From Onthophagus taurus (lineage: Eukaryota > Arthropoda > Insecta > Coleoptera > Scarabaeidae), in the NCBI RefSeq assembly GCF_036711975.1, contig NC_091972.1:16125001-16189000 (forward strand): a stretch of DNA of 64,000 nt, written 5' to 3'. Of the stretch, positions 1 through 64,000 are shown piece after piece. Numbering within the stretch: position 1 is the first letter of the stretch; each line of letters opens with the position of its first letter. The translations under genes were made by a program, and so were the position numbers. The notes beneath the pieces were generated by a model, which did not search any database, was not told the DNA's origin, and saw only the letters and a list, made by a program, of their open reading frames with translations.

Positions 1-478
1 ATTTTATACGAATTTTTAAAACTTAATCGGCGAAAATTGAAAAATTCGAAAAAATAGTCGATTATTTCAAAAATTTATTTCTCAAAAACTAAAAGCGATT
101 TTTCAAAACGGCTTGTTGCATTAAAAAGAGGATATTTTAATTCATAATTGCTGATATTTCCACAAGGATCCGTCAAGAAATAAATTTTATAGCGAATTTT
201 GGAAATTATCGATGAAAATTGCAACATCGAAAATTTTATCAATACTTCAAATATTATTTTCTCAAAAATTTTAAATTATTTTTCAAAATGTGTTGGTTCA
301 TTGGAAAGAGGACACTTTTATTAACATTTTGGGAAATTTTCACACTCATATTCCAAGAACTGGATTTTATACGAATTTTTAAAGCGAAAATTGCAAAAAT
401 TCTAAAAAATTGTCGATCATTTCAAAAATTTTTTTCTCAAGAACTGAAAGTAATTTTTTAAAACGGCTTTTTGCATTA
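1..478 (-). repeat. Satellite B, partial array at window edge
   Basis: AT-rich tandem sequence whose reverse complement matches the array at 39985-41880. One complete unit of about 350-365 bp is visible, made of two related halves, each containing a block like TTTTGAGAAATAAATTTTTG followed by a 'CTTGAA..ATGAG' or 'CTTGAAGGATC' segment. It continues beyond the left edge. Short open frames inside it are not genes. It joins directly to the hAT relic at 480-770. Confidence 0.9.
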
Positions 479-479
479 A

Positions 480-770
480 GAAGAGGATACTTTAAATAAT
501 AATCGAAAGTGATAACAGCGACAGTTCTGTTAGTAGTGAATGTGATGATGAATTACAAGAGAAGAGAAGGAAACTAGACGAAACTGCAACAAGAGATTTT
601 ATATATCGTATTGGGATTGTTATAATGAGGTTGCTAAAGACAAATCTGATATAAACAAAGTTGTATTGAATGAAAAAAGTCCTATATTGGGTTGGGTCCA
701 AAACTTAAAAGACATACTAATTCCTGTGAATGGTGGAGTACTAAGTGATAACAACATTACAAAACACAAA
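480..770 (+). pseudogene. hAT-type transposase C-terminal remnant
   Basis: An acidic, serine-rich stretch (ESDNSDSSVSSECDDELQEK) runs into a frame-shifted segment containing DINKVVLNEKSPI. The minus strand at 39700-39985 carries the same stretch in a better state, where it continues into a 'V-LDYYLQCP...FCEWWSN' motif. That resembles the hAT C-terminal dimerisation region, in which a 'Y-L' stretch is followed by WW. The copy is broken: the frame must change around 615 and the WW block is lost. The hAT assignment comes from motif resemblance only. Confidence 0.55.
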
Positions 771-943
771 TAGAATAAATTGAGCACTGATCAGCACTTA
801 AGCTGATTGAAGTGCAAATTAAAATTTTGTTAAATAACAGACTTTTGGCTATAATGGATACTTCCTTCCCCATATTAATCCATTATATTGAGGTTTTACT
901 GTACTAAAATTAATTATTAAAAACTTTAAAGAAAATCATTCAA

Positions 944-1943
944 TTACAATTTCTTTTTCTTAGCAGCTGTTCTTTCATCATCACTATCATCATCATAACT
1001 AGGTTTATGATTGGCCAAAATTTTTTTAATTTCCTTTTTCTCAGATTTTAATTTTTTTCTTATATTCTCCAATTGTTCTTCCGGATTAGGTCCATCATCT
1101 TCTTCTTCAACATCGCTATCTTTTTTCCCACTTTTCTTTTCTTTTTCTTCTTCTTTCAACGTTTTTGCACTCAACTTAGGATCGTCTAAGATATCATGTG
1201 TTGATTTTCCTTTCCCCACAAACTTTCCGCTTTCTTTAATACTTTCTTCTTCATCTTCTTCGGCTTCAGCCCCAAAGGATAACAATTTAAAATTTTTAAC
1301 GCCTGCGGCACGTTCCTTCTTTTTCTTTTTCTTCTCAATTTTTTCTTCACTTTCTCTTGGTACAATATCATCAAACGGATTATGTAAAACGTCGGCTTTT
1401 AAGATTTTATGTGGATACTCAGGTTTCTCATCGTGAATTATCCCTTCTTGTAGTTTTAAAACGTTAAAAATCGTATCGCCAGCTATTTTTCCAAAAATCG
1501 TGTGTTTGTTTTGCAGTTCTGGAGTTGCAGCAAGAGTTATAAAGAATTGAGAACCGTTATCGTCTTTTCCTGCATTCGCCATTGCAACTAAACCTCTACG
1601 AACGAATTTTAATCTTTGATGGAACTCATCTTTAAACGGTTCGCCATAAATCGATTCTCCACCTGTTCCATCTCCATTTGGGTCACCTCCCTGAGCTATA
1701 AAACCTTTCACGACGCGATGAAAAGTGGTGTTGTTGTAATAACCTTCTAAACAAAGCTGAATGAAATTTCGGCATGCTTTTGGAGTTTCTTTTGACCAGA
1801 GTTCGATATCTATGTCACCTACTGTGGTTTTTAGCAAAACCTTAAAAAAATTTTAATTGATAATTAAGTGATTGTAAAAGATTATAAAATAAATATTGTA
1901 CCTTGCCTGATGTATGAGGTTCTAAAATATAAATATTACTCAT
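944..1943 (-). CDS. CWC27: Spliceosome-associated protein CWC27 (cyclophilin-type, probably inactive PPIase)
   Basis: Two coding exons on the minus strand: 1902-1943 (14 residues, MSNIYILEPHTSGK) and 944-1840. They are joined in phase 0 across a 61-base GT-AG intron, giving 312 residues. Residues about 11-166 form a cyclophilin domain (FHRVVKGFIAQGGDPNGDGT, then NGSQFFITL and NKHTIFGKI). A Lys/Glu/Asp-rich low-complexity tail with a LLSFG motif follows, as in the human protein. CWC27 is a spliceosome component, and human CWC27 is regarded as catalytically inactive. The start is the ATG in exon 1, because the N-terminus then matches the family almost residue for residue. At 312 residues it is clearly shorter than the human protein (about 470): the C-terminal half after the charged linker is missing, either a real short form, unseen downstream exons, or truncation. 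Confidence 0.93.
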
Positions 1944-2990
1944 TTTTTTAGGTTAAATACATAACCGACATAACCTAAAAACGATATTTTTGGTTAGTTA
2001 TTGTTTAAGGGTAAAGGAGAAAACTGTAAATATAAATTTTTTTAAGTTTAATTAAATGGTTATTTAATACTTTAAATTTAATTAAATTGGCGAAATAATT
2101 ATATTTGATTACTTTTATATGTGAAATTTGCGTGTTTTAAACGTTTTATTGTTAATATTAACCTAAAAACGAAACGTCGTAAATTAAATTTAGGCTAATA
2201 CCAACTTAATAATGATAAACTATTAATAATTTTAAATAAATAATTTTAATATAAACATTTAAGTATGTATTATTATTTCTTTTTATATTCAATTGTATAA
2301 CTTCAAATATTTTATGTTTAATTTGTAATTATTTATTACTATTTCTATAGTAACTGCCCGACAAGTTACGTGCAGATGGAAACTTTGTGTTTGTTATGTT
2401 GGCCTAAAATTCTTAAGTGAGCATACATAAGAACCACTCCCGGCTTTTTGACAGAAACCGAAATAATTTCGCTATCCATGTAAGTATTATTTATTAATTG
2501 TGACCCTTTTCCCGTTACTTTTTAACTTAAACTTTTCGGCTAGTCATTACATTCGCTAGGTTTTATGTATAATTGACATTTTTTTCGTAATTGTCTACGT
2601 AAAAACGTCAAAAAATTCATGGCCGATGAGTAGATTTTTTGCTTTAGTCCCGTTTTCCCTCTCGATTTAACCACTTTATCCGCTTTATTCGGTTCTATAG
2701 TTTACAAAAGTGTGTCGAGCGTTCATCTTTAACGGTATTTTTCGTACCGAAACCGGTATCATTAAAGGTATCCAACATATTTTATTCTTCAACCAAGTTT
2801 TTTTTTTTATTATTTTTAAATTCTTTTTTTATTTCACATACCTATCACATTTACGCCCCCTCTGAGCAACATAACCTCACCCAAAATCAACACGCCCTTT
2901 CCACAACATCCATCAAAAAATCTTTTTTAAATTTTAATTTAATTCATTTTCAGCATTTTTACATTTGTGTATCAATAAATATTGAAGAGG
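1944..2990. promoter_or_regulatory. Head-to-head intergenic region of CWC27 and EB1, with probable EB1 5' UTR exon
   Basis: About 1 kb between two divergently transcribed genes, so promoters for both should lie here. A GTAAGT donor at 2480-2485 and a TTTTCAG acceptor ending at 2953 suggest a non-coding EB1 first exon ending near 2479, an intron of 474 bases, and a short leader before the ATG at 2991. I see no convincing TATA box. Apart from AT-rich sequence nothing else is evident. Confidence 0.5.
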
Positions 2991-5900
2991 ATGGCGGTGA
3001 ACGTTTATTCAACGAATGTAACAACAGAAAACCTTTCGCGGCATGACATGCTCTCTTGGGTCAATGATTGTCTCCAAAGTAGCTTTGGAAAAATCGAGGA
3101 ATTATGTACAGGGGCCGCTTACTGTCAATTCATGGATATGCTCTTTCCTGGATCTGTTCCACTCAAACGAGTCAAATTTAAGACAAACCTCGAACACGAA
3201 TACATACAAAACTTTAAGGTGCTTCAAGCTGGATTTAAAAAAATGAGTGTGGATAAGGTATGTCATAAATATTTTTATTACAAAATTTATTTTTGTGCTT
3301 TTTTTGATGAATTATGATGGGGTAAATAATAAAATTAACATAAAAAGAAATTAGGTTATAATTTGAATGTCAAAATGACAGGTGAAATGTCAAATTTGAA
3401 ATATAAAATGTCTAATAATTAATTAATTCAAATTAATGTAATAAAGGTTACTTTTTTTAAAAAGAAGGATTCTAGTTAAGGTTACTGATAAAATTGCTAA
3501 CTTTTTTATGATTTTTTACAATTTTTATTAAGTACATTTTGATTTCTAATAATTTTCTTAACGCCGCCATTTTTGAAATGTGACATTTAAAATGTCATTT
3601 TTATGATTTTTCGGATTTATTAATAAAAAAATATTTTAATATTCATTAACATATTTGTTTATCATTTCGTTAGTTCCAAATGTACAAGTTTCACAACAAT
3701 ACATAAGATGATTAAATTTACCGACGACCAACTTTAATTGTTTTATGAGTTTCAGCTTTCCTTCTCACCAAGTTTTTTCCTGTCCATCCAAGTCCTTCAT
3801 CATAATCTTCCTCCATGTTGTCCTGGGCCTCCCTCTTGTCTGGCTGTTTTGTGCATTCCAGTCTAGTACCAACCCAACCCACTTCTATATCTCTAGTTTC
3901 ATTTCCTCTTGTTTCGCCTGTCGTAGGTATTCTTCATTTGGTGCAAATAATATTTGTACTATCTTTCTCAAATGTTGCCTCATGTATTATTGTATCTTAT
4001 TTTCTATATTTTGTATCATCTTCCTCCGCCTTTTGTTACCATACTGCCTAAGTAGTAGAACTCTTCGACCTCATATATGTTCTGTGTTAATGTCCATTGT
4101 TGATAATTTCAATGTATTTATTTCTAACCCTACTTCCTGCACCATTCTGTTATTTTATTTAGTTTTGTTTGGATGTCTGCATGCATATGTGGCAGATCTC
4201 AATCCCCTCCTCTCTTTTTTTGTTCACCTCTTCCATTGAATACTGTAGTATTGTTCCTTTTCTCACTGCCCATAAAGACCTTTTCTTTATCTGCCTCAAC
4301 CTCTTTGCAGCACACACTAAAGTTTTTGGTACACCCTTTCTTTAAAACGCACCGCTCGCTTAACCGCTTCCATCCTCACCTTATCTACCTTCATTTCGTC
4401 TCTGCTTATATATCCCAGAGTCTTTCTAGCCAACCTCAACACCCACTTCCAGTACCTGGTCTGCACATCCTCTAACTACCCCTTGCTCCTTCCATCTCCA
4501 TATCTCCACGTCATACATCATTACGCTTTTTATCAAGTTCTCAAACATTTTCCTTTTTTCCACATCCCACCAAAATATCCTCTCACAATGACTTTATGAT
4601 GTTACTAATTTTCGTCGGAATTCTTATCTTTCCCAAAATTGTCCATACTGCAGCATGACTCAGTGAGTCAAAGGCTCTTAGTGGGAATTTCCATTCCTGT
4701 GATTATTTGATAATGATTCAGAGTGTATTTATGTAATCAACACACGACTTGTTGGGGCGAAAAACGGCTTGTTCTCTCATTAACTTTGGCTCTATGACTA
4801 TTTTGTTGATGATATTTAAAAGTGTGATGCCGCGTCAGTTACAGCATTTACTTACTTAGGTTTCCTTTTTTTTTTCAACTCTAAAGTGTTTTCCATATTC
4901 CACACTTTCTTAAATATGAGTTGTATGTAGTTGTGTGTTTATTATGGATATGTATGCCTGCAGTAGGAAGTTGTTCAATTCCTGCTTTTATTTGTCTAAA
5001 GGATGAGGCATTAGTGTTTATTTGTAATATTCGGCGGTTTCTCCTGTAATAAGGTCATTACCGTCTTTCAGTTCGGTTTTCCTCTGCTGTTATTGTGTTC
5101 GCATCATTGTTTTTTATTGGTTTTTTGTGAGTGTCCGATTTGTTAGTCTAGTTTCTCTGTACATTCCGCTTTTTCTGCTTGTTCCATGAGCCAGTCGACC
5201 CACTGCTTCTTGTTGCTCCTAGCTGATCTCTTTACCCTTAAGTTGGCTACACACGTAACTGCATACTTGAAAAGCATGCATGATTAATCTTTTTGTACAA
5301 GCATGCAAAATTTCCCTTCGACACCACACGATACAAGTATGGTTGAAGAAGTGCCAGTTTGCGCTTGGACTATGTCGAGCTCGGACGACGATGCGCTTAT
5401 AAATATTAAACTTATAACTAATTCTAATAACTAGTGTCATTCTGGATTGGATTCTTAACGATTTATACAAATTTAAAAAAACTTGTTCATGTAACAATAA
5501 TCTTGTATAATTTTTTATTTAAGAATTATAAATGATTGACGCAAGAATGAATTTTTTGATACAAAAAATTGATATTCTTCGATGTTAAGAATATGATATA
5601 CTTCATTCGATAATACTTCTATTCTTAAAACAAAAAGATATTTTAGGAAATACATTCAATAATAAATTTTTCTTGAAAGTCAAGAATAATGTCTCTTAGT
5701 GCGGGATCTCAGATTGCGACCTCTACTATTATTGGCAAATATCCCTACATATTTCATAAATTAAAGAAAACCTACGCCATTTTTAGGCTGACAAATTTCC
5801 TACGTCTGGCCACACGTCAAGCAATGTGCTTGGTACACACGTGCGGTTTCGCTTGCGCAAGCTTGCATGATTAAAATTCAATCCATCATCAAGCGGATTC

Positions 5901-8900
5901 CACAAGCAAAATATTTGTGCAAAATTATCCTACAAACGCTAAAGCATACTTGTACAAAAAGATTGATCATGCATACTTATCAAGTTTGCAGTTATGTGTG
6001 TAGCCACCTTTATGTCTAGATTTATCTGTTTTGTTCATCTCTTTTCTCTCTTGTATTAGCGTGTATACCAGCGTATCCACGTGTCATCTTTTATCCATTC
6101 CTTCTTGAGTTCTTTCCTCGCCCCCAGTATACATCTACTTTGTTTCTATTTCTGTTTTGGCGTTTTCCTATGTGTCAGTTTTTTGTTTGTATTTTTGTAC
6201 TTTCAGCTTTTTTATAACCTCTTTGTATGAAAGGATTCTCCACGTTCAGTTTTGCTCTTTTTACCCTGTGGCACATTACTAGATATACGAAATAAAAAAG
6301 TTGTGCCACCTTCTTATCGTTATATGATCTATTTTGTTTTATGTTCTGCCATCTGGTGACGTCCAATTGTTAAGTCGTTGTTCATGCAGAAGTCTACAAA
6401 TAATTCACCGTTGTTGTTTCTTTTTCCTAGACAATGTTTTCGATTATGTTCTCCAAGCCAAGATTCTCCTCTCCTTATATCATCTTTCTTTATTCTTTCC
6501 ATCGTTTGTGTGAGTGCGTCGTAGAAACTTTCTTTTGCTTCTTTCTCAGATGGGTCAATAAGCATGTAGCATTGTATTAAGCTGAGATTTCTCATGTTTG
6601 TGCGAAAGCGCAAAAAACTCTATCATACTTCTTGCCTGTTCATTCATCAATATACCCACTCCGTTTGCTTGGGTTTTTCCTTCTTCGTTTCCTGAGTAGA
6701 TCAGGGTTGCTTCATGCCAAGGTTGCTAATCAGTATATTTAGCACTAGCTGATGATCAATCTATAGATTTCGTTCTGATTATGGGGCTGCCATCTTAACC
6801 TACCAGATAGGCTAAAATGAGGGTGAAATTTAACCCAATGCGCTTGTAGATGAGGTTGGTAATTGGGCCATGGATGTTAGTCGGCCCCTTGCACTAGTTG
6901 ATTTCTTATTATTCTGTAAATCCTACAAAAAGCAAGAGGTTTATTTTGGCAGTGTGCCAAATCCTCCTGTTATCTTTGGATTCTCCATTCTCAATATTTG
7001 CTTATATCTTTATTCAATTCGATGTTATACACAATGTGCAATTATGTCTCCATATAAGTTTTATGTGTTCTTTGGCTTTCCCAACCTCTTCTTCTCTGTT
7101 ATGGAATATTCAAGGGTATGTCTTGTTCTATTGTTTTAAATGTGTATAATTTTAAAATAATAATCTGAGGTTTATTAAATTTATTCTTAACGCATTGTAC
7201 TTAATAAAAACAGAAAATATATGCAAACGTCGACGACTTTATTAATATTTATAAAATGTAACTTATAAAAAGGAAATGTAACTGTTTCATTGTACCTGTT
7301 TAATTGAACTAGTTTCCTTAACAAATCCTCCTTTTTCAAAACAGGAAATCGTAGGTTGTTATTGTTCAACATTTTTCACTATCGATTAAAATTCATTTCA
7401 TTAATTTTTATTAACTAAAAGCCCACTCAATGAAAATAAAATTGTAGGTTATACCTGTAGATAAGTTAATAAAAGGTCGTTTCCAAGACAACTTCGAGTT
7501 CTTGCAATGGTTCAAGAAATTTTTCGACGCGAACTACGACGGCCGCGCCTATGACGCGTTGGAAGCGCGGTCGGGCCTCGCTTTGGGTTCGGGGGCAAGC
7601 GATCAAGCGGGTGCCGTCGCCCCCGCTGTTTCCGCACCGACAGCCCCCAAAACGACTTACACTCGACAGGGTAACGGAATGACGTCCGCCACTCAACGTT
7701 ATGTACCCCCAGCTAAAAGAAAACCAGGTAACGCTAACGCAACATGTCCGTCCATTCAAATAACCGTATATGTAAATACTTTATGATTAAAGGAGAAAAA
7801 TCATATCTTCTTTAAATATGTTAATCATCATTTGCTCTAAATTCATTTTAACAAACTTAAAATATAGAAGATAACTAGTTTGTGGATTTCATTTTGTTTG
7901 TTGGTGTTACGGTTGTGTTGTAAACAACATGGTTGCTTTTATCTGGGGTTAAAATGTGGGCATTTTTCATTGTGCTAGTAGTTATTTATAACTTAGAGCC
8001 AGTAAAAGGACGGTAGAATCTAAGAGGACTGCTACATCCCGGGAACGAGTGCACAGTTCGACGGACCGTTAGTGACGTCACGCATGGGTAGGTAAAAAGA
8101 AAAATCTTAATCGATTTTAAGCGTGATTCGGCTAAAGCCGAATGTTTCTAGTTCTAGGTCTAGTTTTAGTTAATTAAAAATATATAACAACGCTGAATAA
8201 CTAAGACTGGAGCTTACACTAGCACTTAAACTAACACTAGACCTAGAACGAGAAACATTCGGGTTTAACAGTACGTCTCTTAAGACAGCAACAACAGCCG
8301 ACTGAATGTGACACGTGATTGGTCCGATACTGACGTCATTTTCTGAATTACAAAGGATGTAGCAGTCCTTTTAAATTCTACCGTCCTTGGAGTCAACCCC
8401 CCTTTTAGAATATTTTCACGCATTGTCAAAGCACGAAGAAGTCTAAAAACGTTATTCTCATTTTTCATTTCTAAATTTATTATTAGTACTTTATTTTCAA
8501 TTATTTTTCTAATTTATTAATTTATCTACAACGTATGCGATACAATTTTTGCATCATCAAAGCACTTTTTTTAATTGGTTTTGTTTTATTTTTTTTTCTT
8601 TTTTATTAAATTAATTTTGTTCAATTATTGTTTCTTTTATAAAATATACGTTTGCTTTTGGATGGGATTTGCGGCGAACCAATAAAAAATTACAAAAAAA
8701 AAATAGATTGTGCCCATCGATAGGCTGGTTAAGGGCCGTTTCCAGGATAATTTCGAGTTTCTACAGTGGTTCAAGAAGTTTTTCGACGCGAACTATAAAG
8801 GAACGGAATACGATGCGTTAGGGATGCGTAGCGGAGAGGCAATGGGCAATGGGGGCGGATCAGCGCCGAAATCGAGCGGCATCAAAAAACCAAGCCAAGC

Positions 8901-11900
8901 CAACTCGACCAAAACATCGCCGGCCGCCGTTAAGCCCCAACCAAAAGCTAGTATGTTTAAAATTCTTAAGTTATTTTTAAAGCTTATTTTTGTCAAAATT
9001 TAAGTTGATTTTTTTTTCTCATTTCAAATTCATTATCATAATTCACTTGCTTTTTTCTTCTCTTTGTTTTACATTTGCTTATTTCATTTTATGAGAACAT
9101 TTTCAATTTTAAAGCATGTTATTTAAATAGGAATTAATGTTTGTTTTTAAATAATCAATTATCAATTTAAACAAAAATTATTTCTTCACTCAATCTGTAA
9201 TTACTCAGATAGAAAAGCTTTTTTCAACTTATTCATTAGTAAAGAAAAATTATGATTTCACCCTTTCCAAGGCAGAACCGGCATCGACGGCGATGTGTAT
9301 TCATGTGGTTCTGATCCTGTGCTACTCTGCACCGGGAGTTGGCTAAAATATTGGATCTGCAGTTCCTCAGATAAAACTCATTCGTCCACCTTTTACTAAC
9401 TTCTGTAAAAACTTGACACACTGGTCATCTCTTCTCATGTCCAGTGCAGAAAAGTCGTGACATTTCAGTAGGGATGCGTAATCCGTTCCACAATCCGGGT
9501 ATGATGCATCCAAGTGTAGAGACAAATATCATAACATATATATTGTGGTGATCTAATTACAGACCCATATTCATTCCGTTTTCATACAAAGGTCAGAAAC
9601 AAGGACTTGTACACATTGATGTTAGAAAAGGCACGCGATGTACGCAAAATTAAACCAGGCGTCCTTGCTGGGGCAGATGCAATATCTTCAATGTGCGGTG
9701 CAAAAGACAATTTGTAGTCAAAAATAACTCCCAGATCCCTGATTGTAAATAGTTTCTCTAGAACATCTTCTACGTATATAATAAGCGGAAGGAAGTGACC
9801 CTTGCCTGTAAAACTAACAGCACCGCACTTATTACTATTAATTTTTAGCTGATAATGATTACAGTATTCTACCAAGATTACTACCAGATTCGTCCAAGTC
9901 CGACTGCAGACTGACAACATCACTTTCTGAAAAAATAGGTCGGAATAATTTCAGATCAATCCGTATAGGCTAATACCACAGAATAACCGGACATGACACT
10001 GACGTCGCATCGATTCGTTTGATGTTGGCGTCACATCAGTTTAAAATCCGCCATCTTATCGCCAGTTACCAAAGGCACAGCATAATCAGAAATGATACTG
10101 ACGTCGATTTGTTTGATGTTGGCAACATCTCGTTTTATGACGTCGATTTAAAATCCGCCATTTTATCGTGAGCAACCATAGGCGCGATGCATGAGAGAGA
10201 CAACTTAAGTTACTACCAATAGCAGCAATACCTTGCTTCCTCGCAACAATATGGCGTCAGATTTGACCAGACTTGTGGTTATTCTGTGCCAGAAGTGACA
10301 CTGGCGGTATCCCGCCAAATCTTTATGACCAATAGCAACATACCTTGGAAACTCCTTATAATATGACGTCAGATTTGGCGAGATGCCGCCAGATTCACTT
10401 CTAGTTATTTTGTGCTAATACGCTAGATAAGAATGTGTCTAGAAAGTCATTCAAGAAGATAACAAATAGTAGGGGGCCTAGATTTGAGCCTTAAGGAACA
10501 CCAGACATATAATTACATATACTTTATCCGACTCGACAGCTAACAGGTATATACAGTATATACTATATGCGCATTGCAATACCAATACTGCGCGATTTGC
10601 GCATTGCAATACTAATACTGTGTTGGTTGCATACTTGCAATGATGACGTCGGGTACGATAATTAATTAGCACACTGTAGTTTTATAAGCTTAGGAGAAAA
10701 GCCAAAAGTACTACGTTTATTCATGAGGACGTCGTGATGAATCATATCAAATGCCTTAGAAAAGTCGGTGTATACCACATTCATCTGACCACTCTTATCT
10801 AAAGATTCACAAATCACTTTAGTAAGTGATAAGTCAGTTTCGCCATGCTTGAATACAGGAACAATGTTGCAATGTACGTTTGCAGTAGAAAGGAGGCCAG
10901 TCAATCGTCGCGAATTCCTTCTCGAGGTTATCTTCTTGTGAGGGGTTCTTATCGTGTGTTGAAGTAGTTGGAAGTGTGTCATGCAAAACACCAGGAGCAG
11001 TACGGACCATTAGAACACCTGCCCATATTGACGCAGTCCGAGCTTCATTTTTGCGCTCTGTATCTAAACATGCAGTTGCCCTGGGGTTGTGAAATCGTTC
11101 AAACCGATTCTTCCGAAATTCTTCAATTCTCCGAAACCGATATTCTTCATGATGAACTACACTTTCACGACAAACGGCATGCGAAATTTCCATATCTTAG
11201 GTTGTGTTAACAAACAAAGTATGCTATATTGGAGCGATATAACTATATTGATATATACCAGGTGTTCATTAAGTGTTGGACTAGCTTAATATCTCCAAAA
11301 ATACTTGTCGAATCAACATGAAATTGGAAATGCGAATTTGACTTAACAAAATTTTCAACTGTTTGCCTGTTAAACTTTTCAAGGTGCAGCGCCAACTTGA
11401 TTTTTTTTAAATAGCTCCACTAGTCAAAATTGACATCATTCGAAAACTTATTTTATTCTGCATTCGTATATCAACCAAGGGAACTCCATGGACTGCGATA
11501 TCAAAAGTAGTAACCATTGCGCTACATTTTTTCGAAGAGTGCAATCGCACGGTAATAATCAATTTGGAGCGTGATGTGACCATGCTTGGAAATTTTTTCT
11601 GCCAGCTCTTGAAAATTTCGCCATTAACGATGTATGGTTTCAGCGACTGCCCATACGTCACGAATTTCAATATGTGTTATGAAAGATAATTTTCCATGGC
11701 GACTTATCTCCAATAGAGGTGATATTTCGTGGCCCGCACGCTCGTCGGATTTAATTGAAAGTCTTTAACAATTCTGGAAGCATACCGTTTGCTATGCTGG
11801 AGAGAGTCTACAAATATTCTTTTTAAAACTGTTTGATACCAAACTTCCTACGTTAGTGCATAAAGCTAATAAAAAAAATTTTTAAATGTAAAATATGTAT

Positions 11901-14900
11901 AAAGAAGGTCTTAGTTCCGGACCCTGTATGAACATCTTTTTTGTCACGCTATTTTATTTCAAGAAAAGCTTCATTTTTGAGGCTTTGCATTAAATTTAGG
12001 CAATATACATTATATTAGAATTAACAGTGCCACAGCAATTTACTTTCTTCTAGTGGAACTATTTCTATAACAAAGGGCTTGAGTACCAGTTGTCAAAATA
12101 TAAATCGTGGGCTTTTCCGCTATATGATTCCATCAGCGTCATGCTTATGTTACCTGATTTTTCTATATCCTTTTCAAAATCTTTTACTTCTGTTAATACT
12201 CCGGTATAAATTATAAACTCTAAAATGTAGTAGATTTGGCAATCTACAATTACGAAAAATTTTATACCAAAGCGCTGTCATTTTCACGGTATGTACTGGC
12301 GAAAGCAAATTCTTCCTTTGAAAAGCCTAAGACTTTAATCAATGACCAAAGATTGAAATGAATAAAGGCTTTGTTTGAATGTAAATATTTTTGAAATGAT
12401 CCACAACAAGATGTATTTTGTATAGCTTATCATTTACGTTGGGATTAGAATTATTTGCAAAATGAAGATACTTTAATAAATCTGTACTTTTTGCTGTTTG
12501 ACTTGTGCCATAATACAAAAAATAAATACATTTCTGCTTACATTGGAAGTACACATTTTAATAATAAAATAATTGAGTTTGTAGTTTAGACTTCTAAAAC
12601 TCTATCTCACCGCATCCATATCAAAAACCACAATCGTGCGGTTTTGATCCTTACACATGCCTCCGATATTACGTGTGTAGATACGGTTTTGATCTATGAC
12701 GCATTTTTTATTTTGCATGTACAGGGTGGTCCATTTAACGTGAGACAAGCGATTATCTCGACAAAATTTTACATAGAAATGAACCAAATGAAAGTTGTTC
12801 TGTGCGAAGGGGGAAACCATATGACGATAATATTTTTTAACCTTGAACCTTATTTTCAAGGTCACGACCAATTTTTTAAATGGTACCCTATGTTTTTAAT
12901 TGCAGAATCTGAATCTATGGATGAAAGTAAGATAATTTAAAAAAAAATTACCGTGTGTATCTTTTGTAGACAAAATCTCAATAATTTTTTTATTCAAATA
13001 GTTTTAAATATTGTTTATTTCTAAAAAAATGATTAAAGTATACTATTAATCAACAAGAAGTGTAAAATTTATAATAAATGTTCAAATATTTTCCCACCCA
13101 CTTCAATACATTTATTAACCCTTCTACTAAAACGTTCTTTACATCTTAAAAGGTTTTCTTGGCTACTATTTCTGCATACATTTCTTATGTACTTCGCGAT
13201 AAACATTATCCTTAAGGACGGCCACAAAAAGAAATCAAGAGAAAAAAAGAGGAAATTGGACCTCCCCTTCCAATCCATTGCCCAGCATAATCCCGATCTA
13301 AAGCTTCACGTGCAATATGTGAAAAATGTGCTGGACACCCATCATTTCGCAGCCACATATTTTGTCTTTCTTCCCTGCTCAAATCTACAAGTAACGTTGG
13401 TAAGACGTCATCTAAAAAAATTCGGTACTTCTTCCCATTCAGCATACCATCAATAAAGTATGGACCGATCAATTTATCACCAATTATGCCACACCAAGCA
13501 TTAACCGACCAAGGTTGATGTTCTACTTCACGCTCCAATAGTGCATGTTATGTCTATTGACTTGTCCTTTGTTCTGCATTCGTTCTTGTGCCCATTGACA
13601 AAATATTAATCGGTTTTCAAAATCACCTCCATAAAGCTGTGGATGCAATAAAATGTGGTATGTAGGGATTGCAATCAAGAAGGGTTTTTACAATCCCGGG
13701 ATTTCGAGAACAGGATTCTTTATCTCGGGATTACCAGGGATTTCTGGGCTACAACTTATTCTCACCATAATACAAGAAATCTCAACCATGGATAGCACTA
13801 TTTTTAAAGAAATGTCGCAGAATAATCAATTTATCTATTGTTTTATTTCCTAAACGAGATCTAAATTTTGTGTTGAAGAGAAGCACCGTTCCGATTCCAC
13901 ACTTGTTGGTGGAATAGTTTTCAAACATTCAAAAGCGAATTGAATTTTTATCCATATTACCGCCATTATTGAATATATCAATTTCCTGGATCGATGTATT
14001 GAAGAGTGCATTCTTAGTTAACTGGACAGGTGGCTTTGTTGTCTTTGTTTAGACATTTTCAAACATATTTTGTTCTTCTATCTCATTTATCATAAATTGT
14101 AAAGCTATATCTGCTTTTCCTAGTGCAATACACCGCAAACATAAGGCTTTTACAGTCAGCTTTGCCGGCTCCAATATGGTTACTAACGCTTTAATAAGTT
14201 CGTACTGTGAATCTCCAAGAAAGGGCTCTTATGTCAACCATTGCTTTACGTGCGCATTTTTCTAATAATATGAATCGGTCCAACATAACAAACAGTGTAC
14301 TCCACCAATTCTGACAATTTAAAATTAATTTAATTTCTTTTTCGTGGTCTTTTTTTATATAATTTTGACATAAACATATCCCGAACTTATAATTGATTTT
14401 CCGACATAATTTTCGAGATTTAAATATGTACGGAATCCCGGCATTTGCGGGATTGCAATTCCTAGTGGTATGTGTGATACTTGTTGCGCTTTCATATTCT
14501 TAAAATGCTGGTCTTTGATATTCGGCGTCAGTTGCAAGTCGTCGATTGCTAACTTGAGGATTTACCTCACTGCTAGCTAACACCGCAATTTCCTTTTCTT
14601 CCGTAGTTACAGTTGCTCGCCGAGTTCTTTTTCTTGATTCCACGTCTCCAGTGTTAGTGAAATCATTCACAACGTTGTAAAAGGTACTTCTCGAAAGCGT
14701 ATTTCGATCAGGAAAACGTTCTCGATACAAAGCTATACTACCGGCAACTTTTCTGCCACTTTCTCCATAAATAAAAATCATTTAGACTTTTTCTGCCACA
14801 CTTAGAGTATCCATGATTTATTGACTTAAACACTTTGCCTTATAAACGATAGAATGAATGCAGAATTTGTTGCTAAGCAGTTTTTATGCAAATTTAGTTT

Positions 14901-17412
14901 TACTTGTTACATTTTAAAACAATTCAACCAATTAAGTCTGTAAGCGATATTCTGAAAATGCCGACATAAGCAGTTCCACGAATTCGGAAGTCGGAACCTT
15001 TTAGACTTCTTGTATGTATGTATGTAGGAAAGCGGAGGGTATGCTTCCGCATACAGCACCTAGGCCCCAACGGACCCCTTGTATGTCCTCCTACACTCTC
15101 TCCGGCTACATCAACCAGCCTAAGGAATTTCCGAAGACTAGGATACAGCTCAGAGGTGTGTTCCTGATGCCATCTGTGGTCGGCCATTCCTCTCCGAAGT
15201 CTCTTATTCTGAGGTCTTGCAGAGTGGGGCATTCACACAAGATGTGTCGGACCGTCTCTTCGCTCTCTTTACAGAGGCGACAGAGAGGACTAACAGCAAG
15301 CTTAAGGTTATAAAGATGCTTGTTTACCTTACCCGTGACGAGTCCCGTTACAGTTCGTAGAGCGTTTCTGCCAAGCCTTACGAAAGACAAGGCTGCCTCT
15401 GCTGAAGGATAATGTAATACTTCCTTAGACAGATGGCAGCCCTTAACCCTATCCCACCAGTTCATAAACTTTTTGTGGGTAAAATCTTTAATTATCTCAA
15501 TCTGAGTTGATATGGACGGAGCGATTATCGGTTCAGGCGAACATGGCGCTCGCTTGGCAGCCCTTTTGGCAAGCCTATCAGCGTGCTTGTTACCTGAACA
15601 AGTCGAGTGTCCTTTTATCCATTGAAGTATAACAGTTATGCATTGCGGCCTTCTCCAATGTCAGATGACAACCCATAACAAGTCCTGAGGTAATTGTTAT
15701 TCTACTCAGGGCCAAAATAGCTTGTCTACTGTCAGTATAAATTGTAAAAGTCTTACCTACCAAGTTGGATCTGACAATAACGTCAGCGGCACGTTGTATG
15801 ACGATTAATTCCGCCTGTATGACGTGGTACTTTTACCTAGTGGGTCAGATACGTGGAGTCGGAGATCGTACGAGAAGACTCCGGCTCCAGCTCCTTCCCG
15901 TCTCTTTGAACCATCAGTGTAGATTTTAAGGCTGTTTTTACCTCTACTTCTGTGGAACTTGGGTGGGTGAGATATTTCTTCGTAAAAATGTGTTGTAGGG
16001 GTGTAATGTCCGTTACACAATCCAGAATTGGTGAGTATTCCACCATTTTGTTCCAGAGATTGGCATTTTTACTGTTTCTCTCACCCATTAGAATTCCTGC
16101 TGCTCGCAGTCGAATCATGGTCACCAATGCCACCTCTTGGATGAACAAATGAAGTGGCGTTAGGTTTAACATGTTTTCCATGGCTGCAGTGGGGGTAGTC
16201 CGCAGCGCACCTGTAACATACAAACACGCAAGTCTCTGTACTTTAATAAGTGCAGCAGTAGATGTAGACTGTAGGGTCTTTGGCCACCATACTACTGCAC
16301 CATATGTAAGCATAGGTCGGATTACAGCCGTGTAAATTCAGAGGGCATTTTTGGGTGACAAACCCCATGTCTTACCTATAGCCCTCCGGCATTGACCGAA
16401 TGCAACGTACGCTTTTTTAACTCTATTATCTAGGTGGGCTCTCCATGTCATTTTATTGTCAAGCGTGATGCCCAGATATTTAACTTCTTTTGACAATGCC
16501 AATGGAGTATTAGCAAGGAATGGCATTCTGGGCTTAGCAACCTTCCTCATCCGTGTGAAAAGAATCAACTCTGTCTTCTTAGTCTTAGACCTCTTTACAA
16601 AGGTATTTCCGACGAGCCAGGTCACCCGATGTACCTCTTCTGGATCTTTTTTGTTGAGCATGTTTTACCATTCTACAGGCAAAACCACACAGTAAAATGT
16701 TTTAATTACTTTACTTTTATCCACAGATTCAGATTTTACAATAAAATATATAGGGTGATATTTAAAAAATTGGTCGTGACCTTCATATAACCTTGAAAAT
16801 AAGGTCTAGGTCAAAAAATGTTTCCCCTTTCGCACAGAACGTCCTGTATATACGATCTTGGTCCTTAAAGGGTTAAATATAATTTAAAATTAACACAAAA
16901 AGAGCATGTTTAAAAAATTATTCTTATTCTTGACACGAATACTAATGCTTTATTTCCTCGTCTTAATTTTTTGATGATTGATTATTAAAAAATAAAAAAA
17001 ATATTCCTAAAAAATCGATTGTGAAATAGAGAATTTACATATTAGTGCCTAAAGTAAATGCAGTACGTCCGGTGACCAAAACGGTGACTTCGGTGAACAG
17101 TCGTGGCGATTCCGGGAAAATAGAAGAGCTGACAAGTCAAATTTTGGAATTGAAAGTGAGCGTAGAAGGTTTAGAAAAGGAGCGTGATTTCTATTTCGGG
17201 AAGTTGCGTGACATTGAGGTTATGTGTCAAGAGTCCGAAGAGGGTAATCCCCTAATCCAGAAGATTTTGGAAGTTTTATACGCAACCGAAGTAATATTTA
17301 AAAACAACAATATTTTTATATTTCTAATGGAGTTTGTGTTGTTTTAATTTAGGATGGTTTCGCACCCCCCGATGAGTTAGAAGGTGGCGCAGACGAACAG
17401 GACGAGTATTAA
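2991..17412 (+). CDS. Eb1: Microtubule plus-end-binding protein EB1 (MAPRE family), with mutually exclusive exons
   Basis: Coding exons: 2991-3257, then either 7448-7727 (2a) or 8707-8950 (2b), then 17046-17290 and 17353-17412. All junctions are GT-AG and keep frame. Predicted lengths are 283 residues with 2a and 271 with 2b, against about 268 (human) and 290 (fly). Exon 1 and the first part of exon 2 form the calponin-homology domain that binds microtubule ends ([32 protein letters not shown]). A variable Ser/Ala/Lys-rich linker follows, then the coiled coil and EB-homology domain that dimerises and binds SxIP partners ([29 protein letters not shown]). The tail is acidic and ends DEY, as expected for CAP-Gly binding. 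An AATAAA lies a few bases after the stop, near 17417. Introns 1 and 3 (4.2 and 8.1 kb) are full of transposon remains. Confidence 0.96.
3258..3739. other. Start of EB1 intron 1, no feature recognised
   Basis: AT-rich intronic sequence with several short blocks such as GTCAAAATGACA and AAATGTCAAATTTGA, reminiscent of the wording of satellite C at 58-60 kb. I see no gene. Confidence 0.5.
3740..6740 (-). mobile_element. RTE-type non-LTR retrotransposon relic (endonuclease and reverse transcriptase)
   Basis: Reading the minus strand from 6740 down, a fragment at 6613-6329 matches the endonuclease region of RTE elements ([20 protein letters not shown], then [17 protein letters not shown]). After an inserted element at 5241-6009, reverse-transcriptase pieces follow. 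These are [10 protein letters not shown] near 4860-4840, [15 protein letters not shown] near 4780-4730, and [18 protein letters not shown] near 4690-4630. A stretch like [15 protein letters not shown] near 4530-4490 resembles the LINE at 28.0-29.5 kb. Frames are broken by many stops, so it is dead. The pyrimidine-rich plus-strand open frames at 3745-4475 are antisense shadows of it. Confidence 0.75.
5241..6009. mobile_element. Non-autonomous TIR element inserted in the RTE relic
   Basis: The ends are inverted copies over about 65 bases: GGCTACACACGTAACTGCAT at the left and, reverse-complemented, GGCTACACACATAACTGCAA at the right. Both continue through GCATGATNAATCTTTTTGTA. The interior has no coding capacity. 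The GGTGGCTACACAC-like end resembles hAT-derived MITEs, but I could not find a convincing target-site duplication. Confidence 0.75.
6741..7447. other. Rest of EB1 intron 1
   Basis: Some of 6741-6870 may be the 5' part of the RTE relic. Beyond that I see AT-rich intron ending in the polypyrimidine-poor acceptor ATTGTAG at 7441-7447. The open frames here have no recognisable content. Confidence 0.4.
7448..7727 (+). CDS. Eb1: EB1 alternative exon 2a
   Basis: Enters in phase 0 after ATTGTAG and leaves in phase 1 at CCAG|GTAACG. It encodes 93 full codons: [20 protein letters not shown], then [20 protein letters not shown]. This is the end of the calponin-homology domain, followed by an Ala/Thr/Pro-rich linker that ends in a basic KRKP patch. 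The DGRAYD segment is the canonical EB1 form. GC content is much higher than in the surrounding intron, as expected for an exon under selection. Confidence 0.93.
8006..8388. mobile_element. TIR element carrying a palindromic module, between EB1 exons 2a and 2b
   Basis: Inverted ends of 34 bases (AAGGACGGTAGAATCTAAGA at 8006; the reverse complement at 8355-8388 differs at a few positions). Inside, 8109-8286 holds one copy of the double-palindrome module that forms the arrays at 20, 31 and 45 kb, recognisable by CATTCGGGTTTA and CTAGTTCTAGGTCTAG. No coding capacity and no clear target duplication. Confidence 0.8.
8707..8950 (+). CDS. Eb1: EB1 alternative exon 2b
   Basis: Second copy of exon 2, with acceptor AAATAG at 8701-8706 and donor GCTA|GTATGT. 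It encodes 81 full codons plus one base: [20 protein letters not shown], then [20 protein letters not shown]. The linker is shorter and rich in Lys, Ser and Gly. The core [19 protein letters not shown] is identical to exon 2a, whereas the following segment is KGTEYD instead of DGRAYD. Entry and exit phases equal those of 2a. Using both exons together would shift the frame, so only one can be included. Confidence 0.92.
9973..10415. mobile_element. Cluster of GCACAGAATAACC-ended MITEs
   Basis: At least two adjoining or nested copies of a family whose ends read (G)CACAGAATAACC..GTGACACTG, or the reverse complement GGTTATTCTGTGC. Internal marks are GACGTCAGATTTGG and AAAATCCGCCAT. Related copies lie at 19632-19740 and 23041-23166. 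The cluster interrupts the LINE at its YADD active-site codons. Confidence 0.75.
10545..10678. mobile_element. MITE fragment, same family as 23165-23334
   Basis: The right part, GTTGGTTGCATACTTGCAAT through ACGATAATTAATTAGCACAC, is the same as the right arm of the palindromic element at 23165-23334. The left arm is replaced by other sequence, so this copy is incomplete. Confidence 0.6.
11245..11930 (+). mobile_element. Mariner-like transposon relic
   Basis: The recognisable coding piece is [16 protein letters not shown] at about 11717-11765. It matches the 'WPARSPDLTPLDFFLW' region around the third catalytic acid of mariner-type DDE transposases. Elements of this kind often start like 'AGGTGTTCATTAAGT', seen at 11260, and the relic may end near CCGGACCCTGTATG at 11916-11929. 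No intact frame remains. Confidence 0.5.
12040..12335 (-). pseudogene. piggyBac-like transposase fragment
   Basis: The minus strand reads, with small frame changes, [20 protein letters not shown] followed by [20 protein letters not shown] and DNWYSSP. This is the stretch of piggyBac transposases with 'LCD..TGY' and 'LYVDNWYTS', including one catalytic aspartate. Neither the ends nor the rest of the element are visible, so it is a remnant. A different piggyBac piece lies at 46990-47290. Confidence 0.7.
13663..14464. mobile_element. hAT element remnant with 8-bp target duplication
   Basis: An 802-base insertion with inverted ends (TAGGGATTGCAAT and ATTGCAATTCCTA) is bounded on both sides by the exact 8-base direct repeat GTGGTATG (13655-13662 and 14465-14472). 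That size is diagnostic for hAT. The minus strand near 14290-14080 still spells transposase fragments such as [20 protein letters not shown] and [20 protein letters not shown], with frameshifts. It split the mariner transposase between its HTH and DDE parts and is therefore younger. Confidence 0.9.
14990..16690 (-). mobile_element. LINE fragment with RNase H domain (I/R1 group)
   Basis: The minus strand carries, in order, the RT thumb region ([20 protein letters not shown], 16661-16338), a linker ([20 protein letters not shown] and following, 16313-15837), an RNase H start ([20 protein letters not shown], about 15940-15870) and a C-terminal zinc motif ([19 protein letters not shown], about 15285-15225). 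A short TATG-type microsatellite at 15012-15027 fits the element's 3' tail. It is 5' truncated, frameshifted, and inserted inside the mariner element. Confidence 0.8.
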
Positions 17413-18061
17413 AAGGAAATAAAACATCCCTTTTTTAACACTCCCTCCCCTATTTTCTATACTTTTAAGAGTCACGTTCCCATAAAACAATAATCATAGG
17501 GAAATCGAAAATTGTTTACATACGAGGTATTTTAGTGTCTTGTTAAAAATATTCTCGCATCATGTAAACTCTTTTTTTTTTTTTTTCATTTACACTATTA
17601 AAATTTATTGTAACCGTTGCCCACGTACTACACAAAGTTATGGTATATATTCTATTGAATCAAAGAAAAAAGAAAATTAATAATTATAAAAAGCGAAATT
17701 GATAAAATAGTAGATTTTTTTAAATGTAAAATGTGTTGATTTGCGTGTGTAAAAATTGTTACGTTTTTCAAAAATCAAAATGATGAACGAATTTTCTATC
17801 GAATATTATTTGATAGTCGAACGATTAAACGATGACGCTGATAATAACTTCTTTGTCTTTTTTATGTTTTTTTTTTTCGCGATTAGTAGAGAAGAAGCGC
17901 GCACTCAACTTGTTCTATAGTTACGTTTTACTACCTACTGTTTTTTGTGTTATCTACTACCCTGTGTTGGCATATTTTGAAATAAAAAAACGAATAAATC
18001 ATTTACAGTTTTATTATAATTTGAGTTTTATTGTTGCAACTATTTCAATTTCCTCTATAAA
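17413..18061. other. EB1 3' UTR and downstream sequence
   Basis: AATAAA occurs at about 17417 and the following few hundred bases are AT-rich and likely 3' UTR. The 119-residue open frame starting at 17832 is hydrophobic low-complexity sequence that overlaps a palindromic repeat. I do not consider it a gene. Confidence 0.5.
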
Positions 18062-18707
18062 TAGTATATTATTATATGAGCATATAATAGCTCATTATAT
18101 GCGAGTAGAATACTATACTTTGTCCACGACTATTGAAATTGATTCCATAAATTTATTTGTCCACGACTACCTTATAATATATACCTTATGAATGAGTTTT
18201 CTAAAACAAAACGATAGTCATTTTTCACGGAGTGAATAATAGCGGTGAATAATAATCATTATCCACGGGTAGCCATCTTGATCAGACTAATAATAATTAT
18301 TTGAAACGTTAAAAGTTCAAAAAACGTCAATTTAATTCAATTTTTTAGGAGTTTCTAAATGTTTGACATTAAAAAAACCTAAACAAATTCCTTTTTTCGT
18401 ATGATTTAAGCATAAATTAATTAATTTTCCTAAAGAAAACGACGTTTTATAAAACTGACATTTAATTTTGACAAATTGTTGTGAAGTTGGTTACAGTTAG
18501 TAACATTGAATTTGTGTCACATTGACGTTTAACCTTTATTCAAAAATTTATTTAAAAAGTAAATTTATGGAATCAATTTCAATAGTCGTGGACAAAGTAT
18601 AGTATTCTACTCGCATATAATGAGCTATTATTCACTCAGGTTAATTATGCCCACTTAACCTTCGTGAATAATAGCCCTCATTATATGCTCATATGATAAT
18701 ATACTGT
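18062..18707. mobile_element. Long-inverted-repeat (foldback) element
   Basis: About 100 bases at 18062-18160 (GAGCATATAATAGCTCATTA through GTCCACGACTATTGAAATTG) reappear reverse-complemented at 18569-18707. The right arm has an extra segment of about 55 bases (AATTATGCCCACTTAACC and flanks). The interior has no gene. The ends, TAGTATATTAT and ATAATATACTG, suggest a TA-inserting Tc1/pogo-type element, but this is inference. Confidence 0.7.
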
Positions 18708-19410
18708 TAATTGCTTATTTTTGTTCATAATTAGTTTGTTCATTTTATTTTTATTCATAGTACTTTAGGTTCCCTTGCGAAGGGCATCGTTTCTGGAGGT
18801 TCTTATGCGAAACAGCGTAATATTTCTATGAAATTTACTTTTCCCAAATGGCTTCTAGAAATAAACCGGGCGAGGAAGAGTTTACTGTAGAAGAGAATAT
18901 TCTTTGTGAAAAGACCCCGGAAGAAACTAAAACAAGAATTTATTAGATCCTTTAATGCGTTGCGCAATGTATTTCTGTTTTATCCTTTAAGTTAGTGATC
19001 ACTCTGATAATTTTCGAGTTGTTATTGAACACAAATAAAGTAAAAGAAAAAAATAAAATCAATAAAGTGTCAAAACCGGCCAAATTCCAACTTAAATTCA
19101 AAATTTTGAGAAAAATGTTTGAAATAATTCATTTTGACCCATACATAATGATGATCTTAAATATTAAGCCAAAACTTAAACAGTTGTAAAATGTTTCAAC
19201 ACTTGTTTTTGCTTTCCTTATTTTTGTGTTTATGTTTTCCTGAAAAAAAGTATTTTTTGGAGATGGCCGCTTTTGATATTAATGTACCCAAATAAAACAG
19301 CAGTCCTGTCACGGTGTTTAAGAGACACTATTGATCAAATCAATACCTGCGAACAGATAGCAAAATAGGAATTTATAATACGTGCATAAAGCCCATTATG
19401 ACCTAGTTGA
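18708..19410. other. Intergenic, no feature recognised
   Basis: AT-rich sequence with only short open frames of no recognisable content (for example 18995-19189, Lys/Ile/Asn-rich). Confidence 0.4.
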
Positions 19411-19631
19411 TATAATATTAAGGTTTTTAAGAAGGCAGGTTTTCTGACCGGCCAGGCGCCCCTAAAATACCACCTCTTCCATATTGAACAAGTTGAGGAT
19501 CAAACTTGTCGACTGTGTGAATGTATCGCCAGAGGCCGCCTAAGACACAAAATTTTCGGTAAAGTTCGCCTGACACCTACCGACATAAAAGAACAGGACC
19601 TTAGGGCAATAGTAAGGTTCATAAAGGACCT
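19411..19631 (+). pseudogene. LINE 3'-end fragment (RNase H downstream zinc motif)
   Basis: The frame reads AGFLTGQAPLKYHLFHIEQV, then EDQTCRLCECIARGRLRHKI and RLTPTDIKEQDLRAIVRFIK. This matches the 'LTGH.PL..HL....DP.CRLC' tail found at the C-terminus of I/R1-group LINE proteins. Only this tail remains, and it ends exactly where a MITE begins. Confidence 0.65.
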
Positions 19632-19740
19632 ATAGCACAGAATAACCAGAAATGACACTGACGTCGATTCATTTGATGTTGGCGGCATCTCGCTTTGTGA
19701 CCTCGATTTAAAATCTGCCATCTTATCAAAAGCACAGAAT
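19632..19740. mobile_element. Partial MITE of the GCACAGAATAACC family
   Basis: Starts TATAGCACAGAATAACCAG and carries ACTGACGTCGATTCATTTGA and AAAATCTGCCATCTTATC, as in the cluster at 9973-10415. A short AAAGCACAGAAT at the right may be the other end. Confidence 0.65.
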
Positions 19741-19789
19741 CAAGGTCCCTTGAGTAAACATACTGTATAAGGTTATTATGTATAAAGTC

Positions 19790-22700
19790 TTTAGAGACGT
19801 GCGATTCTAGTTCTAGGTATAGTGTTATAGTTTCCGATTTTTCTGGTGGTTTTTATGACCCTCAGAAATAGAAGCAGCAGTAATTATCACCCCGAAAAAG
19901 TACCTGATCGTGATTTATGACACGCCCTCCTAGCGAATTAGGTCCAGGGACGCACTTCTTTTTTTATTTTATTTCAATATGAATTATTTAACATTTCTAA
20001 CCGGCGATTGTCGTTAATTCAACATTCTTCATCAGTGTCATAACAGTTGTCACTTTCCGCGCATTCTAAGCTGTCGTTATCAGAAGAATCATCAACACTA
20101 ATAATAAAACGCTGTATATGTACCGACACATACGAATCTTCGACATCTTTCACGTGTTTTATGCATTGCGACCACAATTCCGATGAAATTTTATTATATT
20201 CCTCACAAATTATGTTAATATTGTTTTTAAATATTATGTTTTTGTAATTTCCGTTAATGCGGACCTGAACAACTCACGCCGGAGATAGGGGTTCGTCAAC
20301 TACCTGTTCACAACCCTCTCTTTGTTCGTTATATGACTGCAATTAAGTCATAAAAACCATCAGAAAAACCGGAGACTATACTTTTAGTGATAGTACTAGT
20401 GTAAAACTAGAACTAACACTATACTTAGAACTAGAATTATTCGGGTTTAGCCGTCTTTAGAGACGTGCGGCTAAACCCAAATGATTCTAGTTCTAGATAT
20501 AGTGTAAATTCTATATAGTAACAGTTCTAGTTTTAATTGTTATGCAGTGTTAGACCTAGAACTAGAATCATTCGGGTTTAGCCGTCTTAAGAGACGTACG
20601 GCTAAACTCAAATGTTTCTAGTTCCAGGTCTAATGTTAGTTCTAGTGACAGTGCAAGTGTAAAACTAGAACTAACACTATACCTAGAACTAGAATCATTC
20701 AGGTTTAGCCGTCTTTAGAGACGTGCGGCTAAACCCAAATGATTCTAGTTCTAGGTATAGTATTAATTCTACATAGTAACAGTGTTAGTGTAAAACTAGA
20801 ACTAACACTATACTTAGAACAAGAATCATTCGGGTTCAGCCGTCTTTAAAGATGGGTGGCTAAACTCATATAATTCTAGTTCTAGGTATAATGTTACTTT
20901 TAGTAATAGTACTACTATAAAACTAGAACTAACACTATACTTAGAACTAGAATCATTCGGGTTTAGCCGTCTTTAGAGACGTGCGGCTAAACCCAAATGA
21001 TTCTAGTTCTAGGTATAGTATTAATTCTACATAGTAACAGTGTTAGTGTAAAACTAGAACTAACACTATACTTAGAACAAGAATCATTCGGGTTCAGCCG
21101 TCTTTAAAGATGGGTGGCTAAACTCATATAATTCTAGTTCTAGGTATAATGTTACTTTTAGTAATAGTACTACTATAAAACTAGAACTAACACTATACTT
21201 AGAACTAGAATCATTCGGGTTTAGCCGTCTTTAGAGACGTGCGGCTAAACCCAAATGATTCTAGTTCTAGATATAGTGTAAATTCTATATAGTAACAGTT
21301 CTAGTTTTAATTGTTATGCAGTGCTAGACCTAGAACTAGAATCATTCGGGTTTAGCCGTCTTAAGAGACGTACGGCTAAACCCAAATGTTTCTAGTTCCA
21401 GGTCTAATGTTAGTTCTAGTGACAGTGCAAGTGTAAAACTAGAACTAACACTATACCTAGTACTAAAATCATTCAGGTTTAGCCGTCTTTAAAGACGGGT
21501 GGCTAAACTCATATAATTCTAGTTCTAGGTATAATGTTACTTTTAGTGATAGTACTACTATAAAACTAGAACTAACACTATACTTAGAACTAGAATCATT
21601 CGGGTTTAGCCGTCTTTAGAGACGTGCGGCTAAACCCAAATGATTCTAGTTCTAGATATACTGTAAATTCTACATAGTAACAGTTCTAGTTTTAATTGTT
21701 ATGCAGTGCTAGACCTAGAACTAGAATCATTCGGGTTTAGCCGTCTTAAGAGACGTACGGCTAAACCCAAATGTTTCTAGTTCCAGGTCTAATGTTAGTT
21801 CTAGTGACAGTGCAAGTGTAAAACTAGAACTAACACTATACCTAGAACTAGAATCATTCAGGTTTAGCCGTCTTTAAAGACGGGTGGCTAACCCCATATG
21901 ATTCTAGTTCTAGGTATAATGTTACTTTTAGTGATAGTACTACTGTAAAACTAGAACTAACACTATACTTAGAACTAGAATCATTCGGGTTCAGCCGTCT
22001 TTGGAGACGTGCGGCTAAACCCAAATGTTTCTAGTTCTAGGTCTAATGTTAGTTCTAGTGACAGTGCAAGTGTAAAACTAGAACTAACACTATACCTAGA
22101 ACTAGAATCATTCAGGTTTAGCCGTCTTTAAAGACGGGTGGCTAAACTCATATGATTCTAGTTCTAGGTATAATGTTACTTTTAGCGATAGTGTACTACT
22201 ATAAAACTAGAACTAACACTATACTTAGAACTAGAATCATTCGGGTTCAGCCGTCTTTAGAGACGTGCGGCTAAACCCAAATGATTCTAGTTCTAGATAT
22301 AGTGTAAATTCTATATAGTAACAGTTCTAGTTTTAATTGTTATGCAGTGCTAGACCTAGAACTAGAATCATTCGGGTTTAGCCGTCTTAAGAGACGTACG
22401 GCTAAACCCAAATGTTTCTAGTTCCAGGTCTAATGTTAGTTCTAGTGACAGTACAAGTGTAAAACTAGAACTAACACTATACCTAGAACCAGACTCATTC
22501 GGGTTCAGCCGTCTTTAGAGACGTGCGGCTAAACCCAAATGTTTCTAGTTCTAGGTCTAATGTTAGTTCTAGTGACAGTGCAAGTGTAAAACTAGAATTA
22601 ACACTATACCTAGAACTAGAATCATTCGGGTTTAGCCGTCTTTAGAGGCGTGTGGCTAAACCCAAATGATTCTAGTTCTAGGTATAGTGTTAATTCTACA

Positions 22701-23035
22701 TGGTAACAGTGTTAGTGTAAAACTAGAACTAACACTAAACCTAGAACTAGAAAGTTTCGGGTTTAACGGTGCGTCTTCAGTGTTAGCTCTAGTTTTAATT
22801 GTTATGCAATGTTAGACCTAGAACTATAAACATTCGCATTTAGCCGCACATCTCTCAAGATGGCTAAACTCAAATGTTTCTAGCTCTAAGTCTAGTATTA
22901 ATTCTAGTTTTAATTGTTATTAAGCTTGTATATTTTTATTGAAATAGTTGAAAGGTTAAATATACGTATTAGAAAAGTACGTATATTAGATCATATAGTA
23001 GAAGTAGAATCATTTGGGTTTAGCCGTCTTAAGAG
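19790..23035. repeat. Array of about 130-bp double-palindrome modules
   Basis: At least 19 tandem modules. Each is a hairpin TTCGGGTTTAGCCGTCTT / AGACGTGCGGCTAAACCC followed by a second inverted pair CTAGTTCTAGGTCTAGTG / CACTATACCTAGAACTAG with an AGTGACAGTGCAAGTGTAAA-type spacer. Spacing between 'GCCGTCTT' marks is about 130 bp. Variants recur in a fixed order, so there is a higher-order repeat (blocks at 20.44, 20.94, 21.21, 21.59 and 22.23 kb are near copies). No CRISPR features: repeats are palindromic throughout and there are no unique spacers. One TIR element is inserted at 19828-20378. Confidence 0.9.
19828..20378 (-). mobile_element. TIR element inserted in the palindrome array, with transposase C-terminal remnant
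   Basis: The ends are inverted: TTTCTGGTGGTTTTTATGAC at the left, and GTCATAAAAACCATCAGAAA at the right. The minus strand at about 20245-20027 reads WSQCIKHVKDVEDSYVSVHI followed by an acidic end (SVDDSSDNDSLECAESDN) and a stop. This resembles the C-terminal region of pogo/jerky-type transposases ('W..C..HV...E..Y'). It is probably an internally deleted derivative of a full element. The family call is tentative. Confidence 0.6.
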
Positions 23036-23040
23036 ACGTG

Positions 23041-23166
23041 AACCAGGAGTGACACTAGCGGTATCTCGCCAAATCTTTACCACCAAGAGCAACATACCTT
23101 GGTAACTCGCTATAATATGGCGTCAGATTTGGCGGGATACTGCCACTTTTGGTTATTCTGTGCCTA
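23041..23166. mobile_element. MITE of the GCACAGAATAACC family
   Basis: Reads GTGACACTAGCGGTATCTCG at the left and ends CACTTTTGGTTATTCTGTGC, matching the unit at 10280-10415. The left end is trimmed where it abuts the palindrome array. Confidence 0.75.
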
Positions 23167-23334
23167 TAGTGTTGTGTTAATTAATTATCGTACCCGAGGT
23201 CATCATTGCGAGTATGCAACCAATATCACAGTGCAATACGCATCATACGCAAATAGCGTATTGCAAAGAAATACTGTGATATTGGTTGCATACTTGCAAT
23301 GATGACGTCGCGTACGATAATTAATTAACACACT
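23165..23334. mobile_element. Palindromic MITE, about 170 bp
   Basis: A near-perfect inverted repeat: GTGTTAATTAATTATCGTAC at the left, and GTACGATAATTAATTAACAC at the right. The arms extend about 65 bases to ATGCAACCAATAT / ATATTGGTTGCAT around a short loop. Non-coding. A damaged relative lies at 10545-10678. Confidence 0.85.
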
Positions 23335-23912
23335 GTACATTTGCTCTAAACTGTTGGAAGGCTTAAATTACCTACAATAGATCCTATTGGTCGCGGTGAC
23401 GAGAGGAGCTGGTCCCCTCAATACTAATGATGGTGGGTGTAGGTAACAACAGCTTATATTGAATTAAGAGGATCTTTTATTTTCATTTATTTAATAAAAA
23501 AAACGATGTTTTAAAATTAAAATTGTATTTCAAAATAAAATATCTTACCAGCACGTAGTACATTGTTTGTCTAAAAGTCCGGTTTTGCTAAATTGCTAAT
23601 TTTTTAACCGTGCCAAATAAGTACTTTCGAAACAAAATAAAATTCACACCCAAACCACGTAGAAATACGCACCGAATTCCGGTTCTAACGCGCGCGACGA
23701 TTCTTTTATTAAAACATTTTCTACACACTTACATATACGATGATACCGTTTCGAATGCTGTTTTAGCTTGACGCAATTATGCCGAGCTCGCTTTCTCTAT
23801 TAAATAAATCCGAACACACACACAAACCGAGTAAAACACTCTTTGTTTTTCAAGTTTTCCTTTTTATTAAAATTACACCTAATTAATTAAAAAGAGGTTA
23901 AGAAATTAATTT
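23335..23912. other. Downstream region of the TRIM-NHL gene
   Basis: Probably holds the minus-strand 3' UTR. A TTTATT (AATAAA on the minus strand) at about 23863 lies 50 bases after the stop. No other gene recognised. Confidence 0.5.
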
Positions 23913-26900
23913 CTAAAATATTTGTAAACTTCTGTTTTTATGATCGGTAACGATGACTTCTAATTGAGAAGTAATTGCTAAACCGGAAATCCATTTAAAT
24001 TTTCCTTGCCCTTCACCAAGACCGCCAAAAATACGTACTAAGTTTCCATTGGAATCAAAAATTTGTATCCGGCCATTTCCTGCATCGCCAACCCAAATAA
24101 AACCAAGCGAATCAACAGCTACAACTTCAGCAGATCGAAATTGACGCTTTTCTCTGCCTAAAGAACCAAATTCTAATAATAAGTCTCCGTTAAAATTAAA
24201 AACCTTAATTCTATGATTTCCATTATCGGCAACAACAATCTTATTATCGTGAGTAATTGCGACTGAAGTGGGCATATTTAAGATTGTTCTTTTCTCATTC
24301 CATCCGATCGATCTGATTTCCTTTCCCTTATCATCCATCATAACAACCCTATCGTTTCCTGTATCGCAAACAAGCAATTCATCATCTTCTGTAATCGCAA
24401 TCCCTTCCGGCGATGTTAATCTACCACTTCCAGTACCTTTCGTACAAATATTACGCACATATTCGCCATTACTAGAAAAAATATGTACGCAATGTTTCCA
24501 TTTATCGCTAACATAAATTTCTTTTTTTTGTTTACTGAATGTGATCGCTCTAGGACATAATATATCCGGTGATGTTAATCTTCCGATTAATTTATTTTTT
24601 TGTCTGTTCATTATAACAATTGATTTACTATCAGGTGCCGCAATGTAATAATGATGAGACCACGGAGAAATTGAAACTCCTGTAAGTCTCGGAAATTTAT
24701 TTGTGTACACTTTAGGATGAAATGATCTTGCTTTATAATGTTTCGTTAAAGATTCAATACTTTCAAACGGATCTGGATTTATTTTTAAGTTAAGTATTGA
24801 GTCATCAACTTCCGGGTTAAGTCCTTCGTTGTCTTCTTCAAGGCGAAACGTTTCCGGATCAAAAACAGTTCTGCATTCACCCCATTGAGAAACTTCTTCC
24901 AAAGCTGTAGAAATGTTGCGATGTAAAGACATAAAAAGTGAAACTTGTTGATTTTCATCTAAAACTTTAAAATTGACACTTTTTAATTTTGCTTTTAGGT
25001 CTTGTAGTTTGGTAAAAGTTATCGAAGAAGCTTCGGTTTCTTCGACACGAAGCTTTTCGATTTGTTCCAACGCCTTAACTTCTTTTTTCTTTATTTCTAA
25101 AACTTTATTTTCTGCGTGTTCTTTAACGGTCACAACTAATTGATCATTTCTACGTGTCATTTCCTCCATTTTATAATTCATACGAATTTCGCCGTCTTCT
25201 AATTGTTTCAACATATCTTTTAAATTTTCCTCCAGTTCATTCATATGTTTACTCCAACAAACTTTGCAAAAAATTTGTTTACAATGCTGACATTTCGTTC
25301 CATCAAAATCCGAAATCGTTTCGCATTTAACGCATCGTATATCGGGTTTTCCAGCATAAGGAGTTTGTGGTTCAACGGAACTTTCAAGAACTTTTAATAA
25401 GGAATTTATATAAAAATTTTCTGGTAATTTTTCGATGCCATCATAACCGTCTACAGTTAATTCAAATTTACAAGAGGGGCATTTTAGAACAACCTCTTTC
25501 GATTGACTTTCAACTCCCACAACGTGATGTTGTAAACATGATAAGCAAAATGTATGTTGGCACGGTAACATTTTAGGCGATTGGTACGTTTCTAAACATA
25601 TTGGACATTGAACTAAATCTTCTAAAGCTTTCGTTGATTGAGGCCTAGAAAAAAAATCTTTGATAAAAATAACATTTTTAACACTTATTTTTATTGTTTA
25701 GATAAGGTTATCTTATTTTTTTTTACTTTTCAATTAATTTAATTACTTTTTGTACGGAATTAATTAAATTAATTTGTTAAATACAATCTAATAATTCAAT
25801 TATGTTATTAAAAAAAAATGAATTAAATAAATTTAATAAAATAGTTAATTTGATGATTAATTTTGTGGGCCTTATTTTTTTCAAATTTTAACATGCTCAT
25901 TGGTTATTTGTTATTGTGGTCTCTAAACAAACTAAAAGTGGTTATTTCTTGCATTTTATTTTGTATCTTTTCATTGTAACGTCGTAATTGTAATTTATTT
26001 TATTTTAATGTGTTAAATTATAATTTTTACATTTTTAAACTAAAGCTTTACATTTACTTTGTGTTTTACATTAGCAATTTGTATTTGATTTGCCAAAAAT
26101 TTACGATGTATATGAAGTTTTGAACACCAACTTTAGTACATAGTAATTTTATAACAAAATCTTATTGCCATTAATTGTAGTGCTTCTGAAGATGATAAGG
26201 TCGAAACACGTAAAGCAGATTTGTATTAACAATAAAACCAGTACAAAAATGTATGTGTTTAAATCAAATTTAAATTCAATTTTGTAATGAATATTAATCA
26301 TATTTATGTTTAAGGTTATGCAAGGTTGTTACTCAAAAAGTCATAACTCTGTAATTTGACGATTCCAAGTAACGTATTTGAAAATATTAAATAATAAATA
26401 AATTTGCTTTAAATTACTGTTTATTTCATAACGATATCTCAATTAACATTTGAGATACGTAAAGATTAATTATCGTAGCATTGATGTTTAAGATTATGCA
26501 AAGTTGGGTTCAAAAAATCATAACTCCGAAGTTTGAAGATTTCCAGAAATGATCTTCAAAATATTAAATACTAAATAAATTTGCTTTAAAGTGCTTTTTA
26601 TTTCATAACGATATCTCAATTAGTTTTTGAGATACGTAAAGATTAATTACCCTAATATTTATGTTTAAGATCATACAAGGTTGCGATCAAAAAGTCATAA
26701 CTTTGAAATCTGAAGATTCCAAAAAATGATCTTTAAAGTATTAAATGTTAAAGATATTTGCTTTAAATTGCTTTTTATTTCATAACGATATCTCAATTCG
26801 TTTTTGAGATACGTCAATATAAATTGGACTAACATTTATGTTTAAGATTATGCAAGGGTGGGTTCAAAATATCATAACTTCGAAGGTTGAAGATTCCAAG

Positions 26901-29900
26901 AAACGATTTTCAAAATATTAAATACTAAATAAATGTACTCTAAATTGCTTTTTATTTCATAACGATATCTCAATTAGGTTTTGAGATACGTAAAGATTAA
27001 TTATCCTAACATTTATATTTAAGGTTATGCAAGGTTGGATTCAAAAAATCGTAACTCCGAAATTTGAAGATTCCTAGATATGATCTTCAAAATATTAAAT
27101 ACTAAATAGATTTGCTTTAAATTGCTTTTTATTTCGTAACGATATCTCAATTAGTTTTTGAGATACGTAAAGACTAATTACCCTAATATTTATGTTTAAG
27201 ATTATACAAGGTTGGGTTCAAAAAATCATAACTCCGAAGTTTGAAGATTTCCAGAAATGATCTTCAAAGTATTAAATGCTAAAGATATTTGCTTTAAAAT
27301 GCTTTCTATTTCATAACGATATCTCAATTGGTTTTTGAGATACGTCAATATAATTGGACTAACATTTATGTTTAAGATTATGCAAGGTTGGGTTCAAAAT
27401 ATCATAAATCCGAAGGTTGAAGATTCCAAGAAAGGCTTTTCAAAATATTAAATACTAAATAAATGTACTCTAAATTGCTTTTTATTTCATAACGATATCT
27501 CAATTGGGTTTTGAGATACGTAAAGATTAATTATCCTAACATTTATATTTAAGGTTATGCAAGGTTGGATTCAAAAAATCGTAACTACGTAATTTGAAGA
27601 TTCCTAGATATGATCTTCAAAATATTAAATACTAAATAGATTTGCTTTAAATTGGTTTTTATTTCATAACGATATCTCAATTAGCTTTTGAGATATGTCA
27701 ACATAAATTGGACTAACATTTATGTTTAAGATTATGCAAGGTTGGGTTCAAAATATCATAACTTCGAAGGTTGAAGATTCCAAGAAACGATTTTCAAAAT
27801 ATTAAATACTAAATAAATGTATTCTAAATTGCTTTTTATTTCATAACGATATCTCAATTGGGTTTTGAGATACGTAAAGATTAATTATCCTAACATTTAT
27901 ATTTAAGGTTATGCAAGGTTGGATTCAAAAAATCGTAACTCCGAAATTTGAAGATTCCTAGATATGTTCTTCAAAATATTGAATACTAAATAGATTTGCT
28001 TTAAATTGGTTTTTATTTAAGCATCTGGCAGATAGAGAGCTGGATAAGAAGGGAGGGAAATTGTACGCCCTGTTTATAGATTTGAAGGCGGATCACGGAA
28101 CACCTAATTGCGAGAGTGAAGGAAATATACATGGAGACTATGGCTAGGATAAAAGTGGGAGATAAGCTTAGCAACGTGTTCTGGACGACGAAGGGACTGA
28201 GGCAGGGATGTCCGCTGAGCCCAAGTCTGTTTGCACTGTATACGGCGGACCTGGAGGATAGATTGGGGAAGGGGCAAATGGGAGAGTTGGTGGTGGGAGG
28301 TAGAAAGGTGCATATGTTAGCATACGCGGATGACATCGTGGTCATGGCGAGAGAAGCGGCGGAGATGAAAGATATGATAAAGACATTGGAGAGATATTTT
28401 ACGGGGAAGGGGCTGGAAGTGAATGTGGGGAAGACAAGGATGATGAAGTTTTGTAAGGGTGGAAGAAAAAGAACAGAAAACTGGAGATGGGAGGAAAAAG
28501 AGATCGAGGAGGTTAGGGAGTATACTTACTTGGGGTATGTGTTCAGGGAGGACAACAGGAAGGGGTCGCATGTGATAGCTATGGCAAAAAAGGCGAATAA
28601 GGTGATGGGACAAGTATGGGGTTGGGGGAAGAGAGTCTTTGGAAAGAATGTGGCAGCGAGGAAGATTATGTTTGAAGGTCTGGTTAGCAGTGTGATGATG
28701 TATGGGGCAGAGGTATGGGGATGGAGAGAGCAGGCAATGCTGGAGGACATGCAAGCTAGATACTGGAGATGGGTGCTTGGGGTGGCGAGAGAAACACCGG
28801 GGTATATAGTGAGGGAAGAGGTAAAGGTGGATAAGGTCAGAGTGGAGGCGGGCAGGAGGGCAGTGAAATATGAAGAAAGAATAGAAGGGAGGCCAAACTG
28901 CGGGATCTTGGGGGAGTGTTGGAGGGAAATTAGAGAGAGAAAGATCAGATATGGGAAAGGAGACAGAGACAACTATTATAGACGAGCGGGCTACTCGGTA
29001 ACTGAGATAAATAGTAGACGAAGGGTGGGTAGGGAGATGTGGAGGGAGTTGAGAGATAGGGACCGAGATGTGCAGAGACAGGAAAGAAGGACACAAATAA
29101 AAGAGGGAAGGTATAACGAAAGGTACAGGGACATAATTACGGAGGGGCTGCCTAGATACTTGTTATTGGAAGGAGATGAGGAAGGGAAGAAGTTGGTGGC
29201 TAGGTTCCGTTGTGGAAACGAGGAGAGAGCTAATAGATACTGGATGGCCGATGAGGAGAGGTGGTGTAGGCTATGCAGGGAGGAATGGGAAACGTTGGAA
29301 CATATGCTGAATGGGTGCAATGAGTTGAGGGAGGAGGAGTTGGACCGAGGTCAGATCTTAGGAGAGGGGGGAGAGGGGAAACGATGGATGAGAATGGTTG
29401 TGGGGGTGAGGAGACAAAGGGATGGATGAGGGGATGATTGGGCCGAGGAGCCGAGGGTATGGAAATGGAGGAAGAGGGTAGAGGGTGAAAATAATATATT
29501 TATAAGATATATTAGAATGTATTAAGGGGAAAATTTTAAATATCAAAAAAACAATAAAATGCTTATATAATATAAATTGCACTAACACTTATGATTAAGA
29601 TTATGCAAGGTTGCGTTCAAAAAGTCATAACTTTGAAATCTCAAGTTTCCAAGAAATTATCTTTAAAATATTAAATACTAAATAAATTTGCTTTAAATTG
29701 CTGTTTTATTTCATAACGATATGTCAGTTTTTGAGATAAAATTTTTTTAAATTTATATTTCATATTTATTACAATCAAATATGCAGAGTTTATACGCAGA
29801 AAATCATTTGTACATTTAATCATCATTAAATTGGTTTTAAAATGTTTTGTCAATCATCGTTATTACTCAATCTGTACTTGAGATACGATGTTTTATATTT

Positions 29901-32027
29901 CTCTTTTTAAAATCTACAATAATCAAGTATGCCAAGATGGGTCTTAAAAATAATAACAATTATCTTTATGGAGATTAAGAAATTTTTTATGGCTATGTGA
30001 ATTTGTATTAAATTTACTTTAAAATGCAAATTATTAATTAATTAAATTATTAATTTCGTCGTTTCATGTCAAGTGGTTCTCGAGATACGCTATTTTAATG
30101 CTTTGAAATTAATAAATAAATCTATAAGCGCGGATTCTATCAATTTGTCAGTTCCTCCACTATCAACAACTCGTTTAATTGATAATTTTTTGCAGACTAC
30201 ACTTTGGTAATGTAGACTTATTTTGATCTCTTCTAATGTTACCACTAAGTAACGTTTAGAGCTTAGCAAGACAGTTAGTAAAAGTAGACACTTAGTAAAA
30301 AGTCTAGTTCCAGCAATTAATATGTCGTTTTTAGTTTTATACGGAGTTACGAGGATTGTGGATTTTGCAAAGTCTACTTTATGACAATTTAGACTTACTT
30401 TATTTTTATCTTAAACATTTGGCAATATTTACACTTGGCAATACTTTTATTGAGTATTGTATGAACAGAAAAAAGAGCTACGTGGGTACTGCTCATCTTT
30501 TGCAATGGCACATTTCACCTTCACCGGCCAAGATAGAGAGATTTACCAAGCTGTATTATTATTAAATTTGATATCAGCTGTTGTTCCTTCAATAAAAAAA
30601 GATTTATTAACTGACTATTAAAGAAGGTCTCAACTTAATGTCCTTGAATGTTAATTATCAGGATAAATGTCCAATTTGATGTTTTAATTGTCTTTTTTTA
30701 ACGGATAAGTGTCAAGTTGACACTTATCCGTGAATTCTCAATCTTAATTCAATCTCATTTTATTTTAGTGTAACTGTACATTTTTATATTTATATTAATT
30801 TTGAAGTTGCATACCAGACTGCAAATCTACCTACATAGCATGTATCCACTATAGGAACCCTTTCTAGGTCTAGTGTTAGTTCTAGTAATATACAAGAATC
30901 TAAGGCGGAATAACAACTAAAACTAACATTAGCATTAGAACTAACACTAGACCTAGAACTAGAAACATTCGGGTTTAGCCGTCTTGAGAGACGTGCGGCT
31001 AAACCCGAATGATTCTAGTTCTAGGTCTAGTGTTAGTTCTAGTGACAGTGGTAAGTAGCGCTAGTTAACAGAAAATATCACTGTGTTCCATATTTTTATT
31101 GAACTAAAACTAGACCTAGAACTAGAATCATTCCGGTTTAGCCGTCTTGAGAGACGTGCGGCTAAACCCGAATGTTTCTAATTCTAGGTCTAATGTTAGT
31201 TCTAGTTTTACAGTAGCACTATCACTAGAACTAACACTAGACCAAGAAATAGAAACATTCGGGGTTAGCCGTCTTGAGAGACGTGGCTAAATCCGAATGT
31301 TTCTAGTTTTCGGTCTAGTGTTCGTTCTAGTGTAGCACCAGCACTGTTACTAGAACTAACACAAGACCTAGAACTAGAATCATTCGGGTTTAGCCGTCTT
31401 GAGAGACGTGCGGCTAAACCCGAATGTTTCTAGTTTTCGGTCTAGTGTTAGTTTTAATTTTACACTAGTACTATTACTAGAACTAACACAAGACATAGAA
31501 CTAGAATCATTCGGGTTTAGCCGTCTTGAGAGACGTGCGGCTAAATCCGAATGTTTCTAGTTTTAGGTCTAGTGTTAGTTCTAATGACAGTGGTAAGTAG
31601 CGCTAGTTAACAGAAAATATCACTGTGTTCCATATTTTTATTGATGGCCTCTAACGATGAATAACAATTAAAACTATAACTAACACTAGACCTAGAACTA
31701 GAAAGTTTCGGGTTTAGCCGTGCGTCATCAGATGCACAAGTTTTTATTTACCTGTTTTGTATACATAACATTTCAAAACTATTAATATTTATCAGAATTG
31801 TTTTTATTGCCTATCAACAATATCGAATATTTGTATTCATTTAAATATAGTAAAATAACAACATTTTTAAACCTAATTTTATAATAATAATATAATTACC
31901 TTAAAGGTTCTAAATTATTTTTTCTGTTAGCCCTTAATTCGGCCATTTCGAAGTTATTCTTTAAAAAACTGACACTTTTTTTAACAGCATTCGTTGTTTT
32001 TCTAAAGGATGTACTCGTTGTACTCAT
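23913..32027 (-). CDS. RING-coiled-coil-NHL (TRIM-NHL) protein, nhl-1-like
   Basis: Two minus-strand exons: 31900-32027 (MSTTSTSFRKTTNAVKKSVS to LEPL plus two bases) and 23913-25644. They join in phase 2 to give 619 residues, and the junction reads LEPL-R-PQSTKALEDLVQCPIC. A RING finger spans Cys56-Cys101 (CPIC..CQHTFC..C..CPSC), typical of E3 ubiquitin ligases. A B-box-like zinc segment (CVKCETISDFDG..CQHCKQIFCKVCW) follows at about 147-175, then a coiled coil (about 178-290). C-terminal NHL repeats (about 340-619) form a beta-propeller; repeat cores include AITEDDELLVCDTGNDRVVM, VADNGNHRIKVF and WVGDAGNGRIQIF. NHL propellers bind RNA or protein in relatives such as Brat. The intron is 6255 bases and holds satellite A, a LINE and a palindrome array. 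Orthology to nhl-1 rather than thin/TRIM32 is a judgement from the RING and B-box wording. Confidence 0.93.
25645..26309. other. TRIM-NHL intron, 3' portion
   Basis: AT-rich intron ending in the acceptor TTTTTTTCTAG (minus strand). The segment at 26170-26260 (CTTCTGAAGATGATAAGGTC, then CAATAAAACCAGTAC) resembles a retrotransposon 3' end, but the identity is uncertain. Confidence 0.4.
26310..28016 (+). repeat. Satellite A array (177-bp units), left copy
   Basis: Nine or more head-to-tail units; the mark ACGATATCTCAATT recurs at exact 176-177 base spacing (26431, 26608, 26785, 26962, 27139, 27316, 27492, 27669, 27846). Typical wording is ATTATGCAAGGTTGGGTTCA and ATCATAACTCCGAAG, then TTTTGAGATACGTAAAGATT. 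Within each unit TATCTCAA and TTGAGATA form a small hairpin. Units alternate slightly, suggesting a two-unit higher-order repeat. Confidence 0.95.
28017..29562 (+). mobile_element. 5'-truncated LINE (R1/R2-like) inserted in satellite A
   Basis: A 437-residue frame (28116-29429) shows reverse-transcriptase motifs: GLRQGCPLSPSLFALYTADL (motif B), MLAYADDIVVMA (YADD catalytic box), GLEVNVGKTRMM and EYTYLGYVFRED. A C-terminal CRLCREEWETLEHMLNGC zinc motif follows. Upstream, KLYALFIDLKA is motif A, but about a dozen residues and the frame are lost before RITEHLIARVKEIYMETM. It therefore cannot make an active enzyme. The sequence is strikingly purine-rich on the coding strand and the frame is long, implying a recent insertion. 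It ends near 29562 after an A-rich tail. Confidence 0.88.
29563..30470 (+). repeat. Satellite A, diverged continuation, and Tc1-like element end
   Basis: One good unit (29570-29740) resumes after the LINE. It is followed by two or three increasingly degenerate units to about 30115 (CTTGAGATACGA at 29878, CTCGAGATACGC at 30079). The segment 30300-30466 is the reverse complement of 32869-33030 and ends ACTTTTATTGAGTATTGTA, a Tc1-type terminus. This looks like the right end of a mobile element containing the array. Confidence 0.7.
30471..30864. other. Intron sequence beside the satellite element
   Basis: Contains GGCCAAGATAGAGAGATTTA at 30529, matched by an inverted CCAAATCTATCTTGGTAGGA at 32836. 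A small perfect palindrome GATAAGTGTCAAGTTGACAC / TTATC lies at 30704-30728. No gene. Confidence 0.5.
30865..31735. repeat. Palindrome-module array in the TRIM-NHL intron
   Basis: Six or so modules of the same family as 19790-23035, with the loop form CGTCTTGAGAGACGTG. Two units carry a distinct spacer (CAGTGGTAAGTAGCGCTAGT then ATCACTGTGTTCCATATTTT) at 31040-31100 and 31590-31645. The same spacer appears inverted at 45215 and 46125. The array ends 165 bases from TRIM-NHL exon 1. Confidence 0.9.
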
Positions 32028-32868
32028 CTTGACAGGTTTGAAATGTTTTTTGGAAAATGATTTATCGATTTTATCGTTTTATATCAACTCGATATCAACG
32101 TTATCTTTGGAAGTGTATATATATATATACGCATTTTTTAATCATGAAAGGATGTTTATTTGTTGTCTAATAAGTTTTCTATTAACAAATCTACCGAATC
32201 TTATCTTTTAATAACGTTTTAACAAGAAAAATAGATCGTAATTGAATCGATTTATCACAATATTTAAAATGGTTATTTTTGCTGTCTAGAAAGGATTTGT
32301 AAAACGGTAAATTTTTTTTAAACATTGTATGTCAATCAACAACAATTTATTCTTTCAAGTATATGTGTGTGTCTAAAGATCATTTTGGGTTAATTTTTTT
32401 TTGTTGATCTTCGTGCATAACTCATGCCTCAAGCTATAAATTTGTAACAGTTATAAAAAGTAGTACAAGAAAAAAAAACACTTTAAATGTCTTCCTCTAC
32501 TTTTATTATTTAAACCATGTTTTAATGAGTTTTTTTTGAAGTCTTCATAACAAATTACATTAATTATCCATCTCAAATGTTTTACTTAACCTATCGCAAG
32601 AAATTTCTGAGAAATGTAATTTATAAATAATTAATAAAAAGTAACAATTTGATTACGCACTGAAAAGTTTTATAATTTACAATGACAACTTTTTCATTAA
32701 ATGACATTTACACTTCAAAATTAATAGAAATGTTACCTAGAAAAGCTCAAAGCTGTTTGAAATCAGTTTGAATCAGATATAGTTTCAACAAGAGTAGTTA
32801 CATTTCAAAATTCCTAATAGTACAGGTACAGCTTGCCAAATCTATCTTGGTAGGAGAAGGTCTGTTGT
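32028..32868 (-). promoter_or_regulatory. Upstream region of the TRIM-NHL gene
   Basis: Immediately upstream of the minus-strand ATG at 32027, so promoter and 5' UTR should be here. It is AT-rich, with a TATATATATATA run at 32118-32129 about 95 bases from the ATG, which could act as a TATA element. No other gene or repeat recognised until the Tc1-like end at 32869. Confidence 0.35.
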
Positions 32869-35800
32869 ACAGTCCTCAACAAAAGTATTAGTGTATACAT
32901 TGCAAAAATTTGTGATGTAAAATAAGATAAAAAATAAACTAAGAAACCTTTCTAAATCCTCATAAAATAGACTTTGCAAAATCAACGTATTAATTGCTAG
33001 AACCAGACTTTATACTAAGGATATACAATTCTGAACATTATGAAAGTGTACACTGCAAAAAATTACAACTGCTACATCAATTACGCTTATAGCTTTATTA
33101 ATTAGTTTCCATCAATTAAAATATCGTATCTGAAAAACCACTTAAGATAGAACAACGAAATTAACAGCATTTTAAAGCAAATTTAACACAGATTCAAAGT
33201 GCCATAAAAAATTTCTTAATTTCCATAAAAATAGTTGTTATTATTTCTAAAACCCAACTTGATATATTTGATTATTGCAAATATAAAAAAAAGAAATTTA
33301 AAGCATCGTATCTCAAGAACGAATTGAGGTATAACGATGATTTAGAAAACATTTTAAAGCAAATTTAATGAAGATTAAATGTACTACAAATGATTCCATA
33401 AATTTCATTGTTATGACTTTTTAGACCTAACTTAACACGTCACATATGTTTCAGATTTTAAGAATTCAAAGAATCGCATCTCAAGTAGGAATGGAGATTT
33501 AAAGGTAAAATAAAAGACGTTTTAAAACAAATTTAATGAAGATTTAATGCACCATAAATAATTTCTTATTTTCTTTTTTTATGATTTGTTAAATCAAACG
33601 CTGCATGTTTGATTGTAATAAATATGAAATATAAATTTTAAAAACCTGTATCTCAAGAATGAAAGGAGATATCATTATGAAATAAAGAACTTTTTAAAGC
33701 AAATTTGATGAAGATTAAATGTGCCATAAATAATTTCTTATTTTCCATAAACGTCGTTGTTATGATTTTTTAAATCCAACTCTGCATGTTTCATTGTTGT
33801 AGATAGGAAATATAAACTTTAAAAAATCGTATCTCAAGAACGAATTGAGATATCATCATGAAATAAACAGCAATTTAAAGCATATTTACATAGGCTTTTT
33901 CAAATCTTCAGATTTCAGAGTAATATTTTTTTTAATTCAACCTTGCATAACCATAAACATTAGTCATAGGGTAACAGTAATTTATCGTTGTGTATCTCAA
34001 AAACTAATTGAGATATCGTTATGAAATACAACGCAATTTAAAGCAAATTTATGTGGTTTTTAATATTTTAAAGATCACTTCTTGGAAACTTAAGATTTCA
34101 AAGTTATGACTTTTTGAACTTAACTTTGCATAATCTTAAACGTAAATGTTAGGATAATTAAAGTTGACGTATCTCAAAAACTAATTGAGATATCGTTATG
34201 AAATAGAAAGCAATTTAACGCAAATTTATTTAATATTTAACATTTTAAAGATCATTTCTTACAAACTTCACGTTTCAAAGTTACGACTTTTTGAACTCAA
34301 CCTTGTATAATATTAAACATAAATGTTAGGATAATTTATGTAGACGTATCTCAAAAACTAATTGAGATATCGTTATGAAATAAAAAGCAAATTAAAGCTA
34401 ATTTATTTAGTATTTAATATTTTAAAGATCTATTCTGGGAAACTCCAACTTTCGGAGTTATGAGTTTTTTAACGCAACCTTGCATAATCTCATATATAAA
34501 TGTTAGGTTAATTTATGTTGACGTATCTCAAAAACTAATTGAGATATCGTTATGATATAAAAAGCAATTTAAAGCAAATTTATTTAGTATTTGGTATTTT
34601 AAAGATCACTTCTTGGAAACTTAAGATTTCAACTTTATGACTTTTTGAACTCAACCTTGCATAATTTTAAACATAACTGTCAGGGTAATTAATCTTTACA
34701 TATCTCAAAAACTAATTGAGATATCGTTATGAAATAAAAAGCAAATTAAAGCTAATTTATTTAGTATTTAATATTTAGAACATCATTTCTTGGAAACGCC
34801 AAATTTCGGAGCTATGAATTTTTGAACGCAACCTTGAATAATCTTAAACATAAATGGTAGGGAAATTTATCTTTCGTATCTCAAAAACTAATTGAGATAT
34901 CGTTATGAAATAGAAAGCAATTTAAAGCAGATTTCTTTAGTATTTGATATTTTAAAGACAACTTCTTGGCAACTTAAGATTTCAAAGTTATGTCTTTTTA
35001 CACTCAACCTCGCATAATCTTAAACATAAATGTCAGGGTAATTAATCTTTACGTATCTCAAAAACTAATTGAGATATCGTTATGAAATAAAAAGCAGTTT
35101 AAAGCAAATTTATTTAGTATTTAATATTTTAAAGATCGTTTTTTAGAATCTTTAAACTTCGGAGTTATGATATTTTGAACCCAACCTTGCATAATCTTAA
35201 ACATAAATGTCAGGGTAATTAATCTTTACGTATCTCAAAAACTAATTGAGATATCGTTATGAAATAAAAAGCAAATTAAAGCTAATTTATTTAGTATTTA
35301 ATATTAAGAAGATCACTTCTTGGAAACGCCAAATTTCGGAGTTATGAATTTTTGAACGCAACCTTGAATAATCTTAAACATAAATGGTAGGGAAATTTAT
35401 CTTTCGTATCTCAAAAACTAATTGAGATATCGTTATGAAATAGAAAGCAATTTAAAGCACATTTATTTAGTATTTAATATTTTAAAGACAACTTCTTGGA
35501 AACTTAAGATTTCAAAGTTATGACTTTTTACACTCAACCTTGCATAATCTTAAACATAAATGTCAGGGTAATTAATCTTTACGTATCTCAAAAACTAATT
35601 GAGATATCGTTATGAAATAAAAAGCAAATTAAAGCTAATTTATTTAGTATTTAATATTTAGAAGATCATTTCTTGGAAACTCCAAATTTCGGAGTTATGA
35701 ATTTTTTAACGCAACCTTGAATAATTTTAAACATACATGTTAGGGAAATTTATCTTTACGTATCTCAAAAACTAATTGAGATATCGTTATGAAATAGAAA

Positions 35801-36515
35801 GCAATTTAAAGCACATTTATTTAGTATTTAATATTTTAAAGCCAACTTCTTGGAAACTTAAGATTTCAAAGTTATGACTTTTTACACTCAACCTTGCATA
35901 ATTTTAAACATAAATGTCAGGGTAATTAATCTTTACGTATCTCAAAAACTAATTGAGATATCGTTATGAAATAAAAAGCAAATTAAAGCTAATTTATTTG
36001 GTATTTAATATTTAGAAGATCATTTCTTGGAATCTCCAAATTTCGGAGTTATGAATTTTTTAACGCAACCTTGAATAATTTTAAACATAAATGTTAGGGA
36101 AATTTATCTTTACGTATCTCAAAAACTAATTGAGATATTGTTATGAAATAAAAAGCAAATTAAAGCTAATTTATTTGGTATTTAATATTTAGAAGATCAT
36201 TTCTTGGAAACTCCAAATTTCGGAGTTATGAATTTTTGAACGCAACCTTGAATAATCTTAAACATAAATGTAAGGGAAATTTATCTTTAGGTATCTCGAA
36301 AACTAATTGAGATATCGTTATGAAATAGAAAGCAATTTAAAGCACATTTATTTAGTATTTAATAAACACTTCTTCTGTGCAATTGGCCGGTCAAGATGGA
36401 TTTGCCAAACTGTATCAGAATAACAGTAAATATTGCAACAGCAAATTTTGTGTAAATTTAGCTACTAATTCAGGAGAAATTAGGCGTTTCCAAACTTTTG
36501 TTCCACTCTATATAA
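32869..36515 (-). mobile_element. Tc1-like non-autonomous element containing satellite A
   Basis: The left end TACAGTCCTCAACAAAAGTA has the wording of Tc1/mariner-superfamily termini, and the right end (AAACTTTTGTTCCACTCTA at about 36497-36515) is its imperfect inverse. Inside are four diverged units of satellite A (33100-33850), then about fourteen well-conserved units to 36370, marked by ATTGAGATATCGTTATGAAA every 177-178 bases. Orientation is opposite to the copy at 26.3-30.5 kb. There is no transposase. Calling the array and ends one element rests on the shared layout of both copies. Confidence 0.65.
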
Positions 36516-38311
36516 TATAAATGCTGAAAAACATTTATTTATTACTATGTTGTTTTTTTTTGACGGTTTTCGATTGAAATAAAAATTTGCGAGGAATTAA
36601 TAATTGAAAAGAGGATGTAAATAGGATTAAGATATCAATAACATATTTTTTAATGTACTCAGATTATTTTTTTGAGTTATATTTTTTTAAGTTTCATATC
36701 ACATTATATTACTCATCCATTTCAAGTGCTTACTCAATTTGTTTTATGTCGTATAAAATAACCAGATAAAAAAAATTCTTAGAAAATAGCAAAAAAAGTA
36801 TTCTACAAACATAATAATTATTTTAAATAACCTAAATACCCTTGATATAAAGTATACAAGTTTCCCCTTAAAGAAAATTTTTAAAAAACCGGTCCCATTT
36901 CTGTTCTTTTTACCCACTCTCCACTTAACGTTTCGCAACATTATTCGGCAACGGAACGAAAAGAATAAAAAAATGAACAAAGTAGAGATGGACTCTGAGA
37001 CTCCAAAATTGGCACGAAAGGGTCCTCCACTTGTTCACTTCTTGGCCAATTCCCCCGCTTCGTTTTCGTTAGCTCCTCTGATCGTCACAACGACCGTCGA
37101 GGATTTCTTTAAACACTTCTTGTGGACTTCCAGGCGCAGTCGAGCAAAATCAACTATCCAAACTAGTTAATAAAAAAAAATATATAAAACGTTACAAAAA
37201 GTTTGAAGAAATTTAAAAAAAGTTAAAATGATTGTAAAAGCAGTGCGTTTTCTTATTGGGGAAAGTGTTTGAAAAGTTAAAAATGAGATTTCTCAATTAA
37301 ACTGTAACATTTTCATTTAGTGGAGGAGTTAAAATTAATATTTTTTAATGATTTAGGTAAGTAAAAACTTTTTTATTTAATTTAAAATGAAACCAAAAAA
37401 AAAAAAAGAACAAGTTCGATATTGTTATTAAACATGCAAGCGATTTCGAAACGAAAATTAAGTTTAAAAAATATACAAAAAAGCTTTCTGACCAATTCGA
37501 AGCAGTTACAGATTATAACTGTACCAGTTTTAGCATACCAATTCATTCAATGATGATAACCCTCTCAACTCTTAAGATAAAAGGTTTCGTTCTACATCTC
37601 ATTCTCAATTTCTTAACATGCAACAAAGAATTTTTCATTTTCTTTTCCCAAAAATAAAAATAATAATTAAAATTATTATGAATAGTACGAATAATTTAAA
37701 TTATTTGCAAAACTCATATTCTTAAAGTCATATAATATAACAGTAAATATGTCTTGAGAAGGCATACAGATGCGGAAAAGTGTTTAAAACTATTAAAATA
37801 ATGTGTTACACGACTCGTATCGATCAATTACGATGTAACTCGCTTAAAATAAGAAGTGAAATTAACAAAATTAATCCAAATTAGTTTTAATTTAAAAAAA
37901 ATTGAATTAACATAACAATTTCTTTACAATGGAAACATCGCCAAAGGTTTCAAAAGAAAACATTGCTGTGTTTATTCCTTAGAATTGAGTATCAAAGTTC
38001 TATTCTTTAATAACTTAAAAAATTTACTACAAGAACCCCGACAACTGCTTGGCGTGCGATTTTAGCATGTCAATACTATATAACAATAGTATAAATAACT
38101 ATAATATGTTAGTACTCCTTTTTGTATAATTTCAACAGTGTTAAGTTTTAAAATCACGATTGGGGTCGCCTTTTAACTAATTCACAACACGATTTTATGA
38201 ACCTATTTAAATTAACCTAGAAAAAAAAATAAGTAAACGGAATGTGTTGAGTGTTTAATGTGAATAACAAAAATTAAGTACAAAAAAAGTACATGTATTA
38301 GTAGTTGTAAT
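36516..38311. other. Intergenic; one GC-rich island of unknown meaning
   Basis: Mostly AT-rich. At 36973-37170 base composition rises sharply. The plus strand has a 65-residue frame (MNKVEMDSETPKLARKGPPL and on). The minus strand has WIVDFARLRLEVHKKCLKKS, TVVVTIRGANENEAGELAKK, one TGA, then TSGGPFRANFGVSESISTLF in the same frame. The minus reading looks more protein-like and follows a possible acceptor TTAACTAG. I recognise neither product. Confidence 0.3.
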
Positions 38312-39199
38312 ATTGACAAGATTAATGACAGGGAATTTTGTTATATCATGTTTTGAAATCAATTTGTGTGAAGTTTGAACTTTCGCTATTCAAAACGTTA
38401 AAATTCAGTGTTTATAATTATACATAGGGTAAACAATGAGAGTTATTGAACAATACGTTTCTAATCTCAAATGTATAATATGGATATATAATGTCAAATA
38501 TGTAGTGGATAGAGTGGACATTTTAACTGAAAAGGAAGAAATTTGTTTATTATATTGGATAAAGGAGATCGCTATACAGGTTTTGCTAGAAATAAAGAGA
38601 ATATGATCGTTTAACAAGCAAATGATAATATTCAAATTGAATCAAATTCTGATCACTACCAAAATACAAGAGTGCATACAATTGCAAATGTTGCTATAAA
38701 CCCACATGGTTTTTTGTCAAAAGAATTAGCCGATCTTGATTATCTTACTACTATGATTATCGCAAAAATTTCAGAAAATGTATGATTAAAAGACAGTATT
38801 AGAGATAGAAACAGAATGACAAAAAGAATAGAGCTTAATGAGAAAATGAAGACGATAATCACAATAAAAGATACTAAAGTGAACTACTTTGTTTGCGGCA
38901 AAACGTTTCAAAATAAAACTATCTTGAAATGTGAAAAAATATAAACATAGCTTCCATAAGAAATGTGTTCCAAAAGGAAGGCGACAAAATACAGTTGGCA
39001 GAATTGTATGGTTTAACCTAAGTGATTGAAATAAAATAAAATAAGAATTTCTTAATTTCAACAATTTAGGTACTAAAAGTAAATTACGGAAAAAATACCA
39101 CTGTCACTAGAACTAACACAATTCACCAGAACAAGAAGCATTCAGACATGTTGCATTTTATGTTAGACAAAGTAAGTTTCTGTTGGTATTATCTACTAT

Positions 39200-39690
39200 C
39201 GGCGCCAAAACTCAAGGCCCCTCACTTTATAGATCGATATCTTCGCAACCGCTAAATAAAAAAAAACGCGGAATTGACTAAAATGTGTCAAATAATTACG
39301 TTTGTCGATTCACGTTATCATTTTTTCAAAGTTATGTCTCTCTAATTTTGTTGGAGCTATTTAAGCGAATTATAAATAGAATAAGTTAAAAAGAAACAGA
39401 AATAAGCCATCCGGGGACAGGAGGGTTCTGTCCCATCAGAAAAGATGGTCGTGGTGTGTGGTCCAGACACAGGACGTCGCGCCTATATTTTTTTATGTAG
39501 GTAAGATAAAGGCGCGACGTACTGTTTGGAATGCATCATCTTTCCCGATTGGACGGAACCCCTCTCTCCACGCAGGGTTTATTTCTGTTTCTGTTTAATT
39601 TATAATTCATTTAAATCGCTATAAAAAAATTAGAGAGATATATTTTAGTCTCGCGATGAAGTTCACCCAGCCTGATGTTTGAACATGGTA
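39200..39690. repeat. Large imperfect palindrome (foldback MITE)
   Basis: The arms converge on GTCGCGCCTATATTT / TAAAGGCGCGAC at 39477-39518. Outward pairs include AGAAACAGAAATAA with TTATTTCTGTTTCT, AATTATAAAT with ATTTATAATT, and GTCTCTCTAATTTT with AAAATTAGAGAGAT. It could fold into a hairpin of about 200 base pairs. Non-coding. Confidence 0.75.
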
Positions 39691-39699
39691 CCTGTTCAA

Positions 39700-39985
39700 A
39701 ATTAAAATTTTTTCGTCTGATAGCTTTTGAGAAAAAATATCGCAATCCGGCCATTTTTTTGACCAAATATCCGACTTTGGCCGAATATTAAAAACCTATT
39801 ACCTATTACTCCACCATTCACAGAAATTAGTATCTCTTTTAGGTTTTGGACACTGCAGATAATAATCAAGTTCAACCCCAATAGGACTTTCTTCATTGAA
39901 TACAACTTTATTTATATCAGGTTTATTAGCAACCTCATTGTAACACTTCCAATACGATATATAAAATCTCTTGTTACTGTTTCGT
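39700..39985 (-). pseudogene. hAT-type transposase C-terminal remnant, second copy
   Basis: The minus strand reads ETVTRDFIY, DINKVVFNEESPIGVELDYY and LQCPKPKRDTNFCEWWSN, then continues open for a further 40 residues. It matches 480-770 base for base over long stretches. The WW motif after a 'V-LDYYL' segment supports the hAT dimerisation region. It lies at the end of the satellite B array in the same relative orientation as the first copy. Confidence 0.6.
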
Positions 39986-41880
39986 CTAGTTTTGAAAAAT
40001 CGCTTTTAGTTTTTGAGAAATAAATTTTTGAAATGATCCACAATTTTTTCGAATTTTGCAATTTTCGCCAATTAAGTTTTAAAAATTCGTATAAAATCGA
40101 TTTCTTGAAATATGAGTATGAAAATTTCTCAAAATGTTAATAAGAGTGTCTTCTTTAAAATGAACCAACCCGTTTTGAAAAATAACTTTTAGTTTTTGAG
40201 AAAACAATATTTGAAGTTTTGATACAATTTTCAGCGATAACTTGCAAAATACGCTATAAAATTCATTTCTTGAAGGATCGTTATGGAAATATCACTTATT
40301 ATTAATTAAAGTATCCTCTTTTTAATGCAACAAGCCGTTTTGAAAAATCGCTTTTAGTTTTTGAGAAATAAATTTTTGAAATAATCGACAATTTTTTCGA
40401 ATATTGCAATTTTCGACGATTAAGTTTTAAAAATTCATATAAAATCGTTTTCTTGAAATATGAGTATGAAAATTTCTTAATGTGTTAATAAAAGTGTCCT
40501 CTTTTCAATGAACCAACACGTTTTGAAAAATAACTTTTAGTTTTTGAGAAAATAATATTTGAAGTTTTGATAAAATATTCAATTTTCATTGATAATTTTC
40601 AAAATTCGTTATAAAATTCATTTCTTGAAGATCCTTCTGGAAATATCACCAATTATTAATTAAAGTATCCTCTCTTTAATGCAACAAGCCGTTTTGAAAA
40701 ATCGCTTTTAGTTTTTGAGAAATAAATTTTTGAAATAATCGACAATTTCTTCGAATATTGCAATTTTTGACGATTAAGTTTTAAAAATTCTTATAAAATC
40801 GATTTTTTGGAATATGAGTATGAAAATGTCCCAAAATATTAATAAAAGTGTCTTCTTTCCAATGAACCAACCCGTTTTGAAAAATAGCTTTTAGTTTTTG
40901 AGGAAACAATATTTGAAGATCAGATAAAATTTTCAATGTTGCAATTTACATCGATAATTTTCAAAATTCGCTATAAAATTCATTTCTTGAAGGATCTTTG
41001 TGGAAATATCACCAATTATTAATTAAAGTATCCTCTTTTTAATGCAACAAGCCGTTTTGAAAAATCGCTTTTAGTTTTTGAGAAATACATTTTTGAAGTG
41101 ATCGAAAATTGGTTCGAATTTTGCAATTTGCGCCGATTAAGTTTTAAAAATTCGTATAAAATCCATTTCTTGGAATATGAGTATGAAAATTTCCCAAAGT
41201 GTTAATAAGTGTGTCTTCTTTCCAATGAACCAACCCGTTTTGAAAAATAGCTTTCAGTTTTTAAGAAAACAATATTTGAAGTTTTAATAAAAGTTTCGAT
41301 GTTGCAATTTTTATCGATAACTTGCAAAATTCGCTATAAAATTCATTTCTTGAAAGGATTCTTGTGGAAATATCACCGATTAATAATTAAAGTATCCTCT
41401 TTTTAATGCAACAAGCCGTTTTGAAAAATCGCTTTTAGTTTTTGAGAAATACATTTTTGAAGTGATCGAAAATTGGTTCGAATTTTGCAATTTGCGCCGA
41501 TTAAGTTTTAAAAATTCGTATAAAATCCATTTCTTGGAATATGAGTATGAAAATTTCCCAAAGTGTTAATAAGTGTGTCTTATTTCCAATGACCCAACTC
41601 GTTTTGAAAAATAGCTTTCAGTTTTTAAGAAAACAATATTTGAAGTTTTAATAAAATTTTCGATGTTGCAATTTTTATCGATAACTTGCAAAATTCGCTA
41701 TAAAATTCATTTCTTAAAGGATTCTTGTGGAAATATCACCGATTAATAATTAAAGTATCCTCTTTTTAATGCAACAAGCCGTTTTGAAAAATCGCTTTTA
41801 GTTTTTGAGAAATAAATTTTTTAAATGATCACAATTTTTTCGAATTTTGCAATTTTTGCCGATTAAGTTTTAAGTATGAT
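39986..41880 (+). repeat. Satellite B array (about 350-365-bp dimeric units)
   Basis: Five to six units; CGCTTTTAGTTTTTGAGAAA recurs at 40001, 40349, 40703, 41066, 41430 and 41793, giving spacings of 348, 354, 363, 364 and 363. Each unit has two related halves, the second with ATAACTTTTAGTTTTTGAGA or ATAGCTTTCAGTTTTTAAGA. The last two units are nearly identical, indicating recent amplification at that end. Confidence 0.95.
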
Positions 41881-42209
41881 ATTTTGATACTTAGAATAAA
41901 CACATAAAATTAAACATAAGTTTAATATTGAATATTAGATCTAGAACTCGATATAATAATTTCTGTTGGTATTATCTAGAATCATTACAAAATTCATGTT
42001 GTCTGTTTAAACGTCAATGTGTCAAATTTATTTTAAAACATGATATAACAAAATTCCCTATTAATCTTGTCAATTGTTACCAACTTTTAACAAATTGACA
42101 GGTATTATAGAAAAAAGGAGGATAAACTTATATTATTGAATTCAAAATATCTAGTGATTCTTAAATTTATTTATATGATGGATATTATGGTACATAGAAT
42201 AGATACACA

Positions 42210-42350
42210 AAGATAAAATTAGGTTTAATATTGGGACTAGAGAAGAATAATAGTGAACACTAGATCTAGAACTAGAAACATTTGCCGTACGTCTCTTAAG
42301 AGAGCTAAACTTAAATGTTTCTAGTTCTGGGGTTTTACTTTTAGTTCAAT
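42210..42350. repeat. Single palindrome module beside satellite B
   Basis: Carries AACACTAGATCTAGAACTAG, GAAACATTTGCCGTACGTCT and AAATGTTTCTAGTTCTGG. It is a degenerate copy of the module. Smaller fragments of the module are at 39090-39170 and 41930-41990. The MULE-like foldback at 42361 landed in its continuation. Confidence 0.7.
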
Positions 42351-42360
42351 TAAAATATAC

Positions 42361-42846
42361 ACCGGCGAGACGATAGCAACAAACCGCCCAGCAACAAACT
42401 TTTTCCTTTATATTTCCACCTACTTCTAGGGCCCATATCTTCGTTATCTAGAAAGATAGCGAAAAACTAAGCACACGGTTGGAAAGCTTGGTCTCTCCTT
42501 GGTCTGACAGACGCCGACAGATATTGACGGACGAAAACTCGGAATAAGATAGTCTAAGACCAGCTCTTTCCGAATATGTAAACCATTTATTAAATTTCCA
42601 TCTGGTAACGACTGCACAAGGCCGTGAAGTTTGGTAATTTTGAGGTACATTGAATGCAGCGCGACGTTTTTTATTTTTTCTTGCTCTTATTATACGGTTT
42701 AAGATAGAGAAAAGACCAAGCTTTTCAACCATGTGCTTAGTTTTGCGCTATCTTTCTAAATAACAAAGATATGGGCCCTAGAAGTAGGTGGAAATATAAA
42801 GGAAAAAGTTTGTTGCTGGGCGGTTTGTTGCTATCGTCTCGTCGGT
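42361..42846. mobile_element. Foldback element with 9-bp target duplication (Mutator-like size)
   Basis: A 486-base insertion with inverted ends of about 135 bases (ACCGGCGAGACGATAGCAAC; the right end reverse-complements to ACCGACGAGACGATAGCAAC). An exact 9-base direct repeat AAAATATAC (42352-42360 and 42847-42855) flanks it. The duplication length fits Mutator-like elements. Non-coding; the short open frames across it are shadows. Confidence 0.88.
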
Positions 42847-42855
42847 AAAATATAC

Positions 42856-43108
42856 AACAATCTAGCGTTGGATAACAATTAAAAGTATTTTATTTATACA
42901 TTGTATAGACACCTCGGGGAATACCCTGTGTAATCTATGACCACTAACATTTATATTTAAATATATCGATGTATTAAAGTAAAAATAATTTGTCCGTTAT
43001 ATCAAAGTTTTACTGTAATTGAATTTCTAATCATTTTAATTCCTTTTTATTAAGTATATAATTTCTTTTTATTTTCTAGAAATAACAGAAAAAAACTTAT
43101 CAAATGCA
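42856..43108 (+). promoter_or_regulatory. Upstream region and 5' UTR of the DM4/DM12 gene
   Basis: A TTTTCTAG acceptor-like site ends at 43079, so the ATG exon may start at 43080 after an upstream non-coding exon that I cannot place. AT-rich otherwise. Confidence 0.35.
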
Positions 43109-44073
43109 ATGAAGGTATATTTACGTCGAAAAAGAAAACCGGACCTAATTTCACTGATCGCACTCCTTTTACTTGCTTCATCAAGTTCGCAGGCTGCAGA
43201 AACGACATCGAATTCACGACAAAAAAGGATTTTGTGGGTGACTTCCGATGGTCGTTTAGCTTTACCGCCGGGTACCACTTTAGTCGTTGGACCTTCCCTT
43301 TCGATGCCGTTCGTTCGATATCCTCCGGAAGGTTTTCACAGTAATCTAACGATAAGCTTACCATTTACAAGTAAAAAATAGAAAACACAAAAATTTCATT
43401 TTGATTAATTTTGTTTAAATTTTTTAGTTGATTTTGATAAATTGGGTTTAACTGATAATGAAAATCCTTACGGCGTATTGCCGCCATTATTGGCACGATC
43501 GATGGGTAATTCAGTCGCCGATCTACTTGGAAATTACATAGAAAGTATGCTAGACCATAAAAAGAAGCGCAGGCAGAAGAGAGAAAACATGCCCAAATTG
43601 TCTGAAAAACACTTGGATGCGTTTCATGGCGGTGAAAGAGCCATACTGTATATGGTAGTTCAAGATTTTTTGGAAAATTTTGGTTTGGATGGAAAAGCAT
43701 GTTTATTAAGAGCTATTTGCGAAATTCACGCTCATCCGTTAAGAAATTTCGGATTATTCGGAGAATTTTTTAAATTATTTTTAACGTAAGGAATTGTGCC
43801 ATTTTCAAACAATTCATTTTAAACGATTCTTAAATTTTCAGAGCTAGTAAATCGCCATATTCGCATTTACTCAACGAATATGTTGAAGCGGAAAAATCTG
43901 GAAGAGGAACTAAAGACAGTCCAGGAGAATGTTGGCCGTACTTAAAAGATTGTCCTAAATCGTTATTTTTACCGAAACACAATAAATATTCAGAGGAATT
44001 AGACGAAAACGATAATGAAATTGATGATGGGGAACATTCAGTTACCTACAAAGCAGACACATTAAAAATGTAA
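43109..44073 (+). CDS. Secreted DM4/DM12 family protein
   Basis: Three exons: 43109-43370, 43428-43785 and 43842-44073, with introns of 57 and 56 bases (phases 1 and 2), giving 283 residues. The N-terminus has a basic start and hydrophobic core (LISLIALLLLASSSSQAAET), read as a signal peptide. A segment like WVTSDGRLALPPGTTLVVGP follows, and then a basic KKKRRQKRE stretch that could be a processing site. The C-terminal domain has the family's conserved cysteines (GKACLLRAICEIHAHPLRNF, then GECWPYLKDCP). DM4/DM12 proteins are arthropod-specific, small and of unknown function, often occurring in gene families. No sign of damage. An acidic tail closes the protein. Confidence 0.92.
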
Positions 44074-44509
44074 TTAAGAAAAAACATGTATTAGAAAATA
44101 CAAAGAAACAATTTATTATTATTTAAAAAATTAGATAACCATTAAGTGTATATAAAATATCGATTTTATTAAGCAAACAAAACGGGTGTAGATTTATTTA
44201 TATGGATGAGAGATGAAATAGTCTTTTAATTAAAAATTTATTATAAATGTATAATTTATTTTATAGAGTAGTATTTATTTATTGATAAAAAAAATAAGAG
44301 GCATTTTTTTATTGCTCAATTATAACGGGAATTTCATATAATTCGCAATATATGAATGTAGTAACCATAGTTACGAAACTACTGTGTACTTGCACTATGT
44401 ACTTGTACTAATATGTACTTGTACTTCACATAAAATGCAACATAGCTTAATAGTACAGGCAATGGGTAGTTTTGCAAAGGAAAAGTTTTGCTTGGAAAAA
44501 GACATCCTT
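44074..44509. other. Downstream of the DM4/DM12 gene
   Basis: Likely 3' UTR and AT-rich spacer. GTACTTGCACTATGTACTTG and its neighbours form a short direct repeat near 44383-44425. No gene. Confidence 0.4.
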
Positions 44510-46230
44510 ATGATAACTAGTTCTAGATCTAGTGTTAGTTATACTTTTCGTTCAATAGAAAGATACCACAATCCAACGGTGAATATCAATTAAAACTAGA
44601 ACTAACACTAAACCTAGAACTAGAAACACTCAGGTTTAGTCCCACGTCTCTCAATATAGCTAAATCCGAATGATTCTAATTTTAGGTCTTGTGTTAGTTC
44701 TAGTGACAGTGCTAGTGCTATACTAGAACTAACACTAGACCGAAAACTAGAAACATTCGGATTTAGCCGCACGTCTCTCAAGACGGATAAACCCGAATGA
44801 TTCTAGTTCTAGGTCTAGTGTTAGTTCTAGTGATAGTGCTACTGTAAAACTAGAACTAACATTAGATCTAGAACTAGAAACATTCGGGTTTAGCCGCAGT
44901 CTCTCAAGACGGCTAAACCCGAATGATTCTAGTTCTATGTCTTGTGTTAGTTCTAATAATAGTACTAGTGTAAAATTAGAACTAACACTAGACCGAAAAC
45001 TAGAAACATTCGGGTTTAGCCGCACGTCTCTCAAGACGGCTAAACCCGAATGATTCTAGTTCTAGGTCTAGTGTTAGTTCTAGTGATAGTGCTACTGTAA
45101 AACTAGAACTAACATTAGACCTAGAACTAGAAACATTCGGGTTTAGCCGCACGTCTCTCAAGACGGCTAAACCCGAATGATTCTAGTCCTAGGTCTAGTG
45201 TTAGTTCAATAAAAATATGGAACACAGTGATATTTTCTGTTAACCAGCGCTACTTACCACTGTCACTAGAACTAAAACTAGAAACATTCGGGTTTAGCGG
45301 CATGTCTCTCAAGACGGCTAAACCCAAATGTTTCTAGTTCTAGGTCTAGTGATAGTGCTACTGTAAAACTAAAACCAACATTAGACCTAGAACTAGAAAC
45401 ATTCGGGTTTAGCCGCACGTCTCTCAAGACGGCTAAACCCGAATGATTCTAGTTCTAGGTATTGTGTTAGTTCTAGTGGCAGTGCTAGTGCTATACTAGA
45501 ACTAACACTAGACCGAAAACTAGAAACATTCGGGTTTAGCCGCACGTCTCTCAAGACGGTTAAACCCGAATGATTCTAGTTCTAGGTCTTGTGTTAGTTC
45601 TAGTGACAGTGCTAGTGCTATACTAGAACTAACACTAGACCGAAAACTAGAAACATTCGGGTTTAGCCGCACGTCTCTCAAGACGGTTAAACCCGAATGA
45701 TTCTAGTTCTAGGTCTTGTGTTAGTTCTAGTGACAGTGCTAGTGCTATACTAGAACTAACACTAGACCGAAAACTAGAAACATTCGGGTTTAGCCGCACG
45801 TCTCTCAAGACGGTTAAACCCGAATGATTCTAGTTCTAGGTCTTGTGTTAGTTCTAGTGACAGTGCTAGTGCTATACTAGAACTAACACTAGACCGAAAA
45901 CTAGAAACATTCGGGTTTAGCCGCACGTCTCTCAAGACGGTTAAACCCGAATGATTCTAGTTCTAGGTCTTGTGTTAGTTCTAGTGACAGTGCTAGTGCT
46001 ATACTAGAACTAACACTAGACCGAAAACTAGAAACATTCGGGTTTAGCCGCACGTCTCTCAAGACGGCTAAAACCGAATGATTCTAGTTCAAGATCTGGT
46101 GTTAGTTCTAGTTTTACTTCAATAAAAATATGGAACGCAGTGATATTTTGTATTGTAACTAGCGCTACTTACCACTGTCACTAGAACTAAAGTTAGACCT
46201 ACTCTTTAGAAACATTCAGACATGTTGCAT
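44510..46230. repeat. Palindrome-module array with 127-bp homogenised core
   Basis: About thirteen modules of the CATTCGGGTTTAGCCGCACG family. The last five (marks at 45534, 45661, 45788, 45915 and 46042) have exactly 127-base spacing and are almost identical. Two units carry the GTTCCATATTTTTATTGAA-type spacer in inverse form (45207 and 46118). The array leaves into AACATTCAGACATGTTGCAT, the same exit sequence seen at 39136. The antisense open frame 45034-44747 translates the repeat and is not a gene. Confidence 0.93.
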
Positions 46231-46748
46231 TTTATGTAGGACAAATTAAGTAGGTACGTCCTGGTTTCTATAAAAATATATTTTTGTATATTGCATTTTA
46301 AGTGAAATTCACTGTTTATATTATAATATGAAAATATTTCAATTAGTAAAAATAAAAGCCAATTTTAGATTGATTATTATTATTATTTAAAGAATTATTG
46401 TTATTTAATAAAACTTTAAAAGTTAAATATTTTTTTTTAATTAATTTTTTTCAACAAACACATCGTTTTAACATTATTAGCACATAGAATTTAACTACAA
46501 TTAAATAAGAAGAAGAAAAATTACACAGATACACAAGTTATTAAATAAAAACTTAATTATTAATTAAAATATAATAACAATTTTTTTTTATTCATTATTT
46601 ATTAAAATTGTTTTTATTTTAATTTTATTATAGTTATATAATTCCTATTATTTATTATTGATTCAATGTGATAAAAAAATCGATTACATCGGTACTTTAT
46701 AAACATGAATAAAATATTTATTACTTATAATATTGTTTTTTTTAAGTA
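46231..46748. other. AT-rich spacer, no feature recognised
   Basis: Very AT-rich, with T-runs and poly-ATTA stretches between the palindrome array and the Tigger element. Confidence 0.5.
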
Positions 46749-46989
46749 CAATCGATTCCGCTTAATTGGGACACCGATTAATCGGGGCAATCGCTTATTT
46801 GGGACAAATTTCATAGAACGAAATCCAAACTATCTAATTAATGTATATTTTAATTGCTTAATTGAGACAGCTTTCCGCTTAATCAGTACTAATAATATCC
46901 ATCGAAATGATTTTCTTTGAGTCTCGTACATATGATCGCCATAAACTACACCGCTACGCCAATCTAAAACTCGTAAGTATATAACATCA

Positions 46990-47292
46990 TAAGATGTGCA
47001 CCAAAAACTTTGTTCCCCTCGCGATGCTTTTGAATATTTCATGACAGAAGGTATTTTGAAAAAGATACTTCATTCTACAAATTTAGAAGGTAGATGTTTT
47101 AGTAGCCCGCAGAAAAATATTACATGGCGCGAAATAGGCTTGGTTGAGCTTTATGCATTTTTGAGCTTGGTGCTGCAAACCGGTGTTGAAAGAAATTGGG
47201 ATGTGCCAATAAGGGAACTATTCTCGGGAAAAAACAATCTTTTGTATAAAGCTGATATGGCAGTTAGAAAACTTGAATGTATATCAAGATTT
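46990..47292 (+). pseudogene. piggyBac-like transposase N-terminal fragment
   Basis: Reads SPRDAFEYFMTEGILKKILH, then EIGLVELYAFLSLVLQTGVE and RELFSGKNNL...CISRFL. This matches the piggyBac pattern 'F..FF...L...I...TN ... EI.AFLGL.I..G' and ends at 'LRFL'. It continues abruptly into Tigger sequence at about 47293 in the same frame, so it is a chimeric junction and not a gene. Confidence 0.7.
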
Positions 47293-48530
47293 CTGAAAGC
47301 GACAATCTGTACTATTCTAAAGAATAAAGATGCGCTGAAGAAAGCTAATGTATCTAAAGAAGTGACTAAGTTTACAAAACAAAGGCTTCAAGTGTTAGAA
47401 GAAAAGAATAATGAATCCCTTAAAAGAAGTTTTGATGTGTGCGAAGGCTTTAAAACTACATTAATATTTATTGTTAAACCAGCCAAGTACTAGGCAAGTA
47501 GAGGATGGTTCGAAAAATTTCGCCGACGAACTGGAATTCATAGTCTAAAAAATTCCAAAGAGAACATACATAACCATAGAGGAAAATTACTATTTGGCCA
47601 CAAACCAATGAAGAATAAGCTTACATTGTTATTGTGTGCAAATGCAAGTGGAGATTTCAAAATTAAACCCTTTTAGTATACCACTCTGACAATCTGCGTG
47701 CTTTTAAGAACAATAACCTGATAAAAAATAAACTTCCAAATCAAATTCTAAGGTTTGGGTTACCGGTATATATTTTAGAGAGTAGTTGAATGACGTTTTT
47801 GCTCCCTCTGTTAAAACACATCCTGAGGAAAAGAAATTGTCCTTGAAATGTGTGGTACTTATGGACAATGCTTGAAAGAGATCTTGATCCTGCATACAAC
47901 TTTATTAAGATCAAATTTCTGCCAAATAACACCACACCCTTATTACAGCCGATGGATCAACAAGGAATTTCAAACTTTAAGAAGCTATATACGAAAGCTC
48001 TTTTTTCAGTGTTTCCAGGTAACTACTAATGATACAGATTTGACCCTGCGAGATTTCTAGAAGAATCATTTTAATATTATCCGCTTCATAAATTTCATTA
48101 ATAAAGCCTGGAACAATCGTCGTACATTGCAGTCGGTATGGAGAGAAATTTGGCCAGCTTCTGTCCCTGACAGACATTTCAAAGACTTTGAGGAAGAGGC
48201 AGATTTTTTGTTTGGAGTTCGAAATCAATAAGGTTGATGTGGTGGAGCTGCTGCAGGACCATAGCCAAGAACTCACTCCAGAAGAACTTATAGAATTGAA
48301 ACTTGAGCAGGTGAAAGCTGTGGAGAAGGAGCATTCAGCAGAAGAACATGAGGTGCCAGATGTTTCAACTGCTGAAGTAAAGGATATTTGCAGTAAGTGG
48401 AATGATATACAGGCTTTTATTGAAAAACATCACTCTGACAAAACTGTTACTGCAATGGCACACTTTCGTAAAATTCTCCAGCAAAGAAAAAGGCAAATTT
48501 TTCTGGATAGTTATTTTTCGAAGGTGTAAT
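47293..48530 (+). pseudogene. Tigger transposase, degenerate
   Basis: Pieces appear in family order: ATICTILKNKDALKKANVSK (end of the first HTH), ASRGWFEKFRRRTGIHSLKN (CENP-B-type HTH), KNKLTLLLCANASGDFKIKP and CVVLMDN. Next come FLPNNTTPLLQPMDQQGISN and ALFSVFPGNY-like segments, then the C-terminal IEKHHSDKTVTAMAHFRKIL. Several frameshifts and stops break it, and the stretch between the HTH and the DDE core is partly deleted, so it is inactive. Confidence 0.85.
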
Positions 48531-48539
48531 CTTTGTAAT

Positions 48540-49320
48540 GTTTTTTATAGGTCTCATTCTTTACAAACGCCTTAATTGATTTATTTGATATTCACGCTCC
48601 AATAAAGCAATGTCTATATATTAGATTAATGACTAAGTTGAGAAATGAGGCTAAAACCAAGTTTAGACATACGGGCAGACAGGCTCGTTGGGAATATGAT
48701 TATTTAAGACCCTTCGTAATCTTACTACTGCAGCTATAAGAAATGAAAAGCGACCTTATTTTAGTTCTATTACTGCTACGAGCAATGCCAAACAGATGCT
48801 GAATAATTTGAAAATTTTGAACTTAAAACCAATTCAAAAATCTTGTCTACCTTTAAATTTAAAACATCCTGATCAGATTAATGATTATGTTGTAAGCAGT
48901 GTAAATGACATTATTAAAGATTTGCAGGCTTCTGACCTTGATCTGTATAGTTCTTCTACTTACAGTAGTGAGTTTTCCTTTAAAACTGTGGAGATCCCTC
49001 TGGTTTCTGACGTGATTGCATCTATTACATCTTCTATTGTTGGTACTGATGGAATTTCCATTGAGATGATCAGACTGACCCACATACTGAATTGTTGTTT
49101 AGTTGACCATGTCTTTCCCTTGGAATTGAAACACGCAGAGGTTATTCCTCCGCTCAAAAAAAGATAACCCACGAGAGTATAGTGACTTGCGACCAATAAG
49201 GATTCTCCCTGTTCTTTCTAAAGTTTTAGAGAAGGTTATGAAGGCTCAATTGGTGGAGTATATGGAGACCAATAGTTTTTGCTCCCTTCAGAACAATCGG
49301 GTTTTCGATGCAGGTATAGT
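48540..49320 (+). pseudogene. CR1/jockey-like LINE reverse-transcriptase fragment
   Basis: Contains LFDIHAPIKQCLYIRLMTKL, VDHVFPLELKHAEVIPPLKK, then LRPIRILPVLSKVLEKVMKA and QLVEYMETN. The last corresponds to the 'DYRPISILPVLSKVLEK' block of LINE reverse transcriptases. Frames change more than once and the catalytic YADD part is absent. Confidence 0.7.
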
Positions 49321-49625
49321 TGCACAACAAAAAGAAAGGCTTTCACACAAATTTTATGACATCAAAGTAAAGCTGAGAAAACTGCAAGATGAAGCAGAAG
49401 CAGCAGGACCAAAAAGTCAATATTTAAAAATCGAAAAAGATTAATTCTGTAGTCGAAGCTAAGCTAACAGTGAATGGAAAAGACTTGGCATGAGTTGAAA
49501 CATTTATGTACCTGAGTAACATTGTTGGGGAGGATAGAGTGGCAGAGGATGATGTGAAGAAACGAATACAGAATATTTCAAAAAGAACAAAACTTCGCTT
49601 GTTCAATAGCCAGTCCTCTATATAA
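49321..49625 (+). pseudogene. Second LINE fragment (RT thumb region)
   Basis: KLRKLQDEAEAAGPK followed, after frame changes, by VETFMYLSNIVGEDRVAEDD and VKKRIQNISKRTKLRLF. This matches the 'F.YLGS.V..DG....DV..RI..A' stretch that follows the RT core in several LINE clades. Its junction with the previous fragment is abrupt, so it may derive from a different element. Confidence 0.55.
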
Positions 49626-51237
49626 CAGTGGTGTCCACTAATCTTTGATCAAGATCGACTTTTTATATAAATATCTTGACAAGATCGACCGAAGGATTTA
49701 AAATCTTACATTTTAAAACTAACCTTCCTATACAGGGTCATCCACGACGACCGCCCATTAGAACTATACGAGGTTTTGTCCAAAATAAAAATTTGAAATT
49801 TTAGATTTAAGTATTATCAATTGTGTTCTCTTCGACTAAAATATTTTCAGATTTCTAGCATTTCCTGTTATACCGGAAGTCGCCACCTACTTTATTTTTT
49901 TAAATGGAACATCCTGTATATTTTTACATATTTGGATTTGTCTATTTTCTAGGTTTATGAATAACTGTCATGTTTTCTCGAGTTATTCGAATTTTTCTAG
50001 AAAAATCTGCTTCTGCAGACATTTGTTCAAAAAATCAGTGGTCACTTGATTTTTGGGATATCAATTTAGGATTCAGAACATGCTTAAGCAACATGATGGA
50101 GTATGTTTTGGTTGAGAACAGATCACTACAAAAAGTCATCACACTAACAGAAATAAACCATAGCTTTAGCAAATGTCAAACTGTTTATTTTTTCCTTATT
50201 GATCCTCCGATGATACATAAACACAACATTTTTTTCCGGCGGTCAGAGTAGATGATTATAGCAAGTAACGTTGTAGTTGACATTTTTTATTACAAAAAAT
50301 TAAAATCTCAAAAATGACTCCACTTAGGTATAGTGTATCTAACATACAAGTGGCCTAAAATTGAACAAAAATTTCAAAAATGTAATAGAATACAGGGTGT
50401 TCCATTTGAAATATGAAAATTGTCACGTCTTCTGGTGTAACCACAAATATCCGGAACTTGAAAATATTTTAGTTAAAAAGCTGGCATCAAACATTACAAA
50501 TCTGCAAATTTTCAAACCCCCACTTCATTTGGTTATTCACTAGGTCACACTAGGCATTTAATTCATGGCACACTAGGTTAAATATCGATATGATATGTGT
50601 GCATTTTTCAAAAAACCCTTATTATCTCCCAAACTATAAATGGTAGGTATAGGACATATCGGATATAAAATATGTAAAATGAGACACCGAAGACGACTAA
50701 GTATAGTAGAAACCACGAGAGCTGGCAGTGACAGATCGCTTAAAAATGGTATGAATCAAGATATAGACGTACAACTTAGATTATTTCACTACATACATTT
50801 AAATGTAGATTATGTTAGTAATGGAGGTTATATGTCAAACATTGTCAAAGATATTATTTAATGATTTTCCTTTCAAAGAAAACAATTTCGGCTTGTGAAA
50901 ACACTAACAGTTTCATGACAACGCTCACAAGACGTTTCGATTTGAGGTTATAATTGAAGACCTTACGGCAACAACGGTACAAGCCACATTTTTAAAAAAA
51001 AGTGAGTTATTTAATTTTTTTATATCAGTAGGCTATGACTTTTACTTAAAAAACAAAAACTTCCGATAAAAAAACGTTGACAGGTTCGTAAATAGAGAAA
51101 ATCGTTTTTACATTAAACTTAAAATACAGTTTTTTTAATGTAAAAAGGGTACAAGCCGTATTTAGCGTTATTAAATTAAATTATGGCGGCGTCAAACAGT
51201 TTTCCGACTCAAAAAAAAACTTCGTACTTATATTATA

Positions 51238-51780
51238 CAGGGTGATTCTCTACCGATGCGACAAACTTCGGCAGATGATTGTCTGGCGAAAATTAATGTC
51301 AGTTTCTATTATGAACCATATGCGCCTTCGGCACCCCTGAGGAGCTACGCCCCTCTAATTTGGTTTTAATTTTTTGCCCGGAAACCATAAGTACCTTAGG
51401 AATGAAATTTGGGGTAGAAGTTCAGCTCCTAATAGGCCACGTTTTGAGCCATTTTTAGCTTTTAATCTTGCCCTCAAGTTACCAAACTTGACTACCACCT
51501 TCACTTAACTTCGGCGGTTGTAGTTACGTTTGGTAACTTGAGGACCAGATCAGAAGCAGAAAATGGGTCAAAACGCGGCCTACTAGAAGCTGAACTGGTA
51601 CAAAAAAATCATTCTTAGATGCTTATGGTTTCCGAGAAAAAATAAAAACCAAATTTTCTTTGGAGGACCGTAGGTCCTCAGAGGAGCAGAAGGCGCTTAT
51701 GGTTCATAATAAAAACTGGCCTTAATTTTCGACAGAGAATCATCTGCTGAAGTTTGTCGCATCGATAGAGAATCACCCTA
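51238..51780. mobile_element. Foldback MITE, 543 bp, near-complete palindrome
   Basis: The ends, CAGGGTGATTCTCTACCGAT / ATCGATAGAGAATCACCCTA, are inverted, and pairing continues through CCATATGCGCCTTCGGCACC / GAGCAGAAGGCGCTTATGG and CTTGAGGACC / TTGCCCTCAAG. The centre lies near 51505 (TTCGGCGG). Non-coding. It sits in the left inner flank of the 5.3-kb element. Confidence 0.85.
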
Positions 51781-51907
51781 TAGATACATAATATATTAGT
51801 AATAATTTTAAGAAATTTTAAGAATAATAATTTAGTAATAATATTGTGACTTATCCCTTTATGCCTTCGAAAATATCTGAAACTACTTAGTACTATTTTT
51901 AGGAAAA

Positions 51908-53823
51908 TGGTTTTACTAATCTTGAAGGTCCGCGTTCTTTAAATAAAAGAATTTCTTTTCATACGCCACCTAAAGCTATTCCTTCAAGAAAGCGCAAGGC
52001 AAACTTTGCAAGGCAGGTTAGAAATAAAAGAAAGATTAAACGAAATTTGGGTCACAAATATGTGAATAAACGACAAAAGCAAGTAGCTGAACGAGAACTT
52101 GGACCTTCGTGCGACTGTCGCCGAAAATGTCGAAATGCTTTAGAAGGAAAAGAGATGCACATTTTCAACACTTTTTGGGACTTAGCGGATTACAACAAAC
52201 AAAATATTTACCTTTTTTCGCAAATGAAATCTGTACCGAAAAAAAGGTTATACCCTAAGAAAACAAAAAAAGAAGTATCGTCACGCAAAGTTACTATACA
52301 ATACTTTGTAAAAGTTAATGGCGTTGATGTCAAGGTGTGCAAGCAAGAATTTCTTGCAGTGCATGGCTTACAAAAATCAAAAAAAAGAATTCAGCTTTTG
52401 TAAGAACAAATTAGCAAAGGAGCTACTACCCCAAAAAGTGACCAACGTGGTAAACACCAGAACAGGGCAAATAAGATTAGTGATGCTGATCGTGATAATG
52501 TGAAGGCACACATCAATTCAATTCCTAAATACACCAGTCACTACAGTAGACAAAAAAATCCTGATAAGGTGTACATAGATCAAGACTTATCCATTTCTGC
52601 TCTATACCATGATTATTACCTTGAATGGTGTGAAAACAAAGGTTTACATGCCGTAAAAGAAAGTTACTACAGAAACGTGTTTTGTAATGAGTTCAATATT
52701 GGATTCAAACTCCCTAAAACCGACACTTGCAAAACATGTGACTTTCTCAACATACAAATAAAACACGCTTTGAGTAAAGGCGAATTAGCAGACACCTTTA
52801 AGACTGAACTTGAACTACATCATTGTAGGGCAGAAGAGCTACAAACAAGTCTCAAAGAAGAAATAGAAAAAGCTAAAAACACACGAGATACCCTCGTCTT
52901 AAGTTTCGATTTACAGCAGGCTCTACCAGTACCAAATTTAACGGTTGGACCTGCTTTTTATCTAAGAAAAGCGTGGACTTACAACTTAGGAATACATGAC
53001 TGTATAGAGGATAGAGGATATATGTACATGTGGCCTGAAAATGTAGCCAAGCGAGGCAGCGATGAAATTGCTAGCATTTTATACAAACATTGAAGAAAAA
53101 TTGCAATGATCAGTATACAAAGCTTATTGTATATAGCGATAATTGCGCAGGTCAAAATAAAAATTGGACCATTGTTTGTTTATGGCAACAACTAATACGA
53201 GAAAATTTTTTTAAGAGCATAGAGCACAGATTATTAGTAGTCGGTCACACGCATCTTCCATCTGATCGTGATTTTGCAGTTATAGAAAAATACAAGCGCA
53301 ACTATTTAAAACAAGTATATTGTCCTGAGGACTGGTACCAAGCTGTTTTAAAAAGGAAAAAAGGAAGAATCCTTTCAATGTTATTATACTTGAACAAGAA
53401 GACATTTTATCTTTTAAAGACCTACAGATGAAAATAACAAAAAAAAACTGCGGCTGATAATAAGGATAAGCTGAATTTCAGTAAAATCTGTGCTTTTAAA
53501 TTTGTACAAGACAATCCAAATGTAATGTTCTTTAAACACATTTGGAACGAAGAATATAAAACAGTAAATATAGGTAAAAGAGGTATAAGAAGATCTGTAA
53601 ATATGTTAATAAAAGATTTTAAAAAAAATATGATGCTCCCATTCAATTAAACCAAAAGAAACTATCCAATCTTTTCGCACTTCTAAAGTATATACCTCCG
53701 ATTTATAAAAATTTTTATAGGGAGATTGGTGTTGGTGAAAATAATAATGTAAATAGTGCACCGACTATAGATGATGACATAGAACATTTAGACAACTTCA
53801 GCGACATTGACGACGAAAAGTAA
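51908..53823 (+). pseudogene. Putative transposase of uncharacterised insect family (DUF7869-like), broken
   Basis: Begins after a possible acceptor TTTTTAG at 51896-51902. The frame NGFTNLEGPRSL leads to a basic region and CDCRRKCRNALEGKEMHIFN; after frame changes near 52395 comes ISALYHDYYLEWCENKGLHA. Next are KLPKTDTCKTCDFLNIQIKH (zinc-type CxxC), LVLSFDLQQALPVPNLTVGP and AFYLRKAWTYNLGIH. After a frameshift at 53093 come LIVYSDNCAGQNKNWTIVCL and GHTHLPSDRDFAVIEKYKRN, and it ends with an acidic tail (DDDIEHLDNFSDIDDEK). SFDLQ, YSDNCAGQN and the DFAVIE stretch look like the three acidic motifs of an RNase H-fold nuclease. That function is inference. I recognise the family as widespread, usually unannotated, in insects; DUF7869 is my recollection of its Pfam label. 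Confidence 0.6.
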
Positions 53824-55430
53824 AATAAAATTCATCTTAATTTATTAGAAAATTTAATAATGTTTATTGTGTGTTATTTTTTGTTTTTTTGTTTGTTGTG
53901 ACTATTTCATGAATTAAATGTGTTTTTGTTCTTATCTAGTTATTTTTATTTCAAATTTTCACTTATTTCAGACTCTTTAGAGTTGCCATTATGAATTTGA
54001 TGTCTTAGGTAATAGCTACTGGACTACCTTCTCGACTTATCATTTTTGAATACATTTTCGTGTAATAAGGGTCTAAGCCACACTATTTTGACATAAATTA
54101 AATTTTGTCATTGAAAGCGCTGTTTTTCAAAAAAAATCTTCAGTTTTCCTCGAAGAGAAATAAGCAAGTTTCAAATAGTAAATGTTATAGAATTTTTATC
54201 TTACTTCTTATTATTTCCGGATTTAATTACAAATTAAAATGTTGATTTTCTCAAAAAGTTAGTTGTGTGGCATGTACCGTTGTTGCTCTAACGTCTTCAA
54301 TTATAGAGTTACATCTTACATCCCTTAGAAGAACAGACGTACTTTTTCGACGTGGCCATTTGAATTGTACAGCAGACATATTAAACTAATGCTATCTCTT
54401 TCTAACACACATTACTCTCTAGCGGTTTGTGAACTACGTATGGCATATGTAAGAGCGGAAAGCGGTGATTGACTGCCAGCTCTCGTGGCGTCTACTATAG
54501 TAATAAAATATAGGGGGTGCCATTTAAAAAAATGAAGTTATGGTACTTGCAAGTTTCAAAAAGTTAACGTGCCATAGTAAAATGACCAAACGTTCTAGAC
54601 AGCCGTACTCGGCACCAAAACATACTCCATCATGTTGCTTAAGCATGTTCTATCCTAAATTGATATCCCAAAAATCGAGTGTTCTCTGATTTTTTGAACA
54701 AATGTTTGCTGGAGCAGATTTTTCTAGAAAAATTCGAATAACTCGAGAACGGCAGAATCAAATTGCAAAAAGTAAAGGTATTCACAAACCATGAAAGCAG
54801 GCAAATCCAAATATGTAAAAATATACAGGATGTTCCGTTTAAAAAAATAAAGTAGGTGGCGAACCGGAAGTGCTAGAAATCTGAAAATATTTTAGTCGAA
54901 CAGAACGCAATTGATAATACTGAAATCTGAATTTTCAAATTTTTATTTTGGCCAGAACCTGTATAGTTCTAATGGACGATCGTCGTGGATGACCTTGTAT
55001 AGGTATGAAATATGGAAAGGAGATGTCGAACAAATTACAAATAATCATTTATCAATCATTGAGGTGGCTGGAGGTGTTATCTAATAAAGACTTGTAGGAG
55101 AAAACAAATAATTACAATATTACAACCAACGCACGCAAAAATATGTATAATTGAGTTACCTACGTTATTTTATGCAACTGAGTGTGCGAATTTCGTCGTA
55201 AAAAGCGTAACTTATTAAAAAAATAAATACTTAATTGTTTTTTAGTGTTTACATACATTATTATTTTAATTTAAAATATACACCTTTTTATACTTTATTT
55301 TTTATACCGCATACTTAGATTCATTTTCCTAAAATATTTTAGAAAGTCATTTTTGTTTTAATTTATGCGTACTTCGCTTTATTGGGATAAAATGGTGAAT
55401 AGAGGTGCCCCAATTAAGCGGAATCGACTG

Positions 55431-55979
55431 TATTTTATTTTCAATAATAATTTGTATCAGTGGCACCATGTTTAAATAAATTTCTATCGCGAGTAATTAA
55501 TTAATATCGCTGTTTCATTCTTGAAATTGACAAATTGATTGAGTATTGCATTATTACGTTAGATGTACTTTAAAAAATATTAGAGAAATTATAATACTGA
55601 TTAATTATGATTAAAAAATGAGAATTCTATGGCAAGTTTCACTACAAAAAAAAAAATAATAATAAAAATAAAACTCTACAAGAAAATCTAGAAATAAAAT
55701 TAAATAAGTATTGATTAATTCCGATTTTTTTTTCATGAGTTATTTCTAACAAAAATATTATCTGACCAGGACGGAAAAGTTTTTACTTTTATTTTCATTG
55801 TATTCATTTTTTCTCTTAACCTCATATTCTTCAAATCATTAATTGATATTGTTTTATAATAATTTTTTGAGGTAAGAATTAAATATTTCTTTCTAAAAAC
55901 CATTTTTGAATTGCTTTAATAATTTTTTTGAAGTAAAAACCAATCAAAACCCTAAGGCACACTTATAACTGTACAAACA
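55431..55979. other. Spacer downstream of the Rab gene
   Basis: AT-rich; probably includes the minus-strand 3' UTR of the Rab gene. No other feature recognised. Confidence 0.5.
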
Positions 55980-56769
55980 TCAAAATAGATTACCCCTATT
56001 ACAGGCGCTACACTTTGATACCGTGCTACTATCACCTAATTTCACCGTTTCTTCATCATCATTTCCTAAATAACCACTATCATGTCGTCTCTGCAACAAA
56101 AAAATAATAAATTAATTTAATTTCTATTAATTTGGCGCTTATTAAACAACCAAAATTACTTTTAATTCTGTGGCAAGGCACAAAAATGCCTCCTCGATGT
56201 TTGAATTTTCTTTAGCACTAGCTTCCAAGACAAAAAGTACTTCAGGCATATACTGACACATAGCTTCAGCTTCTTCAAATTCCACCTCCCTTAAGGTTTC
56301 TAAATCGGCTTTATTTCCAACTAAAGCCACTAAAACAGAGCTCCCCGAATACCTTCTAACCTCCTCAACCCATTTTCCCACCGATAAAAACGAAGATCTT
56401 TTAGTAATATCATAAACAATGATTACCCCATTTGCTGATCTGTAATAACTTTGTGTTATCGTTCGAAAACGTTCTTGACCTGCTGTATCCCAAATCTGTA
56501 ACTAATTAATGAATCAAAAATAACTTTGAGGTTAATTTTGGTTTTAAGGGATTTACTTTAACTTTTTTTCCATCAACGACGACAGTTTTCATGGAAAAGT
56601 CCACTCCTATTGTATTTCCATGGCGTTCAATGAAAGTACCGTTTTTAAATCTTTGCACTACACAAGTTTTTCCTGTTCCACAATCCCCAATTAAAACTAT
56701 TTTAAAGAGAAAATCAAAACTTTCCTCATTTGGGATGCTCATTAACGTCGTAGGATTACGACTAGACAT
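55980..56769 (-). CDS. Rab19: Rab GTPase, Rab19/Rab43 group
   Basis: Three minus-strand exons: 56557-56769, 56160-56501 and 55980-56090, all phase 0, with introns of 55 and 69 bases, giving 221 residues. Nucleotide-binding motifs are intact: GDCGTGKT (28-35, P-loop), DTAGQE (76-81), NKAD (134-137) and EASAK (164-168). [15 protein letters not shown] and [20 protein letters not shown] are Rab signatures; [10 protein letters not shown] and [18 protein letters not shown] point to the Rab43/Rab19 branch, which controls Golgi-linked membrane traffic. Oddity: the cysteines expected at the extreme C-terminus for prenylation appear as CSAC at 212-215, with NRGNLF after them, so the usual terminal CC/CxC is absent in this reading. 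A different last exon or an indel would change that. Confidence 0.93.
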
Positions 56770-57590
56770 TTTCTTAATTATTTGGGTTAACTTTTCTTAA
56801 AGTTTTTCTTATACACGATCACATCTCGCAGAGAAGAGGTTAAAGTCTGATGGAAGAAGTGTTATTTATGACATTAAAATCCATCCTTGTTTAACACACT
56901 AAGAAGTATAGGGATTAAAGAGACAAAAAAAAAATTTTTCTTAACTCGACTCGACTCTAAACGATAAATTTTAATTTAAACAAATATATAATCACATTTT
57001 AAAACCTACAAGGATTTATTAAACGTTATCATTATCATGTTTACTTTGCGTTAATTTATTTTAATCCTCTTTATTTAGATTAAGATTCATTCATGACTTT
57101 TAAATGTTATTGCGGCTAATGTCACAACTTTACTTTAACCTCGTCTTTTTAATCTTCATTCTTATAATAAAGTTTAAAAAAATTAATATTATTTTAATAC
57201 GTTAACTTATATCTTATTAAATTGATTAATATTATTAATTATCTTTAAATTTATTTATTTAATTAGTTATAATTTTACAGTTTGACTTTAGCAACAAATT
57301 TTATGTGTTAAACTGACAGCTGTCAAAAATTCAAAATAAAATTTAATAAACAATTTTGTAAAATCAATATTTTAGCAAAAAATGCAGAAAAGATGTGTAG
57401 ATATGATTTAAATTTTTAAGATGTATTTTATTTCGTTTGGTTTAAAAGCACCCAAGCTCCGTTGAGTATTGGTTATAAGGTTATCCAACTCGAACAAATT
57501 GACGTTGACGGGGTGAGGTAGGAAACGTGACGTCATTGGAGGCAAGATAATTTAATATATAGGTGGCCATTATGTATGGAATATAGTATA
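56770..57590. other. Region upstream of the Rab gene
   Basis: Should contain the Rab promoter. AT-rich, no recognisable gene. Weak repeat-like wording GACGTTGACGGGGTGAGG near 57502. Confidence 0.4.
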
Positions 57591-57712
57591 CAGGTGTCCC
57601 GTGCGGAACACACACACAAACATTTCGGAAAAATTTTATTAGAAAGATTGCTTCAGAATAATGTATCCTACAACCGTATAATGGGCTGATGTGGAAGATA
57701 CGGGACTTCCTG
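57591..57712. mobile_element. Short TIR element (CAGGTGTCC family), copy 1
   Basis: Starts CAGGTGTCCCGTG and ends GGAAGATACGGGACTTCCTG, with TA on each side. The interior CAGAATAATGTATCCTACAA and CCGTATAATGGGCTGATG matches the copy at 63536-63650. Confidence 0.8.
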
Positions 57713-57996
57713 TATATCTTGGTAAGTATCAACATTAAAAAACAGTTTATACAAAAGTTGTTTAATATTTTGTTTGCCATAATAAGGACAATACAAATGA
57801 GCAACGAATAACACTTGAAGTTTTTTAAATGGCAATGTATCCTTTCGTTAGGCTCATTTGATAGAGATTTGTTTTCTCTTTACGATGACGCAAAATTTTA
57901 GTACTCTTATATCAGAAAATCTTCGAAAAAAATTCTAAAATTCTTTATTAAGTAAATTTAACTAATAACATGAATCTAGATATCCGAAATCGTCAA

Positions 57997-58260
57997 GTAC
58001 CTCGAATTCCGAACACTAGATATAGAACTAGAACCGTCTTTAGAGACGTGCGACTAAACCTGAATGATTCTAGGTCTAATATTAGTTCTATTTCAGTAAA
58101 AATAGATAACAATTTAAATAGATAACACGCTTAGTAACAATTAAAACTACAACTAACACTAGACCTAGAACTAGAAAGTTTTTTTTTCTAGTTCTAGGTC
58201 TAGTGTTAGTTCTAGTTTTAGTGCAATAAAAATATACAACATAGTGATATCTAGCAACAT
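57997..58260. repeat. Palindrome modules on the left side of satellite C
   Basis: Two degenerate modules: CTAGAACCGTCTTTAGAGAC and AACCTGAATGATTCTAGG, then AACACTAGACCTAGAACTAG joined directly to its inverse CTAGTTCTAGGTCTAGTGTT. A matching block lies at 60165-60350 on the other side of the array. Confidence 0.8.
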
Positions 58261-58261
58261 C

Positions 58262-60150
58262 ATGTTTGGACTCATTTGAATGGTTTTTTTAAATAAAGTA
58301 CACATCATAAAAGAATACCATGAAGTTGTCCATTTGTCTATTATATGATAACTAACTTCAGATTTAAAATGACAACCTCAATTTTGACATATTTGTAATC
58401 TTCATTAAAAATCCTTTAAAATGAGTACAAACACGACATATTTATCTTCAATATTAATGTTCGGTTACAAATGTCAATGTCAATTTTGATATATTTGTAA
58501 TCGTCGTGAAAAATCCTTTAAAATGAGTCCAAACATGATACGTTTAATTCCAATATTACTCGAGATATAAGCAACTTCCGATTTGAAATGTCAATGTCAT
58601 TTTGACATATTCTTAATTTTTATAAAATGTCTTAAAATTTATCACAAAAACAAAAAAACAATAAAAAATATTAAAAATTAAGGTTGGTATTAATATTTAA
58701 TAATTAAATTGCTATCTTCATTGTTGCTAACTTCGGGTTTAACGATTTTTTATTCAAACTTTTTTGTTTTTGAGATAAGTGCGTCATGTTTGGACTCATT
58801 TTAAAGGTTTTTTTAATAAAGAATACACCATGAAAGAACGCCATGAAGTTGTCCATTTCTCTATTATATGATAACTAACTTCAGATTTAAAATGTCAACC
58901 TCAATTTTGACATATTTATAAACTTCATTAAAAATCCTTTAAAATAAGTACAAACACGACATATTTATCTTCAATATTAATGAAGTTATGGTCAACTTCC
59001 GGTTAAGAATGTCAACGTCAATTTTGACATATTTGTAATTGTCGGGAAAAATCTTTTAAAATGAGCCCAAACATGATACGTTTAATTCCAATATTACTCA
59101 AGATATAAGCAACTTCCGGTTTGAAATGTCAACGTCATTTTGACATATTCTTAATTTTTATAAAATGTCTTAAAATTTATCACAAAAACAAAATTACAAT
59201 AAAAAAAATTAAAAATTAAGGTTGGTATTAATATTTCATAATTAAATTGCTATCTTCATTGTTGCTAACTTCGGGTTTAACGTTTTTTTATTCAAACTTT
59301 TTTGTTTTTTGAGATAAGTGCGTCATCTTTGTACTCATTTTAAAGGTTTTTTTAATAAAGAATACATCATGAAAGAACACCATGAAGTTGTCCATTTGTC
59401 TATTATATGATAACTAACTTCAGATTTAAAATGTCAACCTCAATTTTGACATATTTGTAAACTTCATTAAAAATCCTTTAAAATGAGTACAAACACGACA
59501 TATTTATCTTCAATATTAATGAAGTTATGGTCAACTTCCGGTTAGAAATGTCAACGTCAATTTTGACATATTTGTAATCGTCGTGAAAAATCCTTTAAAA
59601 TGAGCTCAAACATGATACGTTTAATTCCAATATTACTCGAGATATAAGCAACTTCCGGCTTGAAATATCAATGTTATTTTGACGTATTCTTAATCTTTAT
59701 AAAATGTCTTAAAATTTATCACAAAAACAAAAATACATTAAAAAAAATAAAAAATTAAGGTTGGTATTAATATTTAATAATTAAATTGCTATCTTCATTG
59801 TTGCTAACTTCGGATTTAACGTTTTTTATTCAAACTTTTTTGTTTTTTGAGAAAAGTGTGTCATGTTTGGACTCATTTTAAAGGTTTTTTAATGAAGATG
59901 ACAAATATATCAAAATTGACGTTGACGTTTCAAACCGGAAGTGATTGTAATTCCATTAATATTAAAGTTAAATATGTCGAGTTTGGACTCATTTTAAAGG
60001 ATTTTTTATGAAGTTGACAAATATGTCAAAATTAAAAGTTGAAAGTTCGAACTTTTTGGTTTTTTGAGATAAATGCGTCAAGTTTGGACTTACTTTAAAG
60101 GTTATTTTATGAAGATTACGAATATAATAATAAAATTAAAGTTGACATTG
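58262..60150. repeat. Satellite C (about 530-bp tandem units)
   Basis: Three full units and a partial one; GTTGTCCATTT recurs near 58326, 58849 and 59388 (spacings of about 523 and 539). Units contain many inverted GTCAATTTTGACATATTTG blocks and GAGATATAAGCAACTTCCGG. The last part (59890-60150) consists of broken subunits in mixed orientation (AATTGACGTTGACGTTTCAA). No coding capacity. Confidence 0.88.
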
Positions 60151-60164
60151 ACAATTGAAAGTTT

Positions 60165-60350
60165 TGACTGTTTCTAGTTCTAGGTCTTGTCTTAGTTCTA
60201 GTGATAGTGCTAGTGTAAAACTAGAACTAACACTAGAATTAGAACTAGAAATATTCAGGTTTAGCCGTGTGTCTTTCGACTTTTCTAAGTTCTTGTTTAA
60301 GACGCCCTAAACATAAAACTTTCTAGTTCTAGTGTTAGTTCTAGTTTTAA
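60165..60350. repeat. Palindrome modules on the right side of satellite C
   Basis: GTTTCTAGTTCTAGGTCTTG to CTAGAACTAACACTAGAATT, then CAGGTTTAGCCGTGTGTCTT and a final CTAGTTCTAGTGTTAGTTCT. Same family as the large arrays, in degenerate form. Confidence 0.8.
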
Positions 60351-60389
60351 TTATTATTTAACCCCAAATTCTTGTACATTTTATTTGAT

Positions 60390-60975
60390 CTAAAAAAATT
60401 TTTTTTTATTTAATCCACTTACCTTGCTTATAATTTCATCCATTTACCCATTTTGAATCAAATACAACCTTTAAATCCAATTAATTATGTGTTTTTCATT
60501 AAAAAAACTTAAATTCAACGTCAATTTTGACAAGCAACTGCAATATTTGGATCTTAATCACCATGGTAACCGAGCCAAGTTGGATAACCTTAAAATAATA
60601 AAATTTTATTCCGATTTTTTTATCAATTCTAACCGAATTTTTATTAATTTTAAAACAATTTGAATTCTTTTTATTATTATGGTTATCTCGCATTCATAAC
60701 AAATTCGTTAATTTAAGTTAATTTACATAAATCGATTAATTAAGAGAAATAAATTAAAAATATGTTTTTTTGATTTAATCCACTTACCTTGTTTATAATA
60801 CTCTAGATCTAGATAAACCAATTTTGAGTTAAATACAGCCTTTTAAACCAATTAAATAAGACTTTTTCCTTAAAAAAACTTAAATTAAATTTCAATTTTG
60901 ACAAGCACCTGCCATATTTGGATCTTAATCACCATGGTAACCGAGTCAAGTTGGAAACCTAACAATAATAAAATT
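60390..60975. promoter_or_regulatory. Two diverged copies of a 200-bp block with an X-box-like motif
   Basis: 60394-60600 and 60766-60975 are roughly 80% alike by eye and in the same orientation. Both keep ATTTAATCCACTTACCTTG (minus strand: CAAGGTAAGT, a strong splice-donor match) and ATATTTGGATCTTAATCACC followed by ATGGTAACCGAG. ATCACCATGGTAAC fits the RFX X-box consensus RTHNYYWTRRNRAC at every position, in both copies (60558 and 60931). The second copy lies about 230 bases before JTB. They may be promoters or first exons of a leftward transcript. This is inference. Confidence 0.4.
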
Positions 60976-61201
60976 ATAACCGTTAATATTTCGCTTTATA
61001 TTTTAATATTTTTTTAATTTTATTGTATCGTTTTTTTTATATTTTTGTATGTTGCTTCTTAAGTGAAATACACTGTATAAATAAAAACATAAACTGTCAA
61101 TTTAGTCTAACCTAAAAAAATCATACGTCAAGTTGACAGATCCAAACCACAAAATTGAAAGATTTATTTCTTTATAATAATAATAATAATAAGAAAATAA
61201 G

Positions 61202-61769
61202 ATGATTGAATCGTGTCCTAAACGTCGAATGTTCATCGGAATAACTTCCTTAGGAATGTAAGTTATAATTAAGAAATTAATCCCGTTGCAAAAACACATC
61301 TAACCTCTCAGTGTATCAGATTAACCATATTAGTCTTGATTATCGAATCAAATTGGACAGAATCAAACTTAAAGAAACGAGAGTTTCCAATCGAACAGAA
61401 TTCCACGTGTCGGGATAAAGAGAAGCATGTAGTTATTAAGGAATGCGAACCTTGTACAGGTTAGAACATAACCTTAAAAAAAATCCAAATAATTGTTTAT
61501 ATTGATTTTTAGCATATGAAATTACTAGTAAAAGTATTGGAGTGTGTATTGAAACGCATTTTAAGGAAGTAATAAAATGTGCAAGTGGTGAAATGGTAAC
61601 GAGAAGTTGCGATCGAGCTGTTTATTTGGATGAAAAAAGATTTTGGAAATTTGAATGTTCAATGTTTATGGGATCTTTAGTCTCACTCGTTTTTGTGATA
61701 GCTAGGAAAAAAGTATTAAATAAGCGATTATTACAAAGGGTACAAAGACAATTAGCTAATAGTGTTTAA
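61202..61769 (+). CDS. JTB: JTB (jumping translocation breakpoint) family membrane protein
   Basis: Three exons: 61202-61257, 61320-61459 and 61513-61769, with introns of 62 and 53 bases, giving 150 residues. The first junction (phase 2) yields an N-terminal hydrophobic stretch FIGITSLGILTILVLII, read as a signal sequence. The lumenal part has the cysteine pattern of the family (CRDKEKHVVIKECEPC, then VCIETHFKEVIKCASGE and SCDRAVYLDEKRFWKFE), followed by a transmembrane helix (about 115-130) and a short basic cytosolic tail (RKKVLNKRLLQRVQRQLANS). The human protein shares RLFWKFE and the KVRKQIES-like end. JTB is linked to mitochondria/cytokinesis regulation in vertebrates; the insect role is unclear. 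Its stop lies 16 bases before the next start codon. Confidence 0.88.
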
Positions 61770-61785
61770 AATAAATCAAATTAAA

Positions 61786-63453
61786 ATGAGTGTTTATATT
61801 GAGGGAAGTTTAACTTTGGTTGAAAATATGTTTGGGTTGAGTTTAGAATCATTTATAGTTTATAATTTAGCAGTTAAATGTGATGTAGATGTTAATTTAT
61901 GTGTGGTTGACAATGAAGGTGAATTAAAAATGATTTTAGATTTAGATAAATTTGTGGTGATTAATAAAAACGATATTCCGCGGATTGGGAGTTATTGTAA
62001 ATGGCCTATTGTAATAACAAATAATAAAGTTGTAGCTGGTTTATGCGCGGTTTGTCGCCAAATTATTAAATTGAGTAATAATAGTAATCTTAAAAATTTA
62101 TTGGGGTTCAAAGAATCTTGTTTGATGGCTTGCTCTGAAACGTCTACTTGGACGAAATTTTGTGAGGTTGATATAATAAAAACAACAAAAGATTTATTGG
62201 TTGATTTAAACAAATTTATTGAGAATGATTGTTTTAAAGCCCCAATTTGTTTTGGAAAATTCGAACACCATTTAAATCAGCCAGTTCGAATGCATAACAT
62301 TTATAAAGTTGCAAGAAGAGTTCATAATGACAAAGATTTAAAAAGTAGCTTACCAATTGAAGGTTTAAATTTAAATCATTTATACGCTGAAGGTTTATAC
62401 ATGACTCTAGCGGATTGTATCATTTATTTTTGTTACAAATTAATTTTTACCCAAATTATTTTCGACGGCGATTCCAAAAACGATTTAAATCTAACCTCAT
62501 CTTGGATGAAACGCATGGATTTAAGCGAATTAAACATAAATATTGACAAAAAACCCGATATCGTATCAATTAAAAAGGTAATTTTACCCAAAATTAAACA
62601 TACAAGTCTTTATAGTTCGGAACAAAACAAATATAAACAAGAAATAAGTGTTACATCCGAAATAATAGACGATTTAAATCGCTCCTTGCATAATTTAAAA
62701 ATTTCCAATAATTTAATTCCTTTTGGTGATGATTTAAATTTTGATTGGGGTTTAATCCCTTTTAATGCAAATCCAGGGGCGGCTTTACCGAAAAATCGGT
62801 CAAAAAGGAAATGCGAACAACTAGAAAATTTAGCAAAATCCGTCTTAAAAATAATCCAAACAAAAACCTCTCAAAAATCAATTAAAATTGTTGATTTTTG
62901 TAGCGGAGGTGGTCACTTAGGAATTTTATTATCAACTCTCCTCCCAAATTCAACGATAATTTTGGTTGAAAACAAAGAACGGTCCCTCGAAATGGCTCTA
63001 AATCGTATCAAATCCCTAAAATTAACCAACATCCAAATCGTTCAATCAAATCTTGATTACTTCATCGGTAAATTTAATATTGGGATCTCTTTACATGCGT
63101 GTGGTGTAGCTACTGATTTGGTTATACAAAAATCGATTGATAATAAAGCGGATTTTGTGTGTTGTCCTTGTTGTTATGGGGCTATTAAAAATTGCCATCA
63201 GATTTCGTACCCGAGGAGTGGTTATTTTAAGAACATGTTAAGTTACGATGAGTATTTGAGGGCGACGCGTGGGGCCGATCAAACTCACGACGAAGAAAAT
63301 CCTAAAACTAAAAACGGATTTCGTTGTATGGATATTATCGATTGGGATCGCAAATTGTACGCTGAACAATTCGGTTATGAAGTTCGTTTGGGTAAATTAA
63401 AACCTTCTAATTGTACGGTTAAAAATAATCTATTAGTTGGTATTTTAGGTTAA
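61786..63453 (+). CDS. GSTCD: GSTCD-like protein with C-terminal methyltransferase domain
   Basis: A single uninterrupted frame of 555 residues from ATG 61786 (MSVYIEGSLTLVENMFGLSL). The frame is open a little further upstream without another ATG, and this start has an AAA context. The N-terminal half is the divergent glutathione-S-transferase-like region (GLNLNHLYAEGLYMTLADCI resembles the GST C-terminal helices). The C-terminal third is a class I SAM-dependent methyltransferase: VDFCSGGGHLGILLS (about 369-383) is motif I, LVENK follows, and SLHACGVATD (about 433) and CCPCCYGA (about 458) are typical of the Methyltransf_32 family. The substrate is unknown. It follows JTB on the same strand after 16 bases with no obvious promoter, so shared transcription is possible. 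Confidence 0.9.
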   Translation: MSVYIEGSLTLVENMFGLSLESFIVYNLAVKCDVDVNLCVVDNEGELKMILDLDKFVVINKNDIPRIGSYCKWPIVITNNKVVAGLCAVCRQIIKLSNNSNLKNLLGFKESCLMACSETSTWTKFCEVDIIKTTKDLLVDLNKFIENDCFKAPICFGKFEHHLNQPVRMHNIYKVARRVHNDKDLKSSLPIEGLNLNHLYAEGLYMTLADCIIYFCYKLIFTQIIFDGDSKNDLNLTSSWMKRMDLSELNINIDKKPDIVSIKKVILPKIKHTSLYSSEQNKYKQEISVTSEIIDDLNRSLHNLKISNNLIPFGDDLNFDWGLIPFNANPGAALPKNRSKRKCEQLENLAKSVLKIIQTKTSQKSIKIVDFCSGGGHLGILLSTLLPNSTIILVENKERSLEMALNRIKSLKLTNIQIVQSNLDYFIGKFNIGISLHACGVATDLVIQKSIDNKADFVCCPCCYGAIKNCHQISYPRSGYFKNMLSYDEYLRATRGADQTHDEENPKTKNGFRCMDIIDWDRKLYAEQFGYEVRLGKLKPSNCTVKNNLLVGILG

Positions 63454-63535
63454 TTAGATTAAAATGAATGTGTTGTAATGAAAATTGTATGTTAAAAGAA
63501 TTACTAAAATGAGTTTAAGTTAATATTTGTATATA

Positions 63536-63650
63536 CAGGTGTCCTGTATCTTCCGCATCAGAGCAGGACCGGCCGCAGAAAAATCTTTTCAGAATAATGT
63601 GTATCCTTCAACCGTATAATGCTCTGATGCGGAAGATACGGGACACGATG
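63536..63650. mobile_element. Short TIR element (CAGGTGTCC family), copy 2
   Basis: CAGGTGTCCTGTATCTTCCG at the left and CGGAAGATACGGGACACGAT at the right form an inverted pair of about 30 bases, flanked by TA on both sides. Shares its interior with 57591-57712. Confidence 0.85.
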
Positions 63651-63704
63651 TATAGAATTTGTATTTCTAATGTTTTCATTATAATATAAGTTATGCGATT
63701 AGAT

Positions 63705-64000
63705 TGCAATTTTACATCTAAATGTTTTATTATATTAACCCTGCCGGTGGAATTTGCTACCATAACATTTACAGAGTTCCGCTTGTAGCTCTGCATATAT
63801 TCAAGGGTATCATCTGCCACAAGAATACAATTCGTAGATGATGTTCAATTACCACGTAATTGATTTGAATCTGAATTAATAAACTCTGGACGGTACGTCC
63901 CATCATAATTTTTTTCAAAAAGAGGTACTTCTGAAGAGACAACTTGTAGTGAAGCAGTATCTAAAAGGAAAGCCAAATGCGTGGGGGTAACATGCTAAGG
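63705..64000 (-). CDS. Partial unidentified minus-strand coding sequence at window edge
   Basis: From the right edge the minus strand reads HVTPTHLAFLLDTASLQVVS, then SEVPLFEKNYDGTYRPEFIN and SDSNQLRGN before a stop near 63849. The same frame then reopens with ADDTLEYMQSYKRNSVNVMV and ANSTGRVNIIKHLD, up to a possible donor GTAAAA. A GTAATT...GGCAG segment of 39 bases across the stop would splice LR to DDTLEYM in frame, but that is unusually short for an insect intron. It may be a gene entering from the right or a pseudogene. I do not recognise the family. Confidence 0.35.

Follow-up and report, generated by a model that had tools for sequence, protein, structure and literature searches.

A tandem pair of probably mutually exclusive exons at the edge of the microtubule-binding domain of EB1 in the beetle Onthophagus taurus

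The only EB1 gene detected in the genome of Onthophagus taurus carries an old tandem duplication of its second coding exon, the two copies of which (2a and 2b, Table 1) are very probably spliced in a mutually exclusive manner. EB1 is a hub of the microtubule-tip network. The gene lies in the window analyzed here, a stretch of 64,000 nucleotides of the beetle genome. The spliceosome would join exon 1 to either 2a or 2b and the chosen copy to exon 3, while messages that include both copies or skip both would be degraded. The two resulting proteins would have the tip-recognition core in common. The differences would lie in residue 90, which is part of the tubulin interface, in residues 120-135, which follow directly on the calponin-homology (CH) domain, in the length of the linker, and in its content of phosphorylation sites. 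Both forms would thus be able to track tips as such, but with a different affinity for the tip or a different position at it, and under different control by kinases.

Table 1. Features of the EB1 gene, by position in the window (a slash marks an exon boundary)
Feature	Positions	Strand	Description
EB1 coding exon 1	2991..3257	+	residues 1-89, first part of CH domain; phase-0 end; donor AAG/GTATGT
Exon 2a	7448..7727	+	CH-finishing residues 90-119 (V90), D120, linker version A; acceptor TTGTAG/GTT, donor CAG/GTAACG
Intron between 2a and 2b	7728..8706	+	979 nt, with inverted-repeat element inside
Inverted-repeat element in 2a-2b intron	8006..8388	.	34-nt arms, 94% complementary; inner 55-nt arms at 8117-8171 and 8229-8283
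2b acceptor region	8563..8706	+	AG-free 142 nt (8563-8704)
Exon 2b	8707..8950	+	CH-finishing residues 90-119 (I90), K120, linker version B; acceptor AATAG/ATT, donor CTA/GTATGT
Exon 3	17046..17290	+	last part of linker (common to both forms) and EB1 C-terminal motif PF03271
Exon 4	17353..17412	+	acidic tail with DEY end, then TAA

Both spliced products have the domain content of EB proteins, domains being called by scores above the curated cut-offs of the respective profiles. The CH domain (PF00307) was matched at residues 17-118 in both, with 51.5 and 50.2 bits (cut-off 26), and the EB1 motif (PF03271) with 64.9 and 65.3 bits (cut-off 27). Both products end in ...DEQDEY, an acidic tail of EB type that closes in DEY rather than EEY. 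The duplicated exon completes the microtubule-binding domain, as claimed in an earlier note on this DNA. In the whole 291-Mb genome the C-terminal motif had a single match, and all significant genome-wide matches of the EB1 exon queries fell at one EB1 locus, where exon 1 was matched at 1.9e-55 and exon 4 at 7.8e-4. Of two telomere-type repeats sought as a hint of the insect order, TTAGG x6 occurred at a single place (two overlapping matches) and TCAGG x6 nowhere, a result that is uninformative.

The reading frame provides the first line of evidence for a choice between the copies. Exon 2a is 280 nt long (93 codons) and exon 2b 244 nt (81 codons), each length being 1 mod 3; each copy is preceded by AG and followed by GT, starts in phase 0 and ends in phase 1, and joins in frame both to exon 1 (end 3257) and to exon 3 (start 17046), so that the exon coordinates and phases first proposed proved exact. 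Either exon alone yields an open EB1, of 283 amino acids with 2a or 271 with 2b. With both included the frame meets a premature stop 475 nt before the last junction, and with neither included 236 nt before it. The earlier note had foreseen the frame break for the double inclusion, and skipping both copies breaks the frame too. Its statement that splicing must choose holds in that both wrong products are non-productive, and is slightly too strong in that the frame proves only this; since the frame does no more than make such messages non-productive, decay could do part of the exclusion. These same early stops, together with acceptors that are pyrimidine-poor at 2a, 2b and exon 3 alike, lend some plausibility to exclusivity that is not strict, with some messages carrying both copies or neither and lowering the level of EB1 in the manner of poison exons. 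Poison exons, however, need no homologous and selected protein sequence, and 2b has one. Such leakiness is possible, if doubtful, and is compatible with mutually exclusive splicing as the best explanation.

The homology of the two exons is clear. They are identical at 25 of 30 residues between positions 90 and 119 and at 34 of the first 46 codons; the homology initially noticed was real, the list of identities was too short, and conservative changes at residues 90, 91, 93, 95 and 97 had been overlooked. With 2a as query, a genome-wide search recovered 2b at E 4.2e-21. When open, phase-correct and length-matched AG...GT candidates were collected on either side of 2a (8 + 5 candidates), 2b reached 0.81 of the self score (BLOSUM, 46 residues) and the runner-up -0.19, while the reverse strand of 7728-17045 offered 52 candidates with a top score of -0.11. 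Of 20,000 random 81-codon intron frames, 2.8% were open. Judged by these comparisons, a chance resemblance is excluded.

Divergence between the copies further speaks for their age. Over 30, 38 and 46 codons, pS was 1.04, 1.04 and 0.99 and pN 0.07, 0.12 and 0.18, respectively; YN00 returned a finite value for the 46-codon length only (dN 0.27, dS 1.50), and the NG86 method of Biopython returned no dS for the pair, which is saturated. Near-saturated silent sites combined with low pN indicate that 2a and 2b are an old duplicate kept under selection, both copies as protein. The suggestion that one gene makes two EB1 proteins fits this structure, in which both forms keep the CH domain and the EB1 domain (PF03271) and both copies were under selection. 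When 6448-8200 was compared with 8201-9950, the sole direct match under E 0.01 joined 7433-7536 to 8695-8795, that is, the exon and at most 15 nt. It is hardly conceivable that the pair is an artefact of assembly or annotation, whether through a duplicated haplotype or through another gene or a pseudogene within the intron: the copies lie on a single contig, separated by the intron listed in Table 1, their direct match is confined as described, no second exon 1, 3 or 4 for 2b was found in the genome, and the heavy synonymous divergence refutes such an origin.

A third copy of exon 2 was found neither by the genome-wide query nor by tblastn of the intron nor by the candidate scan. A weak tblastn match at 13585-13629 (E 1.1, 18.1 bits), considered as an exon relic, was rejected as chance, near the edge, since 1 of 40 shuffled introns equalled 18.1 bits and the neighbouring frames held no further similarity by eye. 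Searches with the exon-2 alignment gave 12 pattern matches in viral contigs and 132 in prokaryote contigs, none of which was confirmed. As a separate observation, 2a and 2b agree in 7 of the 8 degenerate codons at residues 111-118, against differences in 20 of the 33 degenerate codons that they share overall (p 0.041 by permutation, for a window size picked after looking); this local identity may reflect gene conversion, an exonic splice element or chance.

The splice signals of the two copies are unequal. Pyrimidines at positions -23 to -4 number 3 of 20 before 2b, 7 before 2a, 7 before exon 3 and 12 before exon 4. The last 26 nt before 2b are A-rich, and its pyrimidine tract (19 of 20 at 8584-8603) ends 103 nt before the exon. 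The 2b acceptor is thus predicted to be weak, with a distant pyrimidine tract. These features are not unique within the gene: the exon 3 acceptor is comparable, with 7 of 20 pyrimidines nearby and a tract of 17 in 20 that lies 73 nt upstream, and intron 1 also contains an AG-free gap, of 139 nt. The choice between the copies would be regulated, and the weak 2b acceptor with its distant tract would be a plausible control point. The same poverty of pyrimidines close to 2b could instead mark a decaying copy with little or no use in splicing, with 2a as the working exon, a reading also in keeping with residue 120, where 2a keeps the D120 of human EB1 and EB3 and 2b has K120. We regard it as very unlikely. 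The 25 unchanged CH residues, the frame and both splice sites have stayed intact despite near-saturated silent sites, and a strong pyrimidine tract does lie upstream of the acceptor; an unused copy of such age would have decayed, and the intact state of 2b therefore speaks against it.

Mutually exclusive exons are predicted from a common splice-site type and frame, a length difference of up to 20 amino acids, and similarity (PMC3228551). Exons 2a and 2b are neighbours of the same AG...GT type and the same phase 0 to phase 1 frame, differ by 12 amino acids, and are similar to the degree given above (34/46 identical, 0.81 of self score). Minor-type donors have the consensus ATATCC or GTATCC; with donors GTATGT, GTAACG, GTATGT and GTAATA, none of them minor-type, incompatibility of U2 and U12 splice sites is excluded. 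Simple steric blocking of a 2a-2b join, which requires a branch point closer than about 50 nt to the upstream donor (PMC7969005), is likewise excluded, the 979-nt intron being too long. This distance and the four ordinary GT donors leave frame-based exclusion, which is known for pairs of mutually exclusive exons (PMC6071210), and removal of wrong products by frame is the best supported layer of the proposed exclusion.

RNA structure could in principle enforce the choice as well. Other insect genes, such as Dscam and 14-3-3zeta, rely on competing structures in which selector sequences pair with a docking site (PMC6071210), and here they would be an added layer upon the mutually exclusive splicing that we favor. 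No RNA pairing above chance was seen among the near flanks of the exons, where 10 pairings between five stretches (278-400 nt), each evaluated against 40 shuffles, gave z from -1.82 to +1.09. Around the two acceptors, local folding likewise did not exceed that of shuffled sequence (z +1.78 and +0.53). A T-rich/A-rich inverted repeat (8585-8607 / 8681-8703) flanks the 2b acceptor, and its fold was matched or beaten by 197 of 200 shuffles. Such a structural layer is unlikely. The larger inverted-repeat element at 8006..8388 is putatively MITE-like.

What the choice would change in the protein can be read from the residues that exon 2 encodes. Residues 90, 100, 105 and 106, all encoded here by exon 2, are tubulin contacts that set EB2-type versus EB3-type tip tracking and differ between vertebrate EB2 and EB1/EB3, the four having been tested jointly and not one by one (PMC6398475). 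They read V, R, F, E in 2a and I, R, F, E in 2b, and so residue 90 alone switches and three are constant. The V90/I90 difference is mild, and the I/V swaps at 91, 93 and 97 suggest drift among hydrophobic residues. Q89 of Mal3 is important for end tracking (PMC3368265), and its counterpart by match offset, residue 102, is Q in both copies. The linker had been described as differing as a whole; most of it does, and the final 23 residues, encoded by exon 3, are common to both forms. An S/T-P site occurs in linker B only, a crude search for [KR]x[ST] gave one match in A against four in B, and the net linker charges, +7 and +8, are nearly equal. EB2 has a lower affinity for microtubules when its linker is phosphorylated at several sites, and phosphorylation at several sites likewise lowers that of Mal3 and Bim1 (PMC4821873). 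CH domains from which most of the linker had been left off retained their nucleotide preference (PMC6398475), and thus the difference in linker need not alter tip preference. Different tip tracking by the two forms would have a concrete basis in residue 90 and in most of the linker.

The arrangement resembles known tandem-duplicated exclusive exons, as in insect Dscam, Mhc and 14-3-3zeta and in vertebrate OGDH (4a/4b), FGFR2 (IIIb/IIIc) and SNAP25, where adjacent homologues of the same phase and of similar length each give a full protein. In FGFR2, both exons together break the frame, as do 2a and 2b (PMC6071210). It differs from these genes in its host, EB1, and in that the exon runs from the border of a folded domain into a linker. 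The 3' splice site of OGDH exon 4b, with its distant branch point, finds a likeness in the AG-free 142 nt before 2b and the tract about 100 nt upstream. However, the distant branch points of human OGDH are only 25-41 nt away from the upstream donor and the OGDH intron measures 118-131 nt in birds and mammals (PMC7969005), whereas some 835 nt separate the 2a donor from the start of the AG-free zone of 2b, in an intron of 979 nt, and the steric mechanism of OGDH is inapplicable here. Vertebrate EB1, EB2 and EB3 (MAPRE1-3) have the same domain plan as beetle EB1, and linkers differ among these paralogues (PMC4821873) as they do between forms A and B. Vertebrates, however, use three EB genes, where the beetle would have one gene and a splice choice in which residue 90 is the only one of the four to switch; unlike the separate vertebrate paralogues, the two beetle forms have their exon 1 in common, and their C-terminal cargo domain as well.

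Exclusive exons are well known as a type, and among the literature matches listed we found no paper describing such an exon pair for insect EB1. The main texts of the consulted papers that deal with exon duplication or exclusive splicing contained no word beginning with 'Eb1', and we saw nothing on EB1 isoforms in PMC5014079 and PMC8284659. Drosophila Eb1 is one of 34 differentially spliced genes in one study, where we saw no statement of the exons concerned (PMC7885120). The pair may already be annotated somewhere, since several isoforms of EB1 are often given in public gene models of insects.

The exon pair spans exactly the region that separates EB2-type from EB3-type tip tracking, in an insect with a single EB1 gene. 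If the proposed splicing is true, the gene would offer a natural test in which locus, first exon and cargo domain are the same and only the interface edge and the linker are swapped, and one cloned isoform or one EB1-GFP reporter in such an insect may capture only part of EB1 activity.

Conceptual splicing of the EB1 gene yields two open products, one of 283 residues from exons 1-2a-3-4 and one of 271 residues from exons 1-2b-3-4. In each, the calponin-homology (CH) domain, at residues 17-118, and the C-terminal EB1 motif both score higher than the curated cut-offs. Since exon 1 encodes residues 1-89 only and exon 2, in either copy, encodes residues 90-119 and then the initial part of the linker, the alternative exon completes the CH domain, as the earlier note had proposed. 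The positions claimed there for 2a and 2b were exact, and the phases (start in phase 0, end in phase 1) are borne out by the codon joins to exons 1 and 3. The frame also breaks, as claimed, when both exons are included: exons 1-2a-2b-3-4 reach a stop at codon 188, 475 nt upstream of the last junction. Skipping both (exons 1-3-4) gives a stop at codon 93, 236 nt upstream of the last junction.

Coding exons of EB1 and other features (window positions)
Feature	Position	Strand	Remarks
EB1 coding exon 1	2991-3257	+	starts with ATG, ends between codons; residues 1-89
EB1 exon 2a	7448-7727 (280 nt)	+	full codon at start, one base of split codon at end
EB1 exon 2b	8707-8950 (244 nt)	+	full codon at start, one base of split codon at end
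EB1 exon 3	17046-17290	+	gives remaining two bases of split codon
EB1 exon 4	17353-17412	+	ends ...DEQDEY, then stop
MITE-like inverted-repeat element, 2a-2b intron	8006-8388 (383 nt)		34-nt terminal inverted repeats (94%)
LINE-like remnants, 2b-exon 3 intron	15106-16664	-	
Large tandem array	20379-22765		repeat periods of 127 nt (18.5 copies), 258 nt and 385 nt
Cyclophilin-type isomerase	944-1852	-	Pfam; presumably CWC27-like
RING + NHL-repeat protein	23913-25697	-	Pfam
Reverse transcriptase (RVT_1)	28086-29429	+	Pfam; mobile-element gene
DM4/DM12 protein	43409-43789	+	Pfam; insect family, which fits an insect source
DDE_Tnp_1_7 transposase fragment	46993-47493	+	Pfam; mobile-element gene
Ras-family GTPase	56142-56501	-	Pfam
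TRM13-type methyltransferase	61756-63453	+	Pfam

The resemblance of the two exons stands well beyond chance. Against the 291-Mb genome, 2a matched itself and 2b alone (E 4.2e-21 for 2b). A scan for open AG...GT stretches of the right phases and length returned eight candidates in 3258-7447 and five in 7728-17045, among which 2b reached 0.81 of the self-score and all others were negative (next best -0.19); on the opposite strand of 7728-17045, the highest of 52 candidate scores was -0.11. At nucleotide level, the sole direct match with E < 0.01 between 6448-8200 and 8201-9950 joined 7433-7536 with 8695-8795, covering the CH portion of the exon and no more than 15 nt of acceptor. Furthermore, the EB1 C-terminal family had one match in the genome (seven candidates scored), and the full 2b-type protein gave five exon matches at the EB1 locus, its only match elsewhere being non-significant (contig C10, E 0.48). 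Because these searches score the best candidates only, the numbers of matches are minimum values; with that proviso, EB diversity in the animal would have to arise from this one gene.

Over the first 30, 38 and 46 codons of 2a and 2b, pS was 1.04, 1.04 and 0.99 and pN 0.07, 0.12 and 0.18. Synonymous differences are about as numerous as synonymous sites, so the NG86 method returns no dS value; YN00, on 46 codons only, gave dN 0.27 and dS 1.50 (ratio about 0.18). Constraint is tightest at residues 90-119 (human EB1 numbering), 25 of 30 being identical. That the proteins are so alike and their silent sites so unlike indicates that both copies have long been selected as protein. Amid this heavy silent change, residues 111-118 (7511-7534 and 8770-8793) use the same codon at 7 of 8 degenerate codons, a run with a permutation p of 0.041 in a window picked after looking.

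Exon 2 begins at residue 90 in the alignment to human EB1. Within its CH part, the copies differ at residues 90, 91, 93, 95 and 97, all conservatively. Beyond it, 2a has D120, R122 and A123 (D120 being present in human EB1 and EB3) and 2b has K120, T122 and E123. According to Roth et al. (PMC6398475), four conservative changes at the tubulin interface (I90V, K100R, F105L, E106D) set EB2 apart from EB1 and EB3, and EB2 with all four reverted tracks tips in cells indistinguishably from EB3. All four positions are encoded in exon 2, reading V,R,F,E in 2a and I,R,F,E in 2b, and hence one of four switches with splice choice. The valine or isoleucine at residue 90 as basis for a tip-tracking difference is a lead, not a demonstration, because the four residues were assayed jointly rather than singly (PMC6398475) and I/V swaps are common. 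Both forms should be able to track tips, given that each keeps the glutamine at residue 102, which corresponds approximately, by the offset of a database match containing a two-residue gap somewhere, to Mal3 Q89, described as important for end tracking (excerpt of PMC3368265).

The earlier note held that the whole linker differs, which goes too far, as the final 23 residues of the linker are encoded by exon 3 and shared by the two forms. Up to the coiled coil, the linker has 87 residues and net charge +7 with 2a (version A) and 75 residues and +8 with 2b (version B). An S/T-P pattern occurs in version B only, and the rough [KR]x[ST] pattern has one match in version A and four in version B. Since linker phosphorylation reduces the microtubule affinity of EB2, as multi-site phosphorylation does in yeast homologues (excerpt of PMC4821873), versions A and B could be controlled in different ways. 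An argument against a linker effect is that CH domains without most of the linker retained nucleotide preference in vitro (PMC6398475).

How one exon is chosen was approached through several known mechanisms. For competing RNA structures, ten pairings among five near-flank stretches of 278-400 nt, each compared with 40 shuffles, did not exceed chance (z -1.82 to +1.09), nor did local folding at the 2a and 2b acceptors surpass that of shuffled sequence. U2/U12 incompatibility was rejected, none of the donors (GTATGT, GTAACG, GTATGT, GTAATA) being of the minor type when compared with the U12 consensus. Steric blocking requires a branch point less than about 50 nt from the upstream donor (excerpt of PMC7969005) and fails in the intervening 979-nt intron unless the branch point lies at its far end. 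Frame-based exclusion with decay, for which FGFR2 is cited as a case (PMC6071210, in part), is directly supported by the stops predicted in double-inclusion and double-skip products; it clears wrong products and makes no choice between 2a and 2b.

The 2b acceptor may offer a handle for that choice. Three of the preceding 20 nt are pyrimidines, a tract with 19 pyrimidines in 20 nt lies about 103 nt upstream, and the acceptor region (8563-8706) has an AG-free zone of 142 nt (8563-8704). This is reminiscent of acceptors with a distant branch point, as found at some mutually exclusive exons, but lacks the steric effect seen there. AG-free runs of at least 142 nt were absent from the 144 and 393 gaps in the gene's two other long introns (longest 139 and 123) and made up 7 of 3276 gaps across the window; of 5000 local shuffles, 0.56% contained one. 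The acceptor is nevertheless not unique, as that of exon 3 is also poor in pyrimidines with a tract 73 nt upstream, and these features, from one sequence in an AT-rich intron, mark a putative control.

Inside the MITE-like element of the 2a-2b intron lies a second, inner inverted repeat of 55 nt (82%), whose sequence is of CTAGTTCTAGGT type, and units of the large array carry CTAGTTCTAGGT and GCGGCTAAACCC motifs similar by eye to that inner repeat. Within the LINE-like region, scanned up to 16337, Pfam gave weak RNase H and zf-RVT matches, both slightly under the curated cut-off, in 15106-15660 and none in 15837-16337. Six exact TTAGG units were found solely at C3:12202483-12202517, and neither TCAGG arrays nor ordinary insect telomere arrays were found in the assembly, in a search that is less reliable for simple repeats.

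Mutually exclusive exons arising by tandem duplication are of a well-known kind, and 2a and 2b would be predicted as such by published criteria, as far as the excerpt of PMC3228551 gives them. No description of such an EB1 pair was found among the matches listed in open-licence full-text literature, a scope outside which lie most subscription papers, exon-catalogue supplements and public gene models. Given that scope, and given that Drosophila Eb1 is among 34 differentially spliced genes in one study (PMC7885120, in part), the pair may well already be annotated or tabulated. The making of two EB1 proteins by choice of one homologous exon is supported in gene structure and predicted in expression and function, and in residue 90 and the linker the pair offers a specific, testable functional lead.
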